64,000 nucleotides of DNA, taken from the NCBI GenBank assembly GCA_037043015.1, contig CM073323.1:12955758-13019757 (forward strand), given 5' to 3'. Numbering within the stretch: the first letter of the stretch is position 1; each line of letters opens with the position of its first letter. Under the pieces are notes generated by a model, which was not told where the DNA came from, made no database searches, and worked only from the letters and a program-made list of their open reading frames with translations. Position numbers and translations under genes: made by a program. This document shows positions 1 through 64,000 of the stretch, one piece after another. Source of the stretch: Bryum argenteum. Taxonomy: Eukaryota; Streptophyta; Bryopsida; Bryales; Bryaceae.

Positions 1-1329
1 AACAATACCACCATCTTTGTGGTTTTATGCACGCTCAAAGCATGATGTAGGATTTATAATAGAAATTGCCATAGGTACAAAGTAAATTGACGCCATTTCA
101 TGTTGTCATTGTCTTTTTTTATTTCAATCAACGATTTTTAGCAATGTATTATGAAACGCAAACAATCCAATTCCTAAGGTGTAACATAGTCTTGGACAAG
201 GTATCAAACATGATTATTGTTATTTCCATGTAATCAAAACTTAGCATCGTATTATTTTATCCAACACATGTCTGTAGAGGTAGATAAACCGTTAATTTAT
301 ATATAAATAAAGTACACAAGATAATCCTAAGTAATTTAGCAACTTTAAACAATCTTAACAATTATATACAATATCATTACGAACTTAGTAACCAACATTA
401 ACAATCATGTTTGGAAGCAAAAATTTATGTCCTAGAATATATGTTCGTTTGAATGAATGATATTTTCTATTGCTTACACACATATTTTCACATGTTTGCA
501 ATGTATAGGTTCCTATTAGTTCAACAACGACAATGGGCATACTCCAATTTCCAAATCCCTTTAGTACATCAAAACACCCAATCTGAAGCGATGTCATTAA
601 TCCAAACTGCTTCAGTGGGAGCGCGATTAATCTGACATTCGTCTGAGCAAGGCGGACGGGAGATAGTATTCTACTCGCGCATTTCATCTCAATTGGGAAG
701 GACATTTGAATTGTTATCGAAAAGAAGAGAAGTTGTCGGCGGCAACTAGGGAGTATACATTTGAAATCGCGCGCGCAATCGCATGGATCGAAGTTATTCC
801 CGTCCGAGGTGGCGACGCATCACTAGGGTAGACGATGCATTGCATTGGACCGGAGAGATTGTGGGAGAGCGTCTTGGAATGTGTGTTGGATTGATCATCC
901 GTTGGCACAAGTCTTATCTACGTCACGATAGCCACGGAACCCACCATTCAAAATGGCGAGGACGTATTGAATGGGTCTCAAACGCCACCATGCACGGAGG
1001 TTGGCGCAAGAATTTGATTTCCATGACAACTTCAACACACCCGGATCCACCGATAGGTCTCGGCGCAATGGTATAGCTTCAAACCCCGTAGATGAGAACT
1101 CTCCATTCTCTCAAAGTACTCCTTCCAACATCCGAGATTTGCCCCATGTAGATGGGCTTATTAAATGTCGGAGCGGCTCGACGTCCATATTCTATGCAAA
1201 ATAGAAGAAGCGAGAGATTCCAGGAGACATCTTCTAGAGAAGGTATATCTACAAAGGTATCTCTTCTAAGCGTCAAAGGGCAATAGGGCGAGGAGGATGC
1301 AAACAAAATTGTTTGAGAGACATTCAAGA
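1..1329. other. AT-rich stretch without a supportable gene
   Basis: The first 700 bases are strongly AT-rich with only short open frames on both strands. From about 640 the composition rises and short overlapping frames appear, which may be a decayed 5' part of the DUF7869-like pseudogene that follows, but I see no conserved motif in them. No RNA gene or clear promoter is visible. Confidence 0.5.
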
Positions 1330-3742
1330 ACGGTATCTATTGGACATGCGTTATAATGCGTGGGCTTCTACTTATGCAATTCAATCTTGGATGAGACAAA
1401 TCTTTCGCTTTTTTATACACGGACGGAACGTTTCCAACGAGATAAATTTGTCGCAAAGTTAGATGGCAAAACAAGTTTGCAATGCTTGTTATCTTTCTGG
1501 CGTTGGATATTCACAAAGACGGTTTAAACAATCAAGAAGAAGGAGTGTTTAATATATGGAAGAGTGGCGGCGATTCACGTAATGACCTTTCAAACCCGCG
1601 CCGGGAGAAGACTAGAATGTCGTGGCGGAGGCGCCTCATTTAAATCATTTGTGGACGAAGGTGGTTGTCCTCAACCTCATCGTTCAATTTTTCGTAAGGA
1701 TGACAACGAAGTGGTGCCTCTTATTCTCCTCGCCTACGAATACTCGGAAGTCGATATATTCAATTACGTGAACGAGGAGGTGAAGAGAGTTTGTAACGGA
1801 GAAACCATTTCAATTAGCTCGTTCCGGAGGATGTGGCGCATCGGATATCCTCATGTCCGCACTTCCCATTCTCGAGGTTTTGAAAGTGTTATCACCTCTT
1901 TGGGAGTATAAATGTGCCGTGGAGGGAACCACGAATGCGGATCTTTCGGATCAAAATAAAAGAGTTGTTTATGATGCATCTGCGTATTCGGATGGAGGAA
2001 CGGAGGGATTATTGGATATTTAAGAGGTCGTCTTATATCGGTAGAAGTTGTACATGTGCATCATCGTTGATGGCGTGGATCAAAACACTACCATGGTATG
2101 CGAATCGTCAAACCGTGAAGAACATCGAGTATCGGTTTGTGAAGACCCATTTGTGTGGAGCCCTCGTACATGGGATTGGTTTATCTTGCGATGTGTGGTT
2201 CGTTTCGCGCGCACACAAAATACGATAGCAACCAGGTGGTGAAAGACATTGTTGCGCGTGATAGGAGATGTGAAGAGGAGAAAACGCTTTTTGCCTCCAA
2301 CATTACGTATCAAATGATAAATCTGCACACGAGAGAATAAAAACATTTACATGTTTGCTCTATGTGTTTCATTGGTGGGATTGGGTTTTTTTCAAGAGTG
2401 GAGCTCTCTTTTTCCTTATAGTGGGCCATACACACGAAGATATCGACCAACGCTTTAGTTGTATATCTAATGTGTTGAAGAGGTCGGACATCGACTCATT
2501 GAAAGAAATGCTTAGTCTAATAGAACAAGGTACATCCATAACAGAAGAGGCGTTTGTTAGCGCCGGACTCTTAGAAAATGTGTGGGGCTGAAGTCCTTCA
2601 TAACCCCTCACTTACTGACGGGTGGGGACTCTTTGGTTGGCATAACCTTTCCGCACCACATGCGATTCTATATGGACAATCGAGAGGGGGTCGGTAAGGT
2701 TCGAGTACAACACAAACATTATAGCAAGGATAAATGGGGACCTGAGTTAGGGACAAAGACGTTGCAGTCGCTACCAAATAAAGAAGAACGACCATCATTT
2801 GCAAAGGTGTTTGCAGCTGATGAAAGGGAGTTGAAGGCATTGGATGACTTTATTGCATACAAAGAAAGGTGCATTCAAAGATTCCAACATCCGGAAAAAA
2901 ATGGTGAAGCGAAAAGAGAGGCCGAACATTTGAAACTATACCTAGCCGAATTTCCAAGCAAAGATCGTAGCAACGAGCATAGTTCTTCACAGCTTTGGCC
3001 TTCAGAGGTATTAGAGACATCACCTACTATAGATGCATCAATAGATGTTATTGACGATCGAAATGAATCAAACCACGAGATTACTATTGTGGACCAAATA
3101 GTGGCGATGCTTCCAAATTCTGAGGCTAGAGGATACTTTGGTCATCGAAGAGAGAGGCCACCTAACCAAGCGGTCGTAGGGCACAAAAAGAAACGGCTCG
3201 CAATCACATCTTTGATGGAACCAAGAAAGAGCGGTGTCGGAAGGTGTCTCGACGATCATTTTCCCCAATTTGATCCTCAATCCGATATCCTTTCTGGACA
3301 ATTTGTAGCCCTCAGTGTTGATCGTGCAGAAGTAGACGAGGGTGTTCCATTTTATTTAGGGAAGGTGATTGAAGACGGAAAAGGCCGGAATAAAATCAAG
3401 ATGAAAGTTTGTTGGTATTGGCCAATCATACGAGGGGAGTTGTTGATGGACCGAGATCCTCTTTACAACGGTATCTGTTGTTTTGGATTCATTGTGGGAG
3501 CCATCCGGGAGAATCACGATTGGATAGAGAAAGAGGCATGTATTTTTTCATGGGCGGACGAACCGGAAAAGAATCATGTCCGCCATAGTCGGGGGAGAAA
3601 CCGCAATGTCTTTGGAGTCACGGGTTCCAAGCAACATTTGCATTATCCAATCTGCGAAGGCCCACATATTAGAATATCGCAATGCAAACCCAAGCTATCG
3701 ACGATGACCGGTTCTGAAGCCGCATTAGATATTAAGTCGTAG
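1330..3742 (+). pseudogene. Broken DUF7869-family (transposon-like) gene
   Basis: Four pieces in changing frames read in family order. A Cys motif, VCNACYLSGVGYSQRRF, lies near 1467-1517. A 115-codon frame lies at 1564-1911. VDGVDQNTT lies near 2066-2092. VGHTHEDID lies at 2421-2447, and a long C-terminal frame at 2582-3742 contains FVALSVDRAEVDEG and KMKVCWYWP. The pair (I/V)xDGxDQ...GHTHEDIDQ is, from memory, the signature of the eukaryotic DUF7869 family, whose many copies in plants and invertebrates behave like mobile-element genes; its biochemical role is not known to me. At least four frame changes break it, one of about one base near 2585 between the GHTHEDID part and the C-terminal part. 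No flanking inverted repeats were found. Family assignment is moderately sure; pseudogene status is nearly certain. Confidence 0.65.
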
Positions 3743-4500
3743 TCCATGTGTTTTGTGTACACATGGTGTTTCTAAGTGTATATACGTCTTAGATAGTACA
3801 AGATTGCAAGGATTATTTTCGGACGTGTTGTTGCGATGGACATATGGGTTGAATTTAGTTGTATTATCGATTATATACATAACTTGGTATACGTTTAGAA
3901 TCATGTATTTAGATACTTTTCTACCACATATATACAAAGCACAATATAGAGTATATTTTTATTAAATGTCCATTGGAACAATTTGGTGCCTACTTTTATT
4001 AACAGTTTGGTGCTCGCGTCATTTTGCTCACCAAAAATATATTAACTATAATCTACACAATTTGTAGCATATACTAAGCATTTCAAATATCCCTGGACAA
4101 AAATATTTGTATTATTCACATGGATTTATACCAAAAATATGTTCACAATGCCATTAGAAGTCTTTTTATATTACCACTTCTGACTATACACAATATTCTT
4201 TGCTAAACACCTTTTTTTCCAGAAAAAATCAAGTTTAAAAATAAAAAATTCCATTTTTGCAAGCAATAGCCATCGTAGTACCGAAGTGCACTTTTAAATA
4301 GCCGGGTGCATAATTGCTTAATTGCGTGTTGTTAACGCTCACACACAAGATCGCGACGTCACAACCACAATGACTAGTAACTAACTTAAGTAAGTTCATC
4401 GCTCTCTCTCTCTCTTAACTTTTTGCTGCCACTCTCACCAGAATATGGTCGATTGGGCTCTTAGGGGTTAATATAGCTCAACTCCTAAACGTCCCGGCTT
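3743..4500. other. AT-rich stretch, no gene
   Basis: No conserved frame. It contains short CT repeats near 4400-4418 and ordinary AT-rich sequence. It may include the 3' flank of the pseudogene to the left. Confidence 0.4.
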
Positions 4501-4880
4501 ATCTTAGTCTTTAAATTTTATTTTCAAAAAAGTATCATAGGTAAAAATGAACATAAGCTAGTTAGATCTCAACCGTATAATCTTGTGATATACTTGTTGT
4601 AAGCCATGTGAATCAAAAGTTGGGTGACGTGGCCTCATAGATTGCAAGATTATAACGTTTTAGTTCTGAAAAAAAGAATACGAAAATTCATCATTTCCAT
4701 AATTATCAAAGTAGAAATGATGTTATAAAACCAAGTGCAATTAAAAACTCGCCAACTAGAAAATGATTCACCTACATCACAACCCTTCCACCAAGAACAT
4801 AATAGCCATACAATGGTGAAAAGTGCCCGAAAACTTATAGAGGAAAAAAAACCAATACTAGACCCCACCTTGTACTAAAA
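4500..4880 (+). repeat. Dispersed non-coding repeat, partial copy
   Basis: This stretch aligns by eye, with many substitutions, to about 16960-17330. Both have a ...TCATAGGT(A/G)AAA block, then TTAGATCT(C/T)AACCG, then GATTGCAAGATTATAACG or its diverged equivalent, and an AATAGCC...AATGGTGA block near the end. No protein is encoded. It is one of several old copies in this window (see about 6500-7170, 13470-13650 and 16480-17870). Confidence 0.5.
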
Positions 4881-4896
4881 TTGAGATTTTGTTGTT

Positions 4897-4897
<1 letters not shown>

Positions 4898-4944
<47 letters not shown>
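4898..4944. repeat. Poly-T run of about 47 bases
   Basis: An uninterrupted T tract. It could be the tail of a retroposed sequence on the minus strand, or simple slippage. Open frames through it (poly-Phe) are not genes. Confidence 0.9.
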
Positions 4945-4945
<1 letters not shown>

Positions 4946-5453
4946 GTTCATTTACAAGGTTCTAAGGCATGATCACAATGTTCAGATTTCAAGTCCAATA
5001 ATTCTTGACATGCCTTTTTTTATCGTCAAAGGTCGGCCTTCATATTTGAATTTTAGCATACCTCCGTGTGAAAACTCAAGCATCTCTATAGGTTTTATAG
5101 GTCATGTATGAGTAACATTATATAGACGTAATCTTAACTCACTTAGGAATAAGGTATTGCAATTCTTAAAATTGGTCTTTCTCGCTCACGAAATAGTGTT
5201 ATTTGAACGATAGGATCCAACATAGAAGAGTGTGGAGTACCCTGATTGTACAAATATTCGTAAGGAATAGACTGCACCTTCTGTGAGTCCTGAATTTGAG
5301 ATCGAAGTCTGTTTATTGAAGGCCCCAATTTGTGTAATACTGTATATGCAACTTTTCTTAAAATAGAAGAAAAACTATACGTAGCTACTAAAGTACTACC
5401 AACCGAAATTTTGATTCGGGGTTAAATTAGGAATAGCTAGCTGGTAAGTGGTA

Positions 5454-5555
5454 CTCTCTCTGTCCCATTCTTATTGTCCAGTAGGTTCGCTCAAATCTAC
5501 CTTGGGAGGTAGATTTCAAAGAACCTACTGGACAATAATAATGGGACGGAGGGAG
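5454..5555. mobile_element. Stowaway-type MITE (Tc1/mariner)
   Basis: A 102 bp element with near-perfect terminal inverted repeats. The left end reads CTCTCTCTGTCCCATTCTTA and the right end is the complement of CTCCCTCCGTCCCATTATTA. The inverted pairing continues inward through the TTGTCCAGTAGGTTC arm. It is flanked by TA on both sides (5452-5453 and 5556-5557), the expected target duplication. The CTCCCTCCGTCCC end is the classic Stowaway signature of plants, so this small element is useful evidence for a plant genome. Confidence 0.85.
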
Positions 5556-5557
5556 TA

Positions 5558-6500
5558 TATAATTAACTTACAGTAGACATGCTTGGTAATAGTATGGTCC
5601 AGCTGAGTGGTATTTATGCCCGGGTACAGTAAGGTTCAGCTAGCTGGTAACTGGTAACTGTGTATTCATCATGTTTGGAGGAAATCCAAATTAAAGCCAT
5701 ACCTTCCCCTTGAATCTAGTTTGATTTGTGCAAGTGGGTAATCAGCTTGGCCACATGTAGGTGAAAGATTTCATGATGTTCTTAGGGACGCTTTACATTA
5801 GAAATGAGAAGCCTCCTGCCAAACTCTACTTGGGCCATGGTCCATGTTTTGAGAAGCCATGGCCTTTGGATGCAGTGTTAAGTGAGAGAAGGCCAAAGAC
5901 TCCCATGTGGAGCTTTTTAAAAAATGAAAACATATAAACTTTAAGAAAAAAAAATAGCTATATTTCCGAACGCATCTCAATGAGAAATTTTTGATAGGTA
6001 ATTTATTTTTCATGCCCCTTCAAATAGTGATGAAGAGATGACAACTACCAAATCAGAATATTCCTGTGGGAACCGGGTCCTGCCAACAAGTTCGATTGTG
6101 AAAACTCTTGTATCCTCAATCTCCTTCAAGCTTTTTGAAAATTAAGTCAGAGGCAAAATTGTAAGAAGAAGACCTCAAAACATATATGAACGGATGAAGT
6201 CTCTTAAAGCTTATGATTGCTTGGAATCAAGAAGCTTCTCACTCTTGGCTTCACCTATAGTATGAAAAGCATTGGAAACTTAAGTTTTGAAAAGTTTTGT
6301 GCTAAAAATTCGCCAACTTTCAAGCATAAATAATTTTATCTCATAGGAAGGATGTATCTCTATGAATCTCTAAACTCTTTGATGTAAAGGGACCAATCTT
6401 TAGTGTCTAGGATGAATTCTATATGTATTAGTGATACCAACAATACAAAGATACCTAATTATATTACACATCAAATATTCAGAAGTTGTCATTTTGAACA
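5558..6500. other. AT-rich stretch, no gene
   Basis: Short frames only. An inverted pair CCATGGTCC / GAGAAGCCATGG occurs near 5800-5860, but without flanks that define an element. Confidence 0.4.
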
Positions 6501-7170
6501 AAAGAATGATACAATTTCATCCAACTATCTTTCAAAATATCAATTTTAAACAATTTTTCTTGATGATTGTTTTAATACTTTTGGATAATTGAAGTCCATA
6601 AATAAGTGAAAATGCTACCAATTAACATATTGCAATGGAAAAGTCACCAACTACTAAGAAATATATCTTCATCTCAATAAAACCTTTGAATAAGAAAAAA
6701 CCATGATTTTTCTTTTGCACAAATAATGGCCTTGTAATGTTGGAAATTGCCCCAAATTTTACAAAGGAAAAATTGTTCAAATCTAGGCCCCTTGCACAAA
6801 ATTAATGCATATAATCTCCTCACATCTTTGATGAAATTAAGTTTTCTACTATAAAAACTAGATTAAATTGGAATCCAATGGAACAAAGAAAGTTGGAATC
6901 CAGTGGTGGATGAATGAGAAACTTCTTCACAAAAACCATATTTTCTTGTCAATATTTTCAAGATAAAAAGATTATTGCGAGTCCAATACCTAAACTACTC
7001 AAAACAAGACACTTCCAACTACAAAATTGTATGATTTCATCTTGAGATCATACTTGTGCAAAAATAATTCATATGAAAGTAAATCAGGTGTAACCTAACT
7101 AGCTTGCGAATGGTAAAACATACCCCATGTTCGACATTAGAGTAAATATGAGGCCATAAAATGGCCTCCT
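6500..7170 (+). repeat. Dispersed non-coding repeat, second copy
   Basis: Aligns by eye with 17130-17690. Shared blocks include AATAATGGCCTTGTAATG (here) against AATAGCCTTGTAATGGTG, then AC(A/T)TCCAACTA-AAA-TT, then GCTTGCGAATGGTAAAACAT against GCTCGCAATGGTAAAACATG. It has no coding frame. The order of blocks is conserved, so these are copies of one longer sequence rather than chance matches. Confidence 0.5.
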
Positions 7171-7410
7171 TCCTTTGTTGCAGCGAACGACACTGAGAAA
7201 GTTGGGCAGTGTTGCCGGGCAGAGCATCGAAGTTCAATGATCACGATCAAGTCTTGAGGACTCAATCGTGCGGTTTCTAATCAACCTTCAAGGCAGTTGC
7301 CCAAAGGACAATCATGATACTAACCGATTGTCGTTGCTGAAGTTTGAGCATTGCATGATCTGGCATTCCCTTCTAAGTGACTCGATTTTCCCTCCAAATG
7401 AATCACCTGG

Positions 7411-7470
7411 CCTCGAGGCTGATTTCCCTCCTTTTTCCTGCCCTCGAGGCTGATTTCCCTCCTTTTTCCT
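7411..7470. repeat. Short tandem duplication (29 bp, period 31)
   Basis: A 29-base sequence beginning CCTCGAGGCTGATTTCCCTC occurs at 7411-7439 and again at 7442-7470, separated by two bases. Both copies are identical, so the duplication is recent or conserved by slippage. Confidence 0.9.
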
Positions 7471-8080
7471 TAAGACTGAAACTATTCTTCCTGTCGCATC
7501 TATCTTGGAGAGTGGCTAAATTAGAATGGTTTGGAAAATGGTACACATAAATTATATCGTTCAAGCGACTATTGTTTGCAAATGTGATTACTGTTTTGTT
7601 GTTAAAGGTGACATGCCGATGCACTTAGAGTATGAACAGGCGTGGACGACATCAAATATCCTGTGCTTGCAAGAGCTCTTGTTGGAGCCGTGAGCAAAAT
7701 TCCTGTATTTATCCGTAGCAAGATTGTTACGAAAGCATATATTTTGCTGGTATCGAAGAACAGGTATCAATTATATCTTCATTGCTCCGTCAGTGATATT
7801 GCATGTTCTGCTTGATGCATATTGAGTGGATGCTTGAGAATTTTTGTGTTGTTTAGATCACATTCTTATCAGGACGAATGAACTCCCGGTGGTATTTAAT
7901 TGTACTATGATGATTTTAAAATCAATAGCATTTATACATGAATGTATATAGTCAATCGACCAAGTGCTATAAGTCATCATAAGATTCATTACGATCTATT
8001 CTTTAAGAGCTCTAATCTCGTTGTAAAAGGTAAATGGGTGTTCTCTGAACCACCACCCTCTAAAAGATAGATTTGATGAA

Positions 8081-11000
8081 TTGTGCTTCGAGCTGCAGGT
8101 AAACTTTGAGCGATTCCTGGTTATTTTCTTCAATATGGCAAACCCTGTATACAAGATCTCTGCAACACTTGGTGGACAATACACACCTTTGATCAAGCGA
8201 ACTCGAGATTGTCAAGTTCACATGTCGAAGCTTGAATTAGATGCTTTGCGTGCATCAGGCGCATCAAATATTGACTTGTGGGTAGACGGCAGTCTCTATC
8301 CGCACAACCCTTTAGACTTAGAGAGACGTCCAAGATTCAAATCAGTGAGCGAATTGCTGGAATTCACGGGAGAAGGAAAGAAAGGATTACTTGGCTACAT
8401 TGAGAGTTTATGCAAGGTAGACAAAACTATCGAATTCAATCTTGCAGAGACTAAAAAAGAGGTTCAATTCTTGAGAGAACACATCCAAACATTGCTACCT
8501 GCTGTTCAAGAGAAAGACCAACTGCTGCACCTTTGTAGCGAGCAAGTTCGAGATAATAGTAGGCTTGAATTGGAAAATTGTGAGGGCTTGATAGCTTGTG
8601 AGCAATTGAGAACAAGCATAAGCCATATGCAGAATGTATACAGTACCGTCAAAGAAAACTATGAGACCTCATTACAGAAGATCAATTGACAATGTGACGA
8701 CAACTTGCAGATGCAAATCGACCATTGGATCGATGTGGAGACTATGAAAGAAGAGCATGAGGTTATACTACAGAGTTCCAATTCTGAGCTTCGACGGATC
8801 AAGGCAACGTTGCGACGTAGAGATCGTCGAATCGAACGCATGGTCAGTACCCCATACGGTTACCGCTCGCACAATCGGTCGAGGAGAGATGCAAGTACTT
8901 TAGTTCAATCAGGTGGTCATGCAAAACGAACACTCCGTTTAGCACGCTCAATTCTCGACGCAAGTACTGCAAGGAATGCTCAATGCCAAAATGCTGCTAC
9001 AGGGTCCAAACAGAGGCTCTGCGGTACTAAGGAGGTGCAAAAGCAGAACGCAATTTTTTTGTCATCGTTAGTTTCAACAACGGAGGCATCTGAACTTTGC
9101 GAGTCAGGAAAATTTTCTGCAATAGGTGTAAAGATTGCAAACCAATACTTCGATAGGATAGGCAGAGAGATTGGTGCTAACGAAATCTTGGAAACTTGTG
9201 ATCGGAATGGGATCACTCATGCTGGATATAGTGCTATCTATAAGAGATTCAAAGGGTCTGCAAAAATTGCAGGTAAAGGACTCCGTTTGGGATGCCTTCC
9301 AAATCCGTCTAGTGTTTCGAAAGTCAGGCAAATGCTCAACTTGAAGCTCTCTCAATATGTCGGTAACTATTATTTTATCAACAATACGCTAGAAGTTCCA
9401 TTGTCAACTGGAAAGAGTAAGATGAAAGAGCCTTTGCATGTGAAGCTTCACGACAAAAATTGCATATTCGTCGACGTGGAACAAGTCCAGCGTACCATGG
9501 TGGAGTTGTATGGCTTCACTCCTGAAGGCAAAGTTGCATTACTTCAACTTTCTTTTCTGTTCATTAGCCTTCACAAATGTACAAAACTAGCTCTAAGGAG
9601 CTGGGTGCATGTACGCTCTTAATGCACTAAGTTATTTTGCAGTTGTCGATTGACGCAATTAAGCAGAGAATTGAACTTAAGGAGAGGATTAAACTTTTCA
9701 TGTACTTTCCACTTGTTTTGTTGTTTTCAATATCGTGTCTTTTAATAGAAAGATGTTTCAAAGTTTTGAAAGTCTAACTTCCTCTTTCCTCATTTGTGTC
9801 AAGGTTTACTCGAAAGGTTTCACCCATTATTCATGTCATGGTGTATTTCAGAAGGATAATTATTTGAAAGGGAAGCAATTAGAGGATAAGACTTTTCAAT
9901 GACGTGATTGTTCAATGGTCTTTTTATTTTTTTCTCCTTATAACGTTATAACATGCATATAACGTTATAACATCCAATTTATAACTTATAACCTCGTTTG
10001 AAATCATAGATTGCTCACACCAAGCCTTCAAACACAAATAGGGCAAGGTTTTCTTAGTGTTAGAAAACTTACTATTAGGGGAAACTAATTGTATTCTTTT
10101 TAAGTTATTAGTAGCATTTTTCTATTTTATCATATAACATATAATTTAGCCAATCATATCAAATTTCAAGTACTAATAATAGAAAGTGCAATTTTTATTG
10201 ATGTTGTAAGTTTTAGCCTCTTTACACCAAAACTTCATAAGAGTTAGGGAGCTCACATTTTATAACACATCTAAGGTTTTCTCTAAACCCCTTGGGCTTT
10301 TAAGGGTTAAATAACATGTTCACTTGAGTAAGAGATTATTATGAACTGTTTCTTTGTGGCATCAATCTATTTTTTTTGAACGGTTTTGTCACTTATTGAT
10401 ATTTCTGATTCTTTGAGGTGGTCAACGCTTCTGGGGAGTGATTGTCCGATTCTGTAGGCCTCATGAAAGTTGTGCATGATATCTGAATGTTTTGTTTGCA
10501 TGAAGATGAGATTGAGGTAGTCTGGAAATCCCTAATGTAGTGCAATGAACTTTATTTTGCTGTTGTCGATTGACGCAACCTGATTGTCTTGTACAGAATT
10601 GCAGGGAGAACCACTTGTTTTTGTTCTCAAGCTCGATGAAGCAGAAATCATCCACGGTGTCAAGATGGAAAGAGTATCGATCACCGTCATGAATCGAGCT
10701 TTACAACGAGATTTGGACATGAATAGTGAGGAGTTTTTCTCGGTCCAATCAGAAAGGGAGATTTGGCCAATCGCCTCTTTCCAGGTACCAAAAGAAAATC
10801 ATGACATACTTAGTTGGGTGTTTTCACAGACTAAAATCCCACAACTGATAGCCGCTCAAGAAGATGGGCAGTCACTGGAAGTCCCTAGCCTGGCGTTGGT
10901 TCTTTTCGTGTACAATGGCATATTGCGGCAGATATGAAGACGATAAAGTGTGTATATGGACTGACAATGGGTGCTAATTCACTGCATAGTTGCATATATG

Positions 11001-12025
11001 TTATTGCATGCAAGAGAGAACAAAACAAACAATTGGGAGCCAGGCCCAAGCAGTAGCCTCCATGACCTCAAGAAAGTTTTGTTGGGCAGGTGGATTATTT
11101 TCTGGAAGAGTTACTGACAAACCAGTGTCAGGCTTTGATTGCCTCGAAAGGTGGAAACCCATATTCAAGATTCCCCTCGACAGAGTACACATCTGCACAC
11201 TGCACGCATTCAATAGAGTAATAGAAAAGATTGTGCACCTTCATTTTATGCACATCTGGACTATACGGCCATACGGGACTTGTAAGAATCTGCAGAATAT
11301 TGCTGTTGAGGAGATGCAAAAAGTATTATCCCTCACTGGAGCTCATGGGGGCAACGTCGTCATTTTCAAGGACCAGACCCTATCAGGGAAGAATAATGAT
11401 GTGCCAAACAAGCCTTCTTTTAGTGGTGCACATGCTTTAAAATTATTTGCTCCGAATCCAAATGAGACCATACAACGACCCTTGTACGTCGATGTTGTGA
11501 ATGCTGAAAAGAACACTCTCCAGAATGGTCAAGCCCGACGAGATAGACTTGACATGTGGCGTGCTCTGGATGAGCTTCGACCTTATTTTACAGGATTGCA
11601 TTTGACCCCTCAGCAGTCAGCTTCAGATTACAAGTTCAAAGTGGAAAAATGGGGAAGGTTATATATCAAATGTTTTGGCGAGCACCATGTTACGCATTAC
11701 ATGGTACAATATCCGTACCTTACAACTCGTCTCTGTATCTAATTTCATAATTGTGAGACTTCATAATCTATGCTAATCTGTGTATGTGGTTGTGAAAATT
11801 TTGGTATGCAGCATGTTCTTGTTCGCCACGCCAATTTCTTCGTGGAAACATACGGCAGTCTTGCAGTATGGTCGTGTCAAGGTATGGAGAATTCCCACCA
11901 TGCAGCCAAAACCACATACCAGAGGCACACACAACATTCTGGAGGCAAGCATAGAAAGAGTGCTATCGTACAGACATTCCAACAAATAGATCAACAAAGA
12001 CCCCAATGGGCAGGAACCATGACAG
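8081..12025 (+). pseudogene. Broken multi-exon gene with N-terminal coiled coil
   Basis: The frame 8081-9622 is open for 514 codons except one TGA at 8687. It codes a globular N-terminus, then Glu/Leu-rich coiled coil (about residues 115-260), then basic Arg-rich sequence. After an AT-rich gap, acceptor-like CTTGTACAG near 10598 leads into a second block that loses frame near 10915; the alternate frame continues as DMKTIKCVYGL...SCIY, then a frame change gives a likely C-x-x-C. A third block (about 11000-11703) ends at a GT donor. It is followed by a 108-base intron and exon 11812-12025 (HVLVRHANFF...SHHAAKTTYQRHTQH), with a strong GTGAGT donor at 12026. I do not recognise the family with certainty; the D-x-K...GL...C-x-x-C layout and the C-terminal His-rich block recall transposon-associated proteins. 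One stop and at least two frameshifts make it non-functional. Confidence 0.5.
9623..10598. other. Gap or intron inside the coiled-coil pseudogene, with flanking direct repeat
   Basis: AT-rich, with a tandem TATAACGTTATAACAT near 9940-9972. The sequence TTGTCGATTGACGCAA occurs on both sides (about 9641-9656 and 10563-10578), each preceded by a T-rich TTATTTTGC block. This suggests duplication of an intron or exon edge, or insertion of about 920 bp flanked by a copied border. Confidence 0.5.
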
Positions 12026-12415
12026 GTGAGTCTGTTTACTCCCAGTACTAGACTTCATCGCACCTTGAAAATCAGACCATAATCTTGCTCGAAATGACTC
12101 ACTTGTCGACATATCCGGCAACGGCCAATCTGAAGAGTTGAAAGAAGGGAGAGGAATTGACTCCAAGGTACCGTATCTTCCCTGTGCAAAGGAAGGTGTG
12201 TATGATGCATTGTAAAAACACCAACCATCATTTAAAAGCGATCTATGTGATCTACTCCCTCGCTGCAACTCCCCGATGTCAGCATGCGTAACCACGATAA
12301 TCCCCAGGATAGATTTTGGATCGACCCAGTTTTCAAAAGGCGAGGGATATAAGTCTGCACAATGATCAATAGAAAATAACATCTAAAATTAATTGAATAG
12401 TAAAGGAGGGATCAC

Positions 12416-12729
12416 TACACAAGAGTTGTTGATTATTGTTATATGAAGATTAGTGTTATTTATTGAAAGTCAAACATTACACTATTTCTCAACACTCTTA
12501 AGATTAGTGTTCAATTTGGGCCGCCATTGCAATTAATGCTCTTTGTCTTTTCTTAAAGTCACCAATTGCACCAATTCCAATAGATTCTTTTCCTTCCACG
12601 GAAATTACCATGCTCTCACATTTAGTGTTATGTATTGAAGATTAGTGTTGTAACACTATGGTGACCTGTGACATTTAGTGTTTCAGTTTGCAATTAACGT
12701 TTGAAACACTAATCAACAACTCTTGTGTA
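12416..12729. mobile_element. 314 bp MITE with 20 bp perfect inverted ends
   Basis: TACACAAGAGTTGTTGATTA at 12416-12435 is the exact complement of 12710-12729. The interior is AT-rich and carries repeated ATTAGTGTT motifs and their complements, typical of a non-autonomous DNA transposon. The left end is preceded by CAC (CACTACACAAG), which looks CACTA-like, but the right end runs into CCAAC rather than GTG, so the superfamily is not settled. No clear target duplication was found. It has no coding capacity. Confidence 0.7.
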
Positions 12730-13469
12730 CCAACACAAATCAAACTACCAAATTAATTCACAAGCGAATGGAATGGAGAATACGTACAATTACAAGCCGA
12801 TGGCAGATGAAACGCCACATTCGGGTCCAAGTCCAACTGTCGTTGAAGATACGCGTGCTGAACTCTTACTGCCGAGACAACATTGGATTGAGCATTGACT
12901 CGAAATTGTAAAACCCTCGCTTGTTAAAAACCGTCCATACTCTCTTGTCCACCGTGTTTTTTCGCATCTTTTGCGTGACCTCCGACCTTCCCAGGCATCA
13001 AAGCTATCCACGAGTTTACTTCAATTTTTGTGGGTATCCACTCGCCAAGAGAATCTTGGTTATTGTATAAGATTACACTCGGAATTCCACTACGAGGCCT
13101 CATTGCAAATCGTTACACTGAAGACTGTAGGCAAACGCAATTCAGAGCTGCTGAGCACCAAGATGACCGTAAACACAAAGAAGACCGTTCAAAATTGAGA
13201 CTCACAAGCGCCTAAGAAGGCGGGAACTTGAAGTTATGGAAGCTGCCAAGGATACGCGGGAAGCTGCGAGTACTTCAGAGCTGTCGCCACAAGTGATGAG
13301 TGGTTTGTGACTGTAACTGCAGTCATTGGCTCGACCCACAATATACAAATCTCGATGGTAGGCGTACAGCCACGTTTGTCTGTACGTCATTGAGACGGGC
13401 AGACTGTAATTATAGCGCACTTCCATGAACGCTTCTTGAGGCCGTTTCATGAAACCCGTAAACGAGAGT

Positions 13470-13650
13470 TGCCTTCACTAAAATGCATACCATGAATTCA
13501 TACGTCATTGTATGGATCTCCAAAATTTTCCATACAAACTAGACTCAAATTGGGACCCAATCCAAGTAATATCATCCACAACGAACTCTTGAGGAAGAAG
13601 TCACGGCTCTTCAAAGTTTCTGCCTTTCATCCAAACTGTCGTCTTTCAAT
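13470..13650 (+). repeat. Dispersed non-coding repeat, third partial copy
   Basis: Matches about 17685-17840. The shared blocks are GTTGCCTTCACTAAAATGCA, then CAA(A/G)TTGGGACC / GGTTTGGGACC, then CCAAGTAAT, then CTGCCTTTCATCCAAA / CAGCCTTTCATCCAAA. No coding frame. Confidence 0.55.
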
Positions 13651-14139
13651 ATTTGGCCCGTTCAAGGATTAGTAATCAATACAATGCTATCTTGCTATTA
13701 TGCAATGTTAATGTTTCATATCATCTACAACAAGTCTATTACATGATTAGACAATTGAGATTACAGAATCTAAACTTTACCTTTGATTACAATTATTGGA
13801 TTCTTAGAAAGATTTATTTTTAGACAAAAGATCAAGGTTAATATATCCATACCCTTTCTTTGTTAAGAATTTAAAGCATAGAACTCCAACGGAGAAGTAA
13901 GGTAGGATAGAAATTCTAACAACTAGTATAATATATAATACTAGTAAGGTCCCCTTTGTCTCGACGGAGAAGCTCTTTATATGGTTCTTTTAAGAAAGTA
14001 TCCCGTGTCTACCACTTCCTCAAACTATATTAAATTTATTATTTTTATATATGCCCGTGTTTTTAAATTTTTTTAAAATTAAATTTTTTAATTTTTTTTT
14101 TAAATTATTTATAATACATAGTCTAAAAAACATAAAAGA
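13651..14139. other. AT-rich stretch, no gene
   Basis: No conserved frame; long A/T tracts near 14030-14110. Confidence 0.4.
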
Positions 14140-14229
14140 GGTAGGTAGGTTGGTAAGTTTGTAGGTTGGTAGGTTTGGATGTTGGTAGGTTTGTATGTTG
14201 GTAGGTTAATGGGTTGGTGGGTAGGAAGG
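14140..14229. repeat. GGTTGGTAGGTTTG minisatellite
   Basis: About 90 bases of an imperfect GTAGGTTGGTAGGTTTG repeat. The G-rich strand is the plus strand. Confidence 0.85.
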
Positions 14230-14432
14230 ATCGCCCAATTCTGTTATATGTATAGATTTCATATCATTTAGGTTAAACTAGAAAGTACTCATGTCTCCTC
14301 GATAAATCCAATCTCTATATGATGTCATTCCGTACATAAATTTGAACACTTTCATTCTATGAGAAAAATCCATTTTTTTTTCAATATGTTTCTAGAAGAA
14401 AAAACACAAAAGTATCTCATACCTCCAATTGA

Positions 14433-14675
14433 ATGCTCTCTTTAGACGAATCATCCAAAGACGTGCCAACCGTAGTTGAGCTAAATTTTGGACCACCGAA
14501 AGATGACCAATATTCTAAAATTCCGCACAGTAAATATCGTCATTTTGTACCAACATGTCCCAGCTGCAAGGAGCATGAGCTTGACTCAAAAGTAAACGAG
14601 TGGCTCTTCAAAATGTTAAAAACACAATCAAGGACAGAAGAAATGGGAGCATTTCACAAGTCTAAGTTCATGTGA
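14433..14675 (+). CDS. Possible 80-residue remnant with a C-x-x-C pair
   Basis: A short open frame in an otherwise stop-rich region. It contains VPTCPSCKEHELDSKVNEWL, with one C-P-S-C pair and no second pair, so no complete zinc ribbon. I do not recognise it, and there is no splice or promoter evidence around it. It may be an exon of a lost gene or a chance frame. Confidence 0.15.
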   Translation: MLSLDESSKDVPTVVELNFGPPKDDQYSKIPHSKYRHFVPTCPSCKEHELDSKVNEWLFKMLKTQSRTEEMGAFHKSKFM

Positions 14676-15228
14676 CAAACAGCCAAACTTACGCAATATA
14701 CAACTAGGGCATGAACTCTCGACCTTAGCATACATAAAATAATATATAAAAAACCCATGTCTAAGTTCTCCAGAATATTACCAGTGTACAATAATTTAAC
14801 CCCTAAAGATCCTTGGTACAAAATAGTCAAAATTATCAAAAAGGACCTTTGTCTACTTCAGGCCAAAAGAAACTCAATCTACGAACTAATTAGAAGATTC
14901 AACTGTAGGATCTTGAAGTTAACTTGACCCTTTACTCAAATGTTAAATTTGAACTGTTAATTTTTCCCCGAGTATGAGATTATAATGGTCAAAGTTGGCT
15001 GAATTCTTTCCCAAAAAGCCGGTTCGGGTTTCTTGGATCTTTAGGGGTTAAAACTTGAAGCAGAAGGTGTTCAATGGATGGCATTCTTTTCAGTGAAAAC
15101 GATGCCGTAAAAGAGAAGGTCCCCGACATCGTTGGGGTAGGTCACCCAGCCGGACGGATGTGCCTTGAGAAATTGTTTACATTATAGAAGAATGTCGTAC
15201 CATACAATTGGATGTTATTGCGCATGAT
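14676..15228. other. No supportable gene
   Basis: AT-rich with short frames. A TTTAGGGGTTAAA block near 15038 resembles one near 4463, which hints at another old repeat family. Confidence 0.35.
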
Positions 15229-15257
15229 GGGAGGGAGGGAGGGAGGGAGGGAGGGAG
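15229..15257. repeat. (GGGA)7 microsatellite
   Basis: Seven consecutive GGGA units on the plus strand. Runs of three G separated by one base could form a G-quadruplex. Confidence 0.9.
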
Positions 15258-16480
15258 TCATATTGACATGGAGGTGATGGAGGGCTGCCGAGCATGTTTT
15301 TGAATGATATGCTAACTTATATGATGTTCAACAATGTCCGGAAGTGGCGTCAATTACAGGCACTCCGTTCGTACTTATGTACGTTCACAAATAATATCAT
15401 GCATTGTCAGAAAAGCTCGCATGCAGACTGCAATCTGCTTCATTGTTGACTCCGACCGTTGGTTGACTGTTTTCGTTCAAGCACACCATTTGACTCATTT
15501 TCATTTGTTTCCGTTTACGCTTGCAATTGTGTACAATAAGAGGTTAAAACAGGTTTTTGAGTCTTGAAGATGAAGCCGGATTGTTTTGGAATTCGGCCTG
15601 CGAAACAGTGTCAGAAGTTTCGACATTGCCTAACAAAGCTCGAGCAACTTGCGAATCTTACTGAGAAAAACCCTGAAGTGATATATTTCTTGGAGGTGGA
15701 CTGCTCAATAATGGTGCAAACTTTAGTATTGCAAATCTGTACTGAAGTTAGATGTGTCACCACCATAGTCCACCCAACTATGGTGGGAGGTTCTTGGACC
15801 TTGCTGTATGGGTACCTCAAAGCCCTTTGGGGATACTCTGTCAAGTATCTTCAAGGCACTAGGAACTAGCGTGGTTATAGTGTCTACCCTTGAAAGGGGG
15901 AAGTAGTATTGTTTTGTATTCCCCTTCTCCGGTGGGCATTGAGTTATTAGCACTACGAATGGACACTTCATTCACGCTGATCCCTTAGAAAGGGACTGGA
16001 GTTTCAGTCTGTCTCTCTCTCTCATCTATGTGGATGTGCGTAATATTTGAGTATGCGCATTGTAAGTGGAAGGTTGGTCAAGTAAAATCAACAATTTGAG
16101 ACACTTGTGCGATTTGTTATGCCATTTTAAAGTTGGGCTTGTAGGTGTTTCTCATATGGTGTTCTAAAAATGACAACCTAAATGTTCACTATATCTACAT
16201 GGAGAATCATACTTTGAAGCAATTATGTACCTCTAGGTGATCGAGTCTATTGAGTGATTAATGATTTTGAGCTGATTTTGAGCACTCCACCTTCGCTAGT
16301 CGAAGAGTTGATTTCTATGACCTCTTGGTACTGACTCAAATCATTATAAACAAGTTCTGAATAACACTTTAGTTACTAGACTTGTGGTACACAAAGCTTA
16401 ACCCTAAAAGTGTCCTTTGTCAAAAAGTAATGCAATGGATGACAAGTTGAAACATTGATGAGCTATGAATTCTTCATGCA
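15258..16480. other. No supportable gene; one short hairpin
   Basis: Short frames at 15334-15567 and 15564-15869 have no recognised motif. CCACCATAGT and its complement ACTATGGTGG form a 10 bp inverted pair near 15761-15786. CTCTCTCTCTC near 16011-16022 is a small simple repeat. Confidence 0.35.
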
Positions 16481-17870
16481 ATGTCTTTTCTTGACAATAT
16501 TGTTGAATCAAATTTTGAGATGAAATTAGCTTTATTTGTAGTTAAAAGTGATCAAGTTAAAAGTCACAAATTTGACCAAGATGGCGTGCAATTATATATA
16601 AAGGTAACTTCATATATAGAGCGTGAAGGGCACACTTGAAACATGGCACTTGCGGCAAAATTAAAATTACAAGTTATATATTTGAATCAGAATTAATTTC
16701 TTGATAGATTTTCTCAAACATAAGCTTGATTTAAAGATAAAGTCCAACAACTTTCTACTTGGGAGATATTTAATTGGATATTGAATCTGCAATGATATTT
16801 CTATATTTCTATATTGAGAAGATTGATAATGTATATGGACCTTGACAACCTAAATCTCCTTCATTTATCATTGATTTTCACATATGTTTGTAGAATTGAA
16901 TTCCAATTTCTATTTAACCCTAATTGTCCAAGCCTTTTCTTATCCGAAACATCCATTTTTAAGAAAAGTGTCATAGGTGAAAGTGAAAGTAAGTAATTTA
17001 GATCTTAACCGCACAAATTTATAGTAGAATTAGTGTAGGTCATATGGACCAAAATTTTAGTTATGAAGTTTCATGAAATGCAAGATCTTAACGTATTAGT
17101 ACTCAATATAGACTACAAAATTTTACCATTTTCACTTCAAAGTAGAGATCTACCAACTAAGCTTTTCAAGTGAAGATATCCTTGTCTTGAAAGTTGTTTA
17201 CCTTCATCTCAAAATCATCCTTGTACCAAAAAAATCATCATAAAAATTCTTGGCTCAAATAATAGCCTTGTAATGGTGAGAGTTGCCAAAACTTTTACAT
17301 AGGAAAAAAATCCAAAGCTGCAAGCTTTCCATTGAAATTCTTGCCGTATCTTCAAACACCTTTAGTTGGATGAGGGTTTCTACTACTAAAACTAAACTCT
17401 AAATGGAATTATCCCAAAAAATAAAGTTAAAAATCAAGGGTGGACGAAGGAGAAGGAGCTTTTGAAATTCATCCATTTTTTCATTCTTTTCATATCAAAT
17501 ATTATTCTTGCAAAAATAACACTAGAGATATTCAATTGGATTAAAAACTTCCAACTATAAAGTTGCTATAATTCATCCCAAGAACATACTTACTTACAAT
17601 TTTTTTATGAAGTACTATTTTTTATTCTAGATAATTGGCTCGCAATGGTAAAACATGTCTTATGTTAGAAAACCTTAACACAAAAGTTGCCTTCACTAAA
17701 ATGCATGCTATTTATTCATACTTCATAATATGTGTCTAAAATATTTATCAAAAACACTATACTTGGTTTGGGACCAACCCAAGTAATCTTCTCAAACACA
17801 AACTCTTAAAAGTTTCAGCCTTTCATCCAAATGGTTGACTTCGGTAAACAAGGACATATAGGGGCTAGTA
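16480..17870 (+). repeat. Dispersed non-coding repeat, longest copy
   Basis: The fullest version of the repeat of which parts recur at 4500-4880, 6500-7170 and 13470-13650. It is AT-rich, lacks a frame of meaningful length and shows no terminal inverted or direct repeats that I can define. Its right edge lies close to the truncated 5' end of transposon element 1. Confidence 0.5.
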
Positions 17871-18323
17871 TTTGTGGTAGAATCTTAACTCAATCTAGCC
17901 TGTGACAAGGATATGGCATCCAAGGGGTCTACTTTAGGACTCTTTTCCCTTTGTAAAAATTGGGACAACTTTCACTATTGCAAAGTTATTATTTGAGCCA
18001 ATATTTTTTTCTTACATTTTTGAGATGAAGGTGAACAACTTACCGGTTGAAGACTTTTTGATTGAACTTGTGTATGTTAATAAGATTTCCACTCTAATGT
18101 GAAGATAACGACATTTTATTATTTACTTTGAGTACAAATACATTACAATCTTGAAGTTTGTACAACAAGACTCCACATATGATTCTTATTATCCACAACA
18201 TAAATTACTTATTAATTAACTTTATCATATATCAAATTTAACATTTTATTCATATTTCATTTCCTTCTTGACATATTCTTATTATGTATGTGCATTGTTG
18301 TACTTGGTTGTATTTCTTGCCAG

Positions 18324-21300
18324 ATGAGATTATCACCAGCTAAACCGCTAGAGGAAGAAGAGGATGTCCAACCTCCTCTTACCGACCAAAATGAAAACAT
18401 CGTTGGTGATGACGACGTAGTTCCTGAGCAACAAATACAAGAAGGCTCGAGCGATGCGGTTCCCAACGAAAGTCCGTCTGAAACTGCCCAACTCCCTTAA
18501 ACTTTCATTGCTGACGATGAACACGATTCCCTATCTGATGATGAGGAACCTGCATTGCCGGGAGGTGTCAAGGTCGGGATTGTTCATACGCCCGCTCATC
18601 CCCAAAACAAAGACCCCGATTGGAGCGCAAACGAGATGCGAATGATTCACAAGAGTGATTCAATCGCCGTCATCAACAGGTTGCGTTTCAAACCTGTTAA
18701 GAAATCTCGTATGATGATTCCATTGTGTCACCTTGTTTGCTATCCTAAAGTTCGACCAATTTCGGAACAAGACGTCCGAAAATTGGAGAATGAGTTCAAC
18801 AAAGGCTATCGCGAGGGCGACCGGGTCATGTACGTTTCTCCCTTCGATAGGAAAGGGAGAGAAAAAGTAGTTAATGCCGAAGATGATGTCTTTACGGATA
18901 CGCTATGGAGAGAGGCGAATGACGAGTTCGACAAGACATTGCGCTCGGATCCGGACCTCCATCATCTCATCGGCAAATACTTTTATGTTTACGAAGGTAA
19001 CCATCGTGTTACGGCGTGGATGCGGCACATCGAAAGGTACCATAAGCTGGATGCTTCATGGCATATTTCGGTTGACTGTATCATCCTCGATGCTCGCGGG
19101 GAGAGCAGTTTACTCCTCGACGTCATGAATGACATCAACTGGTAAGAGGAATTCTCAGTCTTCAACTTGAATTTGTTGAATATTTTATCTCCCTTCTAGT
19201 TTACTAATTTCTGATTCTGATCCGTAGGTCTACTGAACATGACCATGTTGAAGACAACCTTTGTGCTAAACTTCAACGCATGAGGAAATTTGGTAAGCTG
19301 AAACTGCATGATTTCAAAGATCTCATGAGTCCAGAGGACTACAGGATCTGCAAGAACGCCAAGGCCAAGAAAGAAACTTGGTACCCAGTCACCCTAGACG
19401 TTTTCGTTAAGTTCTTATACTCGGTAAGTTTTCTAAACACGTGCTTGTCTCTTGTACAAAATGTCTAATTTTTCACATCTTCTTATCTTTGGGTTGTCTT
19501 TTGTAGAGGAGGTTAGCCAAAGCATCGGATGATGCCGAGACTACTTACTATGCAACTGTCCCGAAAGAGGAGCAATCGGGGCCGGGAGTATGGAGTGCCA
19601 TAGATAATGCCATTAAAGCTGAAATCAAGGCAATTCGTGGCAAAAACTTTGACAAGATGGTCGCAGTGGCGAATTGCAATCTTGGAAGAGTATTCCCGAA
19701 AGAGGTGTGTATGTCAATTTTTTAAAGTTCCTTTTGAGCCTATATATTATTGCTTTACAATACTAAATTCTGTATTCCAATCCGTATTGTGTGCAGATTT
19801 ATGCACACTACAGCAAAAACCTCAAATCGGATATGACCATCGATCGCTTGCACATGGTAGCAACTACCAATGTTTACTTCGATTTCAAGGCAAAGTGGTT
19901 GCAATGGTGGAACTCACCAAACGATGTTCGTCGATCAGTCCACTTCCCGGAAGACCGTCCAATGAAGGATAAAAGTTTGATGACATTTCTCCATCACGCT
20001 TCTCTATGGGCACAGGTAATTTGGTCCCTACTTCTGTGTTCACCTTACTATTGTCATCTAAGTAATACATTTTTCACTGTGTTCTATGTATGTGCAGTTG
20101 GAGAAATCTCTTGAAAGTGAATTAGAGAAGCTTATCGAAAAAGAGAATCTCAACATTCAGTGGTCGGACGCCGTCCTCAAGCCATCCGCATATGTCGAGA
20201 AGTGGAGGTTGCTATACTGGGAGAAGGCATTCGCCAACTACCTTGCTCCAAATGCCACTCCAAAATTCATCAAAGGCACAGATATTCATAAGATTGCGGG
20301 TGGTAAAGTCACCATCAAACGATTGTTATTCCGGTATGCCATCCCCTACCTATTCTCTACTAACAATTTCTGTTTTACATATTTGATTTCGTTGTTTTAA
20401 TTGGCTCTTCTGTTTGTAGGTACTTGAAGCAAGAACTTGTTTCGAAGGAAGCTTTAGCTTCATGGTCTATTCCTTTGGAGTTAGAAGATGTTGCAGTCAC
20501 AAACGATCCCTCGAGCTTCTTCTCCGAATCCCAACAGAGGCAATTTACTAACTCACAGTTGATGACGGGGGGTTGGTTCCTTGAGTGTCAGGCTAACTTC
20601 GTGCACAAGGAGGAGAAAGAACTCGAAACCTCGGTTCACTTGGAGCTGGCGATGCACCTATGGAGATCGATGATGATGACGACGACGACGTCTCGATTCT
20701 ACCAAGCGCACCTGTCTCAAGTTCTCCACCACCGTCCCCGGCTGCACTGCCTAAAGCTCGAGCAAAGAAGAAGCAACGCAACGCTGTTGCGGACCCTGTA
20801 GAAGATCCTCAACAAAATTCCGGAGAAATCGCTCCTCTCCAACTGGAAGGTCCCGAAGACCCTGATCTTACTCAAACTTCACATGGTGCGACAGTCAATG
20901 TCGTTCGACGTGGTGCACGTCTGACTCAGATTTCCGGAGGTGGACTTACGAATGCGGGATCCCCTCCCATGTCCTTTACCGTCGACCACAACTCTCCGCA
21001 GTCTCCTTGCCGTCTCAGTCAGCCAAGATTCGCCAAACGCCCTCTTCCGAAACCCAATCATATTGGTAGCAGCTCGTCGTCAAAAATTACAGTCACTCTG
21101 CCTATGTATCTCGAGAAGGGGAACATTGGAGATTTGGTTTATCAGTCGTCGAAGACTGGAAACTGGGATTCGCAAATCCTCGATATCGTCCAGCACATCA
21201 AGAAGGTATTATTTTGTACATTTGTCATTTATAATCTCCCTAATTACGTTTTTTACTTGTAAATCTATTAGCCACTAACTAATTATTGACTTCTATATCA

Positions 21301-21649
21301 GATTGGAAAAGACCGAAAGTACCCGTGTACGGCGATGGAGTATGATCCCAAGCATCCAGGGATTGATCTCATTTTTGCAGACGCTCCAGAAAACTTGCAT
21401 GTACCGGGTGTGTCTCCAACTGAAGTTCCATCCTGGAACAGGCGTGAAAAAAACTACTTTGAGAACCTTTTTATCTTTGGCGCATGTCACTTGATAGACG
21501 TTGGAGCGATTCTACTGATGCATCCCAAATGTCGTAGAATCGAGCGTACTCTCGATTCCGAATCCCATACATATGGTTTTCGTGTTGTTCAAGACTGGTG
21601 GGGATATAATCCACTCCCAATGGCCTCTACCGTACCGCACCTGAAAGAG
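18324..21649 (+). pseudogene. ParB-MTase-like gene, copy 1, exons 1-7
   Basis: Exons by comparison with the intact copy: 18324-19141, 19228-19423, 19507-19704, 19797-20015, 20098-20333, 20420-21205 and 21302-21649, all with GT-AG introns of about 80-100 bases. Exon 1 holds the ParB-like domain (YVYEGNHRVTAW); exon 7 holds DAPENLHVPG, the place of methyltransferase motif IV. It is broken three ways. An in-frame TAA lies at 18498-18500. A frameshift in exon 6 between about 20600 and 20660 separates HKEEKE from MEIDDDDDDD. The intron after exon 7 is split by element 2, which moves exons 8-10 about 16 kb away. The small upstream gene is absent. Confidence 0.8.
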
Positions 21650-21725
21650 GTACGGAGCAGTTTGTGGTTTCCACTCTCACAATTTATGATTACTGCCTTC
21701 TATGCTTGTATGTTAATAAATCTAT

Positions 21726-21734
21726 ACTTGTGTT
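21726..21734. repeat. 9 bp target duplication, left of element 2
   Basis: ACTTGTGTT here is repeated at 37729-37737. Joining the two flanks at one copy gives ...TCTATACTTGTGTTTTGCAG, an intact intron end equivalent to TTATACTTCTGTATTGCAG at 35107-35123 in the paralogue. Confidence 0.95.
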
Positions 21735-21863
21735 GGACGTAGCTACGGTGTGAGTGGAGAGCGGTGAGCGGTGAGCGTTGAGCCATCAAATTTCAGCAAT
21801 TTGAGCGGTGAATTGGTATATTTAGAAAAAATAAATTTTAAAAAATAAATTACTATTTTTTCA

Positions 21864-21894
21864 GAATATTCTCAAGAATATTCGAATATTCTTG
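21864..21894. promoter_or_regulatory. Three GAATATTC boxes and a 22 bp palindrome
   Basis: GAATATTC occurs at 21864-21871, 21876-21883 and 21884-21891. The last two sit in a perfect 22 bp palindrome (21873-21894). GAAnnTTC is the dyad unit of plant heat-shock elements, but the spacing between dyads (4 and 0 bases) is not the regular 2-base phase. A role is inference only. Confidence 0.35.
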
Positions 21895-22215
21895 ACTTAT
21901 TACCGTGGTTTTAGTGTTCCTAAACCCGTGGATATGAGGCTAAAAATTCTGAAACTGGGTGGACTTAAACCACGTGCGGCAAACATGAAGAGACATTTAG
22001 GACTTGTTCAGAGTATACTAATGTCTTATCAATGCGAAATGAGAAGTTGAAGTTGTAAAGAAATTTATTAGGTGTTGTAAACAGGGATACATATATTGAC
22101 ATCCGTGAAGTTGTGAAATCATGATAAATAACGTGTAGAACACACGATTACAGGGAAAACATATAGAACTGTTTAGATGTGGATAATGGTTTAAGCCTTG
22201 TGACCTTTAGGTAGT

Positions 22216-23676
22216 CTACTCTGCAACTTGGTCTAGGATTCCCCTCCCTAGAATCATTTTCACCTCGTTGAAACTGAGGGTGGGCGCGTGGATGAAGAGG
22301 TCTCTATCGATATCAAATTTGCATACCAATACCAGCACAAAGTATATGTGCTTGCAATGTCTATACGGTTCGCATTTTCGTCCTAACTTAGTCATCGTTT
22401 TTTTGAACACTGGGCAAGAACACTCAGGGTTCTCACTAATAGATAGTTTATAGATAGACTCTGAATCCGAATCCAAAGCAATGATACAACCAAAACCAGG
22501 TTGTGGTATCATGGTCACCTCGAGTATTTTTGCCTCCATGGCACGAGCTGAATCAATGTTCTTCATGTGCTTCGGAGTCACAGCCTTGATGCGTCGAAGA
22601 ACCTTAGACTTGCGTGATTTCGGGTACACATCAGCTTGGTCCGGCACTGGAATATGTGACAAGTCCCTCGGTGGGGCAGAAGTATTGAACGTGCGGTTGA
22701 GTGGAAGGCGTTCCTTCTGTGGGGAGCCGAAAGCCCGCATTCTCCAACGCTTTTATTTTGTCCCGCGTCAGATTAGTCCCAATCTTCACGGGCCAAATTG
22801 AGGGAATAGGCGGTCGACCTTGTTTCCGAGAGAACGGCTCAATCCATTTACGACGACTGCCCTTCACACAACGCTCAATGTCGTCTGGACAAAAAAAGAA
22901 CTGATCAGTATTTTTGGACCTTCTTGAGGACGCTGCCATACTCCGCTGTAAGTTGGAGCTGCGGTCGCCTTTCCGTTTTGGACAATGCGGGATTCGCATT
23001 TCTTCCTGGTCTTAGCCATGATACCCCAACAAGCCTTGGATGAGGATTCCTTCAGACGGGCAATGTGCCATAGCCGCTCATTCACTCTCGTCTCTTGGAT
23101 AGCAATGACGCGCTGAATATGGGGTCTAGGAGAAGAAGACGGTTCCAGCGGTTGCTCTTGACCTTCATCTTCTTCGTGGATAGTAGTAAGATTCTCAGGA
23201 AGAGCTCGTGTGACTCTTCTCCCTATTCGAGGACGTGAGTAGCTCAGGGTGTCAGGTCGATGAGTCTCCTCTTCAGCACCAATGGGAACATCAGCCTTAC
23301 GTTTCCTGGAACCAAAAACCTCAGCCCCCTCCAAGTGGGCATCACGCGTACAGAAAGCCTCTACTTCAGGGAAGTCCATTACTGCCTTGTTCAGACAAGA
23401 TGGATTGCCGGAACGATTAGCCCGACGTTGGGCGGTATAAAGACGCTCTCGAAGTTCTTCTACGGATGGTCCAGAACCACTTGCTCCGCCTTTGTTGAAT
23501 TGATGGTAGCCGACCATTTGGAGGAAGGCTCGAACGTAGTCGTCAACGGCTGCGACGTACAAATCCCTACCCTTATTGCCAGACGCTTGCCTGCGGCACC
23601 GCAACTCTGCTGTGTTTCCCCTCGAGGGTGGTGGTCATGCCGATGGAGCCCCCGTTCAGGCATTGGGAGGTTCATT
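22216..23676 (-). pseudogene. SWIM zinc-finger gene of element 2 (frameshifted)
   Basis: On the minus strand three overlapping frames form one protein. 23604-22864 has a basic N-terminus, RRANRSGNPSCLN, then Ser/Pro-rich linker. About 22999-22700 has QFFFCPDDIERCVKGSRRKW. 22740-22216 has the end, with NPECSCPVFKK...RHCKHIYFVLVLV. The C-x-C...C-x-H pattern is a SWIM zinc finger, the DNA- or protein-binding module usual in Mutator-like transposases and FAR1-type proteins. Two frame changes (near 22890 in an A run, and near 22735) break the frame, so this copy is probably dead. It is transcribed away from the ParB-MTase gene, toward the left terminus. A CACTA insertion at 23677 separates it from its 5' exons at 27.3-27.6 kb. 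No DDE/D catalytic domain was found beside it. Confidence 0.65.
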
Positions 23677-26600
23677 CACTATAAGAAAACCCTGTTTTTT
23701 GTGATGTCTTGTATAATGTCTAATGTATTTTGTGATGTCTTACTGTCTTAAAAGATGTCTTCAAAGACGGGAGGATGTCTGTACGTCTAACGGGCACATT
23801 TTGGATTGGAGGGGCATGAAGCCATCACCAAACAAAAAGATGTTGGTGAAGACATGGATGTCTTTGAAGACATTCCGATAGACATCAAACTGCCACGTTG
23901 GCAAGGGATTTTGGACCAACAAGGTAAAAACGACCAAAATTTACCGTTGGACATGGTAAAAAGCATTTCTAATGTTAAAAGAGTAGCTGAATGGGCAGCA
24001 GTTTTCAAAAGTAGAAAAAAAAACATCACACTTTTGTAATATATATATATTTTTTTTTTAATTTTTTTTTTTAAATGTTAAATCATTATGTGACATGGCA
24101 ATATTGAAAATACTAATTTCAGGCTATTCTCACTATTTTTTCATTGGTCTATTTTTTTAATAATATTAAAATAAAAGATCATATTCCAATAAAAAATATT
24201 TTTTGTAAATTTTTATTATATTCAAATAAACTAAAATATTATAATTCTGTAATTTTTTTATGATTTAAAAATATTTAAATATTTAAAAAATATTATATAA
24301 AAAAATATTATATCTGTAAAATAACAATGGTGCCGAAAAATAGAATTTTGAAGTAAAAGTAATTTCGTGAATATTTAATCCTCAAAAAAAGTGTGGACAT
24401 AGATTAAAAAAGTTATTTACAACGCTTTATCTACATGGCAACAAAATCTCCACGTCGGACCAGTTGACAAGTCATGCAACATCTAGTCGGATGTCTAACA
24501 CGATGTCCAACTTACCATAACTACGGTCAGGCATGAATGTCCGCGTAGACATCTATTGGGATGTCTATGAAGATGTTTTGCACGACATCCTCCTAGACGT
24601 CATTTACCAAAAAGCGGCAGTACTTAAGGGTCTCTTAAGAATAATGTCAACTTCTTCTCTTACTGCTTGTCTTCCATTGGCGCAGGTCTCTGATTAGGCT
24701 CTGTCTCTGATAACCCTTAATCCTCGAATACTTAAAAAAAATATGAAAATAAAATAAAAACAATAAACAGTATTTTTTGGCTTACTTCAAGAAGGAACTA
24801 AATATTATTGATTACTTATAGATTAGATTATTATAGTCCAATGGCAAGTTTATACATTACTCTATTATCAACTACCATAATTATACAAATTGAAGCAAAT
24901 TTACAAGAGATATGAATTTACAAAAGTAGCTATTTAATATAGTTTAGGAGTCAATTCTAGAATAGAATTAGTATTAGGAAAGTTAGTTGGAAAGTTAGTT
25001 AGGGCAGAAATAAAAGGTAGTTAAGAGTTGGAAGGAGAGCCTATCACCATGGGAGACTATAAATAGTCTCATAATTGAGATTCCACACTTTTCTATCAAT
25101 AAAGATTATTTGATTCGTTTTGGAAGAAACTCTATGTCTTACAATACGTGCTTTGTTGTGGAAAGAACTTTAAAGCATCTTGTATTTGATTTGTTGTGAA
25201 GAAAACAAAATACCTTTTATGATTAACATGTTGTAGTTGAAACTCTGAAGATGTCATCAGATGTCTTTGATAATATCTGCAGGGATGTCTAAGATGACGT
25301 TCATGAAAATGTTTAACATGATGTCTATGAAGTTGTCGAAGATGACATCTACGACATCATCCATAATCATCTACATGGATGATTTTCATCGACTTCAGTG
25401 GATGAACAGAGGCGGCTAGGGTTTGCTGCCGCCGCCATAGTTAGGTCATGAGACCTTTAAGTAGAATTAGAGGCCGCATAAAGCTCATTTGTGCCTTCAT
25501 TTTTTCAAGGAGTTAGTGTTTAGAGTGTAGAGGCTAAGGTTTGCTTCTTCATGTGGTTAGGGTTTGCTGCCGCCGCCATAGTTAGGTCATGAGACCTTTA
25601 AATGAAATTACAAAGCTCAATTTTGCCTTAGTTTTTCCAAAGAGTTAGTGTTTAAAGTATAGAGGATTTCAAAATTGTTTCTATTCAATTTTAGAATGAT
25701 TGTTAACTACAATAAGAGAATAGTAGTTGTAGAAATCTAGTAGCTCTCAAGAGTAGTGGTTTCCTTCTTCATGTGGCTAAGATTTGCTACTTAAGAGGAA
25801 CTGGATTTCAAAAGCATCATGTACAAGAAACCCTAGCACTTGTAGTATTTGATTTGTTGTAAAAGATGTCTATGATGATGTCTGCAAGATGTCTTACAAC
25901 ATGTCTATGAAGATGTCTAATTGTGTTGATGGAATTTCTGTTTTGGAGGGTGGGACATGAGGGTGGCGCAGCGAAATACGATGTGAAGCCGCGAAGAAAA
26001 AATGAAGCGACATACGTGCTTGTAGGTGAGTGAAACAGATGTATGCATAGATGTCTATAACGTTGTTTTTAATGATGTCTAGAAGGATGTCTGAAGAAAT
26101 GTCTAAGCAGATGTTTGCAAGAATGTCTAACTGTGTCGATATCTTGAGGTTAGGAAGTAAACCATCTCAACCTAGGTAGTGCAATTAAATGGAATTAAAT
26201 CAGAATTTTTTTACCTTTACAAACCCTTCTTTAAATGCAGTTGATATTGGCTTATTGAACATGTGTAGCGGCGGGACATGCACATGACCATACAGGTATC
26301 GACAGCAAGCGATGGTAGTGGATGTGCTTCCGGAGTTCAAATTGTGGGTGCGTAGTGACAGACGTATTAGTTAATAGTCTAGTTTTGTATTATCTGAGGT
26401 TTTAATGACTTAAGCAATATATGTTTGACTCAAACTTTTTGACGTGACAGTGTTTACAGTTTATGTTATGTGAGACGTCTGTGGATTACGAATCTGATTA
26501 CAATTTAAATATCTAAAAATGTCATCATAGATGTCATTTAATATGCCCAGAAAACATCAATGGTAACATTGTTGCAAACATCATGTTTAACACAAAACGT

Positions 26601-27264
26601 TTACATCGATGTTCTACGGGATGTCGCTACAAACATCCAAGCAAACATTACAAATTTAAGGACATCAACCTAAACATCATTCTACGCATTGGAGACATCT
26701 TATAAGACATACAAAATGTTTTTTAAGATATCTTGTAAGACATTGTATACGTCTTGCAAGACATCTTGTACGGCATTTAAAATGTTTTGCAAGATATTTA
26801 AGTCGTCTTAACTGATGTCTAAAACTATCATGATAGAAGCATAAAACCTCCAAAATATGCTGACGTGGCATGCCACGTCATTTTCCCGCGTCCACGTCAA
26901 CTTTTCCCGCGTGCCACTTTGGATTTTCAAAGGGTCCACGTAGGATTCTGGCACCGCCATGTCATCTTTCGTGGGACCATGTAAAATTCCACATCATGAT
27001 GAATTTCATCCCCACGTGGCACTGCCCGTTGAATTCAAGCTGATGTGTCATCTACGTGGCACCTACGTGGCACACTTTTTACCATTCCAAAATTACCTTA
27101 AGACATCTTCGATCTTAAGACATTTTCGTGTCTTTTTAGACGTCTGCTTAGACATTTGAGCTGTCTAGGATGTCTTATCGTCTATAAGACATCCGAATCA
27201 ATGTCTACGATGTCTTTTTAGACATCATTTACAACATCATTAAAAACGCAGGTTTCTTATAGTG
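23677..27264. mobile_element. Non-autonomous CACTA transposon, 3588 bp
   Basis: The left end is CACTATAAGAAAACC and the right end GGTTTCTTATAGTG, a 13-14 bp terminal inverted repeat. The 3 bp target duplication ATT lies at 23674-23676 and 27265-27267. Both subterminal regions are packed with GATGTCT / AGACATC heptamers, as expected for CACTA transposase binding sites, in a broadly inverted arrangement. The core holds a roughly 140 bp tandem duplication (25417-25557 and 25558-25690) with a GCTGCCGCCGCCATAG block. No transposase frame is present. It is inserted in element 2 within the 5' part of the SWIM gene. Confidence 0.92.
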
Positions 27265-27289
27265 ATTTTTTGTTTGGTTTTCTGAACTT

Positions 27290-27620
27290 TTGTTGAAGGC
27301 AGGCTAACCTGCGGCACCGCAGCTTTCTCCTCGGGGGTGGTGGTCATGCCGATTGAGCCCCCGTTCATGCCTCGGAGGTTCATGGTTTTTTTTGCTTTTT
27401 CTGCATTTTTTGCTTTTTCTGCATTTTGTGCTTTTTCTGCATTTTTTGCTTTTTCTGCATTTTCTGCTTTTTCTACTTTTTCTGCTTTTTCTTCATTTTT
27501 GGCTGAAAGTGGCTAACTTGCGGCACCGCAGCTCTCTTGTGCTTCTCCTCGAGGGTGGTGGTCATGCCGATGGAGCCTTCTGGCCCTCGGAGTTTCTTGT
27601 TTTTTTTCTTTTTCTGAAGG
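27290..27620 (-). repeat. Duplicated 5' exons of the SWIM gene and a Lys/Gln-coding minisatellite
   Basis: Read on the minus strand, three similar segments occur: about 27600-27510, 27383-27309 and 23676-23585 (the last across the CACTA element). Each contains ATGACCACCACCC(C/T)CGAGG and ends GC(A/G)GTGCCGCA(A/G). The middle one is a clean 25-codon exon starting at ATG 27383 and ending CAG before a GTTAGC donor (peptide MNLRGMNGGSIGMTTTPEEK and five more residues). Between the copies, 27395-27500 is a tandem repeat of AAAAAGCAGAAAAA-type units on the minus strand, which reads as Lys/Gln runs. The second copy differs by indels that break the peptide. Confidence 0.55.
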
Positions 27621-27765
27621 CTGGCTAACTTGGGGAATTCTAGCTAACTTGGGGAATTCGGGGTCTTCTTTGAGAGATGTTGCCCAATGAAACTGTCATG
27701 TGAAATCTATTTACTGGGGCTATGCATGTAGATACTTAGTATCAAGTGATTAATTCTGTTCATTG

Positions 27766-30700
27766 TGTCGGACCCCGTTTTTTTCGATTTTTGGCCATTA
27801 TGTTCTAATGCGCATTAAGAATAAGTATAGTGTCTAGAATCCGACCTATGTATTTGCTAAGCCGTATACTATAAGGCAATTACGTTTTTGCAAATAAAGG
27901 AATTAGTTAAACTCTAGTTTATGTTAAGTAGGACGGATTTGCCAATCCGTACTCTGTCCCCGTACGGCTAGGACGTGCTGTCAGAGGACGGATTAGGAGT
28001 TATGATGGCAGGTGAAGGACGGAGTGGCGAAGAATTTAATAATGGCGAAAATCTAGAAGGCGACTCCGTGCACGGGAGGACAATTATGGCGGCGGACCAT
28101 GTCATGATGGTCGGACTTAACTCCGCCCCCTCGATATAAGGCAACCCGTCCGCCCTTGTCGCCACCGCCTCCTCGTTTTCTGCGCCCTTTGTCGTCTTGC
28201 GCTCCCGCCTCCGTCTTTCGCTTCCGTCCTTAGTGTGATCCGCCCCTGCGGCCGACCTCGGCCGACGACTCTCTATTTCCTTGCACACTTCTTTCCGATG
28301 GCGAGAACGGCGTCCGCTTCCGCTCGGGAGCAAGAGGAGCCGAAGATTTCCATCAAGCTCGTGTCGCCGTGTATTCCGATCGAGGAGAATGAGAAGAAGT
28401 CCTTGACGGAAGACCTCGAGAGGATGGGGTTAGCCGGCCTGCTTGATACGCCCGGGATTGCGACGACGGAGATGGTTCGCGAGATCAAGGTCGGAGCGCC
28501 AAACCGATTCGAGGGGACGGTTAGAGGGAAGCCGGATTCTCGGACGGCCGAAAGATCGAGAGTCATTTACGGCCGACCGTAAACAACGGAGTAGGGTTGT
28601 GCGGCCGGAAACACAAGTGGGCGAAGAAGCGTTCCACGGGGATCCACACAAGCACAATGGCTACTCGATCGAGGATTGCAGAATCCGAGGAGCGCGCCGT
28701 CATCAAGTTTTTGGCGCCGATTATTCACGGAGAGAAGCCGCACCGGATCACCGTCACGGCCGCCAACACCGTCCTGGGCTCCTTGCGCGCGAACGGGAGA
28801 CGGATCGGGGATGATCATCCGCGACTTAGTCCCCGGCTTGCGGAAAACGTAGGTAAAACCCGTCCTAGCCCTATTACTCCTTTTCTTTACCACCGCATGC
28901 AAGAGGAGGAGGTGGTGCGACGGATGAGGAGGAGTCGAATTATGAGATCGCTACTGTCGCCGCAAAACAACGGCGTGTTCGAGTCGAGGAGAGTACGGAT
29001 AGCAAGGCCGTATACTCGGAAGAGGAGGAGGACGAGGTCGGATCGATTGAAGGGGACGTTCCACCCGACGCACTGCAGGAGCCGCTCCGGAGGCAACCCC
29101 ACAAAATGGACGCGTCCAGAGGTAATCATCCTTCCGTCCCCGTCCCCTCCCACGAATCCGACCGAGGCCGGAACTCAGACTGAGAGGGGACAACCCTCGA
29201 GGCCGGTGGATGAAGGGGAAGTTACGGCCGATTGGGAGAACCCCATGAATCCGAACGACCCCGACTTCCCCACCTCTCACCCCGTCCGCCAATCACCCGG
29301 ATCCCATGAGGCGAGCATGGCACCACTTCATGGAAGCCGGTGCCGCATTTCCTCTACCAAGAATCGCTGGCGAAGCTATGCCAAGAATTTGGAGTAAAGA
29401 CGTTCTTTGGAGGTCAAACAGTGGGGACTCCAAACCGGACGAGGAGCGATTCCGACAAACGGAGAAGCAAGTGACCAAGCTAATTGAGAAATAGACGTCT
29501 TCGCGAGACGGTCGGGAGAGAAGGGAGGAGGAACTCCCGGTCGGAAGGCGAGCCGTAATCACGGCAAACGAGCAGTCGTAAAGCTCGTGGAAATCTGCGA
29601 GGTTCCGGCCGAAGTCTTTGCAGAGGGCGAACCTGTTCGAGGCCGAATCCCGAGTCGGAGGTTTTCAAGGCGGAGACATTCAAGAAATTCCTCTTGGCGG
29701 CGAAGACGTACGCCACGAAAGTAGAGAAGAGCAACGCCGAGGTCAAGATACTACTCGACGCCGTCCGGGAGCGGATGAAGGAGGTAGTGATGCCGGCCTT
29801 CACTTCTACTCCGGCCAAGACCCCGCGGCGGATACAACGAGAGGACGATCTTTGGGCCCTCCAATCCGACCAACACGAAGGGCAAGGCGAAGGTGAAGAC
29901 GGAGTCGGATGCACCCGCCCCAGACTCGCCCGGCCAAGAACACGCGCACCGCGAAGAGAAAGCTCACGGCCGAGGAATACGAGAAGTCTCCCGGGCGCAG
30001 AGCTTCACGACATCGGCCTCGAGCATTCCGAAGAGGAAGAGTTGAAGAGCGGGGGCGAGATCGACTCCGGGCGAGGACGAGTACGTGATCACCGACACGG
30101 GCAAAAGAGTAAAGGCAGGACGTATCGCAGCGACACCACTAAAGCGGCCGAAGCACGGAGTTAGTTCGCGAAGAAAGAAGTAGGACGTCTTAGAGGCCGG
30201 CAGTCAAAGGACGGCCAGAGTTAGGAGGTCGGATTGGTATCCGTCCTAGGCCAGTATAGTGTTTTCTTTTTGGGAATGCGTGCCGCTTTTTGAGGAGTAG
30301 GCCTGGTAGGCCGGCGCCGCAATCCAGTTAGGGATCTAAGTCGTTGACTTAGAAGTACTTATAGGTGGAAGTTTGGCCACCTAAAACATTCCTTGCTTGA
30401 GTGTTAATCAAACCTTCTTATGCGCATATTCGGTGTGATCATTTCCCTGTCTCCTTTTCAGTTGAGTGCTTGGAAAGCCGGATCTACCTTGTGTGTTGTG
30501 AGTTGGGAGTTAGGAATCCGGATTCTTTGTTAGATCGTTTCTGTGGAGTTGAAGTCGGGTTGGGCGTATTCTTGAGTGCCTTGTGTCTTGAATCAAGCTG
30601 GTGTCCGGAAGAGGAAATGCACGGTAAACACTTACGGTGCAGGAGGGTGCAGGGAGTAGAGTGTGTGAGGCGGATTCCAATCCGACCTCCAGCTACCACA

Positions 30701-31179
30701 GACTTGGGTTCCTCTGTAGTCTCAGAGGACGGATCAAGCGCAGTACGTGACCAGAATACGTGTAGACGTCTTCTAGCCGGATTCGGAGCTCTTGGAGTCT
30801 GTCATTGTAGTAAAGGTGATAGGGTAACCAGGACGGCCTGCGTGACCTGCTAGTTCGGACGGATAGGACGGATTAGTTGTGAGGACGTAATGTGTGCCTT
30901 AGTATGTGTGTGTGTGTGTAGAGTCTAAGTGTGGAAGTTTCCGCCACGATAAACATAAGGGAAAGAGTCTTTGTGCATCCCCTCTTGCAAAGGGATACCC
31001 TTGCCCTGCAAGGCTAAAACATAAGTTGGGACTAGAAACGTTTGTGGGTTTGGTTGTTTTAACACTACTTGCCTTGGTCACTTCACAGAATCCCTGGAAC
31101 GATACACGAGTCACCTGAACACGGGTTTTACACCAATAAACGTGTAAGGGAAGATAAAGTGAATACATGGCATCCGACA
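27766..31179 (+). mobile_element. TG...CA insertion with GC-rich coding remnants (solo LTR or LTR-derived)
   Basis: It starts TGTCGG and ends CCGACA and is flanked by the 5 bp duplication CATTG (27761-27765 and 31180-31184). TG...CA ends with a 5 bp duplication are the mark of an LTR-retrotransposon integrase. However, I find no second copy of the start or end inside, so there is no pair of long terminal repeats. It could be a 3.4 kb solo LTR, or an element with badly diverged LTRs. A TATA-like GATATAAGG lies at 28132-28140. From 28298 a GC-rich frame starts MARTASASAREQEE. Later pieces change frame, including an acidic stretch with YSEEEEDEVG near 29010 and HFLYQESLAKLCQEFG near 29345. It looks like a decayed gag-type protein. 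Confidence 0.65.
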
Positions 31180-31236
31180 CATTGTAAGTTGAGTTTTATG
31201 TGCTGTTTCTGATGGATGTTGTTTGCGGGAATGCAG

Positions 31237-31554
31237 AACCGATTAAAAGTTGATGCAGTTTCAAAGGAGGACGAATCTGATGCCGACAGCGACTTATCGG
31301 CTTTGAGAGATCATGTCTTGTCCATAGTAGAGTCCCGTCGATTGGTAGTACCAATGTCCTCGGTTCCCGATACTCCGCCTCCTGCACCCCCTGTCCGTTA
31401 CACTTCAAGTGTATACGTTGATCGGGTTGCGCGAGCAAAAAACAAACGCAACTATTACATTCAAGCGAAAATTCGTCGTAATGAAGCCAAGACATTAGCT
31501 AGGCTTGCACCACGTCGTTCACCAAGACTTGCATCTAAGCTAAAATCGAAATAG
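31237..31554 (+). CDS. Small basic protein with RRSPRL tail, copy in element 2
   Basis: The exon begins after a TGCAG acceptor at 31236 and ends in TAG at 31552-31554. The peptide has an acidic start (KEDESDADSDLSALRDH), a Pro-rich middle (PPPAPPVRYTSSVYVD) and a very basic end (APRRSPRLASKLKSK). The same exon, with the same borders and tail, is found on the minus strand at 46298-46615, so it is a real conserved gene of the transposon. A start codon at 31216 would lie in the supposed intron; the true first exon is unknown and may have been displaced by the 27766-31179 insertion. The ParB-MTase start codon follows 138 bases after the stop, directly behind an AG acceptor. The basic tail suggests nucleic-acid binding, by inference. 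Confidence 0.6.
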   Translation, partial: NRLKVDAVSKEDESDADSDLSALRDHVLSIVESRRLVVPMSSVPDTPPPAPPVRYTSSVYVDRVARAKNKRNYYIQAKIRRNEAKTLARLAPRRSPRLASKLKSK

Positions 31555-31692
31555 GTTTTTGATAAGATTTTCAGATACGATTATGTTTTTCTTCCTTGTA
31601 AACAGCTTTATATTTTACTTTATATTTCATTGGTATTTTGATTTATTCTTATTCTTTAGTGCATTGTTGCAATTGGTTTATTGATTTGTTAG

Positions 31693-34600
31693 ATGAGCAT
31701 ATCCGAAGTACGTCTTGAAGAAGAAGGTGGTACTATATCTCTCTCAACTTATCCATCAACTCCTTCTCCTGAAGGAGATGATAGCACACCTGCACCATTA
31801 GTATCTGTAGAAGGCATGTCTTCTGCGGTTCCGAGTGGCAGTCCCATCGAAACCGAAGCTCCTCCCGAAGCTACTCAAGATCTCGGTAGGCAGGAGGCCC
31901 TCTCAGATGACGATGAATCTCCTTTGCCTGGGAGTATCAACGTCGGGATCGTTCACATGCCGCCTCATCTCCAAAACAAAGACCCGGATTGGAGTGCCAA
32001 CGAGATGCGAATGATTCACAAAAGTGATTCCATAGCTATTATAAACAGGTTCCGATTCAAACTTGTCAAAAAATCACGTATGCTCATTCCATTCTGTCGC
32101 TTGGTGTGTTACCCAAAGGTTTGGCCTATCTCGGAGCAAGACGTCAGGAAACTCGAAAACGAGTTCAACAAAGGTTACCGCGAAGGAGATCGGGTAATGT
32201 ATGTTTCTCCATTCGATAGAAAAGGAAGGGAGAAAATGGTTGATGCAGGAGATGTCATGTGGGAGAATCCGCTTTGGAGAGTTGCAAATGAAGAATTCGA
32301 GGAGACCTTGCGATCGGACCCAGATCTGCATCAACTAAGTAACAAATACTTCCACGTATACGAAGGAAGCCATCGACTAACAGCGTGGATGCGTCACATA
32401 GAGAGGTACCACAAGATGGACCCCTCATGGTACATCTCTGTTGATTGCATCGTACTCGATGCTCGCGGTGAGAGCAATCTACTTCTGGACGCAATGAACG
32501 ACATAAATTGGTACGTACTAGACACATTCATTATAATCATCTGCTTTCAAATTTTTTAAACTATGACGGATTCTCATATTCGTTTCTGTTGTATAGGTCT
32601 ACGGAACATGACCATGTCGTAAAATGGTTTATGTGCGAAACTCCAGCGCATGAGGAAGTTTGGTAAATTAAAACTTGAAGATTTCAAAGAACTCATTACT
32701 CCGGAAGATTACAGAATATGCAAAAACACCAAACTAAAAAAAGAGACTTGGTATCCTATCACGGTGGACGTCTTCGTCAAGTTCCTATATGCGGTACATC
32801 TATTTAATATGTGCTCATACACTGCTACCTTGTACTCAATTCTTTGCATTTACTTACTACTACTTTCTGGCCATATAGAGGAGGTTAGCGAAAGCATCGG
32901 ATGATGCAGAAACTAGTTACTACGCCAGTACCCCAAAGGATAAGCAAACAGGGCCAGGAGTATGGAGCGCCATGGATAACGCCATCAAAGCGGAAATCAA
33001 ATCAATTCGTGGCAAACAGTTTGACAAGATGGTTGCTGTGGCCAATAACAAACTTGGGAAAGTATTCCCGAAAGAGGTAAAATATTCTGTCATATTAGAT
33101 TCTAGTGAGCCTCACTACTGTTATTTACATATCGAAATTAACTTCTACGATTTGTCGTCGTACAGATTTATGCTCACTACAGTCAAAACCCGAAGCCCGA
33201 TATGACAATCGAAAGATTGCACATGGTAGCCACCACCAACGTCCATTCCGATTTTAAGGGGAAGTGGCTCCAATGGTGGAATGGCACAAACGATGTACGT
33301 CGATTTGTCCACTTCCCAGAAGAGCGCCCTATGAAAGACAAAACATTGCTTGCATTTTTGCATCGTGCTTCTCTTTGGGCTCAGGTATACTATACTTAAC
33401 TTATGTGTTCACAATACTTTCGTCATTTACTACCTAAATTTCTAACGTGCTCTACTTGGGTGTCTCCAGTTAGAACAAGCCCTTGAAAGTGAAATGCAAC
33501 AACTTCTAGAGGATGGCAAACTCAACGTTGAGTGGTCTGATGTTGTGCTTAGGCCATCCGTGTATGTTGAGAAGTGGAGAGTGCTTTTATGGGAGAAGGC
33601 TTTCAGTAACTACCTTGCTCCAAATGCCAGTCCGAAATTCATCAAAGGCTCCGACATTCAGAAAATTGGTGGTGGCAAGGTTACTATTAAACGGCTCTTC
33701 TTTCGGTATGCCTTAACTTTACTTTTCAATTCGCTATACAATTCGCTAACTAACAAACTCCGAACCATAACTATAATTTTGTCGTATTATAATGTTTATT
33801 GACTACAGGTACTTGAAGCAAGAGCTTCTTGCGAAAGGAGCATTGGCTTCGTGGTCAATTCCAGTCGATCTCGAGACGTCACAGTCTCAAACGATCCATC
33901 CAGCATCTTCTTCGAAGCCCAACAAAGGAAGTTCTCAACATCGCAGTTGCTTACTGGTAGTTGGTTCCTTGAATGCAACGATAACTTCGTGCATAAGGAA
34001 GAGAGACATCTACTTCGGAACATCAGTTCCAACGCACCTATGGAGATCGAGGACGATGACGATGACGACGTCTCCTTATTACCAAGCGCACCAGTCTCAC
34101 CCTCGGAACCTCCATCACCCGCGGCACAACCCAAACCTCGAGCAAATAAGAAGCGGCGCAACGGTGCTGCGGAGCCCGTAGTTGATCTTGAACAAGAACC
34201 CGATGAACCCGCTCCGCTCAAACAAGACATTGGAGATCCCGAAGAAGCTGATTTGACTCAAGCTTCAAATGGAGCGACCAACATTGCAGGTAGACGCGGT
34301 CGACGATTGACTCAGATTTCTGCAAGCGCTCTTACGAATGCGGGGTCCCCTCAATCTTTCACAGTCGACCACAACTCTCCACATTCCCCTTGTCGCCTCA
34401 CTCAGCCCAAATTTGTCAAACTACCCGCTCCAAAACCGAATCACGTTGGTTGCAGCTCGTCCTCAAAAACTTCGGTCACTCTGCCTATGTATCTTGAGAA
34501 GGGGAACATTGGAGATTTGGTTCACCAATCGTCGAAGACTGGAACATGGGATTCACAAATTCTTGACATCGTCCAGCACATCAAGAAGGTACTATTTCGT

Positions 34601-37022
34601 ACAATTGTTGTTTATAATCTCCCTACTCACGTTTTGTATTTGTAACTCTATTAGCTACTATCTAATTATTGACTTCTATATCAGATTGGAAAAGACCGGA
34701 AGTACCCGTGTTCGGCGATGGAGTTTTATCCCAAGCATCCAGGGATTGATCTCATTTTTGCAGACGCTCCCGAGAACTTGCCTGTACCGGGTGCGTCTCC
34801 AACAGAAATTCCATCCTGGAACCGGCGTGACAAAAACTACTTTGAGAACGTTTTTATCTTTGCCGCATATCACTTGACGGACGTTGGAGCCATTCTTTTG
34901 ATGCATCCCAAATGTCGTAGAATTGAGCGTACTCTCGATTCTGAGTCCGCAACATATAGTTTTCGTCTTGTTCGTGACTGGTGGGGATATAATCCCCTCC
35001 CTATGGCATCTACCGTACCTAAACCGAAAGAGGTAAGTGGCAGATTCTAGTCTCCATTTTCACAATTCGTGATTATTGCCTTCTATGCTTCTATGTTAAT
35101 GTATTTATACTTCTGTATTGCAGACTCACTGCTTCCATATCAAAGTTTATGTTCGTAAAGAGTTTCTTTCGAAGTTCCAAACTCGGCAAGTGGCACACGC
35201 ATACGGTGGTGTGGCAATCGTACCTGATGAGGAAGACCACCTCTCTAATTTTGGAGACAAAGAGACATTGCGTTACCGTCCGGATGGTACGCCATGGCGA
35301 GGCTCACGAGAGAAGGACCCCTCCTTCATTCAGTGTTTCGTGGATTGTCTCACGGACGACGGGGGTATCGTTTTCGACTCGAACGCAAGTACAGGTAATG
35401 TTACCGTAAACACTACTTTAGACTTCCTTTGTAGATTTTGCGTATCTAAGGTGGGCTTTGGAATTTATAGGTGCATCTGTAATTGCTTGCGCGCGCTCAA
35501 ACCGACACCTGATCGCTATGGAACCTGACGAAGAAATCTTTGATGGTGTTCTTGCGGATTACAAGAATGGTCCTCCCCGCAATGAAGAAAGTGGAGAATC
35601 AGCCCCACCAGCAGATTATGACTCTGACGAACCGCAAGTGAAGAAGCCCCGCAAGTTTATTGGTGCGTAATTTCATCATCCATTGTCTTTCTCATTTCTG
35701 AATTCCACACTTACAAGTATATTGTACTGACTTTCTTTGTACTTTTAGCATCGCAAGTCTGAAGGAGCAATTGTCTGGCAACGCTCACCTCTACAACAGC
35801 CCTGCAGCAACATTCATTCTACCTTCCTATGCAGAGCGTCTTGCACAAGAGTTCGTTCGAACTCCATCTCCCATTCAGCGTTCGGGAAGTTTTTTGAAAT
35901 ATCAAGGTTAATTGCCTACATCTAGAAAAGGGCATAGGTTATTTCTCCAAGAGATAGGCTACATCCTACACTGATGAAAATTTGTAGGTTGAAAACTTGT
36001 AATATTCCGAAGTTACTAGCCAATTGCCTTCAAATCAAAATTTTAGTAGGTTGTAATCCTTCAAAAATTTAATGTAATAGGTTTTGGATTCAATATTACT
36101 TCATTAAATAATCAATATCCTTGGCAATAATTGAACCTGGTAGCCCATCATCCACTTGATGGCCAAAGATTCTCAACTCCAAGATACCATCTCCTACAAC
36201 CAAAGAAAATTGAATGTTGGAGGGGTTTCCCATCTACACAAGCATTCACAAGTAGTTGTGCTAACACATTGACATCTGGCAATGTTAGAAAGAGTTAAGA
36301 GGTTAGGAAATTTTAACTTTAAAGAAGGACTCCAACTTATGGGTGTCCATAAATCTTCAAAGGTACGATCACCCCATTCACAACTACCTTGCACTTTGAA
36401 AGCAAGAAATTCTTGCTTGCAAGCTAGGGCATTCACTAAAGGAGGATAAATTGTGCTTCCAATGCACTTCTCTTCTCCATATTGCTTTAAAAGCAAATCT
36501 AACTGCATCCCACCATAAGAGTTTAAGCCAAGAAGGAAGCTAGCGGAGAAAACAAAGATAGGGCAACGCTATTGCAAGTTATCAGGCGCAGGCTATTAGG
36601 GTTTCTAGTTACTAGGGTTTCATTGATATTGATGTCCGTGGCACACCCAATAGCCCCGGATATGAGCCTAGGGATCCATATTTGGACAAGTTGATTTCCT
36701 ACATTGGAGAATTATGATTGGCTAAAATCCTCTCTTTTGTAATATCTATAGGCAAAAAATCCTACATTTTTTTTATTGGAGAAGCTAAAATCCAATGCTT
36801 CTAAAATTCCTTAGGTTTTACGTCCTACACTTTCAAAATTTTGTAGGCTATTTCACAATTTTCATAGGCTGCATTTATATTAGCCTTAGGTTCTTCCCGG
36901 ACGCTGCTCCCATTCTGTCTGACAGTACACGTCCACGTTATAGCAATCGTGTGCTCAAGTTTATAGAGTTTGAGGCTGATGAGTGTGACCAGCACTTTAA
37001 TGGTGCCACACCTTCATCGTAG
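31693..37022 (+). pseudogene. ParB-MTase-like gene, copy 2 (in element 2)
   Basis: Exons: 31693-32510, 32597-32793, 32879-33076, 33166-33384, 33470-33705, 33809-34588, 34685-35032, 35124-35394, 35471-35662, and a last exon from about 35758 to 37022. Exon 1 has the ParB-like YVYEGSHRLTAW (His-Arg kept, Asn changed to Ser). Exon 6 has a poly-Asp stretch. Exon 7 has FADAPENLPVPG at the motif IV position. Exons 8-9 join as IVFDSNASTG|ASVIACARSN, the motif I position. Defects: a one-base gain in exon 2 near 32620; a one-base loss near 33876 in exon 6 (after ...SIPVDLE); a CGCAAG acceptor in place of CGCAGG before exon 10; and a 1031 bp hAT insertion in exon 10 at 35876. It cannot make the full protein. 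Confidence 0.85.
35868..36914 (-). mobile_element. hAT-type insertion (35876-36906) with 8 bp target duplication
   Basis: The left end is CAGCGTTCGGGAAG; the complement of the right end is CAGCGTCCGGGAAG, a 14 bp inverted repeat with one mismatch. The 8 bp target duplication CTCCCATT lies at 35868-35875 and 36907-36914. On the minus strand at 36508-36194 a 104-codon frame contains KFPNLLTLSNIARCQCVSTT, which fits the C-terminal dimerisation region of hAT transposases. So the 1031 bp element is a deleted relative of an autonomous hAT. It disrupts exon 10 of the ParB-MTase copy in element 2. Confidence 0.88.
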
Positions 37023-37728
37023 TGTGTGATTTGTTTTCTGATAGGTACTGGACATGGTAGCGCCATACACTTGTAGTTGCCATCATCTATTACTTATATA
37101 CTATCTATATGTATTTTTCAATATTTATGATTTTATATATTTACTTATCATGATTATCGTTTATAGCTTGAACTACATTAAGTGCTTCAAGTATTACTCC
37201 AAGTATGTGAATTCAATGTATTCGAAGCCATGCTCGTTTTTAATGGTGACGTCGGCCCTAATTTTGATGTAACTCGTTCAACTCGAATTTCAATGCATCG
37301 GTGTATCTATTCTCGCGATCCCATAACCGGAAGCGAAATGTGTAAAAAACTTCACATCTTAATCTGGGGAAAATCGGCTTCGAATTTTATAAAGTGAGAA
37401 GCTATGACGTCAGCCCTAATTTTTTGACGACAGTGTAAAAACTTTCGACTAATTATTATTTGAGAAGTTCTAGATTGGAGCCAACATTACTTTCGCGCGT
37501 AAATGGGATCTAACTTCACGGATTTGGGGCACTCTTTTCTATCGAACTATTCCCAAATATATTTCATCACCCTAAACTCAATGGTCATAGGGTCACTTTC
37601 TCAAGTACAATGAGTGGTAATAGGGTCTTCATCTTTCATGAAAAAAAAAATAAAAAAAAATAAAAAAAATAAAAAAATAAAAAATAAAAAAAAAAAATCT
37701 GCCATCCGCTCACACCCGTGCATTCCCC
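37023..37728 (+). other. 3' tail and right terminus of element 2
   Basis: About 700 bases follow the stop codon. They contain GTGACGTCGGCCCTAAT (about 37246-37262) and TGACGTCAGCCCTAAT (37405-37420), a TCAATGGTCATAGGGTC block, an A-rich tract (37639-37697), one CCGCTCACACC heptamer end and the terminal CATTCCCC. The equivalent tail of element 1 (38603-39234) has the same order, so this is the family's conserved right end. No gene. Confidence 0.8.
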
Positions 37729-37743
37729 ACTTGTGTTTTGCAG

Positions 37744-38602
37744 GCTCACTGCTTCCATATTAAAGTTTATGTTCATAAAGACTTTTTTTCGAAGTTCCAA
37801 ACTCGGCAAGTGGCACACGCATACGCGGGCGTGGCAATCATACCGGATGAGGAAGGGCACCTCTCAAACTTTGCAGACAAAGACACATTGCGTACTCGTC
37901 CAGACGGTACGCCATGGCGAGGCTCACGAGAGAAGGACCCCTCCTTCATTCAATGTTTCGTAGACTGTCTCACGGACTACGGGGGTATAGTCTTCGACTG
38001 GAGCGCAAGTACAGGTAACGTATCCGTAAACGCAACTTTAGAAATTGTTTATACATTTCGCATTTCTAACGTGCGATTCTGATTTTTTAGGTGCATATGT
38101 GATTGCTTGCGCGCACTCAAACCGACACCTCATCGCCATAGAACTTGACAAAGAAATCTTTGATGGTGTACTAGCGGATTACAAGAATGGTCCTCCCGGT
38201 GAGGAAGAAAGTGGAGAATCGGCCCTACCCGCAGATTATGACTCTGACGAACCGCCCGTGAAGAAGCTACGGAAGTTTATTGGTGCGTAGTTGCTTCGTC
38301 TATTTTTTTCTCAATTCCGTCTTCTGCTCTTAAAAATATATTGTACTGATTTTCTTTGTACTTTTAGTATCGCAGGTCTGAAAGAGCGATTGACTCGCAA
38401 CGCTCATCTTTACAATAGCCCTCCATCGACGTTCACCCTACCTTCTTACGCTGAGCGTCTTGCTCAAGAGTTTGTTCAAGCTCCATCTCCCATCTTGTCT
38501 GACACTACACGTCCACGTTATAGTAATAGTGTGCTTAAGTATATAGACTTCGAGGCTGATGAGTGTGACCTGCACTTCAATGGTACTACACCTTCACGGT
38601 AG
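37744..38602 (+). pseudogene. ParB-MTase-like gene, copy 1, exons 8-10
   Basis: This continues the gene of 18324-21649 after element 2. Exons: 37744-38014, 38091-38282 and 38376-38602. They encode AHCFHIKVYVHKDFFSKF, then WRGSREKDPSFIQCF, then IVFDWSASTG|AYVIACAHSNRHLIAIE, then an acidic linker and a C-terminal block ending with LPSYAERLAQEF and LHFNGTTPSR. D-W-S-A-S-T-G...R-H-L-I-A-I-E matches the layout of methyltransferase motif I (D-x-F-x-G-x-G followed by an acidic SAM-ribose contact). These three exons are open and correctly spliced in silico, so decay of this copy lies mostly upstream. Confidence 0.85.
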
Positions 38603-38785
38603 TATGTGCTTTGTTTTCCGATAGGCACTCGACTTGGTAGCGCCATGTATTCGTGATTGCCATAATATACTTTTTATTTATGTGTTTATGAATACGGTAT
38701 TGAATTATTACTTATCGTGATTATCGTTGATATTTAAACATACAGTAAGTGCTTTACGAAAGAAAATACACTGTAATGGAAATGA

Positions 38786-38961
38786 TGACGTCAGCCCTAA
38801 TTCTAATGTAAAATCACTACTCCAAATTAAATGTCACTAAATAAAATATAATTTTGATCCCATATTTCAAATAAAAGTGTGTAAAAAATTTTAAACTATA
38901 TTGAGAGACAATGGGGACCTCCAATTTCATATGATTTGGGATCGATGACGTCAGCCCTAAT
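38786..38961 (+). promoter_or_regulatory. Paired TGACGTCAGCCCTAAT motifs in element tails
   Basis: The exact 16-mer TGACGTCAGCCCTAAT occurs at 38786-38801 and 38946-38961 in element 1, at 37405-37420 in element 2 (with a close variant near 37246), and inverted at 41402-41417 in element C. It contains the palindrome TGACGTCA, the core bound by plant bZIP (TGA/CRE-type) factors. Conservation in AT-rich tails that otherwise drift suggests function, either as a regulatory site or a transposase contact. Confidence 0.55.
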
Positions 38962-39234
38962 TTCTATGCGACAATAAAATACGGGGCCAGGATCCCCTCC
39001 TTAATGATTTATAAAATAGGGCCATGATCACATTCACATGGTAATAGGATCTAAATCCACGGATTTGGGGTACTCAATTGGACTAAAGTAATCCTTAAAA
39101 ATTTTAAAAACGCTTAAATCAATGGTCATAGGGTCCCTAACTTTCACACAATTTTTTTTTTAAATGTTCACATCTACCCATGCCATCTTTGACCTCACCG
39201 CTCACCGCTCACCGCTCACACCACTACATTCCCC

Positions 39235-40985
39235 TAATAATAAAAATAAAAATAAAAATAAAAATTCCAAACCCATTGTCATAAAATACCAAACAAACCA
39301 CACCATCACATACTCAAATAAAACCAACACAAAACTAGAATACCAAATTGCCGGGCCCCAAAGCCTAATACAAAACAACAAAGAAACATATCTCCCCACA
39401 AACAATAAACAATTACATCACACAAAAAAACCCATGATGCCAGAATCCAAACCCATTAAATCAACACTAAACGCTAAACACATAGGCAATCGAGCTCGGC
39501 CTCCTGGCCTCGCCCATAAAAACATAACAAAAATAATAATAATAAAAATCAAACTTATACCCACGCCGAAAACACAAAAAACCCAACTTACGAGGCCTTA
39601 GAAGCTAGCCAAAATAGACACAAAAAATCCAAAATATCCCATCACAAGACAACATTTACACCACAAAAAATACCCCAAGATACCCAAAACAAAACAAACA
39701 AACCCTACACACAACTTTGCAAAAAATCGAGCTCGGCCTCCCGGCCTCGCTTATGCACTAAATTTACTAAACCCATGCAAAATACACAAACACAACATTA
39801 CATCCACAATATCACATATAAAACTTTCTGGGCCTCAAAAACTAAATAAACCTTACAAAAAACCAAAACACCCCGTTATAGATCAACAAATACGCCACTC
39901 AAAAAAACTAAAACCATTAAAACCCACTCAATACACTATACACACAAACAAACAAACCCGGCCTCCCGGGCTCACCTATAAACCAATAAACCAAAAAGCA
40001 ATCTATAAAACACATACACAAAACACCACACTCATAAAAGTTTCAAAAACATCAACCCACACTACTAGAACCTACCACTACACATACAAAGACAAATATC
40101 ACTTACCAAAATGCGGAGATGTCGAAACCAACCCAGGGCCCATGCCGAATGTACTCAAAACTCACCCATCCGTCCATAAACGAAGATGCAAAAACTACTT
40201 CATACCATGCACAATTCGACTACACCCTGAATACCAGCATCTATCAGCACAATTTGCGCCATGTCTCATACAAACCCACCCAAAACACCTAGAAGCACAA
40301 ATTAAATATCCGTATCTCACAAACTACGTCCGGGAAAACTCTCATCATCCAGCACCACGCATATTATACGCTCTTATCACAACAATAAACCCATCACCAG
40401 AAACATGCAATCGCATCCTCGAACATCCCACTAATCCAAATTGGACCACTATATTACTTAACGAAATGGCCACACTTCAAAACCCGCCAGAAAGACATCT
40501 CAACAACACACACCCATACACACAATTCAAAAACGCGAATTCTAACCTAATAAACCCCCCCAACACCATACACAAACAATTATATGAATTCATTCAACAA
40601 AACAACACACCACCCAATCAAGAACAATTGAAAAACGAATTCCCATTTTTACCCGATAACCTACTTGCAGAAGCCCTAAAAATTAATGAACCCCTTCCCG
40701 AATATTCTCATCCACCTCCACCACCAAAGATGTCCCCCCCACAAAATACAACACCAATCACCACAAACCATAAAACGCATACAGTCACTTGGAATGCCTC
40801 ATCACTCAACACCGCCCTCCCAAATCTACATGAACTAATCATCAACACCCCAACAAGTCCGGCAATCATTGCAATACAAGAAACTAAACTAACTGCCACA
40901 AAATCTACAAAATATCTTCAAAATTTATTCCCTAATCACAAAATGATCTTCAACAATACACACGCACGAACAAGATGCATGCAAC
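39235..40985 (+). mobile_element. Fragment of a non-LTR (LINE-type) retrotransposon with an APE endonuclease start
   Basis: The plus strand is very poor in G and rich in A and C, unlike both neighbours. One frame is open from 39602 into element C (to 41011); a single TAG at 39599 separates it from an upstream frame in the same phase. The upstream part is low-complexity and basic, with RPPGL repeated three times (about 39500, 39735, 39961). A 2A-type motif ends at 40141 and is followed directly by ATG at 40142. Then come about 200 residues of unknown function, and near 40780 the start of an APE-type endonuclease: HTVTWNASSLN with the Asn, and IIAIQETKL with the catalytic Glu. The frame is cut by element C at 40986 before the reverse transcriptase. 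Its left side meets the end of element 1. Confidence 0.75.
40109..40141 (+). other. 2A-type ribosome-skipping motif (KCGDVETNPGP)
   Basis: Eleven codons, AAA TGC GGA GAT GTC GAA ACC then AAC CCA GGG CCC, give K-C-G-D-V-E-T-N-P-G-P, a full match to the D-x-E-x-N-P-G-P consensus at which the ribosome skips the Gly-Pro bond. The next codon is ATG. 2A-like sequences are established in viruses and also in several APE-type non-LTR retrotransposons (trypanosome L1Tc and some animal LINE clades), where they separate an N-terminal product from the endonuclease-RT protein. It is in the same frame as the endonuclease domain downstream, as that role requires. Confidence 0.85.
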
Positions 40986-41055
40986 GGGGAAACCACCGGT
41001 GTGAGCGTTGAGCGGTGAGCGGTGAGCGGTGAGCGGTAAAGTTTGAGCGGTAAGA

Positions 41056-41890
41056 AAAAAAAATTATAAAAGTTAATGGCCCTATTACCATGGAATGGGT
41101 GGTTCCGAAAATTTGAAATGGTTATTTTTAGGCGTAAAGGTACCGAAAACCGTGGATATAGGTCCTTTATGCACTTCCTTATATGGTATAGGGGTCCTAC
41201 AATATTTCATAAATAATCCACATTTGTAAGTTTAAATAAAATTTATATAAAATCACGGTAAACATCATCATATGTAACACATACAATTCAAATCATATAC
41301 TGGCCTCGTTCACTCACAAATACAAAACTGAAACCGAAATCTTAGAGGGCCCATTAGAACAATAATAAATTCACTTTAATTATTTTAAAATGTATAGTAT
41401 AATTAGGGCTGACGTCATCAATTTCCTATTTCACTTATCAAACTTGTTTATAAATGCTGCACTATATATAATATAGAGTTTATAACTTCAAGTCGTCTTT
41501 CCGTGTTTCTTTGTAAGGTTTACAGAAAGACATTCACTTGGCATTGTAGTGGTCCGAGTTCGATTCTCCTCGGGCTCGTTTGAGCGGTGCAGTGCTTCCT
41601 AAAGCAGCTATCCTGAGCTAGACAAATACAGAACTAGAGCCCCTATCAGCACTCGCTAGATTCAGTCACTCCAATTGAAAATAAAGAAACGTTTTGAAAC
41701 TTTTAATTTGCATTGAGTTTAAAAATTAAACATTTAGATATAAATTAAGAATGCGGTAAACGTTCATGATTGATAGGTAAACGTCATGTATAGATATAAA
41801 AACATATAATAAAACCACAATTATGACCAATGCCGTAAGGCAACTATATGACCTTACGTAGTCCAAAGCAAACCTGGAAAATAAAAACAC
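41056..41890. other. Tail of element C, no gene
   Basis: Non-coding tail with one bZIP-type motif (41402-41417), a block TTTGAGCGGT near 41579 resembling the terminal heptamer, and AT-rich sequence. No supportable frame. Confidence 0.6.
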
Positions 41891-42123
41891 CTACGATGCT
41901 GATGGTGAACGACCATTAAAGTGTTGGTCACACTGATCAGCCTCATCGTCTATAAACGCAAGCACTCTCGAGCTAAAGCGTCGACGTCTACTACTGTCTG
42001 ATAAAACGGGAGAAGGGGCAGCGACAAATTCCTGAGCTATCCGTTCCGCATAAGATGGTAGGGTGAAGGTTTGCGGAGGACTGCTGTAGAGACTACCGTC
42101 GCCAATCAAGCGGCGATTGGAAC
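41891..42123 (-). pseudogene. Exon 10 remnant of the ParB-MTase gene in element C
   Basis: Preceded by acceptor GATCGCAG and open to a TGA, encoding a block with FTLPSYAERIAQEF and QHFNGRSPSAS. It matches the final exon of copies 1 and 2. In element C the previous exon already ends in TAA (42233-42235), so this exon would be 3' untranslated unless an alternative donor is used. The peptide is well conserved for sequence after a stop, so the stop may be recent. Confidence 0.5.
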
Positions 42124-42232
42124 CTGCGATCCTAAAAGTACAGAAAAAGTCAATACCAATAAATTATTAGCAAGTGAATGTGACAATAGAAGGGGTAAAA
42201 GTAAGAGGTAAGTACGCACAAAATGTTGGGCG

Positions 42233-45200
42233 TTACTTCTTCTGAAGCGGTTCAGAAGTGTCACTGTCGTAGTCATAAACCGGAACCGAGTCGCCGCTGT
42301 CTTCTTCAAAAGCGGTACCATCCACGTATGCCGATAAAAGTCCGTCAAATATCTCTTCATCAGCTTCAACAGCAATGAGATGACGGTTCGATCGCGCGCA
42401 GGCAATCACGGAAGCACCTACATACCAGCAACCAACATCAAAACTACAATATTGCAGAAGTTGAATGAGAGTTGGTATTAGCAACAACTAACCAGTACTA
42501 GGGCTCCAGTCAAAGACGATTCCCCGCTCGTCTGTGAGAGAATCAATAAAACACTGGATGAAGGAGGGATCCTTCTCTCGCGAGCCACGCCACGGAGTAC
42601 CATCTTCCTTCTTACGAATGGACTCATTGCTCGCAAAATTGAAAACATGGTCCTCCTCGTCCGGAAGAATGGGTACACCCGCGTACTCTTTCGCAACCTG
42701 TCTAATGGAGAATCTCGTGGCAAAAGACTTCCGAACAAATACCTTGATGTGGAAGTTGTGAGTCTGCAGAATTGAATAGATGAGAGAGATTTAAAGAAAC
42801 GTTGTAAATAATCATGAATGATGATTTGAATGCAAAATGAAGACCATACCGTTTTCACGTGGGGGTTCGTCGATGCCATTGGCATGGGATTATATCCCCA
42901 CCAATCTCGCACCATTCGGAATTCAAAAGCCTTAGACTCCGCATCCAAAGCTTTCTCAACTCGACGGTCCTTGGGATGCATAACCAGTATCGCACCCTCG
43001 TCTGTCAAGTTGTAGAAAGCAAAAAAGAACACACTCTCGAAGTAGCTTTTCTCTCGCTTGTTCCATGAAGGGATATCGACTGGCGACACGTCCGGCACGG
43101 GTAAGTTCTCGGGAACGTCTGCGTAGATGAGATCAATGCCGGGATGCGGGTGTTTGGTGCCCATCTCCTTACATGGGTACTTCCTGTCCTTGCCAATCTT
43201 TCGAAATCACAAAAAGTTAGGCATGTTATAAACGATATGTTCCAAACAGAAATTCAGAACTAAAAGAAAGTAATAAGAGATTTACGGTATAATACCTTTC
43301 TGATGTGGTTAATGATGTCCATGACTTGCGTGTCCCAATCTTTTGTTTCATGAGCTGCCTTTTGAATGGAAGCCCCAATATCCCCTTTTTCCAAGTACAT
43401 CGGGAGAGATATAGTAATCTCAGAAGACAAGCACTCTCCAACATGCTTCGGTTCAAGAAATGGCAGTGAAGCGAACTTCTTTCCGGAGTTGTGGTCAGCA
43501 GTGAAAGATTGCGGAGGGGACCCCGAATTCGTAAGAGCGCCTACAGAAATCTGAGTCAATGGTCGACCGCGTCTACCTGCATTGTTGGTCGCTCCATCTG
43601 AAGCCTGAGTCAAATCAGCTTCTTCTGGACCTGCAACGTCTTGATGGAGCGGACCGATTTCATCGGGTTCTTGGTCGAGATCAACGACAGGCTCCGCAGC
43701 GGCGTTGCGACGCTTTCTGTTTGCTCGGGTTCTAGGTTGTGGAACCGGTGAAGGTGGTTCGGAGGATGAGACAGGTGCGCTTGGTAAAATGGAGACGTCT
43801 TCGTCGTCATCGTCATCGATCTCCATAGCTGCATTGCCTGTTGTGTTGGAAGTGAGGTTGCGAAGCAGATGTCTCTCTTCCTTGTGCACAAAGTTATCGT
43901 TGCACTCTAGGAACCAACCACCGGTCAGCAACTGTGAGTTGGAAAAGCGACTCTGTTGGGCTTTGGAGAAGATGCTCGATGGATCATTTGAGACGGTTAC
44001 GTCCTCGAGCTCAGCTGGAATGGACCAGGAAGCCAAGGCTCCTTTGCCAACAAGCTCCTGTTTCAAGTACCTATAGTGAAGTAAACATATTACAATGACA
44101 ACATTCAGTAGAGCGTATTGGTAATCAGCGAAATGTGTAGGAAATTAAAAAGTTAAGTAAATACATACCGAAATAAGAGCCGTTTAGTAGTAACCTTGCC
44201 ACCACTAATCTTCTGAATATCGGAACCCTTGATAAACTTGGGGCTGGCATTTTGAGCGAGGTAGTTCCCGAATGCCTTTTCCCATAAAAGCAATCTCCAT
44301 TTCTCAACATATGCGGATGGCTTTAGTACCGCATCCGACCACTGAATGGAAATGCTGCCATCCTCCAGAAGTTGTTGTATTCCACTTTCGAGAGATTGTT
44401 GTAACTGCAATGAAGTAGAACCCGTTAGGAATAAAAGATAGAGGATGACGACAGTATTGATTGGACAGAAGTTCAGTATAACGTACCTGAGCCCAGAGAG
44501 AAGCGCGATGCAAAAATGCAAGCAATGTTTTATCCTTCATAGGGCGTTCTACTGGGAAGTGGACAGATTTACGAACATCATCTGGCGCATTCCACCATTG
44601 GAGCCACTTTCCCTTAAAATCAAAGTGGACATTGGTGGTGGCTACCATATGCAGACGTTCGATTGTCATGTCGGGCTTCAGGTTTTGGCTGTAGTGAGAA
44701 TAGATCTGCATTAAAAACAAATTCAAGTAGATAATTTCAGTATTGATGAATAAGAGTATTGAATCTCATAAGGAATGAAGTAGCTTGAATTATTTACCTC
44801 TTTCGGGAATACTTTTCCAAGTTGGTTATTGGCCACAGCAACCATCTTGTCGAACTGCTTGCCACGAATGGATTTGATTTCCGTTTTAATGGCGTTATCC
44901 ATGGCACTCCAAACTCCTGGCCCTGTTTGCTTTTCTTTAGGGGTAGTGGCATAATAGGTAGCTTCTGCATTATCCGATGCTTTTGCTAACCTCCTCTACA
45001 TGGCACGGAAGTAGTAGTTAGAATTTGTAATGAAATGAGTATAGGATATCAGTGTTTAGTACGTATTCAGAAGTCTTACCGCATACAAGAATTTGACGAA
45101 GACGTCCAGAGTGACAGGATACCATGTTTCCTTTTTCGCTTTAGCGTTTTTGCAAATTTGGTAATCCTCCGGGGTAATCAGATCCTTGAAATCTTCAAGT

Positions 45201-46168
45201 TTCAACTTACCGAATTTCCTCATGCGTTGAAGCTTTGCACATAAACTGTCTTCGACATGGTCATGTTCGGTAGACCTAATCATCAAAAACAGATATGAGA
45301 ATACGTCGAGGTTACAAAGTTATGAGAAAAAATTTACTGAAAGAATGGTTTCAAGTACTAACCAATTGATGTCATTCATGGCGTCAAGAAGAAGATTGCT
45401 TTGACCGCGAGCATCGAGAACGATGCAATCAACTGAGATGTACCATGATGGATCCATCAGGTGGTACTTCTCAATGTGACGCATCCACGCCGTCACACGG
45501 TGATTGCCTTCGTATACGTAGAAATATTTACCACTGAGATCATGAAGATCAGGATCCGACATCAAAGTCTTCTCGAAATCTTCATTGGCAGCTCTCCATA
45601 GCGGATTCTTCCACACACCGTCTTCTGCATCAACCTCTTTTTCTCTTCCTTTTCTATCGAATGGAGATACATACATTACCCGATCTCCATCTCGGTAACC
45701 CTTGTTGAACTCGAGTTCTTGCTCAGAGATAGGTCGCACTTTTGGATAACACAGCAGACGGCATAGTGGAATGAGCAGACGGGACTTCTTAACAGGTTTG
45801 AAATGGAACCTGTTAATGATTGCAATGGAATCACTCTTGTGAATCATTCGCATCTCGTTCGCACTCCATCCGGGGTCTTTGTTTTGGAGATGAGGGGGCA
45901 TGTGAACTATGCCGACGTTGATACTCCCTGGCAAAGGAGATTCGTTGTCGTCTGAGAGCGACTCATGTTCATCGAGATCTTGCAAAGTCCTTGGAGGAGA
46001 ATCGGGCGCAATAGGAGTATCGCGCGGCACTCTAAGAGAGATGTCTACGACGTCTTCTAGAGGGACGACTGTGTTGTCATCTTCAGCGGGAGCAGGAGTT
46101 GTTTGGATGTTTTCAGAAGGTGTGGTATCTTCTTCGTCTACAGGAGATTGCATCTCGGATATATTCAT
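42233..46168 (-). CDS. ParB-like / beta-order methyltransferase-like protein, intact copy (1077 aa)
   Basis: Exons in order of transcription: 46168-45363, 45275-45080, 44995-44798, 44705-44487, 44404-44169, 44070-43296, 43197-42850, 42763-42493, 42417-42233. All introns are GT-AG, and the lengths sum to 3234 nt (1077 codons plus stop) with consistent phases. The N-terminal acidic region (1-85) is followed by a ParB-like domain (about 90-265) with YVYEGNHRVTAW (EGNHR at 220-224), the nucleotide-binding box of ParB/Srx folds. Residues 269-552 are a conserved helical-looking region with WLQWWN and no family I know. 552-810 is a linker with DDDDDED and basic RANRKRRN. 811-1020 resembles an amino-methyltransferase in beta order: motif IV position IYADVPENLPVPD (D837), then motif I position IVFDWSPSTG (D1011) and RHLIAVE. 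The DPP(Y/F/W) box is D-V-P-E, so activity is doubtful. Start chosen at the ATG right after an AG acceptor, shared by all copies. Confidence 0.8.
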
Positions 46169-46297
46169 CTGACAATTCAAGAAACAAAATACAACATCGC
46201 ACAAGAATAATAAGAAAAAATCGAGGTAGTGAATATTAGTTCAAACATAAAGATTGTAAGAAAAACAATATACGTCTCAAGTAATGTTATTATGAAA

Positions 46298-46615
46298 CTA
46301 TTTGGATTTTAACTTCGCTGCAAGACGTGGTGAACGACGTGGTGTAATTCTAGCTAACGCCCTGGATTCGTTTCGACGAGCTTTCACTCGAGTGTAGTAA
46401 TTGCGCATGTAATCTGCTCTTGCAACTCCATCAACGTATACACTTGGAGTGTTACGGACAGGAGGGGCAGGAGGCAGAGTTTCGGGAACCGATGTCAGGG
46501 CTACTACTAAACGGCGAGACTCTACTACAGCCATAACATGAGCTTTCATAGCCGATAAGTCGCTGTCGGCATCAGATTCTTCCTCCATAGATACAACTTT
46601 AAGTGTCAATGGATC
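46298..46615 (-). CDS. Small basic protein with RRSPRL tail, copy in element C
   Basis: The exon starts after a TTGCAG acceptor (46616 side) with DPLTLKVVSMEEESDADSDL and ends in a basic TPRRSPRLAAKLKSK before the stop. It is about 60% like the copy at 31237-31554 by eye; the acidic start, the Pro-rich APPVRNTPSVYVD and the basic tail are all kept. Its first exon is not identified; a start at 46636 would lie inside the probable intron. The stop lies 130 bases before the ParB-MTase ATG, so the two could come from one transcript by alternative splicing, or be separate genes. Function unknown; nuclear or nucleic-acid binding is a guess from charge. Confidence 0.6.
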   Translation of the reverse strand, partial: DPLTLKVVSMEEESDADSDLSAMKAHVMAVVESRRLVVALTSVPETLPPAPPVRNTPSVYVDGVARADYMRNYYTRVKARRNESRALARITPRRSPRLAAKLKSK

Positions 46616-46636
46616 CTGCAATAACACGTAGAACAC

Positions 46637-47015
46637 TCAACATTAGTATGTACAGAAATTCACATACAATGAACATCACTAATAATATATTACAATATAT
46701 CAAACCACCTTGCCCCAGTAGTAAACAAGGTACACAAAAAACATATCGATATTCCACATAAATTAAAGCTATAAGGCCTTTGAACGCTCGTGATCGCATC
46801 ACATCATGACTCTGAATTCTACTTATCCTTGACATATAATAAAGGCGACAAAATGATGAACATTAGAAATAGGTCCTTGACCAACTGAATGTCTATCAAA
46901 AAGGTAATATTGCAGAGTCTCATCAAATACAAACACCGAGCTTCACAAATGGTGTCCTCTCCGTAGCACTCATCCGAGGTCCCTGATCAGTGATGCCGAC
47001 ACCCTCGAATATCCA
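46637..47015. other. Upstream flank of element C genes and junction with the satellite
   Basis: AT-rich until about 46900, then a short GC-rich run-in (GATGCCGACACCCTCGAA at about 46993) that is a degraded first satellite unit. No transposon terminus was found here, so the left part of element C is missing, or the satellite arose inside it. Confidence 0.5.
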
Positions 47016-50000
47016 GTGCAAAGTTTACAGCACGAACCTCCATGCCGACACAATCCTCGGGCAACCCCGGTGCAAGCAAGAATCAAAACGAGCAGGGACA
47101 CCATCACGATGACCATCACTTATCAAACTGGCCCCAAGGGTTGCAACCTTGCGGTACCGCAGGGTAGCATCGAGGAGCAAAAAGGAGACCATCACGAAGA
47201 CCATCAAGCATGTAACTGCCCCCCCAGGGGGTGCAGCCTTGCGGTACCGCAGGGTACCATCGAGGAGCCAAATCGACAACCACGACATGACGAAGAACAT
47301 CAGCACACCCTTCCCGAGGCACTCGTGGGAGCCCTGTCTGGGATGCCGACACCCTCCCAAGGCAAGCAAGAATCAGGACAAGCAAGGAGACCATCACGAT
47401 GACCATCACTTATCAAACTGGCCCCAGGGGTTGCAGCCTTGCGGTACCGCAGGGTAGCATCGAGGAGCAAAAAGGAGACCATCTTGAATACCATCAAGCA
47501 TATAACTGCCCCCCCAGGGGGTGCAGCCTTGCGGTACCGCAGGGTACCATCGAGGAGCCAAATCGACAACCACGACATGACGAAGAACATCAGCACACCC
47601 TTCACGAGGCACTCGTGGGAGCCCTGTCTGGGATGCCGACACCCTCCCGGTGCAAGCAAAAATCAAGACGAGCAGGGAGACCATCACGAAGACCATCGAG
47701 CATGTATCTGCCCCCCAAGGGGGTGCAGCCTTGCGGTACCGCAGGGTACCATCGAGGAGCCAAATCGACAACCACGACATGACGAAGAACATCAAAGACA
47801 CCCTTCCCGAGGCACTCGTGGGAGCCCCATGCAGGATGCCGACACCCTCCCGGTGCAAGCAAGAATCAAGACGAGCGGGGAGACCATCACGAAGACCATC
47901 AAGCATGTAAATCGCCCCCGGTGCGCGGCCTTCTTGATACCGCAGGTACCATCGAGGAGCCAAATCGACAACCACGACATGACGAAGAACATCAAAGACA
48001 CCCTTCCCGAGGCACTCGTGGGAGCCCATGTCTGCATGCCGACACCCTCCCGGTGCAAGCAAGAATCAAGACGAGCAGGGAGACCATCACGAAGACCATC
48101 AAGCATGTAACTGCCCCCCTAGGGGGTGCAGCCTTGCGGTACCGCAGGGTACCATCGAGGAGCCAAATTGACAACCACGACATGACGAAGAACATCAAGA
48201 CACCCTTCCCGAGGCACTCGTGGGAGCCCATGTCAGGATGCCGACACCCTCCCGGTGCAAGCAAGAATCAAGACGAGCGGGGACCATCACGAAGACCATC
48301 AAGCATGTAATCGCCCCCCGGGTGCGGCCTTGCTTGATCCGCAGGTAGTACCATCGAGAGCCAAATCGACAACCACGACATGACGAAGAACATCAGCACA
48401 TCCTTCCCGAGGCACTCGTGGGAGCCCTGTCTGGGATGCCGACACCCTCCCGGTGCAAGCAAGAATCAAGACGAGCAGGGAGACCATCACGAAGACCATC
48501 AAGCATGTAACTGCCCCCCCAGGGGGTGCAGCCTTGCGGTACCGCAGGGTACCATCGAGGAGCCAAATCGACAACCACGACATGACAAAGAACATCAGCA
48601 CACCCTTCCCGAGGCACTCGTGGGAGCCCCATGCAGGATGCCGACACCCTCCCGGTGCAAGCAAGAATCAAGACGAGCAGGGAGACCATCACGATGACCA
48701 TCACTTATCAAACTGGCCCCAGGGGTTGCAGCCTTGCGGTACCGCAGGGTAGCATCGAGGAGCAAAAAGGAGACCATCTTGAAGACCATCAAGCATATAA
48801 CTGCCCCCCCAGGGGGTGCAGCCTTGCGGTACCGCAGGTTACCATCGAGGAGCCAAATCGACAACCACGACATTACGAAGAACATCAGCACACCCTTCCC
48901 GAGGCACTCGTGGGAGCCCTGTCTGGGATGCCGACACCCTCCAGGTGCAAGCAAGAATCAAGACGTGCAGGGAGACCATCACGATGACCATCACTTATCA
49001 AACTGGCCCCAGGGGTTGCAGCCTTGCGGTACCGCAGGGTAGCATCGAGGAGCAAAAAGGAGACCATCTTGAATACCATCAAGCATATAACTGCCCCCCC
49101 AGGGGGTGCAGCCTTGCGGTACCGCAGGGTACCATCGAGGAGCCAAATCGACAACCACGACATTACGAAGAACATCAGCACACCCTTCCCGAGGCACTCG
49201 TGGGAGCCCTGTCTGGGATGCCGACACCCTCCCGGTGCAAGCAAGAATCAAGACGAGCAGGGAGACCATCACGATGACCATCACTTATCAAACTGGCCCC
49301 AGGGATTGCAGCCTTGCGGTACCGCAGGGTAGCATCGAGGAGCAAAAAGGAGACCATCTTGAATACCATCAAGCATATAACTGCCCCCCCAGGGGGTGCA
49401 GCCTTGCGGTACCGCAGGGTACCATCGAGGAGCCAAATCGACAACCACGACATGACGAAGAACATCAGCACACCCTTCACGAGGCACTCGTGGGAGCCCT
49501 GTCTGGGATGCCGACACCCTCCCGGTGCAAGCAAGAATCAAGACGAGCAGGGAGACCATCACGAAGACCATCAAGCATGTAAGTGCCCCCCCAGGGGGTG
49601 CAGCCTTGCGGTACCGCAGGGTACCATCGAGGAGCCAAATCGACAACCACGACATGACGAAGAACATCAGCACATCCTTCCCGAGGCACTCGTGGGAGCC
49701 CTGTCTGGGATGCCGACACGCTCCCGGTGCAAGCAAGAATCAAGACGAGCAGGGAGACCATCACGAAGACCATCCAAAGATGTAATCGCCCCGAGGGTGC
49801 GGCCTTCTTGGTACCGCAGGTACCATCGAGGAGCCAAATCGACAACCACGACATGACGAAGAACATCAAGACACCCTTCCCGAGGCACTCGTGGGAGCCC
49901 TGTGCAGGATGCCGACACCCTCCCGGTGCAAGCAAGAATCAAGACGAGCAGGGAGACCATCACGATGACCATCAAGCATGTAACTGCCCCCCCAGGGGGT

Positions 50001-53000
50001 GCAGCCTTGCGGTACCGCAGGGTACCATCGAGGAGCCAAATCGACAACCACGACATGACGAAGAACATCAAGACATCCTTCCCGAGGCACTCGTGGGAGC
50101 CTGTGCAGGATGCCGACACCCTCCCGGTGCAAGCAAGAATCAAGACGAGCAGGGAGACCATCACGAAGACCATCAGCATGTAAATCCCCCCCGGGGTGCG
50201 GCCTTCTTGATGCCGCAGGTACCATCGAGGAGCCAAATCGACAACCACGACATGACAAAGAACATCAGCACACCCTTCCCGAGGCACTCGTGGGAGCCCT
50301 GTCTGGGATGCCGACACCCTCCCGGTGCAAGCAAGAATCAAGACGAGCAGGGAGACCATCACGATGACCATCACTTATCAAACTGGCCCCAGGGGTTGCA
50401 GCCTTGCGGTACCGCAGGGTAGCATCGAGGAGCAAAAAGGAGACCATCTTGAAGACCATCAAGCATATAACTGCCCCCCCAGGGGGTGCAGCCTTGCGGT
50501 ACCGCAGGTTACCATCGAGGAGCCAAATCGACAACCACGACATTACGAAGAACATCAGCACACCCTTCCCGAGGCACTCGTGGGAGCCCTGTCTGGGATG
50601 CCGACACCCTCCAGGTGCAAGCAAGAATCAAGACGTGCAGGGAGACCATCACGATGACCATCACTTATCAAACTGGCCCCAGGGGTTGCGGCCTTGCGGT
50701 ACAGCGAGGTAGCATCGAGGAGCAAAAAGGAGACCATCTTGAATACCATCAAGCATATAACGCCTTCCTGCCCCGGGGTGCAGCCTTGCGGTACCGCAGG
50801 GTACCATCGAGGAGCCAAATCGACAACCACGACATTACGAAGAACATCAGCACACCCTTCCCGAGGCACTCGTGGGAGCCCTGTCTGGGATGCCGACACC
50901 CTCCCGTGCAAGCAAGAATCAAGACGAGCAGGGAGACCATCACGATGACCATCACTTATCAAATCGCCCTGCGATTGCGGCCTTGCGGTACCGCAGCAGG
51001 TAGCATCGAGGAGCAAAAAGGAGACCATCTTGAATACCATCAAGCATATAACCGCCTGCCCCGGTGCGGCCTTCTGGTACCGCGCAGGTACCATCGAGGA
51101 GCCAAATCGACAACCACGACATGACGAAGAACATCAGCACACCCTTCACGAGGCACTCGTGGGAGCCCTGTCTGGGATGCCGACACCCTCCCGTGCAAGC
51201 GGGAATCAAGACGAGCGGGAGACCATCACGAAGACCATCGAGCATGTATCTGCCCCCCAAGGGGGTGCAGCCTTGCGGTACCGCAGGGTACCATCGAGGA
51301 GCCAAATCGACAACCACGACATGACGAAGAACATCAGCACACCCTTCCCGAGGCACTCGTGGGAGCCCTGTCTGGGATGCCGACACCCTCCCGGTGCAAG
51401 CAAGAATCAAGACGAGCAGGGAGACCATCACGAAGACCATCAAGCATGTAAGTGCCCCCCCAGGGGGTGCAGCCTTGCGGTACCGCAGGGTACCATCGAG
51501 GAGCCAAATCGACAACCACGACATGACGAAGAACATCAGCACATCCTTCCCGAGGCACTCGTGGGAGCCCCCGTGCAGGATGCCGACACGCTCCCGGTGC
51601 AAGCAAGAATCAAGACGAGCGGGAGACCATCACGAAGACCATCCAAGATGTAAATCGCCCCCGTGGTGCGGCCTTCTTGCGGTACCGCAGGGTACCATCG
51701 AGGAGCCAAATCGACAACCACGACATGACGAAGAACATCAGCACACCCTTCCCGAGGCACTCGTGGGAGCCCTGTCTGGGATGCCGACACCCTCCCGGTG
51801 CAAGCAAGAATCAAGACGAGCAGGGAGACCATCACGATGACCATCACTTATCAAACTGGCCCCAGGGGTTGCAGCCTTGCGGTACCGCAGGGTAGCATCG
51901 AGGAGCAAAAAGGAGACCATCTTGAAGACCATCAAGCATATAACTGCCCCCCCAGGGGGTGCAGCCTTGCGGTACCGCAGGGTACCATCGAGGAGCCAAA
52001 TTGACAACCACGACATGACGAAGAACATCAGCACACCCTTCCCGAGGCACTCGTGGGAGCCCTGTCTGAGATGCCGACACCCTCCAGGTGCAAGCAAGAA
52101 TCAAGACGTGCAGGGAGACCATCACGAAGACCATCAAGCATGTAATCGCCCTGTGGGTGCGCAGCCTTCTTGCGGTACCGCAGGGTACCATCGAGGAGCC
52201 AAATCGACAACCACGACATGACGAAGAACATCAGCACACCCTTCCCGAGGCACTCGTGGGAGCCCTGTCTGGGATGCCGACACGCTCCCGGTGCAAGCAA
52301 GAATCAAGACGAGCAGGGAGACCATCACGAAGACCATCAAGCATGTAACTTGCCCCCGGGTGCGGCCTTTGGGATACCGCGCAGGTACCATCGAGGAGCC
52401 AAATCGACAACCACGACATGACGAAGAACATCAGCACATCCTTCCCGAGGCACTCGTGGGAGCCCTGTCTGGGATGCCGACACCCTCCCGGTGCAAGCAA
52501 GAATCAAGACGAGCAGGGAGACCATCACGAAGACCATCAAGCATGTAACTGCCCCCCCAGGGGGTGCAGCCTTGCGGTACCGCAGGGTACCATCGAGGAG
52601 CCAAATCGACAACCACGACATGACAAAGAACATCAGCACACCCTTCCCGAGGCACTCGTGGGAGCCCTGTCTGGGATGCCGACACCCTCCCGGTGCAAGC
52701 AAGAATCAAGACGAGCAGGGAGACCATCACGATGACCATCACTTATCAAACTGGCCCCAGGGGTTGCAGCCTTGCGGTACCGCAGGGTAGCATCGAGGAG
52801 CAAAAAGGAGACCATCTTGAAGACCATCAAGCATATAACTGCCCCCCCAGGGGGTGCAGCCTTGCGGTACCGCAGGTTACCATCGAGGAGCCAAATCGAC
52901 AACCACGACATTACGAAGAACATCAGCACACCCTTCCCGAGGCACTCGTGGGAGCCCCTGTGCAGGATGCCGACACCCTCCAGTGCAAGCAAGAATCAAG

Positions 53001-56000
53001 ACGTGCGGGAGACCATCACGAACACCATCAAGCATGTAATCACGCCCCGGGGGTGCCTTGCGGTACCGCAGGGTACCATCGAGGAGCCAAATCGACAACC
53101 ACGACATGACGAAGAACATCAGCACACCCTTCCCGAGGCACTCGTGGGAGCCCTGTGCAGGATGCCGACACCCTCCCGGTGCAAGCAAGAATCAAGACGA
53201 GCAGGGAGACCATCACGAAGACCATCAAGCATGTAACTGCCCCCCCAGGGGGTGCAGCCTTGCGGTACCGCAGGGTACCATCGAGGAGCCAAATCGACAA
53301 CCACGACATGACGAAGAACATCAGCACATCCTTCCCGAGGCACTCGTGGGAGCCCCATGCAGGATGCCGACACCCTCCCGGTGCAAGCAAGAATCAAGAC
53401 GAGCGGGGAGACCATCACGAAGACCATCAAGCATGTAAATCGCCCTGTGGGTGCGGCCTTTGCGATACCGCAGGTACCATCGAGGAGCCAAATCGACAAC
53501 CACGACATGACAAAGAACATCAGCACACCCTTCCCGAGGCACTCGTGGGAGCCCCTGCAGGATGCCGACACCCTCCCGGTGCAAGCAAGAATCAAGACGA
53601 GCGGGAGACCATCACGATGACCATCACTTATCAAATCGGCCCTGGGGTTGCGACCTTGCGGTACCGCAGGTAGCATCGAGGAGCAAAAAGGAGACCATCT
53701 TGAAGACCATCAAGCATATAACTGCCCCCCCAGGGGGTGCAGCCTTGCGGTACCGCAGGTTACCATCGAGGAGCCAAATCGACAACCACGACATTACGAA
53801 GAACATCAGCACACCCTTCCCGAGGCACTCGTGGGAGCCCTGTCTGGGATGCCGACACCCTCCAGGTGCAAGCAAGAATCAAGACGTGCAGGGAGACCAT
53901 CACGATGACCATCACTTATCAAACTGGCCCCAGGGGTTGCAGCCTTGCGGTACCGCAGGGTAGCATCGAGGAGCAAAAAGGAGACCATCTTGAATACCAT
54001 CAAGCATATAACTGCCCCCCCAGGGGGTGCAGCCTTGCGGTACCGCAGGGTACCATCGAGGAGCCAAATCGACAACCACGACATTACGAAGAACATCAGC
54101 ACACCCTTCCCGAGGCACTCGTGGGAGCCCTGTCTGGGATGCCGACACCCTCCCGGTGCAAGCAAGAATCAAGACGAGCAGGGAGACCATCACGATGACC
54201 ATCACTTATCAAACTGGCCCCAGGGATTGCAGCCTTGCGGTACCGCAGGGTAGCATCGAGGAGCAAAAAGGAGACCATCTTGAATACCATCAAGCATATA
54301 ACTGCCCCCCCAGGGGGTGCAGCCTTGCGGTACCGCAGGGTACCATCGAGGAGCCAAATCGACAACCACGACATGACGAAGAACATCAGCACACCCTTCA
54401 CGAGGCACTCGTGGGAGCCCTGTCTGGGATGCCGACACCCTCCCGGTGCAAGCAGGAATCAAGACGAGCAGGGAGACCATCACGAAGACCATCGAGCATG
54501 TATCTGCCCCCCAAGGGGGTGCGGCCTTGCGGCGGCACGCGGTGTACCATCGAGGAGCCAAATCGACAACCACGACATGACGAAGAACATCAAGACACCC
54601 CCTTCCCGAGGCACTCGTGGGAGCCCTGCAGGATGCCGCCGACCCTCCCGGTGCAAGCAAGAATCAAGACGAGCAGGGAGACCATCACGAAGACCATCAA
54701 GCATGTAACTGCCCCCGGTGCGTGCCTTTGCGGCACCGCAGGTACCATCGAGAGCCAAATCGACAACCACGACATGACGAAGAACATCAAACATCCTTCC
54801 CGAGGCACTCGTGGGAGCCCCCGCCTGCTGCATGCCGACACCCTCCCGGTGCAAGCAAGAATCAAGACGAGCGGGAGACCATCACGAAGACCATCCAAAG
54901 ATAAATCGCCCCTGGGTGCGGCCTTTTGCGGTACCGCAGGTACCATCGAGGAGCCAAATCGACAACCACGACATGACGAAGAACATCAGCACACCCTTCC
55001 CGAGGCACTCGTGGGAGCCTGTGCAGGATGCCGACACCCTCCCGTGCAAAGCAAGAATCAAGACGAGCGGGGAGACCATCACGATGACCATCACTTATCA
55101 AACTCGCCCCTGGGGTTGCGGCCTTGCGGTGCACCGGGGGTAGCATCGAGGAGCAAAAAGGAGACCATCTTGAAGACCATCAAGCATATAAATCCCCCCC
55201 GGGGGTGCGGCCTTTTGGGTACCGCAGGTACCATCGAGGAGCCAAATTGACAACCACGACACGACGAAGAACATCAAGACACCCTTCCCGAGGCACTCGT
55301 GGGAGCCCTGTCTGAGATGCCGACACCCTCCAGGTGCAAGCAAGAATCAAGACGTGCAGGGAGACCATCACGAAGACCATCAAGCATGTAACTGCCCCCC
55401 CAGGGGGTGCAGCCTTGCGGTACCGCAGGGTACCATCGAGGAGCCAAATCGACAACCACGACATTACGAAGAACATCAAAGACACCCTTCCCGAGGCACT
55501 CGTGGGAGCCCCTGTGCAGGATGCCGACACCCTCCCGGTGCAAGCAAGAATCAAGACGAGCAGGGAGACCATCACGATGACCATCACTTATCAAACTGGC
55601 CCCAGGGATTGCAGCCTTGCGGTACCGCAGGGTAGCATCGAGGAGCAAAAAGGAGACCATCTTGAATACCATCAAGCATATAACTGCCCCCCCAGGGGGT
55701 GCAGCCTTGCGGTACCGCAGGGTACCATCGAGGAGCCAAATCGACAACCACGACATGACGAAGAACATCAGCACACCCTTCACGAGGCACTCGTGGGAGC
55801 CCTGTCTGGGATGCCGACACCCTCCCGGTGCAAGCAGGAATCAAGACGAGCAGGGAGACCATCACGAAGACCATCGAGCATGTATCTGCCCCCCAAGGGG
55901 GTGCAGCCTTGCGGTACCGCAGGGTACCATCGAGGAGCCAAATCGACAACCACGACATGACGAAGAACATCAGCACACCCTTCCCGAGGCACTCGTGGGA

Positions 56001-59000
56001 GCCTCTGTGCAGGATGCCGACACCCTCCCGGTGCAAGCAAGAATCAAGACGAGCAGGGAGACCATCACGAAGACCATCAAGCATGTAAGTGCCCCCCCAG
56101 GGGGTGCAGCCTTGCGGTACCGCAGGGTACCATCGAGGAGCCAAATCGACAACCACGACATGACGAAGAACATCAGCACATCCTTCCCGAGGCACTCGTG
56201 GGAGCCCTGTCTGGCATGCCGACACCCTCCCGGTGCAAGCAAGAATCAAGACGAGCAGGGAGACCATCACGAAGACCATCCAGCATGTAACTGCCCCCCC
56301 AGGGGGTGCAGCCTTGCGGTACCGCAGGGTACCATCGAGGAGCCAAATCGACAACCACGACATGACGAAGAACATCAGCACACCCTTCCCGAGGCACTCG
56401 TGGGAGCCCTGTCTGGGATGCCGACACCCTCCCGGTGCAAGCAAGAATCAAGACGAGCAGGGAGACCATCACGATGACCATCACTTATCAAACCGCCCCC
56501 GGGGGTGCGGCCTTGCGATCACCGCAGGTAGCATCGAGGAGCAAAAAGGAGACCATCTTGAAGACCATCAAGCATATAACCGCCCCCCGGGTGCGGCCTT
56601 CTTGATCGCAGGTACCATCGAGGAGCCAAATTGACAACCACGACATGACGAAGAACATCAAGACACCCTTCCCGAGGCACTCGTGGGAGCCCCTGTCGAG
56701 ATGCCGACACCCTCCAGTGCAAGCAAGAATCAAGACGTGCGGGGAGACCATCACGAAGACCATCAAGCATGTAAATCGCCTTGCGGGTGCGGCCTTCTTG
56801 GGTACACCAGGTACCATCGAGGAGCCAAATCGACAACCACGACATGACGAAGAACATCAGCACACCCTTCCCGAGGCACTCGTGGGAGCCCTGTCTGGGA
56901 TGCCGACACCCTCCCGGTGCAAGCAAGAATCAAGACGAGCAGGGAGACCATCACGAAGACCATCAAGCATGTAACTGCCCCCCCAGGGGGTGCAGCCTTG
57001 CGGTACCGCAGGGTACCATCGAGGAGCCAAATCGACAACCACGACATGACGAAGAACATCAGCACATCCTTCCCGAGGCACTCGTGGGAGCCCTGTCTGG
57101 GATGCCGACACCCTCCCGGTGCAAGCAAGAATCAAGACGAGCAGGGAGACCATCACGAAGACCATCAAGCATGTAACGCGCCCGTGGTGGTGCGCCTCTT
57201 GATACCGCGCAGGTACCATCGAGGAGCCAAATCGACAACCACGACATGACGAAGAACATCAGCACACCCTTCCCGAGGCACTCGTGGGAGCCCTGTCTGG
57301 GATGCCGACACCCTCCCGGTGCAAGCAAGAATCAAGACGAGCAGGGAGACCATCACGATGACCATCACTTATCAAACTGGCCCCAGGGGTTGCAGCCTTG
57401 CGGTACCGCAGGGTAGCATCGAGGAGCAAAAAGGAGACCATCTTGAAGACCATCAAGCATATAACTGCCCCCCCAGGGGGTGCAGCCTTGCGGTATTGCA
57501 GGTTACCATCGAGGAGCCAAATCGACAACCACGACATTACGAAGAACATCAGCACACCCTTCCCGAGGCACTCGTGGGAGCCCTGTCTGGGATGCCGACA
57601 CCTTCCAGGTGCAAGCAAGAATCAAGACGTGCAGGGAGACCATCACGAACACCATCAAGCATGTAACTGCCCCCCAGGGGGTGCAGCCTTGCGGTACCGC
57701 AGGGTACCATCGAGGAGCCAAATCGACAACCACGACATGACGAAGAACATCAGCACACCCTTCCCGAGGCACTCGTGGGAGCCCTGTCTGGGATGCCGAC
57801 ACCCTCCCGGTGCAAGCAAGAATCAAGACGAGCAGGGAGACCATCACGAAGACCATCAAGCATGTAAGTGCCCCCCCAGGGGGTGCAGCCTTGCGGTACC
57901 GCAGGGTACCATCGAGGAGCCAAATCGACAACCACGACATGACGAAGAACATCAGCACACCCTTCCCGAGGCACTCGTGGGAGCGCTGTCTGGGATGCCG
58001 ACACCCTCCCAAGGCAAGCAAGAACCAAGACGAGCAGGGAGACCATCACGAAGACCATCAAGCATGTAACTGCGCCCCCAGGGGGTGCAGCCTTGCGGTA
58101 CCGCAGGGTACCATCCAGGAGCCAAATCAACAACCACGACATTACGAAGAACATCAGCACACCCATCCCGAGGCACTCGTGGGAGCCCTCTCTGGGATGC
58201 CGACACCCTCCCGGTACAAGCAAGAATCAAGTTGAGCAGGGAGACCATCACGATGACCATCACTTATCAAACTGGCCCCAGGGGATGCAGCCTTGCGGTA
58301 CCGCAGGGTAGCATCGAGGAGCAAAAAGGAGACCATCTTGAAGACCATCAAGCATATAACTGCCCCCCCAGGGGGTGTAGCCTTGCGGTACCGCAGGGTA
58401 CCATCGAGGAGCCAAATCGACAACCATGACATTACGAAGAACATCAGCACACCCTTCCCGAGGCACTCGTGGGAGCCATGTCTGGGATGCCGACACCCTC
58501 CAGGTGCAAGCAAGAATCAAGACGTGCAAGGAGACCATCACGAAGACCATCAAGCATGTAATCGCCCCCGGCGGCAAATTCTTGATACCGCAGGGTACCA
58601 TCGAGGAGCCAAATCGACAACCGCGACATGACGAAGAACATCAGCACACCCTTCCCGAGGCACTCGTGGGAGCCCTGTCTGGGATGCCGACACCCTCCCG
58701 GTGCAAGCAAGAATCAAGACGAGCAGGGAGACCATCACGAAGACCATCAAGCATGTAAGTGCCCCCCCAGGGGGTGCAGCCTTGCGGTACCGCAGGGTAC
58801 CATCGAGGAGCCAAATCGACAACCACGACATGACGAAGAACATCAGCACACCCTTCCCGAGGCACTCGTGGGAGCCCTGTCTGGGATGCCGACACCCTCC
58901 CAAGGCAAGCAAGAATCAGAACAAGCAGGGAGACCATCACGAAGACCATCAAGCATGTAACTGCGTTCCCAGGGGGTGCAGCCTTGCGGTACCGCAGGGT

Positions 59001-62000
59001 AGCATCGAGGAGCAAAAAGGAGACCATCTTGAAGACCATCAAGCATATAACTGCCCCCCCAGGGGGTGTAGCCTTGCGGTACCGCAGGGTACCATCGAGG
59101 AGCCAAATCGACAACCACGACATTACGAAGAACATCAGCACACCCTTCCCGAGGCACTCGTGGGAGCCCTGTCTGGGATGCCGACACCCTCCAGGTGCAA
59201 GCAAGAATCAAGACGTGCAGGGAGACCATCACGAACACCATCAAGCATGTAACTGCCCGCCCAGGGGGTGCAGCCTTGCGGTATCGCAGGGTACCATCGA
59301 GAGCAAAATCGACAACCACGACATGACGAAGAACATCAGCACACCCTTCACGAGGCACTCGTGGGAGCCCTGTCTGGGATGCCGACACCCTCCCGGTGCA
59401 AGCAAAAATCAAGACGAGCAGGGAGACCATCACGAAGACCATCGACCATGTATCTGCCCCCCCAGGGGGTGCAGCCTTGCGGTACCGCAGGGTACCATCG
59501 AGGAGCCAAATCGACAACCACGACATGACGAAGAACATCAGCACACCCTTCCCGAGGCACTCGTGGGAGCCCTGTCTGGGATGCCGACACCCTCCAGGTG
59601 CAAGCAAGAATCAAGACGTGCAAGGAGACCATTACGAAGACCATCAAGCATGTAACTGCCCCCCCAGGGGGTGCAGCCTTGCGGTACCGCAGGGTACCAT
59701 CGAGGAGCCAGAAGGACAACCATGACATGACGAAGAACATCAGCACACCCTTCCCGAGGCACTCGTGGGAGCCCGGTCTGGGATGTCGACACCCTCCCAA
59801 GGCAAGCAAGAATCAGGACGAGCAGGGAGACCATCACGAAGACCATCAAGCATGTAACTGCGTTCCCAGGGGGTGCAGCCTTGCGGTACCGCAGGGTAGC
59901 ATCGAGGAGCAAAAAGGAGACCATCTTGAAGACCATCAAGCATATAACTGCCCGCCCAGGGGCTGCAGCCTTGCGGTACCGCAGGGTACGATCGAGAGCC
60001 AAATCGACAACCACGACATGACGAAGAACATCACCACACCCTTCACGAGGCACTCGTGGGAGCCCTGTCTGGGATGCTGACACCCTCCCGGTACAAGCAA
60101 AAATCAAGACGAGCAGGGAGACCATCACGAAGACCATCAAGCATGTAAGTGCCCCCCAATGGGGTGCAGCCTTGCGGTACCGCAGGGTACCATCGAGGAG
60201 CCAAATCGACAACCACGACATGACGAAGAACATCAGCACACCCTTCCCGAGGCACTCGTGGGAGCCCTGTCTGGGATGCCGACACCCTCCCGGTACAAGC
60301 AAAAATCAAGACGAGCAGGGAGACCATCACGAAGACCATCAAGCATGTAACTGCCCCCCCAGGGGGTGCAGCCTTGCGGTACCGCAGGGTACCATCGAGG
60401 AGCCAAATCGACAACCGCGACATGACGAAGAACATCAGCACACCCTTCACGAGGCACTCGTGGGAGCCCTGTCTGGGATGCCGACACCCTCCCGGTGCAA
60501 GCAGGAATCAAGACGAGCAGAGAGACCATCACGAAGACCATCGAGCATGTATCTGCCCCCCAAGGGGGTGCAGCCTTGCGGTACCGCAGGGTACCATCGA
60601 GGAGCCAAATCGACAACCACGACATGACGAAGAACATCAGCACACCCTTCCCGAGGCACTCGTGGGAGCCCCCGTGCAGGATGCCGACACCCTCCCGGTG
60701 CAAGCAAGAATCAAGACGAGCGGGAGACCATCACGAAGACCATCAAGCATGTAAGTGCCCCCAGTGGGTGCGGCCTTCGGATCCGCAGGTACCATCGAGA
60801 GCCAAATCGACAACGACGACATGACGAAGAACATCAAAGACATCCTTCCCGAGGCACTCGTGGGAGCCCTGCAGGGATGCCGACACCCTCCCGGTGCAAG
60901 CAAGAATCAAGACGAGCGGGGAGACCATCACGAAGACCATCAAGCATGTAAATCGCCCCTGTGGGTGCGCCTTTGCGGCGGTACCAGCAGGTACCATCGA
61001 GGAGCCAAATCGACAACCACGACATGACGAAGAACATCAAGACACCCTTCCCGAGGCACTCGTGGGAGCCCTGTCTGGGATGCCGACACCCTCCCGGTGC
61101 AAGCAAGAATCAAGACGAGCAGGGAGACCATCACGAAGACCATCAAGCATGTAACTGCCCCCCCCCAGGGGGTGCAGCCTTGCGGTACCGCAGGGTACCA
61201 TCGAGGAGCCAGAAGGACAACCATGACATGACGAAGAACATCAGCACACCCTTCCCGAGGCACTCGTGGGAGCCCTTACTGGGATGCCGACACGCTCCCG
61301 GTGCAGGCAAAAATCAAGACGAGCAGGGAGACCATCACGAAGACCATCAAGCATGTAACTGCCCCCCCAGGGGGTGCAGCCTTGCGGTACCGCAGGGTAC
61401 CATCGAGGAGCCAAATCGACAACCACGACATGACGAAGAACATCAGCACACCCTTCCCGAGGCACTCGTGGGAGCCCTGTCTGGGATGCCGACACCCTCC
61501 CGGTGCAAGCAAGAATCAAGACGAGCAGGGAGACCATCACGAAGACCATCAAGCATGTAACTGCCCCCAGGGGGTGCAGCCTTGCGGTACCGCAGGGTAC
61601 CATCGAGGAGCCAGAAGGACAACCATGACATGACGAAGAACATCAGCACACCCTTCCCGAGGCACTCGTGGGAGCCCTTACTGGGATGCCGACACGCTCC
61701 CGGTGCAAGCAAGAATCAAGACGAGCAGGGAGACCATCACGAAGACCATCAAGCATGTAAATCGCCCCGAGGTGCGGCCTTCTTGATACCGCAGGTACCA
61801 TCGAGGAGCCAAATGGACAACCACGACATGACGATGAACATCAGCACACCCTTCCCGAGGCACTCGTGGGAGCCCTTACTGGGATGCCGACACCCCCCCG
61901 GTGCAAGCAAGAATTAAGACGAGCAGGGAGACCATCAGGAAGACCATCAAGCATGTAACTGCCCCCCAGGTGGTGCAGCCTTGCGGTACCGCACGGTACC

Positions 62001-62262
62001 ATCGAGGAGCCAACTCGACAACCACGACAGGGATGCCGATACCCTTGCCGAGACACTCCTCGGGCAACCCCGGTGCAAGCAAGAATCAAGACGAGCAGGG
62101 AGACCATCACGAAGACCATCGAGCATGTATCTGCCCCCCCAGGGGGTGCAGCCTTGCGGTACCGCAGGGTACCATCAAGGAGCCAAATCGACAACCTCGA
62201 CATGACGAAGAACATCAGCACACCCTTCCCGAGGCACTCGTGGGAGTCCTGTCTGGGATGCC
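47016..62262. repeat. Satellite array, about 67 units of about 202 or 290 bp
   Basis: Units start at GATGCCGACACCCTCC and run through GCAAGCAAGAATCAAGACGA, GACCATCACGAAGACCATCA, a CCCCCCCAGGGGG palindrome, CCTTGCGGTACCGCAGG (with the 12 bp palindrome TGCGGTACCGCA), ACCATCGAGGAGCC and GAGGCACTCGTGGGAGCC. The short form is about 202 bp. The long form (about 290 bp) carries an extra 88 bp module, a diverged copy of the palindrome-containing half (ATCACTTATCAAACTGGCCC...GAGCAAAAAGGAG). The forms are interspersed, often two or three long ones together. Most units are nearly identical; a minority differ at the same few places. Neither 202 nor 290 is a multiple of three and both strands are equally open, so the long frames here are not genes. 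Array edges at about 47045-47085 and 62040-62085 share a variant containing CTCGGGCAACCCCGGTGCAA. Confidence 0.95.
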
Positions 62263-64000
62263 TGTCGTAACGTGCTTTCCCGATTCGTGCCCGGATAACC
62301 CTTTTTCACGGTAAAAGAGGTTTCCTAAACAAGAACCCGAGTATTCGTTCCACGGAGATTTTGTGAAGTGCAAACGCAACAGTTTCCACCAGTTAGCTAA
62401 CCCGGATTTGTGCTATCCGGGTACTATCCTATCCCCTCTGTGCCCTATATCCTGTCCTGGAAGAGCTGCCCGGACAGGAGAGGAGAGGGTGTTTAGTCTT
62501 TGTGGTTTAATTTAACCTCTGTATTCACCTCAGAGGGATTTTCCCGGACTTAAATAAGTGGGGGGATTAGGCCACTTCTCCCGTTGATTAACGTGACCGG
62601 AAAGGTCACCGAGACTCTCTCTCTCCTTACCCTGTTAGGAACTTCCCTTATACCTCCCTCTACGCCTGGACTCTAAATCCACACGTATGTCACAAAGGTT
62701 GGTATCCGGTTCTCCTATGGTCCGGTTATCACAACTTACTACCCGGGTTAGGAGATCCCGGGTTCTCGGATCGGGGTGGTGCGGCCCGACCCGAGTTCAC
62801 CGCGATTACCTATAAACCAACCCGCCTACCCGGACTTGAAAGAACTGGGGGACTCAACCGAGTGCAGCCTCGGGAGTCGGTTAAACGGCAAGAATCTCTC
62901 CCAGCCGCTGTAATCCTGGAAGCTGCACGGACTAGGCAGTGCCCTAAGTAAGAGGTGCCGTTCGTTGGCCGCACTCTTCTCCTACCAGCTTCTCTACCCT
63001 CCTTTCTACTCTCCGTTCAAAGACGGAACCGTTATCTCTTGCCCGACAAAGAAGGGCCTTCCTGACTTCGCGATACTCCCAAATGACAGAAGATACAAGA
63101 CAGAAAGAGGGAAGTTTGCACAAACTCACCCCTCACACACACACACACGCACACACAATGAGGATGGAGAAAAGGCGTGCTTGCAATCGCATTAGGGTGC
63201 GCAAAAGGCACAAAAAGACCCCGAGGAGTATCCTCCCCTCGGCTAAATAGCGATCCTCCCGGCATCCCGAGAGGACAAAATCTGTGCCAGGGAATCTTTC
63301 TAAATCTAGCCTCGACACTCTAGCGCCGTCATCCTCTTACTCGCCATAAAGGCACTAAAATCTAACCCTATCCTCGGCCAGTGTGCCCCGCCATCAATCA
63401 ACTCGGCCCTAGTCCTTCCCCGTCGCGCTCATCCTACTTCGCAGCCTCGGCGATCTCGGCGGTCTCAACCTTCAAGGCTCCCAACCCGGTTTGGGAGGTG
63501 ACCTCCTCCTCCTCGTTCCCCGTCTCCCGGGAGCACCGGGAGCGGTCTCTTCACTCCCAAGGATCTCGGTGTCCCCCGAAGGCATCGGGCCGAGGTGTCC
63601 GGAGTGCCTCCCGATCTCCGGGACCTCGATCAAGTCCTCGGGGATGAGGGGGACGGCCTCCGCGGTCAGCGCCTTCTTGGGAGGACCTCGGCATTGTCGA
63701 GGGCTCCGGTGGGGCGGCTAAACCCGGACAGCGAGGTGCCCTCGGCTCCTCTGTTCCCAATCCGGTTGGTCGGGTATCGGCCTCACCTTCCTATCCTGGT
63801 TGGATTGTGGCATCTTGGGCAGGAATAGGACTCCTGTCCTCGGGGTCCACAGTCGGACCGGGAAATGGGGAAGGATCCCTTACCCGGTACCCTCTCTGCT
63901 ATCCGAGAAGCCTCTCCTTCCACCGGGTTGTGCCTCCCGGTTTGCCTCTATACTCTCGGAGCGTCCTTGCGGGGGGAGTGCAAGGCCCCCATCTCCCTCA
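62263..64000 (+). mobile_element. Probable 5' part of a GC-rich LTR retrotransposon
   Basis: The satellite stops abruptly and a sequence starting TGTCGTAACGTGC begins. A TATA-like ACTTAAATAAG lies at about 62549-62559, and a (CA)n tract at 63132-63156. GC-rich frames appear from about 63380 (for example MCPAINQLGPSPSPSRSS), Ser/Pro/Arg-rich and without a recognised domain. TG start, internal TATA box and later GC-rich frames suggest an LTR followed by the start of an internal region, in plus orientation. The other LTR would lie outside the window, so this cannot be confirmed here. Confidence 0.4.

Follow-up and report, generated by a model that had tools for sequence, protein, structure and literature searches.

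A predicted gene on the minus strand of a 64,000-nucleotide stretch of Bryum argenteum DNA (contig CM073323.1, hereafter the window) was read in the first-pass annotation as a transposon gene joining a ParB-like domain to a beta-order methyltransferase-like fold. This locus raises the question of whether the gene belongs to a transposon, which of the two proposed domains it encodes and what such a protein might do for the element that carries it.

Structure of gene C

The gene, here called gene C, was first modelled with nine exons and 1077 codons. The minus-strand frame with its GT/AG-bounded introns stood, but the end point did not: the earlier model took as its stop an in-frame TAA that lies within exon 9 just downstream of a splice donor (GTAACG), and missed a tenth exon (42131-41891, minus strand) downstream of exon 9. 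Since sequence matching exon 10 is present in two other copies in the window (B1 and B2) and three Ceratodon proteins continue into this exon, the length was taken as 1156 aa, giving a predicted gene of ten exons and 1156 codons with the following features.

45363..46168, minus strand: exon 1, variable N-terminal tail and putative ParB/Srx-like core with EGNHR (GT/AG splice sites; 82 profile relatives)
45080..45275, minus strand: exon 2 (exon model)
44798..44995, minus strand: exon 3 (exon model)
44487..44705, minus strand: exon 4 (exon model)
44169..44404, minus strand: exon 5 (exon model)
43296..44070, minus strand: exon 6, low-complexity linker (exon model)
42850..43197, minus strand: exon 7, methyltransferase-like motif IV region with DVPE (exon model, profile match)
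42493..42763, minus strand: exon 8, methyltransferase-like, with REKDPSF and FDWSPSTG (exon model, profile and phage tblastn matches)
42237..42417, minus strand: exon 9, remainder of the motif I region, ASVIACARSNRHLIAVE (exon model, hhalign)
41891..42131, minus strand: exon 10, absent from the earlier model (continuous in Ceratodon proteins)
46301..46636, minus strand: ORF1, a short, basic-tailed ORF located upstream of gene C

The frame is not a product of chance, because diverged copies in the window keep it and its exons have many genomic matches (at least 138 scored for exon 1 of 1226 candidates, and at least 150 for exon 7 of 961). As noted earlier, EGNHR stands in the N-terminal part (residues 220-224) and is followed by a DVPE box and then FDWSPSTG, the DVPE box lying about 620 residues C-terminal of EGNHR (previously estimated at about 600); ASVIACARSNRHLIAVE comes after FDWSPSTG and is spliced across exons 8-9. 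Relatives of the protein in Ceratodon are annotated as 'hypothetical protein'. ORF1 was found in eight of the nine copies whose upstream sequence was examined and is absent from the truncated copy A.

The transposon and its copies

The proposed residence of the gene in a transposon was substantiated by terminal inverted repeats (TIRs), 9-bp target site duplications (TSDs), empty sites and a linked transposase. Elements exist in hundreds of copies in the 259-Mb genome, and three complete copies measured 13.8-17.1 kb. The imperfect TIRs read GG(GG)A..GTGTGAG.G, and each end bears GAGCGGT heptads. Perfect 9-bp TSDs flank 12 of the 14 copies paired by exact ends, with one further TSD of 8 bp and one copy having none, whereas none of 182 swapped end pairs matched at 8 or more bases. 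The TSD of element R4 (TAGTGGAAT) matches at 9 of 9 bases and that of R2, which has an empty-site relative, at 8 of 9. Genome-wide, the exact 22-base right end is present 164 times; among eight copies examined it was identical in six and one base off in two, and the flanks were all different. In complete elements, a transposase-like gene occupies one arm and ORF1 plus the gene the other, in divergent orientation with repeats between them. For element C, which carries gene C, the far end was looked for and not found, so that the element is not demonstrated to be complete, and no second GCATGCAAC copy was present in the window or in the 20 kb to its right. The window also holds an older, interrupted element (copies A and B2), whose left end was looked for and not found, with another element nested in it.

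40986..41040, plus strand: terminus of element C on the 3' side of gene C, GGGGAAACCACCGGTGTGAGCGTTGAGCGG(TGAGCGG)n
40977..40985, plus strand: GCATGCAAC, candidate target-site copy of element C
18324..21733, plus strand: copy A, covering exons 1-7 of the interrupted element, with one stop codon in exon 1 and part of exon 6 aligned
37738..38600, plus strand: copy B2, carrying exons 8-10 of that interrupted element
39190..39234, plus strand: right-hand end of the interrupted A/B2 element
21735..37728, plus strand: element B, complete, 15,994 bp, nested in intron 7 of A/B2
21726..21734, plus strand: left TSD of element B, ACTTGTGTT
37729..37737, plus strand: right TSD of element B, ACTTGTGTT
22216..23634, minus strand: broken C-terminal half (CxC..CxH segment) of the element B transposase gene
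31213..31551, plus strand: ORF1 of element B
31693..37022, plus strand: gene B1, in which each of the ten exons is matched (exons 2 and 6 over part of their length; exon 10 interrupted by an insert at about 35875-36906)
30310..30318, plus strand: GCCGGCGCC, empty target in an intact repeat copy equivalent to the insertion site of the complete element R2

ACTTGTGTT occurs only twice on the plus strand of the window, and joining the flanks of element B restores intron 7 of A/B2. Other ORFs of the window, at 2564-3742 and 8027-11739, were scanned against Pfam.

The opposite arm carries a divergently transcribed, putatively Mutator-like transposase, recognized by eye from the motifs LMFDHV, MADSAQA..CYFH, NLAESIH and CxC..CxH; the broken element B copy is 62-67% identical to the R2 transposase and has four stops. 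Because the transposase had no Pfam match at E 1, assignment to the Mutator-like elements (MULEs) rests on these motifs and on TSD length, the superfamily having TSDs of 8-11 bp, typically 9. Among the listed loci, 44 of 88 scored transposases have a scored gene locus in divergent orientation within 20 kb and five have one otherwise arranged (random expectation for divergent pairing: mean 1.0, maximum 6 in 1000), while half have no listed scored divergent partner within that distance. In this context, the predicted gene forms the second gene of a TIR transposon that is MULE-like and present in high copy number. Taken by itself, purifying selection would be compatible with a host gene family that transposons flank by chance. 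However, this explanation and that of an integrated virus are hardly credible and were rejected: the gene lies between element ends that bear TSDs, the genome has 222 or more distinct scored gene loci, and no relative was confirmed in viral contigs.

Two putative domains and constraint on the gene

For the C-terminal domain, the suggested relationship to beta-order N6/N4 methyltransferases was upheld by several searches. PF01555 (N6_N4_Mtase) matched with an E of 2.8e-4 (query residues 54-231, profile positions 33-217 of 221), although the 21.3 bits of this Pfam profile search fall below the curated cutoff of 26.7; the alignment runs across most of the domain with motif IV before motif I, the beta order. 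Among the PHROGs, phrog_18293 matched at 3e-6, and hhalign aligned a PF01555 protein at 2.9e-6 over 47 columns. Moreover, tblastn at an E limit of 10 returned 310 phage records with a best E of 1e-3, the best match covering 92%, and 13 of the 15 rows listed carry the label methylase or methyltransferase. Much of the methyltransferase score is contributed by the motif I segment.

Catalytic motif IV is of the (D/N/S)xP(Y/F/W) type. The aromatic fourth residue is found in none of the 14 relatives with a readable motif, a count from which a spurious reading and P0106, a true methylase, are omitted, and in none of three window copies (A, B1 and C); the 14 comprise twelve D[AVT]P[ESD], one YAPE and one DALE. 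P0106 has DLPY, which shows that the second position is variable. Motif I is altered to DWSxxTG and lacks FxGxG, with its second glycine and the acidic residue after RHLIA retained. We infer that the C-terminal domain has a beta-class N6/N4 DNA methyltransferase fold whose catalysis is apparently lost. The protein might instead be an active N6-adenine or N4-cytosine DNA methyltransferase marking the element's own DNA, in line with its clear relation to beta-class enzymes, with the two retained residues and with the precedent of retrotransposons carrying cytosine methyltransferases in the accessible text of PMC5890265. The absence of an aromatic fourth residue from motif IV in all 14 relatives, against DLPY in P0106, and the lack of FxGxG make such activity improbable.

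The ParB domain, in contrast, was not sustained: the motif order appears to fit and the statistics do not. The order considered is strand-PxVRP, GNHRxTA, strand and an N..N helix, its equivalence to GERR/ENLQR being judged by eye, and G221, N222, H223, R224 and A227 together with M264, D266 and N268 are nearly invariant (59-60 sequences). Of the 62 members, 20 matched phrog_1033 weakly, with a best value of 0.0027, and the family consensus reached 0.32. No ParB match or support came from Pfam with the consensus, from NCBIfam with four exon-1 relatives or from a PDB sequence search; hhalign against a Spo0J-type profile gave a probability of 0.04%, and with a ParB HMM the family scored no higher than shuffled or reversed sequences. 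In phages, tblastn matched the methyltransferase fold and gave nothing for the ParB-like region. As to the capture of a prokaryotic pair, which the first-pass annotation put forward as one option, pattern matches in viral contigs and prokaryotic genomes yielded no confirmed relative for either domain. A canonical ParB was therefore rejected, one weak PHROG signal being all that these searches gave.

Diverged window copies have the frame intact in most exons at dN/dS 0.13-0.17. In seven close copies (R4, L029-L034), dN is 0-0.022 and dS 0.11-0.37 in exons 7-9, with R2 exon 8 (dN 0.09) as the exception to low dN. By these substitution rates, the methyltransferase-like domain is among the most constrained parts of the predicted gene, exons 2-5 being constrained about equally in the diverged comparisons. 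Capture of gene fragments is frequent in MULEs according to the available portion of PMC6446971, and the gene could likewise be passive Pack-MULE-type cargo with no function for the element. However, its retention under such constraint in diverged lineages and its genome-wide linkage to the transposase make this very unlikely. Because the gene is strongly preserved despite the apparent loss of the catalytic motif, the element probably needs the protein, perhaps for escape from silencing or for handling its own DNA.

Possible roles and known systems

Noncoding repeats of the element offer candidate binding sites.

47000..62300, plus strand: tandem array of 202/88-bp units beside ORF1 of element C

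This array holds 65 perfect palindromes TGCGGTACCGCA, a frequency equalled or exceeded there by eight other 12-mers that overlap in part; R2 and R3 have shorter arrays with the same palindrome. GCGGNNCCGC occurs in five of six elements, being absent from R4, and elsewhere once in 264 kb read. The 19-mer GATGACGTCAGCCCTAATT was considered and dismissed as the protein's own site: it contains TGACGTCA, which we take to be a bZIP-type palindrome, and a host factor is therefore equally likely.

We favour, with a probability of about 0.5, a non-catalytic, methyltransferase-derived DNA-binding accessory protein that would keep the MULE-like element expressed against silencing. The degenerate methyltransferase domain would act as a scaffold that binds DNA or SAM, specificity would come from the faster-evolving N-terminal half, and the protein would bind the TIR heptads GAGCGGT and/or the array palindrome GCGGTACCGC. 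Binding may thereby counter host silencing as VANC proteins, the anti-silencing factors of VANDAL MULEs, are described to do in the accessible parts of PMC5735166 and PMC10398659; the protein may in addition act on the ends when the element transposes.

Alternatively, the protein may be transposition machinery needed for movement, binding together with the transposase to the heptad termini, or nicking or clamping DNA through the ParB-like domain. This tentative reading draws on the presence of the gene beside the transposase in complete elements, on the similarity of its 3' half and the adjoining terminus even between copies with diverged 5' halves, and on ParB domains reported as nicking or NTP-regulated DNases in the available text of PMC5512222. 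Against it, the ParB fold found no support from hhalign or HMM. In addition, the MULEs known to us move with transposase alone.

Between lineages, the 5'/3' divergence of the gene changes over around exon 6. In an extended reading, a pair of prokaryote type, ParB plus DNA methyltransferase, would have been turned by the transposon into a means of recognizing itself: palindromic parS-like sites, amplified in the central array, would be where the ParB-like part loads, the dead methyltransferase part would read terminal heptads sharing the GCGGT half-site, and gene halves swapped between lineages would create new specificities, leaving each subfamily unsilenced. Taken jointly, these steps are doubtful.

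Returning to the favoured accessory protein, few transposon-borne anti-silencing tools are known, namely VANC, TET/JBP and captured DNMTs, and this is a high-copy plant DNA transposon with a degenerate N6/N4 methyltransferase partner gene under strong constraint. A VANC-type factor is characterised by binding a short motif arrayed across its own element and by bringing about loss of methylation; to our knowledge, VANC is not methyltransferase-derived. The locus thus raises the questions of whether a dead DNA methyltransferase can be a transposon's sequence reader and whether bryophyte MULE-like elements counter silencing in the VANDAL manner, and ends, TSDs and coding structure are now given for a family filed in Ceratodon as 'hypothetical protein'. 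As the first-pass annotation had supposed, no described transposon family with this gene appeared among the open-licence literature matches listed.

Like those plant MULEs that carry additional ORFs (mudrB, PMD and VANDAL), the element has 9-bp TSDs, TIRs, an opposite-strand second gene and a putative transposase of DDE-like type, in which C(2)H and SWIM-like CxC..CxH motifs were read by eye, but its transposase is missed by Pfam models; the additional ORFs described in the accessible part of PMC6446971 include no ParB-like/methyltransferase-like gene. With PF01555 and phage N4 group-beta enzymes the protein shares the IV-then-I order and alignment over most of the domain, whereas its motif IV and FxGxG motif I are both degenerate and its score lies under the Pfam cutoff. 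The pairing proposed for gene C resembles Bacillus cereus Bce_0392, described in the available part of PMC5512222 as a ParB domain fused to an adenine methylase with reported nicking activity; likened by that description, gene C differs in an unproved ParB, a degenerate methyltransferase motif and motifs about 620 residues apart. Fungal TET/JBP dioxygenase DNA transposons, as far as covered by the accessible text of PMC12730594, also carry a DNA-modification-type gene with a proposed silencing escape, but belong to another enzyme family, other hosts and other transposon lineages. As described in the accessible parts of PMC5735166 and PMC10398659, VANC is likewise an accessory gene of a plant MULE encoding a partly fast-evolving protein, and in VANDAL elements, too, the noncoding tandem repeats contain a recurrent short motif and vary from copy to copy; the analogy implies no sequence relation.

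The gene travels in a mobile element with a linked transposase-like gene

The gene under study, gene C, was modelled as ten exons with GT/AG introns encoding a predicted 1156 codons. The nine exons of the first-pass annotation were correct, but exon 10 had been overlooked; three Ceratodon purpureus proteins, 47-50% identical across 68% of the query, continue through it. Two further copies were found within the window.

Gene copies in the window
46168-41891, minus strand: gene C, exons 1-10 (predicted)
18.3-21.7 kb (exons 1-7, part A) and 37.7-38.6 kb (exons 8-10, part B2): one interrupted copy
31.7-37.0 kb: copy B1

Copies A and B1 are damaged today, and the dN/dS values (C-A 0.13, C-B1 0.17, A-B1 0.16), with dS of about 1 or above, indicate that the reading frame was kept by selection. 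An insert of about 1 kb at 35875-36906 interrupts exon 10 of B1.

That the gene resides in a transposon, as first proposed, was borne out by conserved termini, a nested insertion, 9-bp target-site duplications (TSDs) and a linked transposase-like gene. On its 3' side the gene is followed by sequence that closes with a conserved terminus of GAGCGGT heptads. Parts A and B2 form the two halves of a single element whose intron 7 is interrupted by element B (21735-37728; 15,994 bp). Element B has inverted termini and is flanked on both sides by ACTTGTGTT, which occurs nowhere else on that strand of the window; joining its flanks reconstitutes intron 7. A complete 17.1-kb relative, R2 (C3:5110966-5128065), lies between GCCGGCGCC and GCCGGCGTC, and an empty counterpart of the repeat it hit is present in the window at 30310-30318, within a GC-rich repeat (27765-31179) that represents the unfilled target and also has more than one match in R2. 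The 13.8-kb relative R4 (C3:29013504-29027331) has TAGTGGAAT at either side. For element C, which carries gene C, a single end was seen, and the second was absent from the 20 kb past the window.

An exact-end search of the genome that contains the window (258.8 Mb, 25 contigs; its relatives point to a moss-like plant) returned 164 right and 65 left ends, with none in reversed controls. Among the matches listed (first 100 of the 164 right ends), 14 pairs of a left and a right end, separated by under 30 kb, were chosen by eye; the 9-bp duplication was perfect in 12, reduced to 8 bp in one and lacking in one, and 0 of 182 swapped pairs matched at 8 or more of 9 bases. By position, with lists compared by eye, at least seven of the 12 perfect-TSD elements contain a scored gene match and at least four have matches to all three of transposase, exon 1 and exon 7. 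One of the 12 (G000:C4:13941980-13943869) spans 1.9 kb, bounded on each side by an exact end and a 9-bp TSD; too short for both genes, it is a non-autonomous derivative.

The other arm of R2, away from the gene, codes on the opposite strand for a protein containing LMFDHV, MADSAQA then CYFH, NLAESIH and a C-terminal CxC..CxH. We read these motifs as the D, D, C(2)H, E and SWIM-like hallmarks of a Mutator-like transposase. The C/D(2)H signature is described for these transposases (PMC3942029), as are 8-11 bp TSDs and SWIM for Mutator-like elements (PMC6446971). Because this protein matched nothing in Pfam at E 1, the superfamily label is kept at 'MULE-like', unproved. Each of the four fetched elements that has a left end (R2-R5) contains this arm, in some cases with stops, and the window includes a broken piece of it.

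22216-23634, minus strand: broken transposase piece, 62-67% identical to the R2 transposase

Genome-wide, 88 transposase matches were scored among 1658 candidates; at least 44 had a divergent scored gene locus within 20 kb and five had one in another arrangement, against a random expectation for divergent pairing of 1.0 on average and 6 at most, computed with guessed lengths for contigs C8 and C9. ORF1, a small ORF with a recurring EEESDADSDLS..VESRRLV, precedes the gene in eight of nine copies with upstream sequence, the exception being truncated copy A.

Contig C1 (44.1 Mb, 17% of the genome) holds 63 of 138 exon-1, 55 of 150 exon-7 and 28 of 88 transposase matches among those listed, and is possibly a low-recombination or sex chromosome. 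Two further regions of the window gave no Pfam match: a long ORF at 39602-41008, LINE endonuclease-like by eye and truncated by the end of element C, and 8027-11742, where large ORFs on the plus strand belong to a separate, unrecognised gene, perhaps part of a different transposon.

A constrained, degenerate methyltransferase and a ParB-like N-terminus

The proposed methyltransferase relationship of beta order was upheld by several searches. Exons 7-9 matched PF01555 at 2.8e-4 (under its cutoff) and phrog_3008 at 2.5e-5; phrog_18293 reached 3e-6 with a consensus drawn by eye as query, and hhalign to a PF01555 protein gave 2.9e-6 over 47 columns. Searching phages by tblastn with an E limit of 10 returned 310 records, the best at 1e-3, and of the 15 listed, 13 carry a methylase or methyltransferase label; the best PDB match was DpnA (E 0.17). 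The motif I segment supplies much of the score, and the PF01555 and phage alignments span motif IV, which comes ahead of motif I in the beta-class order.

Motif IV reads D[AVT]P[ESD] in 12 of 14 readable relatives (YAPE and DALE in the other two) and DVPE or DAPE in the window copies; an aromatic fourth residue, as in DLPY of the true methylase P0106, occurs in none of these. Most readable copies have DWS[AP][SN]TG as motif I, in place of DPFxGSG. Given these two altered motifs, catalysis has probably been lost. Even so, this domain ranks with the best preserved parts of the protein: against gene C, exons 7-9 of R4 and six other loci (L029-L034) gave dN 0-0.022 and dS 0.11-0.37, compared with dN 0.04-0.09 for the ParB-like core and up to 0.5 for the N-terminal tail. 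R2 exon 8 is an exception (dN 0.09 over 68 codons), and in diverged comparisons exons 2-5 are constrained about equally.

The N-terminal EGNHR family comprises 82 relatives at E ≤10, at least one of them from Ceratodon and only the weakest above 1e-19, with near-invariant G, N, H, R, A, M, D and N. For the ParB assignment of the first-pass annotation, the motif order agrees with ParB/Srx, but the statistics of profile comparisons do not bear it out. The ParB-like phrog_1033 matched 20 of 62 members (best 0.0027; family consensus 0.32), Pfam returned scattered families (best 0.0053) and no match for the consensus, hhalign against four Spo0J-type sequences gave 0.04%, and a ParB HMM gave the family scores that did not exceed those of its shuffled or reversed controls. 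The domain may thus be termed ParB-like by motif only.

Six loci plus R2, R4 and B1 were compared with gene C. In L030 and L034, exons 7-9 are 95-100% shared with it (dS 0.20-0.32), but exons 1-5 have diverged strongly (dS 1.4-1.85); B1 has the opposite pattern. In L030, L034 and B1 the change lies around exon 6, where, on the simplest reading, lineages would have exchanged gene halves.

Candidate binding sites and a putative anti-silencing role

A tandem array lies between both genes in R2 and R3 and adjoins ORF1 in element C; R4 and R5 have different repeats in this position.

47000-62300: tandem array, 15 kb, 202/88-bp units, with 65 perfect 12-bp palindromes TGCGGTACCGCA

The palindrome occurs eight times each in the R2 and R3 arrays and as a variant, GCGGTGCCGC, ten times in R5. 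Counts of GCGGNNCCGC were 66 in the C array, 8 in R2, 8 in R3, 11 in R5, 3 in element B and 0 in R4, with one occurrence elsewhere in the 264 kb read; GCGGT is common to it and the terminal heptads. Since eight other 12-mers, some overlapping the palindrome, equal or exceed its frequency in the C array, the case for a candidate site depends on recurrence between elements. A separate 19-base sequence, GATGACGTCAGCCCTAATT, which includes TGACGTCA, occurs five times with at most two mismatches in 3' flanks of gene copies (expected 0.01).

37245, 37403, 38784 and 38944, plus strand; 41401, minus strand: GATGACGTCAGCCCTAATT sites

We propose that the protein would bind repeats of its own element and would counter its silencing, by analogy with VANC, the anti-silencing proteins of VANDAL MULEs, which bind motifs within tandem repeats of these elements and strip methylation (PMC5735166, PMC10398659). 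This whole chain, ending in anti-silencing, would be the likeliest role, at a probability of about one half; its main rival is that the protein acts in transposition itself. Among the best-ranked matches listed from the open-licence PMC literature, no transposon with such a gene was found. Transposons with an epigenetic-type accessory gene are a known kind, to which, as far as the literature was searched, this protein is a new addition.
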